Origin: a virus
Strand: one strand, 5' to 3'
IMG/VR virus record: IMGVR_UViG_3300028198_000019
Span: 1-25,750 of that record
Length of the DNA: 25,750 nt
Shown: positions 1 to 25,750 of the stretch, in pieces
Layout of the letters: each line of letters opens with the position of its first letter
How positions within the stretch are numbered: position 1 is the stretch's first letter
The notes under the pieces: model-generated
What the model was told of the DNA's origin: nothing
The model's input: the letters and a program-made list of their open reading frames with translations, nothing else
Database searches by the model: none
Translations under genes and position numbers: made by a program

Positions 1-1
1 T

Positions 2-439
2 GAAATTCAGGAATTGAAAGCACTAAAACAATCCATGCTAGAACAGGACGTACAAAACCGTGTAATGAAAGCACACCCAGATTATTCAGAGATCGCTGCT
101 GATCCTGCATTCGCTGAGTGGGTTGGAGGTTCTGTTGTACGATTGGAATTGTATGAACGCGCTAATGCTAAGTTTGACTACGATGCTGCTAACGAGCTTC
201 TCTCCACTTGGAAAGAACGTAAGGGCGCAGTTGAGCAGGCAAAGGTAGTACAAGAAGCAGACCGAAAGCAACAGCGTAAAGCTGCTTCAACGGGTTCAGC
301 TAAGGGTTCTGATGCGTCTCCTTCCAAGAAGATTTATCGTAGGGCCGATATTCTTAACTTAATGCAAAATAATCCTAGTCGTTATCTTGAGTTGTCCGAT
401 GAAATTACATTGGCCTACGCAGAGAAACGAGTACGATAA
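2..439 (+). CDS. Putative capsid scaffolding/assembly protein, 3' part
   Basis: The reading frame is open to the left edge of the window, so only the C-terminal ~145 residues are present. A TTG at 14 lies in this frame but is probably internal. The protein is charged, helical and rich in Ala, Glu, Lys and Gln. It has a central stretch resembling the HPDY...W...R pattern of podovirus scaffold-like proteins, then a low-complexity Lys/Ser/Ala linker near residues 80-105 and a short basic end. It lies directly before the major capsid gene, the usual place for a scaffold that guides shell assembly and is then lost. The role is inferred from composition and position; a virion-associated protein is an alternative. 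Confidence 0.6.
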   Translation, partial: EIQELKALKQSMLEQDVQNRVMKAHPDYSEIAADPAFAEWVGGSVVRLELYERANAKFDYDAANELLSTWKERKGAVEQAKVVQEADRKQQRKAASTGSAKGSDASPSKKIYRRADILNLMQNNPSRYLELSDEITLAYAEKRVR

Positions 440-471
440 CTTAACTACTTACTTATAAAAGGTATATAAAA

Positions 472-1416
472 ATGGGTTTAGGTACTAATCACGTAACTAC
501 TACTACTGCTGCAACTTTCATTCCAGAGCTTTGGAGTGACGAGATCGTAGCTGCTTATAAACAAAACTTGACTTTGGCAAACTTGGTTAACAAGATGCCT
601 ATGTCTGGCAAGAAAGGTGATACTCTTCACATTCCAAAACCATCTCGTGGCGTAGCTACTGCTAAGTCAGCATCTAGCCAAGTTGCATTGCAGGCTGCTA
701 CTGAAAGCGAAGTAGCAATCTCAGTCAACAAGCACTACGAGTACAGCCGTCTGATTGAAGATATTGCTGAAGTACAAGCTCTGGCTTCTCTGCGTAAGTT
801 CTACACAGACGATGCTGGTTATGCACTGGCTAAACAAGTTGATACTGATCTGTTCGCTTTGGGTAAATCCTTCGGTAACGGTAACGGTTCTTCTTGGGTA
901 ACTAACAACACTTTCTTCATTGACGCTACTAACGGTAAAACTGCTTATGCAGAAGATACTGTTGCTGATGCTGACGTATTCACTGATGCTGGCTTCCGCG
1001 CTTTGATTCAAGAGTTGGATGACAACGACACTCCTATGGACGGTCGCTTCATCGTAGTTCCACCTTCTATGCGTAACACTATTATGGGCATTGACCGTTA
1101 CCAGTCTAGCGACTTCGTTGACGGCCGTGGTGTTCAGAATGGTCAAATCGGTACTCTGTACGGTATCGATGTATACGTTTCTACTAACTGCCCAGTTGTT
1201 GAGACTGCTGCTGCTAACTCTGCGTCTAGCGTAGACATTCGCGGTGCTATCTTGGGCCACAAAGATGCTATGGTATTGGCAGAGCAAGTGGGCGTTCGTT
1301 CACAAACTCAGTACAAGCAAGAGTATCTAGCTAACTTGTTCACCTCTGATACCATTTATGGTACTGGTGTTCTACGTCCTGAGTCAGGTATTGTTCTGGC
1401 TGTTCCAGACGCGTAG
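472..1416 (+). CDS. Major capsid protein
   Basis: This 314-residue protein has the size and composition of a podovirus coat protein: many Ala, Thr, Ser and Val residues, no membrane segments and no catalytic motifs. Familiar coat features are an N-terminal FIPELWSDEI stretch, a K(G)DTLHIPK segment near residue 50, a RFIVVPPSMR strand near residue 193 and a GTLYGIDVYVS strand near residue 227; an HK97-like fold is expected. The ATG follows an AAAGG ribosome site 9 bases upstream. Codon use is strongly biased to GCT, GTT, GGT, AAC and CGT, more so than in neighbouring genes, as expected for the most abundant virion protein. A scaffold-like gene precedes it and an intrinsic terminator follows. 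Confidence 0.9.
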   Translation: MGLGTNHVTTTTAATFIPELWSDEIVAAYKQNLTLANLVNKMPMSGKKGDTLHIPKPSRGVATAKSASSQVALQAATESEVAISVNKHYEYSRLIEDIAEVQALASLRKFYTDDAGYALAKQVDTDLFALGKSFGNGNGSSWVTNNTFFIDATNGKTAYAEDTVADADVFTDAGFRALIQELDDNDTPMDGRFIVVPPSMRNTIMGIDRYQSSDFVDGRGVQNGQIGTLYGIDVYVSTNCPVVETAAANSASSVDIRGAILGHKDAMVLAEQVGVRSQTQYKQEYLANLFTSDTIYGTGVLRPESGIVLAVPDA

Positions 1417-1435
1417 TAGTATAGCGTAACCATGA

Positions 1436-1466
1436 GGGAGGCATCTTAACGGGTGTCTCCCTTTTT
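1436..1466 (+). terminator. Intrinsic terminator after the capsid gene
   Basis: A 10-base-pair stem (1436-1445 with 1452-1461, two G-T wobbles) closes a six-base loop and is followed by five T at 1462-1466. It starts 20 bases after the capsid stop codon. T7 has its main late terminator (T-phi) at the same place, just after its capsid gene. Confidence 0.85.
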
Positions 1467-1503
1467 GGGTATAAGATATTAAATTTAAACGGGGGGCTAT
1501 ACG

Positions 1504-2550
1504 TTGGGTATATACAGGGGTTCAGGTGGCACTGGTGATGCAAACAACGATGCCACTATTAATGAGATAGAAAACTACAGATCAGAGGCGGCACAAAGCG
1601 CAACAAGTGCCGCTGCAAGTGCTAGTACAGTAAAGAGTGTTAACTATGCTGCAACCACATTAGCAGCAGGTTCTAGTGCCACATCTAGTTATGATGCTGG
1701 TACAAACACAGTTACAGTTGGTATCCCAGTAGGTGATACGGGAGCCACAGGAGCCACAGGAGCTACTGGAAGTCAAGGCCCAGTAGGTAGCCAAGGCCCA
1801 CAAGGAGATCAGGGCGTACAAGGGCTTACAGGAGCTACAGGGCCTCAAGGGGCTACAGGATCACAAGGTGCTACGGGAGCTACAGGATCTGTTGGTGCAA
1901 CAGGTGCAACTGGAGCAGACTCTACAGTAGCTGGCCCCCAAGGTATTCAGGGTATTACTGGAGCTACTGGATCTCAAGGAGCCACTGGAAGTCAAGGCGC
2001 TACGGGAGCCACTGGGCCACAAGGCGCTACAGGGGCAACAGGGGCAGACTCTACGGTAGCAGGCCCGACAGGAGCTACTGGAGCCGCTGGAGCTACTGGA
2101 GCTACTGGGGCTACTGGACCTACTGGCCCTACTGGAGCTACGGGTGCTGCTGGTTCTGATGGCGCTGATGGGGGCTTCCCCTCTGGAACACTTATGCTGT
2201 TTCAACAAACTGCTGCACCTACGGGCTGGACTAAACAAACAACTCACAATAACAAAGCACTGAGAGTAGTTTCTGGCACAGCAGGTTACGCTGGTAGTTA
2301 CCCGTTCTCAACTGTATTTTCAAAGACAGCAACAGACTATAGGTCGTTGACCGTTGCAAATCTGGCGAGCCACAGACACTCCATAGATGCTAACGGTGGA
2401 GATGGCTCAGGTACTCGTGTAGATAGGGCTAGTAATTCAGGCTCCACCTACATCTCGAATACAAACTATGCAGGCAGTAACTCTGCCCACACTCACCCAA
2501 TGGATATTCGAGTACAGTACGTTGACTTAATCATTGCGAGCAAAGACTAA
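1504..2550 (+). CDS. Collagen-like tail fibre with collar-type C-terminus
   Basis: This 348-residue protein has three parts. The N-terminus (1-75) begins with the [10 protein letters not shown] pattern seen at the start of many phage fibres and continues as an Ala/Ser-rich helix. Residues 79 to about 222 are Gly-X-Y triplets dominated by GAT and GPQ, which should form a collagen-like triple helix. The C-terminal ~125 residues begin [18 protein letters not shown] and carry two HxH pairs (HRH near 290, HTH near 330), like tail-collar tips that bind metal and contact the host surface. Translation probably starts at TTG 1504, after a G-rich ribosome site at 1491-1496, because no ATG lies near the conserved start. 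The protein likely binds the host receptor. Confidence 0.85.
1738..2172 (+). repeat. Collagen-like Gly-X-Y coding repeat
   Basis: About 145 codons of degenerate 9-base units (GGA GCT ACT and variants) encode Gly-X-Y triplets inside the tail fibre. The block is interrupted twice by an ADSTVAG-type linker (near residues 138 and 181), which suggests duplication of a larger unit. Unit number may vary between related phages. Confidence 0.9.
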
Positions 2551-2819
2551 TGGCTGACTACTGCCCACTTGTGAAAGGCAAATGCAAAGAACATAAGTGC
2601 AAGTTCTACATTCAGGTTATGGGAGCTAATCCTCAAACTGGCGAGGATGTCAGCCGATGGGATTGTGCAGTAGCATGGTTGCCAATACTTATGATTGAGA
2701 ACTCACAACAGCAACGGCAAACAGGATCTGCTGTAGAGTCATTCAGAAATGAAATGGTAAAAACAAACCAACTCGCATTGGAGGTGATGTCAGATAACCC
2801 AATGCTAGATAAACAATGA
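2550..2819 (+). CDS. Small four-cysteine phage protein, unknown function
   Basis: An 89-residue protein whose ATG overlaps the fibre stop codon by one base (TAATG), implying coupled translation. Its N-terminal half holds C5, C12, C17 and C39 plus H15, a spacing that could bind zinc or an iron-sulfur cluster. Next come a DCAVAWLPILMIE segment and a Gln-rich helix ending AVESFRNEM. Small proteins of this pattern are, from memory, common beside fibre genes in marine and Pseudomonas-type podoviruses, without a known role. Metal binding and a role in fibre assembly are inferences only. Confidence 0.75.
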   Translation: MADYCPLVKGKCKEHKCKFYIQVMGANPQTGEDVSRWDCAVAWLPILMIENSQQQRQTGSAVESFRNEMVKTNQLALEVMSDNPMLDKQ

Positions 2820-2832
2820 GGCAGGAAATAGC

Positions 2833-3372
2833 ATGAGACTAACTATTGTACCAGAGGATTCACTTGTCATTGTGGATGGAGTGCCAGTTAGCATAGACCT
2901 TCTGGGTTTCTCAGAGTTGATTGGTGTTCATGCCGTTCAATGGTATGGGTCGGAAGGAGAGATCGAGTTTAAGGATGGAGGGGTTTCAAACTCTATCATA
3001 ACTGATGTATCACCCTATATGGGTGTAGTGGATGCACATGGCGTAGAGGTTGTTCGCCTAGCTGAAGCAGCAGAAGCACAGGCTATCTTAGATGAGCCTA
3101 GATTTAATAGGGATGATGCACTGGAAGCCATTGTACATGACTTCGGTGATGGCCGAATTATACAAGCACGAGAGTCTGATGAGACTAACTTACGCAACTC
3201 AGAGGAGATGATGATTCGGCGTGGTATGCCATCAATGGTTTGGGTTATGGCTGATAACCTTCCTGCCAATGTAACACCAGCAGACCTTCGTACAGCCATA
3301 GAGTCAGGACAAGATCAAGCTGCAACAATTTGGGATAAGTACATTACTGACCTAAAAACAATAACAAAATGA
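2833..3372 (+). CDS. Hypothetical protein, possibly fibre-assembly related
   Basis: A 179-residue protein starting at an ATG with an AGGA ribosome site 8 bases upstream. The N-terminal ~50 residues (MRLTIVPEDSLVIVDG, then HAVQWYGSEGEIEF) match a pattern commonly found in phage proteins next to fibre genes. The middle is Ala/Glu-rich and helical, and the C-terminus has no recognised motif. It has no signal peptide or membrane segment. Its place after the collagen-like fibre suggests a chaperone or fibre-associated role, but nothing in the sequence proves this. The stop overlaps the next ATG (ATGA). Confidence 0.7.
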   Translation: MRLTIVPEDSLVIVDGVPVSIDLLGFSELIGVHAVQWYGSEGEIEFKDGGVSNSIITDVSPYMGVVDAHGVEVVRLAEAAEAQAILDEPRFNRDDALEAIVHDFGDGRIIQARESDETNLRNSEEMMIRRGMPSMVWVMADNLPANVTPADLRTAIESGQDQAATIWDKYITDLKTITK

Positions 3373-3620
3373 TGGGGCTTGTAGATATGGATTTCCAAAC
3401 ACTCTTTAACACAGCGTTAGGTGTTGTGTTTATGTTATCTGGATGGTTTTGTAGAGCGCTGTGGGATTCCGTTAACCACCTTAGATCAGAGATTCAGGAA
3501 ATGGAAAGACGACTTCCTGAAACTTATCTAAGACGAGACGATTACAACGTAGATATAGCAGAGATAAAGCAACTACTACTCCGCATATCAGAACGTATGG
3601 ATCGTAAGGCAGATAAATAA
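3369..3620 (+). CDS. Small membrane protein with coiled-coil tail (lysis-associated?)
   Basis: At most 83 residues. ATG codons at 3369, 3372 and 3387 are possible starts; 3387 (MDFQTLFN) gives the N-terminus I remember for similar proteins, while 3369 gives a 4-base ATGA overlap with the preceding gene. One hydrophobic segment lies near residues 13-28 (ALGVVFMLSGWFC). A charged heptad-like helix follows, with the LRRDDY pattern and ISERMDRK near the end. The layout fits a small holin-like or spanin-like protein or a haemolysin XhlA-type membrane protein. It lies directly before a probable holin, which supports a lysis role, but the family is not certain. Confidence 0.6.
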   Translation: MMGLVDMDFQTLFNTALGVVFMLSGWFCRALWDSVNHLRSEIQEMERRLPETYLRRDDYNVDIAEIKQLLLRISERMDRKADK

Positions 3621-3621
3621 T

Positions 3622-4023
3622 ATGGGAATGATAGGCAGGATATTTGGTACAGACAAAGCTGTTGACAACCTCCTAGATAAGGATAACGGCCTACTAACAC
3701 AGGTAGGTGGTTGGATAGGTGGCCTAAAACACACGGAAGAAGAAAAGGCAGAGGACGCACAAGCAACAAGGCAGTGGGGCTTAAAGCAACTAGAAGCACT
3801 AGAGCCGTTCAAAGTAGTACAACGGATACTAGCTTTTGCAGCAGCAGCCTTGTGGATTATAGTAGGTTTGAATGTACTGCTAGGTATCTGGTTCGCTAAT
3901 CCAGTAACCATACAGCACTTAAAAGAGTTTGCTATGTCTGATTATATATTCTGGCCTGTAATATCTGTGTTCTCTTTGTACTTCTCTGGCGGTGTTGTAA
4001 ACTCTTTAAGAAAAAAATCTTAG
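3622..4023 (+). CDS. Probable holin (3TM / gene-transfer-agent type)
   Basis: A 133-residue protein with an amphipathic N-terminal region (GRIFGTDKAVDNLLDKDNG), a charged HTEEEKAEDAQA helix near residues 37-48, and two clear membrane segments near 70-91 (LAFAAAALWIIVGLNVLLGIW) and 107-124. The EEKA...A...W...LEA helix followed by membrane spans resembles the family named Holin of 3TMs, for gene-transfer release. The basic C-terminus (NSLRKKS) fits a cytoplasmic end. Holins form the membrane lesions that release endolysin at lysis; no endolysin is visible in this window. ATG codons at 3622 and 3628 could give a dual start, a known way of making holin and antiholin, but this is unproven. Confidence 0.7.
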   Translation: MGMIGRIFGTDKAVDNLLDKDNGLLTQVGGWIGGLKHTEEEKAEDAQATRQWGLKQLEALEPFKVVQRILAFAAAALWIIVGLNVLLGIWFANPVTIQHLKEFAMSDYIFWPVISVFSLYFSGGVVNSLRKKS

Positions 4024-4030
4024 AAAACTA

Positions 4031-4059
4031 TAGACAAACGCTTAAAAGTATGATATAAT
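4031..4059 (+). promoter_or_regulatory. Sigma70-like promoter with extended -10
   Basis: TAGACA at 4031-4036, a 17-base spacer and a perfect TATAAT at 4054-4059, preceded by TGA to give an extended -10. The expected start of transcription is near 4066, leaving a short leader with a GAGGAT ribosome site before the GTG at 4089. It lies in the only real gap between the holin and the connector gene. Confidence 0.8.
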
Positions 4060-4088
4060 ATTAAACACCTAATGAGGATATAAACAAA

Positions 4089-4736
4089 GTGACCTACTTA
4101 CAAATAGTAAATAACATTCTAAAGAGACTTAGGGAGCGTACTGTATCTACTGTAAACGAGACAGACTATAGTTCCCTAATTGCGTTATTTGTTAACGATG
4201 CAAAAGAGCTAGTAGAGAACTCTTGGAACTGGTCTGCTCTAAGAACATCATTAACTGTTAACACAACAGATGGTGTATTCAGCTACGAGATGAATGGTAC
4301 TCAAAACAGATTCTCCATGTTAGATGCTATCAACGTAAGTGATAACTCCTTTCTTGAATACAAGACAGCCCATGAGTTTAACACTTACTTCTTATCAGCA
4401 AGTCCACAACGTGGTATACCTACAGTATATAGCTACAATGGTATTAGCTCTGATGGTGATACTCAGGTTGATCTATACCCCATACCTGATGGTGTTTACA
4501 ATCTAAGGTTCAACATTGTACAACGAACTGCTGGCTTAGTTAATGATTCAGATACAATCACCGTACCATCTAGGCCTATAGAGACATTAGCATACGCCCT
4601 TGCAGTAGAGGAGCGCGGTGAAGATGGTGGATTATCCCCTGCCTCAGCAATAGCACTAGCTGACAAAACACTAAGTGATGCTGTTGCATTTGATTCTGCC
4701 AAACACGAAGAAGAAACAGAATGGATGGTACGCTAA
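4089..4736 (+). CDS. Tail tubular protein A-like head-tail connector
   Basis: A 215-residue protein, close to the 196 residues of T7 gp11. The N-terminus (TYLQIVNNILKRLRE) is the helix typical of this adaptor group, followed by the LIALFVNDAKELVENSWNWSAL segment found in podovirus connector/tail tubular A proteins. The middle is mostly beta (LYPIPDGVYNLRFNIVQR) and the C-terminus is helical and acidic. It should sit under the portal and join head to tail. Translation starts at GTG 4089, with GAGGAT upstream and a promoter at 4031-4059. The gene ends one base before the next ATG. Confidence 0.8.
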   Translation: MTYLQIVNNILKRLRERTVSTVNETDYSSLIALFVNDAKELVENSWNWSALRTSLTVNTTDGVFSYEMNGTQNRFSMLDAINVSDNSFLEYKTAHEFNTYFLSASPQRGIPTVYSYNGISSDGDTQVDLYPIPDGVYNLRFNIVQRTAGLVNDSDTITVPSRPIETLAYALAVEERGEDGGLSPASAIALADKTLSDAVAFDSAKHEEETEWMVR

Positions 4737-4737
4737 T

Positions 4738-6300
4738 ATGTCAAAACAACTACAGGCTGTCGCTATTGCAGCTCCGGGATTCTTTGGGCTAAACACCCAA
4801 CAGTCTGGGGCAGTAACAGGACAAGGCTTTGCGCTTAAAGCAGAGAATTGTGTAATTGATAAGTACGGTAGGCTTGGTTCTCGTAATGGTTGGTCTTATG
4901 TATCTACTGCAAAAGATACAGTGGCAGATGCAAACGTAGGTGTAAATCTAAAAGGGCTAACAAGGTTCTTAGATGTTGCAGGTGTAGAGACATACATTAG
5001 CTGGAGTGACGACAAGTTCTACACTGGTATCTCTGATCTAACAACTGTAGACCTCACAGGTGTCTCTGACACTATCACTACTGGCAACTGGCAAGCAGCC
5101 AGCCTTAATGACCACCAATATTTCTTCCAGAGTGGTTACAAACCTTTATTGTATACTTACCATACAGGGTCTGTAGAATTTTTAGATGTAGACAGTCACG
5201 CACATTCTAGTGGTACAGCACCAAAAGGCAACACAGTGCTATCTGCATACGGTAGGTTGTGGGTAGCAGACCTTGCTACTGAAAAGACTACAGTATACTT
5301 TAGTGATGTTTTAGATGGCGCTAAATGGAATACTGGTACTGCTGGTTCATTAGATATATCTGCCGTACTTACTAAAGGTACGGATCAAATTGTAGCTTTG
5401 GGGGCACACAATGGGAACTTGGTCATTTTCTGTAGAGACTCTATTATCATCTACGAAGATGGAGATAACTTTCAAGGTAGTTTTGACACTGCCTCTTTAA
5501 CACTTGTAGAAGTAATACAAGGTGTTGGTTGTGTTGCCAGAGATTCAGTACAGGGCTTAGGTGATGACATACTATTCTTATCTGCTAATGGTGTAAGGAG
5601 CCTATCTCGTGTTATCCAAGAGAAGTCACAACCACTATCTGATGTATCCCGTAACGTACAAGATGATATTGTACAGTTACTACGGGGCGAGATAAGCACA
5701 TCTGTTAAGTCTGTATACTCAGCTAGTAATAGTTTCTACCTTATCAGCTTTCTAAATTCAGGTAGTACATACTGCTTCGACACTCGCGGTAGACTAGAAG
5801 ATGGATCGTTTCGTGTATTGCTTTGGACAGAGCAGACTGCAAATGGTTACTTAGACTATAATGGTTCTTTGTATCTTGCAGAAGATAATGGATACGCAAA
5901 GTACACTGGACACTCTGACAATGGTTCTAGTTATCGTATGACCTACTACACGACATACTTAGACTTAGGTGAGCCTAGTTCAAGTAAGTTTGTTAAGCGT
6001 ATTAGTGCTACGACTATTGGTGCTACAGGCCAGACCTTCGTTATGAAAGTTGGTTATGATTACAACGATCAATATAACTCATATCCATTTATAACAAGTG
6101 CTGGTGGATTACACGCAGAGTATGGATTAGCTGAATATAACATTGGTGAGTACTCAACAGGTACTTTGATTGATAACATACAAGCACCTGCTGGTGGTTC
6201 TGGTACAGTATTACAGGTAGCATTTGAATCTGATATTGATGGTGCAGAATTAAGTCTACAGAAGATTTCTGTTTACGTTAAACTTGGAAAGATAACTTAA
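4738..6300 (+). CDS. Tail tubular protein B / stabilisation-like tail protein
   Basis: A 520-residue, mostly beta protein. I place the start at ATG 4738 (SKQLQAVAIAAPGFFGLNTQ), not at the longer in-frame ATG at 4675, because that N-terminus is the conserved one and the longer version would overlap the connector gene by 62 bases. The NCVIDKYGRLGSRNGW segment near residue 40 and later repeated strand pairs (RLWVADL, LVIFCRDSIIIYE, GDDILFLSANGVRSLS) suggest a propeller fold, as in T7 gp12 or P22 gp10-type proteins. At 520 residues it is nearer P22 gp10 (472) than T7 gp12 (794). It should form the tail nozzle or plug below the connector. Confidence 0.75.
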   Translation: MSKQLQAVAIAAPGFFGLNTQQSGAVTGQGFALKAENCVIDKYGRLGSRNGWSYVSTAKDTVADANVGVNLKGLTRFLDVAGVETYISWSDDKFYTGISDLTTVDLTGVSDTITTGNWQAASLNDHQYFFQSGYKPLLYTYHTGSVEFLDVDSHAHSSGTAPKGNTVLSAYGRLWVADLATEKTTVYFSDVLDGAKWNTGTAGSLDISAVLTKGTDQIVALGAHNGNLVIFCRDSIIIYEDGDNFQGSFDTASLTLVEVIQGVGCVARDSVQGLGDDILFLSANGVRSLSRVIQEKSQPLSDVSRNVQDDIVQLLRGEISTSVKSVYSASNSFYLISFLNSGSTYCFDTRGRLEDGSFRVLLWTEQTANGYLDYNGSLYLAEDNGYAKYTGHSDNGSSYRMTYYTTYLDLGEPSSSKFVKRISATTIGATGQTFVMKVGYDYNDQYNSYPFITSAGGLHAEYGLAEYNIGEYSTGTLIDNIQAPAGGSGTVLQVAFESDIDGAELSLQKISVYVKLGKIT

Positions 6301-6316
6301 AAGGTATATAAGAGAT

Positions 6317-7075
6317 ATGTCTAACTATACAAAAGCAACTAACTTTGCATCTAAGGATGCCCTACCTAGTGGTAATCCAGCCAAGGTTGTTAACGGTACA
6401 GAGATTGATGACGAATTTAACGCAATCCAAACTGCTGTAAACACTAAGGCTGATCTTAATGCACCTACCTTTACTGGTGTTCCTAGTGCGCCAACGGCTG
6501 CACCAGCTACCAACACTACCCAGATAGCTACTACAGCGTACACTACAGCAGCCGTAGCTGCGATACCAGACACGTTAGGAGGCCAGACTAGTGCTTACCA
6601 CCTAGACCGTACAAATCACACAGGAGCGCAAGCACAGTCCACTGTAACTGACTTGGTTACAGACCTAGCAGCTAAAGCACCACTAGCTTCTCCTAGCCTT
6701 ACAGGGACTCCTACAGCACCTACAGTTTCCATTGCTTCTGATTCTAGTACAAAAGTAGCTACTACTGCCTTTGTACATAATGTGGTGTCTAGTTCTTCAA
6801 GTGGGTATTACGCCGAAAATGGTTATGAAGTACTACCTAGTGGTTTAAAGATTCAGTGGGGTAGAAATACAATCACAGCTACAACAACAACTGTAACATT
6901 CCCTAGTGCGTTTAGTAGTGCTTGTTACTCTGTTACTTGTACAGCATACAAGTCAGGAAACACTGGCGGCTTAGGAAGTGCAGCAGGTCTTAACTCGCTT
7001 CCAACAACAACTGGTTTTGTAGCTAGTACAGCTTCAGCACATGACGATCTACTTTGGTGGGCAGTGGGTAAGTAA
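6317..7075 (+). CDS. Second tail fibre protein, gp53-like C-terminus
   Basis: A 252-residue protein. The N-terminus (NYTKATNFASKDALPSGNP, then VNGTEIDDEFN near 26) is the standard start of many phage fibres that attach to the tail. Two copies of the fibre repeat follow: ADLNAPTFTGVPSAPT near residues 45-60 and APLASPSLTGTPTAPT near 121-136, each with a downstream ATTA segment. The C-terminal ~90 residues begin with LPSGLKIQWGR and continue as VTFPSAFS and CYSVTCTAY strands, like the putative gp53-like fibre C-terminal domain that forms a receptor-binding tip. It is a second, unrelated adhesin besides the collagen-like fibre. The leader carries AAAAGGTATATAA, also found before the capsid gene. 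Confidence 0.85.
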   Translation: MSNYTKATNFASKDALPSGNPAKVVNGTEIDDEFNAIQTAVNTKADLNAPTFTGVPSAPTAAPATNTTQIATTAYTTAAVAAIPDTLGGQTSAYHLDRTNHTGAQAQSTVTDLVTDLAAKAPLASPSLTGTPTAPTVSIASDSSTKVATTAFVHNVVSSSSSGYYAENGYEVLPSGLKIQWGRNTITATTTTVTFPSAFSSACYSVTCTAYKSGNTGGLGSAAGLNSLPTTTGFVASTASAHDDLLWWAVGK

Positions 7076-7117
7076 CCCATAACACCATATAACATAATTT
7101 TATAGAGGAATAGGCGC

Positions 7118-8290
7118 ATGACTTTTGCTTTTGATCCGGTCTCAGCAGGTATTGGTTTGGTAAGTGGGATGTTAGGGAGTAGTGGTGGTTCTAGTGGGCC
7201 AGACATTCCAAGATGGATGAGGAATGCAGGTAAACGTACTGAGTTTCAACCTTACACTTTGAGAACTGGTGTAGGTACAACAGCTGGTGGCTTTAAAGAA
7301 GGTGGCTCACCTACAGTAGCTATTGATCCGCAATTAGAGGCACTCCGACAACAAGGCTTTGGCCGAGCTGGTGGTTTCTTTGAACGTGCGGGTGTTGCAC
7401 TAGACCGACCTGTAGGAGAAGTTACGGGTTTTGGTAACGTAGATGAACTTACCCGCCAACGGTTTGAACAGCAACGTGCATTACTTGATCCAGCATTTCA
7501 ACAACAACAAGCCCAACTCAAAGAGGGTTTGTTTGGTAGTGGTCGCTTAGGCTTACAGCTTGCAGCACAAGGTGCAGGTGCAGGTGGTCAAGGTTTCGTA
7601 AACCCTGATGCCTTTGGATTAGCTAGAGCGCAATCACAAACTCTATCTGAAGCCGCACAAGCTGCCCGTGAAGGTGCTTTGGCTGAAGAACAACAACGGT
7701 TCCAAGCTGGTGTACAGAAGCTACAGTTGGACGAGCAACTACAAGAACAACGACAAGCAGGCTTATTGGGTATGGGTAGTGGTATGCTTGGTCTTGGTCA
7801 AACTGTTTCTGAGATGGAAGAAAACCTTATTAGGCTTGGTCTTAATGCAGAAGCAGCTCGTTCTGCCGCATCTGCCTCTGCTGCTGGTGCTGGTGCAAGC
7901 GCCCTTAGTGCTGCTAACTCCTACCGTCCTACTGAGGGTTTGGGCAGCCAGCTTCTTGGGGCAGCCGTGTCTGGATTTGCATCTAAGTGGGCTGGTGGTG
8001 GTACAACTGGTGGTACAACTGGTGGTACAACTGGTGGTACAACTGGTGGTCTCCCCCCTTCTGACAGACGATTAAAAGATAACATCGTGGTTATAGGCAA
8101 GTTTGGCCCACTCGATCTAGTTAGTTGGACTTGGAATAAAATAGCTAACGGCCGTGGTTTACACGGAGACTCTGCTGGTGTAATTGCACAGGATGTTCGT
8201 AAGGTAGCACCAGAGCTTGTTGGTGAAAGGGACGGGTATCTTACGGTTGATTACAATGGTATCTTAGTTAAATTTGCAGGTACAGAATAA
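7118..8290 (+). CDS. Virion protein with short S74-type chaperone C-terminus
   Basis: A 390-residue protein. The N-terminus has a Gly-rich hydrophobic stretch (ISAGIGLVSGMLG-like, residues 8-21). The middle (70-260) is Gln/Ala/Leu-rich helix resembling internal virion proteins, for example RQRFEQQRALLDPAFQQQQ. A Gly-Gly-Thr-Thr linker occupies residues 294-311. The last ~75 residues start SDRRLKDNI at 315 and contain GVIAQDVRKVAPELV and GYLTVDYNGI, the hallmarks of the S74 intramolecular chaperone domain found at fibre and tailspike ends; S315 and K320 could form the self-cleaving dyad. The domain is shorter than usual, so cleavage may be lost. The ATG has AGAGGA upstream. Exact location in the particle is unknown. 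Confidence 0.75.
   Translation: MTFAFDPVSAGIGLVSGMLGSSGGSSGPDIPRWMRNAGKRTEFQPYTLRTGVGTTAGGFKEGGSPTVAIDPQLEALRQQGFGRAGGFFERAGVALDRPVGEVTGFGNVDELTRQRFEQQRALLDPAFQQQQAQLKEGLFGSGRLGLQLAAQGAGAGGQGFVNPDAFGLARAQSQTLSEAAQAAREGALAEEQQRFQAGVQKLQLDEQLQEQRQAGLLGMGSGMLGLGQTVSEMEENLIRLGLNAEAARSAASASAAGAGASALSAANSYRPTEGLGSQLLGAAVSGFASKWAGGGTTGGTTGGTTGGTTGGLPPSDRRLKDNIVVIGKFGPLDLVSWTWNKIANGRGLHGDSAGVIAQDVRKVAPELVGERDGYLTVDYNGILVKFAGTE
7997..8050 (+). repeat. 12-base tandem repeat (4.5 copies)
   Basis: GGTGGTACAACT is repeated exactly four times plus half a unit, encoding Gly-Gly-Thr-Thr. It forms a flexible linker directly before the S74-type domain. The identical copies suggest recent slippage; unit gains or losses keep the frame. 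Confidence 0.95.
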
Positions 8291-9039
8291 TGGCTGGTTT
8301 ATTAGGTAGGGGGCCAACGGCCCTAGAGATACTGACTGCTAAGAAAGAACAAGTCTTTGCAGATCTACAAGATCAACTACGTAGGGCTGCTGCAAGTAGG
8401 TCTAATGCCCCAGTGTTAGCAGGGGGTATGACAGACCTTGGTTCAGCATTTGGTAGAGCATTAGCTGGGCGAGTCGGTGGTGAAGATCCTGAAGAAGCTA
8501 AGGCAAGAGCGGAAGATGAGCAAAGTGCAGCACTGTCAGCCCTTGTTGCCAATGCACAAGGTATAGGAGATGTACACAAAATAAGTGATGCTGTTGCTCA
8601 AACAAATATAGAGTTAGCGGAAAAAATCCTTGAATACGGAAATAAGAGATTTGGTAAGAAGGCAGCATACAAGTTAAGACAGATTGATATGGAGCAAACA
8701 ATAAACGCTTTACAGCAACTAAATACTAAATATGATCCAGACGATATAGGGTCGCTTACAATAGCAATACAAAATGCTGTTAATGATAACCCGGGTGTAA
8801 GCCAGAGTGTTATAGAACAAAGTGTGATAGGTGCGGGTACTGATACAGTTAGTGGGTTTTGGGGGGATAGTCATAAATTTAGTATGAGTAACCTAATGGG
8901 TTCTGGTAATGTAGGCCAAGCAACCAGTAGCAATAGTGCAAATCAAGGAAGTGTCGACGGTACTAATTACACCACATCTGTTGAGCAGACACCAGAAGTT
9001 GAGCAGACACCAGAAGTTGAGAAGACACCAGAAGAATAG
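8290..9039 (+). CDS. Hypothetical internal virion-like protein
   Basis: A 249-residue protein whose ATG overlaps the previous stop by one base (TAATG). The N-terminal 120 residues are Ala-rich helix with a LAGGMTDLGSAFGRALAGRVGG segment, typical of small phage internal or scaffold-like virion proteins. The rest is polar with an Asn/Ser-rich stretch near 205-230, and the end is three copies of VEQTPE/VEKTPE. It has no recognised catalytic motif, signal peptide or membrane segment. Lying between the S74-tail protein and the very large ejection protein, it may be a small ejection protein like T7 gp14 or gp15; this rests on position only. Confidence 0.65.
   Translation: MAGLLGRGPTALEILTAKKEQVFADLQDQLRRAAASRSNAPVLAGGMTDLGSAFGRALAGRVGGEDPEEAKARAEDEQSAALSALVANAQGIGDVHKISDAVAQTNIELAEKILEYGNKRFGKKAAYKLRQIDMEQTINALQQLNTKYDPDDIGSLTIAIQNAVNDNPGVSQSVIEQSVIGAGTDTVSGFWGDSHKFSMSNLMGSGNVGQATSSNSANQGSVDGTNYTTSVEQTPEVEQTPEVEKTPEE
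8980..9033 (+). repeat. 18-base tandem repeat (3 copies)
   Basis: GTTGAGCAGACACCAGAA is present three times head to tail, the third with one change (GAG CAG to GAG AAG). It encodes VEQTPE units at the C-terminus of the preceding protein. Confidence 0.95.
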
Positions 9040-9050
9040 GTAAACACGCT

Positions 9051-12000
9051 ATGCAATACAAAGAAAAGGTTGGGAGGTTTACGATAACTGTCAATGCCGA
9101 TAAGGAGTTGTCACCAGAGCAAGTACAGTCTATCGCTCAAGAGAGGTACAGTGACTACGGCTCTGCTATGGACGAGGGCGGTGGCTATGTATTTGATAAG
9201 CTACTCGAAGTACCTGCCTACAGAGATGCGCTCATTAATCGGTGGGAGCTTTCTGAGGGTAAATCCAAATACGGCAACCAACCAGATAAAAAGTGGGATG
9301 GTGATATTGAAGATTTGAGGGACATGCAAGAAGAAACCTTTGAGGAATTTAACAACGCCACCAACAATGAGTTACTGCTTGCAAAGAAAGCAGCACAGAT
9401 TTTAAGCATGGGTGATGATGAACGTGAAATCAACCGTGTGTTGTACGAAGCTTGGGATAGGACTTCTGCTACAGGTGAGGGTTCTCGTAGTGGGTGGGAG
9501 CAAGCTAAGGACATCTTCCCAGCAATCTTTGCACCTAGCACACTGATGGGTGGTAAAATTATTGGTGGCCCTATGATGAGACTTGGAGCAAGGAATGCAC
9601 TAAAGTTGGTGTTGGCTGGGGGTGCTAGTAAACATAAAAAGAAAACGGTTATGAAGTCACTAGCTGATACAACAGCGCGTGGTGCAGCGGCTGGTGCTAT
9701 TTATGCTGGCGGGTTTGATGTAGCAGAGCAGACAGGTATTGCAATGAATCTTGATGAAAATCGAGAGTTTGATGCAGGCAGGGCTGCGCGTACAACTGCA
9801 GCAGGTGCTGTATTAGGTGGGGCTGTTGGTGGAGTGCTACCCCTAGCAGGGGGTATGATAGGCCGTAAAAAAGCAAAGCAGACAGAGGCCACTCGTGTAG
9901 CAAGACTACGTGCAAGGGATAAAGAACGGGCAGAATTTAAAGCAAAGAAAGAAAGCGAGATTATTGAGGCTAGGATTGAGGCTGAGAAAATAGTCAAGGC
10001 CGAATTAGGCAAGGTGGTAAATGTTAAACCACCTTCTAGTGGGCAGAAAGTGCATAAAAACCTGTCAGATGATATAAAAATTCAGGCCAAAAAATTAGAG
10101 GAGTCTGGTCTTAATAGACAGCAAGCCAAAGAACGAGCCAATAAGGGCGTGACTGGTGGATATAAACTGGGGCAGTTAGTCAAGGTAGCTAAGGGAAACT
10201 TGGGACTAGCTAGACACGCTGCCAAGCTAAAGAATTCGATTGGAGATAGTACAGACCCTACACCTGAATTAACAGCTAACAGAAAGAGTATACGTCAGGT
10301 AAGACAACAACAAAAACCTACTAATAAGAAACGTAAGGCAGCCATAGCTAGGGCTGTGGCTCAAAAGGTAGGGGTAGTCAAGGGTAGACACCCAGAAGCC
10401 CTTAAACGGGCTGTAGTGCAGGCTACAGAAGAAGTCACTAGAGATTTCGACAAAGCTGCTGTTAGTGAAATAGGTCGATTAGCAGAAAGAAACGCAGAAC
10501 TTATTGCGGGTCGTCGGTCTGCAAACAAGCAAGCAGCAGAGCTGGAGAAGATAGAGGCTGGCTATGTGCCTAAGGAGTTTGCCCTAGAAGAAACACGGCA
10601 GACATTTAGTATGATTGCTAATAAAACAAAGAGGAGCTTGGGTTGGGTATCACCTAACATTAAGAACACAGACAAGGAGTGGCTTAGTGTACTAACCCCT
10701 CAAGAACTTGCCCAAGTTAAAATGAATAAGGTCAGTCCAGAGCTAAAACAGAAATTAGACAGTGGGCCACTACCCCCTCGTGAATTGTATGTACCACAAA
10801 AGTTAGATGATCTTGCACCAGTTACTCCGTTAGAAAAAACTTTTTTACAAAACACAGTGGGTAAGACAAACCAAGAGATTAGGAGAAAATACCCTTGGTA
10901 CAATGATATTATAGTATCTATCTCATCTCGTGCTGAGAGGTTGCATGGCCCCTTAGCTTTGATGTTCCAACAAGCTGATCGTACAACCACTAAACTTTCT
11001 GGTATGTTAGTACCCCTAGAAACAAAGTTAAAAGCAGTGGGTAGGTTGGTAGATAAGGCAGGTCTTAAAACAGATTTTGATTTAGCTTGGCACAATGAGA
11101 ATTGGGTTGCGTTAAGGACTATCTACAAAGAGGCCACTGGCGATTCTATGGATTCCTTCGAGAAGGTGTTGAAGAAGGCGTTTAAAGATAGACAGTTCCG
11201 CAAATCACACAAACCTACAACAAAAGGTTATCGTGATTCCTACCTTCCTAGGTCTGTTAAAGACTATGATGGTCTTATGAACTACCTTAGCAAAAAGAAT
11301 AACATGAAAGCTATGGATGTTTACGACCAAGCACTGTTGGTAGTGGCTAGGAAAAGGGGGTTAGATGTAGAAAACTTAACTCAAGATATAAAGGATGAGG
11401 TACTTAGCGCACTAATAGAAAAGGGTAAAAAATTTGATGCTAAGAAGTTCCGCTCTGGTACACCACATGATAAGAAGCGTTCTATAACCAAGGTAAATCA
11501 GGAGATGTTACAGTTTTATAACACTCCACTAGATACCTTCTCTTCTTGGAACAGACGAACTGCTGCTGACGTAGCTGAGACTGAGTTCTTCAGGGGCCAT
11601 GCTGTGTTTGCAAAAGATGGCTCGTTCTCTATGGAGGATTCTGTAGGTAGTTTAGTAAACAAAATGAAGGGCGTAATGTCTGCTGATATGAGAGAACTTC
11701 GTAAACTAGTGGAAGCTAGGTTTATGAATGGTAGACAGCCAGCAGGCAAATTTATGCAGAACTTTCGTAATGCTATTTACCTAACACTACTTGCTAACCC
11801 GCTATCAGCAATGACACAGTTAGCAGACCTACCTATGGGTCTTATGATTAATGGGTTGCGTGATTCTATACAGGTATTGTTACATCCGGGAAGGGGGCCA
11901 TCTGCTGAAGAAATGCACATGATGCATGTAATGGCTGACGAGTTCTCTAATGAGACTAAGATGGCTCACATATTACACAAGGCTTTTAAGTGGTCTGGTT

Positions 12001-12803
12001 TTATGGCTGTAGATGAATTAGGTAAGAACTTCATACTCAAGGGTGCTTACAACAGACTTACTAGGCTATCTAAGACTGCTAAGGGGCGGAAGGAGTTAGC
12101 CCGTAAACATGGTAGTAAATGGGAAGGCCACTTTGACCAGCTCATTAACGATGCTGCAAACGCTAAAGATGGCGAAGCTACTGATTTAATGGAGATGTTC
12201 TTGTGGCAGGAGCTGGCAGGTGTACAACCTATTGGCCCATCAGAACTGCCTACTGCATGGCACAACCACCCCAACGGTAGGGTGCTATATGCGCTAAGGA
12301 CGTTCACCTTAAAACAGTTAGACTACCTCCGTAAGAATGTAGCAATGGAGTGGGAAAGGGGAAATCATAAGGAGGCGGTTGGACGGGCAGCCTTGTATCT
12401 TTCTTTAATCCCTGCTAGTAATTTGGCTGTACATGAGCTGAAGAACTTTGTTAAGTACGGGGAAACGTCTGATCCGAGTACAATACCAGAGAAACTTGCT
12501 TGGGGCACACTTGCCATAGTTGGTGGAGACAAGCGGGTATTTAATAGTGTTGCAAGGGGCGATCTTGGTAGGGGTCTTGCTGAAGCCATTACACCTCCTG
12601 TACCTATTGTGAAATCTGCAGTGAAAGATATAGCAATGTTTATGGATCCTTCGTTTGGTAGGTGGCAGGATACGATTAAAGAACTAAATAGTCTTAAGGA
12701 ATTCCCATTGTTCGGGCCAGTTGCTTATCATCTCTGGGGCAAAGGCAAGGCGGATTGGGAAGAACGACAAAGAAGGGAGGATCTTGCGGCGCTTAAAAAA
12801 TAA
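9051..12803 (+). CDS. Very large internal virion (DNA ejection) protein
   Basis: A 1250-residue protein, similar in size and place to T7 gp16 (1318 residues), the inner core protein that enters the cell envelope during DNA ejection. Gly/Ala-rich hydrophobic stretches at about 158-190, 210-222 and 246-271 could insert in membranes. A basic, Arg/Lys/Glu-rich coiled region follows at 272-330. The C-terminal half is helical, with a LTLLANPLSAMTQLADLP segment near 910 resembling conserved parts of large polyvalent phage proteins. I see no lysozyme or transglycosylase motif, unlike T7 gp16. The ribosome site before ATG 9051 is weak (ATAGG, 11 bases upstream). It is the last gene before the convergent terminator. 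Confidence 0.7.
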   Translation: MQYKEKVGRFTITVNADKELSPEQVQSIAQERYSDYGSAMDEGGGYVFDKLLEVPAYRDALINRWELSEGKSKYGNQPDKKWDGDIEDLRDMQEETFEEFNNATNNELLLAKKAAQILSMGDDEREINRVLYEAWDRTSATGEGSRSGWEQAKDIFPAIFAPSTLMGGKIIGGPMMRLGARNALKLVLAGGASKHKKKTVMKSLADTTARGAAAGAIYAGGFDVAEQTGIAMNLDENREFDAGRAARTTAAGAVLGGAVGGVLPLAGGMIGRKKAKQTEATRVARLRARDKERAEFKAKKESEIIEARIEAEKIVKAELGKVVNVKPPSSGQKVHKNLSDDIKIQAKKLEESGLNRQQAKERANKGVTGGYKLGQLVKVAKGNLGLARHAAKLKNSIGDSTDPTPELTANRKSIRQVRQQQKPTNKKRKAAIARAVAQKVGVVKGRHPEALKRAVVQATEEVTRDFDKAAVSEIGRLAERNAELIAGRRSANKQAAELEKIEAGYVPKEFALEETRQTFSMIANKTKRSLGWVSPNIKNTDKEWLSVLTPQELAQVKMNKVSPELKQKLDSGPLPPRELYVPQKLDDLAPVTPLEKTFLQNTVGKTNQEIRRKYPWYNDIIVSISSRAERLHGPLALMFQQADRTTTKLSGMLVPLETKLKAVGRLVDKAGLKTDFDLAWHNENWVALRTIYKEATGDSMDSFEKVLKKAFKDRQFRKSHKPTTKGYRDSYLPRSVKDYDGLMNYLSKKNNMKAMDVYDQALLVVARKRGLDVENLTQDIKDEVLSALIEKGKKFDAKKFRSGTPHDKKRSITKVNQEMLQFYNTPLDTFSSWNRRTAADVAETEFFRGHAVFAKDGSFSMEDSVGSLVNKMKGVMSADMRELRKLVEARFMNGRQPAGKFMQNFRNAIYLTLLANPLSAMTQLADLPMGLMINGLRDSIQVLLHPGRGPSAEEMHMMHVMADEFSNETKMAHILHKAFKWSGFMAVDELGKNFILKGAYNRLTRLSKTAKGRKELARKHGSKWEGHFDQLINDAANAKDGEATDLMEMFLWQELAGVQPIGPSELPTAWHNHPNGRVLYALRTFTLKQLDYLRKNVAMEWERGNHKEAVGRAALYLSLIPASNLAVHELKNFVKYGETSDPSTIPEKLAWGTLAIVGGDKRVFNSVARGDLGRGLAEAITPPVPIVKSAVKDIAMFMDPSFGRWQDTIKELNSLKEFPLFGPVAYHLWGKGKADWEERQRREDLAALKK

Positions 12804-12818
12804 CACTAAGGCAATAAA

Positions 12819-12854
12819 AAAGCCCCTAAAGATTATCAAGTCTCTAGGGGCTTT
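12819..12854. terminator. Bidirectional intrinsic terminator at gene convergence
   Basis: AAAGCCCCTA (12819-12828) pairs perfectly with TAGGGGCTTT (12845-12854); AGA/TCT can extend the pairing inside the loop. On the minus strand the stem is followed by a run of T. On the plus strand the tail is TTTCCTTTG. It sits between the end of the ejection protein gene and the end of the reductase gene. Confidence 0.9.
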
Positions 12855-12869
12855 CCTTTGTACGCTTAC

Positions 12870-14858
12870 TTATTTAATTGGGCAAGCACCTCCTGCACAT
12901 TCATCTTCGTTCAACTCGTCAAAGCTCTCTGTATGAGTTAAGTCTACTGGTGAAAGTTTAGATACATAAGTATCGTATGCTTCCTTAGTCACTACCTCTT
13001 GTGGTAAGTACAAGTACCCTAAGTCCTCTGCTGACTTAGAAGGATCAGCACGATACAAGAATGATACACCTACATAGCACTCCCAGTTATCTAACAACCA
13101 ATCTACAATACCCTCTACCTCGCTAGGGTCATAGCTAATCGTTACACTTGTGTTCTGCTGTGTCCAGAACTGTTGGTACTTCTTGTAACGCTCTAGCTGT
13201 TCTAAGGCAGTCTCAGTGTTAACCTCTAAGACAGTACCATCTTCCTTAGTGATCTTGGTAAACTCCACATCGTCCCAAGCTACAGGGAAAGTACATAACA
13301 TACCTTCCACATCGTTAGGGTTAGGGAACACATTGTACCCTGCTTGGATTAGCTTAGGGATCAATGGATCGTTCTTACCAAAGTTCACATTGTTAAAGAT
13401 GTAACGACCTAGTGGCTTGTGTACACCTTCAGTAGTATCCATGATCTTACTCAGAGTACCACTAGGCTTAACACACGTTGTGTTCTTAGGACGTTGTGTA
13501 CCTAGTTCATCTGCCATAGAGTAAGTAGCGTTAACAGCTTCTAGCTGCATCTGCTTCAAGTCATACTCAGATAGGTCGTCACGTTGTGCAATACCAGTTA
13601 GACCAACACCACATAGACGTAGGAACTCATTGTTCTGATGCCATGCTTCCTGTAGGATACCGTCTCGTAGGTCTACACAAGTCTGGCGATAGTTAGCTCG
13701 ACCAGCAATGCGTAAGGCCCGTAGTAAGCCTGCTTGATCCCCTTTGAACTTGGCAATGTCTACTTCCGTTAAGTTACAGAATGACTTGTTACCTAGTAGG
13801 ATTTCTACACAAGGGTTACAACCGTACCACCAAGGGGCACGTTGTCGTGCTACCTGACCATTGATGAAGCCGGGTTCACTACCACCTGCATCTTCCATTA
13901 AGTCAAAGATATGTTGTAGTTGATCCTTGCTAGGCTTCTCCATAAAGGCTAGTGAGTTATTACTCTGTGCCCGTTGGATATTGTTTACCCACCAATCTTT
14001 CTTGGCTACTGCGAACTCTTGCCATTCCGGTTCGTCCACGTGAAATAGAGCGATTTGGGCAGACCGACGACTAGACAGAATAGTACCAAGCCAATTAACA
14101 ATATCAAGAATGTCAATGCGACTAAGCATCTGCCCAGCGCGTCTATTAAGAATCTCGGCAATAGCCACATAAGCCTTAGAGATTGCTGTATCACCCGAAC
14201 TAATCCACCCATAACCTTTTAACCTCTCACCTGCTGGACGTAACTCACTAAAGTCTAGTACTAATTCGTCTACCTTTTCCTTACCTGCTAGTAGTTTACC
14301 AATAGACTTGGCCCATGCTTCTGCACTGTCACCAATCTTAATAGTCCATACACCATCAATAATATCTTCTTCATTGTACTCTAAGCCGCCCTTCTCTGTA
14401 CGTTCAGAGTTAATGATACTAACAGTAGGGATAGGGCTAGAAAAGCCGTTGAGCGTCCCTACAACTGGAGTAAAGCCTACACCACAGCCTTGTAGTAACA
14501 ACCATAGAGTGTCCACTACATCGTAGGTTGTCTCTACCTTCAGGAAGCTACAGTTAAACTGTGAGGCTTCGCGTGTCTGTGCTACTGTTGTACCACCTAG
14601 CCATAGTGTACGGCCACTCATAGATACCTTACGTTCGTACATCAACTGTCGTAGTTCATCTAACTCTGCTTTACGGGCTTGCTTTTGCTCTGGTTTAAAC
14701 AGACCTACTTCGTCTGCTCTATCCCACAACCACGACTGGTGTTCTATAACACGATCTACTGTCTGTTCCCAAGTCTCAAACTTAGTGCCCTCATCGTTAA
14801 GTGGGCGGTTGTAGGTTCTCCGTGTAATGATCTGCGCTCTTGCTGATGGTTCGTACAT
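12870..14858 (-). CDS. nrdJ: Class II (B12-dependent) ribonucleoside-triphosphate reductase
   Basis: A 662-residue protein that should convert ribonucleoside triphosphates to deoxy forms using adenosylcobalamin, feeding phage DNA synthesis. It resembles the monomeric Lactobacillus leichmannii enzyme (739 residues). Visible features are SGRTLWLGGT (81-90), FNCSF with C103 as a likely disulfide partner, CNPCVEI with C350 as the likely thiyl-radical cysteine, SFCNLTE with C361 as the second likely disulfide partner, KPSGTLS (464-470), and a C-terminal CAGGACPIK with the C654/C659 pair that recycles the active site. No class I radical-carrier gene (nrdB) or class III activase is nearby, which fits class II. 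The ATG has CAGGAG upstream. It is the last gene of the minus-strand block, downstream of mazG. Confidence 0.93.
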   Translation of the reverse strand: MYEPSARAQIITRRTYNRPLNDEGTKFETWEQTVDRVIEHQSWLWDRADEVGLFKPEQKQARKAELDELRQLMYERKVSMSGRTLWLGGTTVAQTREASQFNCSFLKVETTYDVVDTLWLLLQGCGVGFTPVVGTLNGFSSPIPTVSIINSERTEKGGLEYNEEDIIDGVWTIKIGDSAEAWAKSIGKLLAGKEKVDELVLDFSELRPAGERLKGYGWISSGDTAISKAYVAIAEILNRRAGQMLSRIDILDIVNWLGTILSSRRSAQIALFHVDEPEWQEFAVAKKDWWVNNIQRAQSNNSLAFMEKPSKDQLQHIFDLMEDAGGSEPGFINGQVARQRAPWWYGCNPCVEILLGNKSFCNLTEVDIAKFKGDQAGLLRALRIAGRANYRQTCVDLRDGILQEAWHQNNEFLRLCGVGLTGIAQRDDLSEYDLKQMQLEAVNATYSMADELGTQRPKNTTCVKPSGTLSKIMDTTEGVHKPLGRYIFNNVNFGKNDPLIPKLIQAGYNVFPNPNDVEGMLCTFPVAWDDVEFTKITKEDGTVLEVNTETALEQLERYKKYQQFWTQQNTSVTISYDPSEVEGIVDWLLDNWECYVGVSFLYRADPSKSAEDLGYLYLPQEVVTKEAYDTYVSKLSPVDLTHTESFDELNEDECAGGACPIK

Positions 14859-14865
14859 ATTCTTA

Positions 14866-15177
14866 TTACTCCTGAATGTCTTGTTCTTTTATGAAGATAC
14901 CATCTACCATGATACCCCCGCGGTCTTTAATTTCTTCGTATGCGTGTTCCATACATTGCAATAAGTTCAACTCGTTTCTTTCTGCAATGTTAATCAAAAC
15001 TACTAGCATATCCCCAATGTCATCTATAGGTGACTCACCCTTAACAACACTAGTCTCCAATTCGTAAAGCTCCTCCTTGAGCTTGGTTACTTGTGACCTA
15101 TCATTACTGCCATCTATCAAGTTACGATCATGGTGCCACTTCTTGATTAGGTCTATTTGCTCCATCATCTTGTTCAC
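14866..15177 (-). CDS. mazG: MazG-like nucleotide pyrophosphohydrolase
   Basis: About 100 residues, the size of a single MazG domain. The KLKEELYELE helix (E35, E36, E39) and the IDDIGDMLVVL helix (D53, D56) form the EExxE...(E/D)xxD metal site of all-alpha NTP pyrophosphatases. Such enzymes hydrolyse (d)NTPs to monophosphates. In marine phages they are thought to recycle nucleotides or alter (p)ppGpp signalling, which is unproven here. The start is GTG 15177 or ATG at 15168/15165 (the initial MNKMM). It ends seven bases before the reductase start, so the two are probably co-expressed. Confidence 0.85.
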   Translation of the reverse strand: MNKMMEQIDLIKKWHHDRNLIDGSNDRSQVTKLKEELYELETSVVKGESPIDDIGDMLVVLINIAERNELNLLQCMEHAYEEIKDRGGIMVDGIFIKEQDIQE

Positions 15178-15178
15178 T

Positions 15179-15772
15179 TTACTTCTGTACCTCCAATAGT
15201 TTTTGTAAGTAGTGTAGTGCCTTTTCTAAGTCCTGCTTACCGTTCTTTGATTTATACCTAGTAACATACTTTACTACATTACCCTCTAGGTATCCTAAGT
15301 TATTAGCCACTATGTAGTCCCAAGGTTGTATGCTCTTTTCTACATAGTGACCACCACCCACTTGCTTTTGTGATGCCTTACTAGTGTCAGTCATATAGTA
15401 ACTACCTTGGTAGGTAACTTCTCCAATGGGACTTTCTTTGTTACCCATACAGCCCATAGTCCTGTTGCCAGCCCCTTGTTTTATGCTGGCACCTGCTCTT
15501 GCAAGCAGTCTTGTTTTCTTACCATGAATCAACCTGCGTTCTGGTACCATAGTTAAACCAGCATCCGCCAGCAGATGTTTCTGTGAATGGGTGGTTACAG
15601 AGTTCGTCCTAAAAATATCGTCAAGGCATTCTTTCTGAAAGAACCAGTAATCTTCAAGACCCTCTATCATACCTTTAATTTCAGTGACAATAGTATTTTT
15701 ACCCACACACATATTCCACTCATTGGGGGTTGCATCATTTAGTCTTCTCTCTGCGTCCACTAGATCTGTCAT
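15179..15772 (-). CDS. DUF3310 protein with unexplained N-terminal extension
   Basis: The reading frame encodes 197 residues. I set the start at ATG 15772 (TDLVDAERRLND), with AAGGA about 9 bases upstream; an in-frame start at 15823 lies further up with no better site. Only the last 71 residues match a known family: VGGGHYVEKSIQPWDYI, NVVKYVTRYKSKNGKQDLEKALHYLQ are typical of DUF3310, a small domain near phage nucleotide genes (SPO1, T7 relatives). DUF3310 proteins are usually about this short, and an internal ATG at 15394 with an AAGG site would give just that. The first 125 residues match nothing I recognise and are basic and Cys-poor. It could be a fusion, a nested pair, or a decayed insertion. 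Confidence 0.65.
   Translation of the reverse strand: MTDLVDAERRLNDATPNEWNMCVGKNTIVTEIKGMIEGLEDYWFFQKECLDDIFRTNSVTTHSQKHLLADAGLTMVPERRLIHGKKTRLLARAGASIKQGAGNRTMGCMGNKESPIGEVTYQGSYYMTDTSKASQKQVGGGHYVEKSIQPWDYIVANNLGYLEGNVVKYVTRYKSKNGKQDLEKALHYLQKLLEVQK
15392..15408 (-). promoter_or_regulatory. Probable internal ribosome site and start for the DUF3310 domain
   Basis: On the minus strand AAGGTAGTTACTAT precedes ATG 15394. It closely resembles the SSB gene leader (AAGGTAGTATATT before ATG 18980). The start gives MTDTSKASQKQVGGGHY, the expected beginning of a free-standing 71-residue DUF3310 protein. Confidence 0.5.
15402..15508 (-). other. Cluster of four inverted repeats inside a reading frame
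   Basis: Four dyads occur in 107 bases: 15493-15497/15504-15508 (5 bp), 15466-15472/15485-15491 (TGCCAGC/GCTGGCA, 7 bp perfect), 15429-15433/15458-15462 (GGACT/AGTCC) and the palindrome CTACCTTGGTAG at 15402-15413. The RNA could fold upstream of, and over, the internal ribosome site. No known RNA family was recognised. Confidence 0.45.
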
Positions 15773-15887
15773 CTTTTTTATCCTTTTCTTTTTTACCGAA
15801 TATCTTATCCCAGTTATCCTCAAATTTCTTTTGGTCTAGCGCAGTCCTTTGCGCCGACCCTTTACCACCATGCCACTCCTTACCCAT
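15735..15887 (-). CDS. Small basic conserved phage protein (50 residues)
   Basis: A 50-codon gene starting MGKEWHGGKGSAQR and ending in a Lys/Arg-rich tail. The EWHGGKGS...R start followed by F..NWDKIF is a pattern I recognise from many short, uncharacterised phage proteins, so this is very likely real despite its size. It overlaps the phosphoesterase gene by 8 bases and the next gene start by 38 bases; the AAGGA ribosome site of that gene lies inside it. The high positive charge suggests nucleic-acid binding, but no function is known. Confidence 0.75.
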   Translation of the reverse strand: MGKEWHGGKGSAQRTALDQKKFEDNWDKIFGKKEKDKKDDRSSGRREKTK

Positions 15888-16635
15888 ATTTCTCTCTTAG
15901 GAACTCCAAGCTAACTGGTAGTTCATCAAAGCCTCCGTCGTTAACTTCATTCAGCATCCAGATACCTTTCCAGCTTCCGTTACCTTGATGCCCCAAGTAA
16001 TCCTCATCGTGTTGGTAGAAGATGCCAGCAAATAAACCTGTTAAGCGTTTACCATCTGCTCGTTTGGCATAGGCTATGTCCCTATCTTGCACATGGCCCA
16101 TAACCGTAGACATCATTTTCTTATTAATCATAGCTCTTGCACTACCACAAGGTCTACCCATTACACCTGTAGTAAAGAAGTGGGCAAATGCTACACCCTC
16201 TACAACTACTGGCTTTAGATAATCGTGTACTTCCCAATCATCTAGGTTTAAATCCTTGTAACCGATAGTATCCTCTAAGATAGCATCGTTTTCAATAGCC
16301 CGTTCAATCCTTTGTTCGTGATTACCCATTGTGTAAATCATTCTAGGGTTCCACTGTTTCTTCTTATTCCTTTTTAAACGGTTGATCTCTGACTTAATAG
16401 GTTGTAGGAATAAGTCCATTGCAATGTTACCTGCATCTACATCGTCCTTATAACGTCTACCCTCAAAAGACTTCTTACCAACATCGTAAGAAGATAGGCT
16501 AGGCATATCCCAGAAGTCACCAATGTTTACTATCACATCTGGCTTCTTTTCTGCAATATACCTACCAGCCCAGAGTAGATGTTGCAAAGGAACATCTGGC
16601 TTTACCTGTGCGTCCGGTATTACGCATATCTTCAT
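15880..16635 (-). CDS. Calcineurin-like metallophosphoesterase
   Basis: A 251-residue protein with the metal-binding motifs of this superfamily in order: PDAQ (D8, Q10), GDFWD (39-43), GNHEQR (104-109), AHFF (H152) and MGH (H181). The first motif is usually D-x-H; here the His is Gln, which also occurs in some phage members. These enzymes hydrolyse phosphoesters in proteins, nucleotides or nucleic acids, and the phage substrate is unknown. SIO1-type phages are remembered to carry such a gene among replication genes, which fits this place. AAGGGG precedes the ATG. It overlaps the next gene by 8 bases. Confidence 0.85.
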   Translation of the reverse strand: MKICVIPDAQVKPDVPLQHLLWAGRYIAEKKPDVIVNIGDFWDMPSLSSYDVGKKSFEGRRYKDDVDAGNIAMDLFLQPIKSEINRLKRNKKKQWNPRMIYTMGNHEQRIERAIENDAILEDTIGYKDLNLDDWEVHDYLKPVVVEGVAFAHFFTTGVMGRPCGSARAMINKKMMSTVMGHVQDRDIAYAKRADGKRLTGLFAGIFYQHDEDYLGHQGNGSWKGIWMLNEVNDGGFDELPVSLEFLREKYG

Positions 16636-16649
16636 ATTGACTACCCCTT

Positions 16650-16898
16650 TTAAATATCAAACTCATCTGGTTTCTTTACTTCCTTACGTTGTACATACCG
16701 TAACCAAGTATAGTGTGAGTAGTCCACCAAACCATAAGCACCTAAGCCTACACACAACGCTAACTCCAACAAGTGTGTCTTGATACCACGTTTAAAGAAC
16801 TCCCTATCCCGTACTACATCTTCTACAACCTGCATGGTATAGCATAGTAGACCACAAGATACCCAAGCAACAACCGCCAAACTAAATACTTCACTCAT
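16650..16898 (-). CDS. Small membrane protein, unknown function
   Basis: An 82-residue protein. The start at ATG 16898 is preferred over one nine codons upstream because GGAG lies seven bases before it; it then overlaps the zinc-ribbon gene by 8 bases. Two hydrophobic segments are visible, near residues 5-22 (FSLAVVAWVSCGLLCYTM) and 43-58 (LELALCVGLGAYGLVDY). Charged loops lie between and after them. It is probably an inner-membrane protein made early in infection. Superinfection exclusion or membrane remodelling are possibilities, not supported by any motif. Confidence 0.6.
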   Translation of the reverse strand: MSEVFSLAVVAWVSCGLLCYTMQVVEDVVRDREFFKRGIKTHLLELALCVGLGAYGLVDYSHYTWLRYVQRKEVKKPDEFDI

Positions 16899-17202
16899 AA
16901 TAATCTCCACTCTGTTTAAAATCATTTATAATATCACTGTACGCATCTAACTCTGCCCTTAAAACATCTTGCTCATCCTCCTCGAAGTCTAAGTCTGGCA
17001 TATCAAATTCTTCGTCTGTATGCTCTGTTATGAAATGTGCGGGTAACATACCCCGTTCTGATAGATCACTTACAACACCTAACATCTCTGTCACAGACAT
17101 TACGCAAGCAAACCTACAAGTACCACATATTCGTGAGTTACCTACTATCTTATATTCGGGTTCCTTAGTCCCGCAGTTGTAACAATATTTCATATCACTC
17201 AT
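16891..17202 (-). CDS. Zinc-ribbon protein with acidic C-terminus
   Basis: A 103-residue protein starting at ATG 17202, which overlaps the endonuclease stop (ATGA); a GGGAG site is 11 bases upstream. The N-terminus carries two CxxC knuckles, C7/C10 and C26/C29, plus C33, as in a zinc ribbon. The rest is acidic (DMPDLDFEEDEQD near residues 67-79) and helical. Zinc ribbons usually contact nucleic acid or protein, and the acidic tail could mimic DNA or bind a basic partner. The gene lies between endonuclease I and a small membrane protein. No specific family is recognised. Confidence 0.65.
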   Translation of the reverse strand: MSDMKYCYNCGTKEPEYKIVGNSRICGTCRFACVMSVTEMLGVVSDLSERGMLPAHFITEHTDEEFDMPDLDFEEDEQDVLRAELDAYSDIINDFKQSGDYYE

Positions 17203-17618
17203 AAGTTTTTTAACTCCCGTATCCATTCCTTCGGGAACTCTTTAAAAGCGTATGGTATCCCGTACTTCTTACACCAGTCAGAATACTTCTGCTTCTTCTT
17301 AGAAGTTACCCAGTTGTCCCTTTGAAACAACATTCGTATATCTCTGTCCGGGTGTTCTTCCTTAATAGCCTTCATCTTAGTTCTGTCTGGTGAAGTGAAG
17401 CGGCCCTTGGCCTCTACAATAACAGCACCATCACCGAATATAAAGTCTGGGTTGTAAGTCCTTGTTAGCTTAACAGACTTGCTACCACAATCACTACAGA
17501 CCCCCCGCTTCTTTAGGTTGAACTCTAGCTTAATAGTTTCATACTCAAAAGGTACTCCACACTCGTCTAGTTGTTGTGCCAGTCTACGTTCTAAACCACT
17601 CCTGTACTTGTTACCCAT
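17199..17618 (-). CDS. Endonuclease I (T7 gp3-like Holliday junction resolvase)
   Basis: A 139-residue protein closely following T7 endonuclease I. It has RSGLE near residues 6-10 (E10), FEYE near 24-27, YNPDFIF (D58), VIVEAKGRF (E69, K71), DRTKMKAIKEEHPDRDIRMLF (78-98), and the C-terminal YSDWCKKYGIPYAFKEFPKEWI. E10, D58, E69 and K71 correspond to the four catalytic residues of the T7 enzyme. It cuts branched DNA and helps break down host DNA and resolve concatemers before packaging. A CSDCG pair (C41, C44) sits in the loop just before the active site, where the T7 enzyme has none. It overlaps the exonuclease gene by 8 bases. Confidence 0.9.
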   Translation of the reverse strand: MGNKYRSGLERRLAQQLDECGVPFEYETIKLEFNLKKRGVCSDCGSKSVKLTRTYNPDFIFGDGAVIVEAKGRFTSPDRTKMKAIKEEHPDRDIRMLFQRDNWVTSKKKQKYSDWCKKYGIPYAFKEFPKEWIRELKNL

Positions 17619-18321
17619 AGTTAAATCCTAATGGCATTTGTCTATCACGTTGTAGCATCCATAGTAGTTGGCTATTCTCTACCGCTCTTTGGAAGCCTTC
17701 ACCGTACCCTAGTTGATCGTTGTATAGGTCTACTATCATCTCCTCCCAATCCTCCACTGGGGTTTCATCTAGTAGTTTGTCAGCCTTCTTCGGCCCTATA
17801 CCCTTTAAACCAATTATGTTATCTACCTTGTCTCCGGTTAGCATTTGGTGGTGGAAGAATCTAAACCCCTCATCCTCTGTAACCTCCTGCCACTCCTCCT
17901 TTACATAGTTATAGTGCTTTCCCGGAACCATTAACAAGTCTTTATCTATCGTTGCAATGGCAGTATCTTCGGTTTGTGATAACGCTAGTGCATCATCTGC
18001 TTCCATACCATCTATAACCTTTGCACTATAACGCTCTGTAATGTAGTCCCTGATTAACTGGTAGTGTACTGGCTTATCAGTACCAGACCTGTTTGCTTTG
18101 TAATCCTCTCTAACCTTAAACCTGAAGTTATCCCTTCCAGTTAGGAACACTGTGTACTCATCGCACTCTGTGTCCTCTATGATCCTATCCATGTACAGTT
18201 TGCAGCTATGCTTGGCAAAAGATACTGGGTCAGCTTTGACCAACCCAGTCTCCTTGTCCTTTTTCTGACAGGCAAAGCCTATTCTGTACACTATGGGATC
18301 ACCATCTATCAGTAATCTCAT
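17611..18321 (-). CDS. 5'-3' exonuclease (T7 gp6-like, FEN family)
   Basis: A 236-residue protein. The start is ATG 18321, preceded by a perfect AAGGAGG at 18334-18328; an in-frame TTG two codons earlier overlaps that region and is unlikely. Metal-binding acids of the FEN/PIN fold are visible: D6 and D8 in LLIDGDP, MEADDAL (E107, D109, D110), TIDKDLL (D126, D128) and TGDKVDNIIGLKGIG (D164, D167 with the helix-hairpin DNA-binding loop at 171-176). It should remove RNA primers and degrade host DNA. The ribosome site overlaps the SSB stop codon, so translation is probably coupled. Confidence 0.9.
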   Translation of the reverse strand: MRLLIDGDPIVYRIGFACQKKDKETGLVKADPVSFAKHSCKLYMDRIIEDTECDEYTVFLTGRDNFRFKVREDYKANRSGTDKPVHYQLIRDYITERYSAKVIDGMEADDALALSQTEDTAIATIDKDLLMVPGKHYNYVKEEWQEVTEDEGFRFFHHQMLTGDKVDNIIGLKGIGPKKADKLLDETPVEDWEEMIVDLYNDQLGYGEGFQRAVENSQLLWMLQRDRQMPLGFNYG

Positions 18322-18332
18322 AGCCAACCTCC

Positions 18333-18980
18333 TTAGAAGGGAACTTCATCATCAAAGTTATCGGCTGGTACTGGTCTAGCTGGTTGTGCTGGTGCTGTTG
18401 CCACACCTTCATCAATGCGTTTATCAAACACATGACGGGCCAAACCAAACAGTGCCTTAGTCGCTGGGTTGTCTAAGTCATCTGCATCACCTACACAAGC
18501 ATCACTAATTCTCATGGCAGAAACACCGTCCTTGTACTTAGCAGGGATTGGTGTCACTGACCCGATGTTGTCATACTTAGCACTTGGGTCAGCCTTACTT
18601 GTACCATGTACTACGTTAACACTACATGGCTCGCTAATAACAGAATCCCAATCAGCTACTTGACCTTCTTTTGCACCAGAGTCAAACACTTTATAGTATT
18701 CTAGCTCCTTACCCTTTTCGTTTAATGTATGAAAGATATTGATAGGTCTTGTCCACATTAGTCGTGGCTGTTCGTTACCATCAATTACCACTGTTGAATC
18801 TACTAGCTCAATGCCTAGTGAGATTTGCTGGCAAGGTGGTTTCTCCTCACCCCTAAACTCTCTGGCTTGTAGCCCCAAGTCTCCTACATAGGCTAGGCGA
18901 CCTTCATATTCACCTGCTTCTAAGTTCTCATACTCGGCGCGGTTACCAGTGTTTTGTTCCTGACCTCGACGTTTTAACAT
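18333..18980 (-). CDS. Single-stranded DNA-binding protein (gp2.5-like)
   Basis: A 215-residue protein. It has an N-terminal beta-rich core (GEYEGRLAYVGDLGLQ, QISLGIELVDSTVV, RLMWTRPINIF) consistent with an OB fold. A Pro/Ala-rich linker near 193-207 leads to a strongly acidic end DNFDDEVPF. The final acidic tip with terminal Phe is the partner-binding signature of T7 gp2.5 and bacterial SSB, used to contact polymerase and helicase. It lies between polymerase and exonuclease, has its own promoter (19021-19049) and a GAAGG ribosome site. A separate promoter suits a protein needed in large amounts. Confidence 0.85.
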   Translation of the reverse strand: MLKRRGQEQNTGNRAEYENLEAGEYEGRLAYVGDLGLQAREFRGEEKPPCQQISLGIELVDSTVVIDGNEQPRLMWTRPINIFHTLNEKGKELEYYKVFDSGAKEGQVADWDSVISEPCSVNVVHGTSKADPSAKYDNIGSVTPIPAKYKDGVSAMRISDACVGDADDLDNPATKALFGLARHVFDKRIDEGVATAPAQPARPVPADNFDDEVPF

Positions 18981-19020
18981 AATATACTACCTTCTCTTTT
19001 TTGTGTGATTGTTTTTGTGT

Positions 19021-19049
19021 ACTGTACCAGACTTGTGTCTAGTTGTCAA
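19021..19049 (-). promoter_or_regulatory. Sigma70-like promoter for the SSB gene
   Basis: On the minus strand a perfect TTGACA (19049-19044), a 17-base spacer and TACAGT (19026-19021), with TGG before the -10 giving an extended -10. The -35 overlaps the polymerase stop codon. The spacer contains an imperfect dyad, CTAGAC/GTCTGG around ACAA (19042-19027), which could be an operator. Confidence 0.8.
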
Positions 19050-20884
19050 TGAATTTCTGAATAATTTTTACCAAATTGTACGTCACAATCCAGATCTCTG
19101 TTAAGCCCAAGATAATTATTCACCTTGTTTACACTATCTTTTAAGAGTTTAGTGCAACCCTCTCTGTTACCCTCCTTAATGTCTATGATTATCTCATCAT
19201 GGAACTGTGCTGTCAACTGTTTTCTTTTGTTTAATACAAAACCTACCCACATATCGAAACAGAATGTACCTGTGCCTTGGTTTAGTGTAGAGAATATATC
19301 CTTTTCGTTCCGTAAAGAGTAGTAGAGTTTAGATACTGGGTTATATAGCCACAGTCTACCCTCTACAGATTTTGTGGTAGCGTCCTTAGCTATCTGCTTA
19401 ACAGCCCAGTTACGTTTCCAGTATGCCTTGTGTACTTTACCTGCCTCCTTTTCACTAATGTTTAATTGTTTAGATAGTGTGGCTACTCCAGCACCATAAG
19501 TACAAGCATAGTTGCCACCTTTGTAAATGTGTCGTGTGTTTGTTACATCATCAGGTTGATCTCCGTTTTTATAATCATTTACTTGTTGTTGTGTTAAGGC
19601 CCCTGCTGATAATGCAAGGTCTAAGTGTGGATCGAAGTCATCGCTCATCATTTGTTTGACATACTCTGGGTCATATTCCCACATATAATGTTGCTTAGTC
19701 CTATCCTCTAAGCTGCACATATCCGATCCACATAACTCTTTACTGCCTGTTGTTGTCAGTAGTCCTCGTATATCCTTACCGTATGGTTTGCGTAGTGATG
19801 GTAGGTTAACACAGACTGCGTGTTTAAAACGTAGTGTGTTGGTTAAGCCCTGTACTGCTGCTATAACATGGCCGCTATCATCTACACTCTTTAAGAACCC
19901 TTTTAACAATCCTATACGGTGCTTGATTACTGCCATATCATCTAACAATAATACTTCTGGGTGTATGTCACCTAGTCTAACTACACTCTTACACAAGTCT
20001 CCTGACTTTGTTTTTATCTGTGGTACTTTACGTTGGTCTGGTTTAAAGTCGAACGTCTCTGGCTCCCAGCCTAAACCATCTAACCAATCTTTGATCTGGC
20101 TTACACTCGATGGGTTAGGTGCTACCATATCAACTAATTCTTTTACCTCCTCATCATGTTCAAAAGGTAATCCCATGTCTTTGGTTAGCTTATCCCAACG
20201 TAAACCAGTGGCAGATAGTGTGCCGTCTTTCTTGTATGGCTTAGTTGGTCGTTGTCTTTTAGCATACTTAGGTACCAATGGCATCAATCCTGCTAACTGC
20301 TCTACTGAGTGTGCGTACTTATCCTCTAATTGTTCTAGCAGTGTTGAGGTATTAGCTACATCTAACTTCCACTTACTAGATTCCTGAAGTCTTGCACAAT
20401 TCATCTTAAACATAAGGTATCTGATTAGTGCTTGTGGTTTACCCTCGTACACTTTGTCTAACATATCAGATTGTACGTCCCACAACAGCTTGTTAATCTT
20501 TACATCTTCCTCACAACGGTTAACATATTCCTCTATAGGTAGATTAGTCCAGTTTGTAATCGTTGGCTTGGCTACACCTAGATCCTCACCCCAACCTTCT
20601 AAACCATGTCGGCCCCTTTCTGGGTACAAGTACCAAGACAGTGCCAAAGTATCTACTATCTGTGCCTTGATCTCAATACCCAGTAGCCGTTCTAATGTTG
20701 GTGCATCGTACCGTATGAAGTTGTGGCCTATAATCCTATCGTCTTTAGTCAAGTTTAAAAGGAATACTCTTATAGCTTGTGAGCTAGTATAGCTGGCTAT
20801 TGTATCCTCAATCTGTACTGACATACAGTGTAGCTTAGTGGCCTCAATTCCATCTGTCTCTATATCAATTATGTAATCTGCCAT
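19046..20884 (-). CDS. DNA polymerase, family A (T7 gp5-like) with 3'-5' exonuclease
   Basis: A 612-residue replicative polymerase, shorter than T7 gp5 (704). The proofreading domain is intact: Exo I DIETDG (D7, E9), Exo II GHNFIRYD (D60) and Exo III CEEDV (D127). Polymerase motifs are A, SDMCSLEDR (D388), B, RHIYKGGNYACTYG (R451, K455, Y459), and C, FHDEI (H562, D563). Y459 is at the position of E. coli F762, where tyrosine, as in T7, removes discrimination against dideoxynucleotides. It should copy the phage genome with the primase-helicase, whose gene overlaps it by 20 bases. GGAG precedes the start. Confidence 0.95.
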   Translation of the reverse strand: MADYIIDIETDGIEATKLHCMSVQIEDTIASYTSSQAIRVFLLNLTKDDRIIGHNFIRYDAPTLERLLGIEIKAQIVDTLALSWYLYPERGRHGLEGWGEDLGVAKPTITNWTNLPIEEYVNRCEEDVKINKLLWDVQSDMLDKVYEGKPQALIRYLMFKMNCARLQESSKWKLDVANTSTLLEQLEDKYAHSVEQLAGLMPLVPKYAKRQRPTKPYKKDGTLSATGLRWDKLTKDMGLPFEHDEEVKELVDMVAPNPSSVSQIKDWLDGLGWEPETFDFKPDQRKVPQIKTKSGDLCKSVVRLGDIHPEVLLLDDMAVIKHRIGLLKGFLKSVDDSGHVIAAVQGLTNTLRFKHAVCVNLPSLRKPYGKDIRGLLTTTGSKELCGSDMCSLEDRTKQHYMWEYDPEYVKQMMSDDFDPHLDLALSAGALTQQQVNDYKNGDQPDDVTNTRHIYKGGNYACTYGAGVATLSKQLNISEKEAGKVHKAYWKRNWAVKQIAKDATTKSVEGRLWLYNPVSKLYYSLRNEKDIFSTLNQGTGTFCFDMWVGFVLNKRKQLTAQFHDEIIIDIKEGNREGCTKLLKDSVNKVNNYLGLNRDLDCDVQFGKNYSEIH

Positions 20885-22538
20885 AACTCGGCTCCAAATA
20901 GGTTACTGTTGGCTCATCAAAATAAACATCACAAGTATAACTCTGTCCGAAGTCCCTGTCAAACAACATATAAAACTCTGACATATTCTTACGTTCGATA
21001 GGGCACTCGTCTGTACGATCACGACTGATACCATGTCCGTAGTGTGACCATTTCTCTAAGGCCCTACTACCTGTGAACTCAGAACTATAAACCCTTGCCC
21101 CTGCCTCGTGTGGTTTAGATGCCTTTGGCTTGGGGTTAACGTGTGAGTAACAGAATATAGTTATCGGATACACGTTCACCAGATCAGCCATGTCAGTCAT
21201 AATCTCGTTTAGCTTATCATTGGCTTCACTACTACTATAACGGCTCACCAGCGCAGTCAGAGGATCGAGAACGAATATGTTAATGCCATCGAGTAAGTGC
21301 ATCTCCTCTATTGCGATACGAATATCATGCCAATCTCTACTTGCCCCCCGATCATAAAACCTTACGTTACCTTGTAGGCTTTCTAATGTACTACGCAATT
21401 CACCATCTGTATAGTTTGTATCTGGTCTAGTAAAGTCTTTCTTTGCTTCCTTACTAGCCAGCTTTTTAGCTGTCTTAACAGGGCTATTCTCTAGGTCAAA
21501 CATACCTACCTTGACCTGCTCTTTGTACAATAGGTGGTGTACTAGCTGGTGTTGGTGGTCAGTCTTACCAATCTTAGGTGCTGCCCCTACAATATGGATA
21601 GTGCTAGGACGTATACCGAAGCAAGCCTTAGTGACTGTAGGCCAAGGAAAGGAAAGCCCCATCACTGGCTTCTCCATTGCCTTATCTATCAGGTCTAATA
21701 CGTCTACCACTTCACCCTGTCGCTCGATGTTTGAATCCCATACACAGTTCTGGTACAGCTCACGCTCTCTACCGGCTAACACCATCTCGTTAGCATCTTT
21801 TAGTTCGTACTTGGCTACCTTACACATAGGAAAAGATTGTAACACTTCCTTAGTGGCCTTACGTCCTGCATCATCCATGTCGAAGCACAGAATAATCTCA
21901 CCGTATCGGCTAAGGAACTCTCTATTAGCCATCATATCCTTAACGGCACTGGTTGCACCCCTTGTTACTGACACTACACTGGGCAGATACTGTTTGTACC
22001 GTTCAGGGGTGTTACTAGTGATAGCTTGGTACAAACTCATTGCATCCAAGCGACCTTCAGTAATGAATAACTTCTTACCTCCATTCTTTTTGGCTAGTGG
22101 TGTACCCCATAATTCAACTTCACCTTTACGATCACCTACTGTACGAAACTTTTTATCTTCAACGTGCTTAACTTCCCACCCCGTCACCTTACCTTGCTTA
22201 GTGTCAGGGTAATAGTGTTCTTCGATGGTCTTACCATCTACTTGGCTTAGTGCTACCCGCACCCCATACAATTCACAAGTCTGCTTATTGATGCCGCGAT
22301 CAGGTATTGATTGTATTGGTAGTTCGTTTACGTTCTTGTTTGTCATTACCTGCTCCGGCTCTTGATAAGTTCTTGTTTTTGTTTTATCCATTGGGAAGTA
22401 TGTAGAGCAAGCAAAGCAATAGCTATCCGTTTGCCCACCCTCATACCCGTACACTTGATTTGCATCGGAGCTACCACATTCATCACATGAAGTCTTGTAC
22501 AGGGTAGCCCCTTTCGGTCTGTCGTTTTTGTACTTCAT
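20865..22538 (-). CDS. DNA primase-helicase (T7 gp4-like)
   Basis: A 557-residue two-part enzyme like T7 gp4 (566). The N-terminal zinc-binding domain has C18/C21 and C41/C44. The primase TOPRIM core follows: LFITEGRLDAMSL (E161) and LCFDMDDAGRKA (D220, D222). The helicase has Walker A GAAPKIGKT (318-326), Walker B FVLDPLTAL (D425) and the FCYSHVNP motif (H466). It unwinds DNA as a hexamer and makes primers for the polymerase encoded directly after it. The intact zinc domain means this is the full-length priming form. The start is two bases after the stop of the preceding small gene. Confidence 0.95.
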   Translation of the reverse strand: MKYKNDRPKGATLYKTSCDECGSSDANQVYGYEGGQTDSYCFACSTYFPMDKTKTRTYQEPEQVMTNKNVNELPIQSIPDRGINKQTCELYGVRVALSQVDGKTIEEHYYPDTKQGKVTGWEVKHVEDKKFRTVGDRKGEVELWGTPLAKKNGGKKLFITEGRLDAMSLYQAITSNTPERYKQYLPSVVSVTRGATSAVKDMMANREFLSRYGEIILCFDMDDAGRKATKEVLQSFPMCKVAKYELKDANEMVLAGRERELYQNCVWDSNIERQGEVVDVLDLIDKAMEKPVMGLSFPWPTVTKACFGIRPSTIHIVGAAPKIGKTDHQHQLVHHLLYKEQVKVGMFDLENSPVKTAKKLASKEAKKDFTRPDTNYTDGELRSTLESLQGNVRFYDRGASRDWHDIRIAIEEMHLLDGINIFVLDPLTALVSRYSSSEANDKLNEIMTDMADLVNVYPITIFCYSHVNPKPKASKPHEAGARVYSSEFTGSRALEKWSHYGHGISRDRTDECPIERKNMSEFYMLFDRDFGQSYTCDVYFDEPTVTYLEPSYGRLHN

Positions 22539-22540
22539 AA

Positions 22541-22831
22541 TTACTCACTCGATAACTGAGGCCAGTCATTGCTGGCATCAAATATATACTCGGGCCACAA
22601 GTCATCTGCTGCGTCAATGGCCTTGTCTCCTCTATCCCATGCCTCCTCGTTGACAATCCACTCTTTGTTGCCCTCTACTGTAACGTAGCGTCCACCATCA
22701 TACAACTGTTTCATGGCGGCATATAACTCTTGAGCAACCACCTGCGCCCTAGCCTGTAGTTTTTCCTTGTAAAGTTCCCACTGTTCATCTTGTGCTTTTT
22801 GTCTACAACAACACTTTGTACATTCACTCAT
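22541..22831 (-). CDS. Small cysteine-start protein, unknown function
   Basis: A 96-residue protein with four Cys at the N-terminus (C4, C7, C8, C9 in SECTKCCCRQ), then a helical Gln/Glu/Ala-rich section (residues 12-42) and an acidic, Trp-rich end (EEAWDRGDKAIDAADDLWPEY). There is no membrane segment. A ribosome site AGAGGGG lies upstream and the stop is two bases before the primase-helicase start, so the two are probably translated together. The Cys cluster could bind metal. No family is recognised; a replication accessory role is a guess from position. Confidence 0.6.
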   Translation of the reverse strand: MSECTKCCCRQKAQDEQWELYKEKLQARAQVVAQELYAAMKQLYDGGRYVTVEGNKEWIVNEEAWDRGDKAIDAADDLWPEYIFDASNDWPQLSSE

Positions 22832-22845
22832 AATAACTCACCCCT

Positions 22846-23055
22846 CTAATGCAATGTAGTTGTTTCTTTTTCTTCACCTTCTATCAGGGAAAACCCGAAC
22901 TCATCCTCTAAGTAGCTAGACAATTCTCTGCAAGCTATGGCCGCTGCTATGGCAGATGGCCCACGCTCCTCTAACAACTCAAGTATAGCATCACACAAAC
23001 CCTCAGCCTCGTCCATCATTTGTTCGTATTCTAAGTCTGTCATTTTGTTAGTCAC
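22846..23055 (-). CDS. Small acidic protein, unknown function
   Basis: At most 69 residues, mostly helical and acidic, with LEYEQMMDEAEGLCDAILELLEERG and SSYLEDEFGFSLIEGEE. The start is either GTG 23055, overlapping the thyX stop by 8 bases with GGAGGG nine bases upstream, or ATG 23043 four codons in. No motif, signal or membrane segment is seen. The gene lies between thyX and a Cys-start protein in the same apparent transcript. Function unknown. Confidence 0.55.
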   Translation of the reverse strand: MTNKMTDLEYEQMMDEAEGLCDAILELLEERGPSAIAAAIACRELSSYLEDEFGFSLIEGEEKETTTLH

Positions 23056-23692
23056 TTGTTAAAGCCCTCCAGCTAATAGGGAATAGATCACCAATAATTT
23101 TACCAACACCTTCAGCTAATTCTTGAATCTCTTTTTGTGCGTGAGGATCAGTACGTTGATTATAAAACCTAGCAAAGCTTGCTACGTTACCAGTCCATAC
23201 CCAGCTAACCATTGCGCCTTGTGGTAACAGAAACCTAGCTTGTTCTGGGCACATGCCCTCATCAATAGCGTAGGTGTAATCTGCTAGGCACGATTTGTAA
23301 TGGCGTTTAAATATATTGTGCCACCTCACTTGCTCTTTCATCTCACCAGTACTACCTTGCTTTGCACTACCTACTGGCTTACCCCTAAAGGTAGAGCCTA
23401 GATAGAACTCAGGGCCAGAAGATATATAACGCCTACTCTCTTCATTCTCAACAAAACCACTCTTGTGCTTGAAGCATTGAGTACGAATAGGTACTGGTGC
23501 TTTCATACGCAGCTGAATGGACGTATGAGCAAAGGGTGTCCAGTGCTGGTGGCTTGCTAAGTAATTGATGAGGCGCTCGTCCTCTGGCCCCTTCTCTAAC
23601 TGTTTCTTTTCAAAGCTAACACGGGCAGCGTTGACTACTGATAGGTCGCTACCCATATGATCCAAATATTCTACCTTCATTCTCGAAAACAT
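23048..23692 (-). CDS. thyX: Flavin-dependent thymidylate synthase
   Basis: A 214-residue enzyme that makes dTMP from dUMP using FAD and methylenetetrahydrofolate. Family features are VVNAARVSFEK (19-29), HWTPFAH (50-56), a phage-type signature IRTQCFKHKSG...VENEESRRY (69-89) replacing the common RHRxxS form, ARFLLPQGA (152-160) and FYNQRTDPHAQKEI near 176-189 for substrate binding. The phage signature keeps NExSRRY. It acts with the reductase and MazG to raise dTTP for DNA copying. AGGAG and AAGGG precede the ATG. A 102-base gap upstream carries a repeated TTATGTCG element, so the gene is probably regulated. Confidence 0.92.
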   Translation of the reverse strand: MFSRMKVEYLDHMGSDLSVVNAARVSFEKKQLEKGPEDERLINYLASHQHWTPFAHTSIQLRMKAPVPIRTQCFKHKSGFVENEESRRYISSGPEFYLGSTFRGKPVGSAKQGSTGEMKEQVRWHNIFKRHYKSCLADYTYAIDEGMCPEQARFLLPQGAMVSWVWTGNVASFARFYNQRTDPHAQKEIQELAEGVGKIIGDLFPISWRALTSD

Positions 23693-23721
23693 TTACCCTT
23701 CACTCCTATTATTGATATTCT

Positions 23722-23770
23722 TTATGTCGATTTGGGGAAGTGTTTCCGACATAAGATATTATTATGTCGA
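23722..23770 (-). promoter_or_regulatory. Three-copy TTATGTCG operator-like element upstream of thyX
   Basis: TTATGTCG occurs at 23722-23729 and 23762-23769, with its exact complement CGACATAA at 23747-23754 between them. The last two form an 8-bp perfect inverted repeat around a 7-base spacer. On the minus strand two copies extend into a similar TCGACATAA-(T/AG)AATATC direct repeat. The gap holds no gene, and I see no strong -35/-10 pair. Confidence 0.6.
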
Positions 23771-23794
23771 AAGCCAGCAGTAACTAGTACACAA

Positions 23795-24016
23795 TCAAAC
23801 ATGGTAACAATTCTCATTCTCGTCTATGAATATACAACCACCGATAATATGTCCACTGTCTACACAACACTCACATATTTCCTCAAAGTGCATCTCGTCA
23901 ACGGTTAATTGTTCATCACAAACGATACAGGTACGAATAGGATTCTGTTCTAATAACTCCTGTTCTCTTTCGTAATCGTTTAGGTCTTGTTCTACTCTAC
24001 ATTTATTGTTATTCAT
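23795..24016 (-). CDS. Small cysteine-rich (zinc-binding?) early protein
   Basis: A 73-residue protein. The start is ATG 24016, with AAGGAG ten bases upstream; a longer reading from 24073 would include the promoter and is rejected. The N-terminus is polar and acidic (NDYEREQELLEQN). The second half has C30/C33, C48/C50/C51, C61 and C70, with CIVCDE and ICECC as likely metal-binding knuckles, and ends in a short beta-like strand (GGCIFIDENENCYHV). It has its own promoter (24045-24073). A DNA- or protein-binding role is plausible, but no family is recognised. Confidence 0.6.
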   Translation of the reverse strand: MNNNKCRVEQDLNDYEREQELLEQNPIRTCIVCDEQLTVDEMHFEEICECCVDSGHIIGGCIFIDENENCYHV

Positions 24017-24044
24017 ATACTTATAACTCCTTAAAAGATTATTT

Positions 24045-24073
24045 ATTGTATCACGTTTCAACCCTATTAGCAA
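24045..24073 (-). promoter_or_regulatory. Sigma70-like promoter with extended -10 for a small early gene
   Basis: On the minus strand TTGCTA (24073-24068), a 17-base spacer and TACAAT (24050-24045), preceded by TGA (extended -10). The -35 overlaps the stop codon of the upstream 67-residue gene. The expected transcript start is near 24038, 22 bases before the ATG at 24016. Confidence 0.65.
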
Positions 24074-24270
24074 TACCCTGTAATCATTTTATATTCTAAA
24101 TCTTTTATCTCGTTAAGAATATAATCATAATCCTTTTGCGTCCTAGCCGCATACAGTAACGCCTCAAGTTGTTTATTGTATTCGTTATACCCTATGCTTC
24201 CATCTCGCAAACCTTCCCTTGCTTTATACATTTCACTTGCAATACTTATCTTTACTCTTGGAAATTCCAT
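24067..24270 (-). CDS. Small helical early protein, unknown function
   Basis: A 67-residue, mostly helical protein with AAGGGG upstream of the ATG. The middle, LRDGSIGYNEYNKQLEALL (residues 21-39), is like a SHOCT-type helical hairpin, in which a short helix, a Gly turn and a (T/S)xxEY start of a second helix are typical. The neighbouring 62-residue gene has a related stretch. No membrane segment is seen. Its own gene ends in the -35 box of the next promoter. Function unknown. Confidence 0.55.
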   Translation of the reverse strand: MEFPRVKISIASEMYKAREGLRDGSIGYNEYNKQLEALLYAARTQKDYDYILNEIKDLEYKMITGYC

Positions 24271-24297
24271 GTGGTTTACCCCTTGTGTTATGCTGTT

Positions 24298-24328
24298 AAT
24301 GGCCCTCAGACGCTCCCTAAAGGCCGTT
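24298..24328 (-). other. Strong hairpin in an intergenic gap
   Basis: A 12-base-pair stem with wobbles (24298-24309 with 24317-24328) closes a 7-base loop, in the 79-base gap between two small genes. There is no T run on either side, so it does not look like a normal terminator. On the minus-strand RNA the loop reads GGAGCGT. It may be an RNA processing or stability element. Confidence 0.55.
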
Positions 24329-24349
24329 CTACTACAAACCTAAGTTACC

Positions 24350-24538
24350 CTACTGGATAGATACTAAAACCCTCTCTAACTCGCTTAGAATTGCCTCCGT
24401 TTTTTGGTTTTGTTCTTCGCATTCAAACAAGTGATAGTTTAAAACGTCTATATATTCCTCGTGAGTATACATTCCAACCTGATATAACTTTAGTTCTGCG
24501 TCCAGCTCTGGGTAATCTAACATAGATACGTTGTTCAT
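24350..24538 (-). CDS. Small acidic helical early protein, unknown function
   Basis: A 62-residue protein starting at ATG 24538, with GGGAG nine bases upstream; an in-frame longer start at 24577 would run into the neighbouring 29-codon gene. It is helical and acidic. The LKLYQVGMYTHEEYIDVLNYHL stretch (residues 17-38) resembles a SHOCT-type helical hairpin, and residues 42-59 form an amphipathic helix. It looks distantly like the next small gene (24067-24270). The function is unknown; such small early phage proteins often bind host proteins. Confidence 0.55.
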   Translation of the reverse strand: MNNVSMLDYPELDAELKLYQVGMYTHEEYIDVLNYHLFECEEQNQKTEAILSELERVLVSIQ

Positions 24539-24563
24539 AATATATAACTCCCATTTGATCTTA

Positions 24564-24653
24564 TTAAAACTCACCAACTTGGCACAAGATATAGATTATG
24601 GCAGAAAGTACTACCAGTAATATATCCTTTTGGTTAGCCTTGTTTATTTTCAT
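24564..24653 (-). CDS. 29-residue single-pass membrane peptide
   Basis: A tiny gene starting ATG 24653 with GGGGAG about 9 bases upstream. The product begins MKINKANQKD and continues with one hydrophobic segment (ILLVVLSAIIYILCQVG), ending GEF, so it should insert in the inner membrane with a basic N-terminus. It overlaps the end of the preceding gene by 20 bases and ends 25 bases before the next start. The ribosome site and clean topology support it as real, but it is too short to assign to a family. Confidence 0.55.
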   Translation of the reverse strand: MKINKANQKDILLVVLSAIIYILCQVGEF

Positions 24654-24906
24654 TAGCTATATCTCCCCTTGCTTTTTCTTCCCAGTAATCTAATGACTCG
24701 TCGTCTGCATACACTACGCCCAACGCTCGTTGGCTTTCCCTAAGCTGCTCTACGTCCATCAGTAACATGCTGGGATTGTAATCACTATACCCCAAACAGT
24801 TCACAAGTCTGTCAGCAGCGGCTAACGTGTCATGTGTATACAAAGCAACGTCAACGCCGAATTTCTTAACAAGCTCTAACTGTTCTTTGTTTAGTTGTGC
24901 TTCCAT
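24634..24906 (-). CDS. Small acidic protein, unknown function
   Basis: A 90-residue protein with AAAGAGG about eight bases before the ATG. It is helical and acidic (LNKEQLELVKKFGVDVALY, DVEQLRESQRALG, DDESLDYWEEKARGD) with no membrane segment or metal motif. It lies directly downstream of the gp88-like gene and overlaps the 29-residue membrane peptide gene by 20 bases. No family is recognised. Confidence 0.55.
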   Translation of the reverse strand: MEAQLNKEQLELVKKFGVDVALYTHDTLAAADRLVNCLGYSDYNPSMLLMDVEQLRESQRALGVVYADDESLDYWEEKARGDIANENKQG

Positions 24907-24936
24907 TGTAATGGCCTCTTTAGTGTATTTGATACG

Positions 24937-25671
24937 TTAGTGTAACTTATAGCTCACGTGTTTGACATCTGGATTCCAACAAGCACGGCAATCACCGCAC
25001 TGGCCCTCGTTTAAGTATGCCCCGCATTCAGTACCACGCCCGCCCATTACATGCACGCCGCTGGTATTGCCTTGCCACTTGTTGGTTTTTTGGTCAACTA
25101 TGTCATCGCTGACACGCACCACGGCATTGCTATGCTTAGTTAAACCTTTAGCCATTCGCGCCTCCCGCGTAGGGATCCAATGGCTTGTTGCTGGTGTGTT
25201 ATATATCGCCTCACTGACTAAATCGCGATACTCATCACTGTATAAATCACCCGCCGAATGCCACCTAAAAAACGCCTCACCATTCAGGGCGATAACAAAC
25301 GCCTCAATCCATAACTGGCGTATTGACCAATTGTTAGCCGCTAAGTCTGCAACATTCCAACGTCTTTGTTTAGCTTGTATGGCTGGTTTCATGGCATCGT
25401 GGCCTTTTGTGGCATAACATCCGGAACAAACAGTTCCTTTAACTTGTGCTAGTTTGTCGCCTCGTGGACACGTTAGCCGCGCTGGTATGGCAAAAGTATA
25501 CGCTGGCATCTTGCTATTCTTTGATAAGCCAATAAAAGCCCGTGCGGTTTTCTTATTCCTAATGCCATCAATAAAGGATAGTGCATCCGCTTTAATATTC
25601 TTTGTCGCGTTATCAAACAGGCCGCGCAATGTTTCGATGTTGTTGGTTGTTTCGCTTGTGGTTATTAGCAT
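24937..25671 (-). CDS. gp88-like cysteine-rich phage protein
   Basis: A 244-residue protein resembling the mycobacteriophage gene product 88 family, whose function is unknown. Family-like segments are FIGLSKNSKMPAYTFAIPA (46-64), CPRGDKL...GTVCSGCYATKG (C68, C82, C85), FFRWHSAGDLYSDEY (134-148), TPATSHWIPTREARM (159-173) and a Cys-rich end TECGAYLNEGQCGDCRACWNP (C216, C225, C228, C231). Seven cysteines in a 1+2 and 1+3 layout suggest zinc or iron-sulfur binding, which is inference. The ATG has AAAGAGG upstream. It is the first gene of the early minus-strand block in this window. Confidence 0.75.
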   Translation of the reverse strand: MLITTSETTNNIETLRGLFDNATKNIKADALSFIDGIRNKKTARAFIGLSKNSKMPAYTFAIPARLTCPRGDKLAQVKGTVCSGCYATKGHDAMKPAIQAKQRRWNVADLAANNWSIRQLWIEAFVIALNGEAFFRWHSAGDLYSDEYRDLVSEAIYNTPATSHWIPTREARMAKGLTKHSNAVVRVSDDIVDQKTNKWQGNTSGVHVMGGRGTECGAYLNEGQCGDCRACWNPDVKHVSYKLH

Positions 25672-25750
25672 TTTTGAATACCTCTTTGTTTTGTTTTGTA
25701 TCTTTTAAAACTGTTGGAGGATTAAACCAGTTCCACCAGCAGCGGTTTTA
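25672..25750 (-). other. Leader and window edge
   Basis: These 79 bases upstream of the gp88-like gene hold its ribosome site (AAAGAGG). On the minus strand two frames are open from the edge for a few codons (ending near 25705 and 25724), so the end of another gene may enter here; which frame is real cannot be decided. No convincing promoter is visible. Confidence 0.4.

Follow-up and report, generated by a model that had tools for sequence, protein, structure and literature searches.

The stretch of DNA analyzed here (the window) is a 25,750-base virus record with two convergent arms. Within the limits of the record, its replication arm is headed by a GP88-family gene encoding 244 aa (positions 24937 to 25671, minus strand), which matches Pfam PF17338 with an E value of 5.6e-22 and gp01 of phage CRP-4 with an E value of 1.2e-33. 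This gene also has a subthreshold match to DUF7227. Beside it on the same strand lie five tiny open reading frames (ORFs), here named genes E (90 aa, 24634 to 24906), D (29 aa, 24564 to 24653), C (62 aa, 24350 to 24538), B (67 aa, 24067 to 24270), and A (73 aa, 23795 to 24016), with the 5' part of D overlapping the end of E. They are followed by thyX (23048 to 23692, minus strand; Pfam Thy1, E value of 3.8e-39). A sequence-only reading of the window had described a cluster of five ORFs of 73, 67, 62, 29, and 90 codons between thyX and a GP88-like gene; the coordinates and lengths are correct, and both flanking genes are identified by their Pfam matches. The count of five holds for the interval between GP88 and thyX, but it covers a subset of the tiny genes present, since a 69-aa gene (22846 to 23055, minus strand) and a 96-aa gene (p96; 22541 to 22831, minus strand) lie between thyX and the primase-helicase gene (20865 to 22538, minus strand; recognized by tblastn to annotated primase/helicases). 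The primase-helicase gene marks the end of what we call the slot.

All five starts of genes A to E are preceded by a Shine-Dalgarno (SD)-like site, scored with a motif list of our own, compared with 7 of 260 antisense ATG controls (6 of 117 in the late arm and 1 of 143 in the early arm). Of 17 window starts scored with the same list, 6 lack an SD-like site (primase, polymerase, and four genes beyond them, each either larger or located downstream), so the absence of a site is weakly informative; its presence at 5 of 5 starts is still far above the control value. The longer forms of A (92 aa) and C (75 aa) that begin at TTG have no SD-like site, as judged by eye. Gene C differs from its copy in a sister contig, described below, at 12 of 189 bases, with 8 synonymous and 4 nonsynonymous changes (pS of 0.223 and pN of 0.026), which is a coding signature. 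The same comparison gives no such signature for A (0 synonymous and 4 nonsynonymous changes), for B (0 and 0), or for codons 3 to 83 of E (3 and 3). Rfam and tRNA searches gave no match. The five ORFs are probably real phage genes.

The sister contig, IMG/VR 3300037838_000059, is 99.5% identical to the window. Of the 10,945 bases that align, 54 differ, and these mismatches are far from evenly spread: 24 fall within the 1036 bases of genes A to E (binomial probability of 2e-11), 15 within the 291 bases of p96, and 15 within the 9618 bases elsewhere. Gene B is identical in the two contigs, and the polymerase gene has 0 differences in 1839 bases. The product of gene E is 96% identical over 82 residues to that of the sister, whose copy has a different end. 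This is due to a 73-base segment adjoining gene C (24581 to 24653, placed from the blastn pieces with a one-base ambiguity at its ends) that is absent in the sister; the indel removes gene D and leaves E with an end fused to the final codons of D. The sharp patches of divergence suggest exchange with a diverged relative by recombination, while weaker constraint may account for them as well, two genomes being compared. Genes A to E are probably a recombining, individually dispensable accessory segment. In p96 (22541 to 22831), the 15 differing bases comprise 6 synonymous and 9 nonsynonymous changes, and the flanking genes are nearly unchanged.

At the meeting point of the two arms is a hairpin (12819 to 12854) with 14-nt arms that are 93% complementary; it has a z score of -4.64, reached by 0 of 200 shuffles of positions 12800 to 12872, and is a candidate bidirectional terminator. 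Passages of a report on cobaviruses describe two opposite arms with a bidirectional terminator (PMC6775973), and the window has this Cobavirinae-type arrangement. A sigma-70 scan of positions 12801 to 25750 found 27 sites, which is at chance (28.8 expected). The gap between C and B contains a hairpin (24301 to 24325) that lacks a U tract and that 4 of 200 shuffles equal. The motif TTATGTCGA occurs in 4 copies in the window, compared with 4.4 expected. In the gap between A and thyX (23722 to 23772), there is an 11-pair hairpin with TTATGTCG-type arms plus a third copy of the motif, the number of copies in the window being at chance.

The gene order of the replication arm, thyX, small genes, primase, polymerase, exonuclease, endonuclease, MazG, and ribonucleotide reductase (RNR), is also of the Cobavirinae type. 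The nearest phage in gene order is the cultured cobavirus CRP-4 (Veravirus; Zobellviridae, Cobavirinae), which has the same succession of GP88, tiny genes, thyX, tiny genes, primase, polymerase, MazG, and RNR. Its GP88-thyX gap holds 8 genes, 7 of them tiny, and its thyX-primase gap holds 4 genes. In ICBM1, ICBM3, and P12053L, small genes stand in runs on either side of thyX and before primase, but tblastn did not find GP88 in these three phages or in the Siovirus records, so GP88 does not serve as a boundary in cobaviruses at large. In CRP-2 and CRP-603, GP88 is followed by many tiny genes in a looser order, with thyX after integrase, HNH, and primase genes; SIO1 is more sparsely annotated. 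The order was not seen in the stretches viewed of CRP-125, CRP-227, HTVC027P, and three records with similar RNR, so it belongs to cobaviruses and their kin rather than to every phage with similar enzymes. The sequence-only reading had proposed a search for conserved gene order in metagenomic phages; such order exists in CRP-4, but it is looser in some relatives and was not seen in the stretches viewed of others. RNR of the window is 58 to 60% identical to that of roseophages, and its best match, at 68.7%, is an unclassified record. A first assignment to the HMO-2011 type was dropped, since both the order of the genes and the annotated relatives favor cobaviruses.

Related loci in viral contigs have the same character. 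With the primase-helicase, 73 loci were retrieved, from which 29 with less than 900 bases upstream were dropped and the sister was omitted, leaving 43. In these loci, many of which are near-identical, 253 of the 332 proteins called before primase by our own ORF caller, which favors SD sites, are 100 aa or shorter, and they fall into 141 families, 86 of which are singletons. GP88-family genes lie upstream in three of the loci, L007 and L061 (the two loci checked by Pfam) and L026 (by tblastn). The slot is already known from related phages, including cultured ones, while its contents in the window are new. The literature searched, in the parts available, held no account of a function for these tiny genes, which is not proof that none exists.

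In the searches that we ran, genes A to E have no secure relative beyond the one sister contig, as the sequence-only reading had expected in calling them poorly conserved. A tblastn search in "phages" gave no match for A, C, or E and a best E value of 0.8 for B. Scans of viral contigs with E, B, C, A, and an alignment of C, which reach close relatives, retrieved the sister alone. When all five were compared by tblastn with the 73 primase loci and with 82 loci fetched with GP88 and thyX (80 of 204 thyX matches kept), the best values outside the sister were 0.13 for B and 0.048 for gene E. In genome contigs, gene E had no match, and the primase matched one locus. Compared with 101 slot proteins taken from six related phages, none of the five gave an E value below 0.03, which sets the contents of this slot apart from theirs. 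Searches of Pfam, PHROGs, NCBIfam, and PADLOC gave no match of A to E to known inhibitor or defense-related families; PADLOC, which holds models of defense, not of counterdefense, gave no match at all. Searches of solved structures by sequence gave no match for A or C. The earlier reading had named lack of conservation as evidence against itself, and this lack is found for the contents of the slot but not for the slot.

The product of gene A is the Cys-rich one noted earlier, with 8 Cys in 73 residues. Four of these (C30, C33, C48, and C51) form two CxxC pairs in a CxxC-X14-CxxC knuckle that is kept in both sisters. With this knuckle, A may resemble lambda NinF (PF05810). Like A, NinF is a small protein with a CxxC plus CxHCC or CxCC cysteines and similar flanks, but the Cys spacing differs and A has an extra C-terminal part. 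The alignment has a score of 55, which is reached by 5 and 7 of 5000 plain shuffles and by 60 and 38 of 5000 shuffles with the cysteines fixed. The Pfam NinF model gives A an E value of 0.36 and 11.2 bits, compared with a cutoff of 27.5. Lambda NinF itself is not known to have an assigned function. Other small CxxC proteins were rejected as relatives of A (37 of 5000 shuffles for one in ICBM1, or 98 with the cysteines fixed, and 434 and 2046 for those in loci L071 and L050), and a profile built from three CxxC proteins of cobavirus type fails to retrieve A. The best Pfam match of A, YjcQ, has an E value of 0.1 and was judged to be due to chance.

A SHOCT-like helical hairpin had been proposed for two of the products, B and C. 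The model of C (mean pLDDT of 85.3), built on an alignment that includes a 56-aa protein of related locus L004, predicts helices at residues 10 to 20, 26 to 39, and 45 to 61. Passages of the SHOCT paper describe two helices with a conserved Gly and Glu, and the predicted structure of C would have a comparable hairpin of two helices, in which Gly22 precedes and Glu28 follows the turn; both residues are kept in the L004 protein. Unlike SHOCT, C has a third helix and no other domain in front, and SHOCT (PF09851) was not matched in Pfam by B or C at an E value of 10. The likeness between B and C is also weak: direct paralogy was rejected, as 559 of 5000 shuffles score equally well. Fold searches with C gave best E values of 0.17 in BFVD and 1.0 in the PDB, none reaching 0.001. 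Matches of C in PHROGs (0.018 and 0.029) were judged to be due to chance, as were 64 weak structure-sequence matches of B, mostly to influenza hemagglutinin HA2, with E values of 0.044 and above.

The 56-aa protein (L004:4054-4224), encoded about 2 kb before primase, may be a syntenic homologue of C, although the indication is weak. Among 338 proteins, phmmer gives it an E value of 0.0045, and its score is equaled by 5 of 5000 shuffles, or by 3 of 200 when the choice among 379 proteins is allowed for. Proteins of CRP-2 (9142 to 9306; E value of 0.031, 9 of 5000 shuffles) and P12053L (5224 to 5586; E value of 0.044, 35 of 5000) score nearly as well, so the L004 match carries less weight. B matches the L004 protein with 21 of 5000 shuffles, this target having been selected through C. 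In the best-of-379 test, the numbers of shuffled queries (of 200) that do as well are 3 for C, 22 for B, 38 for A, 97 for E, and 168 for D, so over five queries even the C match is no more than suggestive. Profiles of related slots run against the window gave best E values of 1.3e-4 for C and 0.001 for B, before correction for 55 profiles.

Gene D encodes the membrane peptide that had been noted, a probable one by sequence: it has a single hydrophobic stretch, presumably one helix, with a 17-residue Kyte-Doolittle mean of 2.59. Small hydrophobic peptides occur in 21 of the 43 related loci, by a crude cutoff; some of these loci are near-identical to one another. None of the 43 slots holds a relative of D. 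Gene E gave no convincing match in the searches run. Its NCBIfam match (E value of 0.035, 12 bits against a cutoff of 1273) was judged to be due to chance, and the solved structures that it matches are two designed proteins, with E values of 0.013 and 0.015 over 31 residues. A fold search against BFVD gave a best E value of 1.3 for a model built on one sequence, for which the five models disagree (mean pLDDT of 74 to 43) and which is therefore given no weight.

Taken together, these results point to the cluster being an accessory segment, at the head end of the replication arm in a cobavirus-type podovirus, that occupies a fixed slot while recombination swaps its contents; we assign this reading a probability of about 0.65. 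The slot runs from GP88 through tiny genes, thyX, and further tiny genes to primase-helicase. An early transcript along the arm would probably carry the tiny genes, each translated from its own SD site; a position at the start of this arm would fit early expression. The products, a four-Cys knuckle protein, small helical proteins, and a membrane peptide, would most likely bind and tune host or phage machinery, each gene being useful on some hosts and individually dispensable. Dispensability has a precedent in takeover genes of phage SPO1, where mutations in seven of them leave a burst size that is not lowered (PMC6873191). Of this picture, the genes with their order, the slot in common with cultured phages, the uneven divergence, and a sister lacking D are observed, and early timing, recombination as the source of the patches, the accessory role, binding, and any host target are inferred. 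At published rates of about 0.3 per gene, expression in the host would quite probably show at least one of the five to inhibit growth, which makes host takeover a fair prior. Such inhibition on overexpression does not equal a role in infection, and it is possible, but on balance doubtful, that any given gene encodes a true takeover or counterdefense factor.

The five genes had been put forward as a pool of host-takeover candidates, a reasonable idea but one that is not particular to these five. That they are a dedicated module, most of whose members would inhibit host enzymes or defenses early in infection as in phage SPO1, seems to us unlikely. Small size, head-end position, and poor conservation are consistent with it, and there are precedents in the passages available of three reports: 4 of 13 early ORFans of LUZ24 are antibacterial (PMC4635203), eight inhibitory products come from the 26-gene SPO1 module, the number assayed not being stated in those passages (PMC6873191), and the 53-aa membrane protein Gp11 was chosen from 20 ORFs of PhiNM1 (PMC11237401). 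The SPO1 module, as described there, is like the slot in being a run of small genes near the genome end or arm start. In contrast to SPO1, for which expression and effects are known, there are 5 to 7 candidate genes here rather than 26. No product matches a known inhibitor or defense-related family in the databases searched, and nothing separates A to E from the other tiny genes of the slot; they are ordinary for this phage group. Gene D, moreover, is dispensable to the sister. A further reading, which we hold to be a long shot, makes C, the L004 protein, and perhaps B members of one new protein family of these podoviruses, small, helical, and expressed early; the slot would retain them because they block a host enzyme or defense, with turnover affecting the genes around them.

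It is likewise improbable that the genes are helpers of phage replication and nucleotide metabolism that serve the neighboring enzymes, for example, with A binding DNA through a zinc knuckle or having a regulatory role, in the manner of proteins from the lambda nin region. The position beside thyX and primase, the paired CxxC motifs of A, its resemblance to NinF against plain shuffles, and an annotated helix-turn-helix protein in the same small-gene run of ICBM1 are in keeping with this, but the Pfam value for NinF and the shuffles with fixed cysteines weaken the resemblance, and genes that assist core enzymes should accompany them from phage to phage, which A to E do not. Least probable of all, in our estimate, is that the cluster is partly or largely decayed or neutral sequence, with some ORFs, D above all, not encoding functional proteins. 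D is short, overlaps E, and is missing from the sister, the changes in A are all nonsynonymous, and the tail of E differs between the sisters; on the other side are the SD-like sites of all five, the synonymous excess in C, and the small hydrophobic peptides in about half of the related loci, subject to the cutoff and redundancy noted above.

The slot between GP88, or the arm start, and primase is a defined and comparable unit in cobavirus-type phages, and it offers a route by which candidate genes for host interaction could be collected from many marine phages. Priority in testing would go to genes with a relative in another phage, as may be the case for C, or to recurrent types such as the membrane peptides.

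Some features of related loci are recorded here in their own right. The GP88-family gene of L061 has a weak match to DUF5131. At the position of the 214-aa ThyX of the window, L004:4903-5826 encodes a ThyX-like protein of 307 aa, in which Thy1 is matched in two separate stretches. L081:1-2500, from the same sample number as the sister, has the end of an RNR gene much like that of the window, followed by a 65-aa ORF, and then carries a 65% identical ThyX and genes of the other module, which suggests module shuffling. In L078:4270-4584, tandem coding-like repeats with VTPYVLHR units lie between terminase and a 73% identical GP88.
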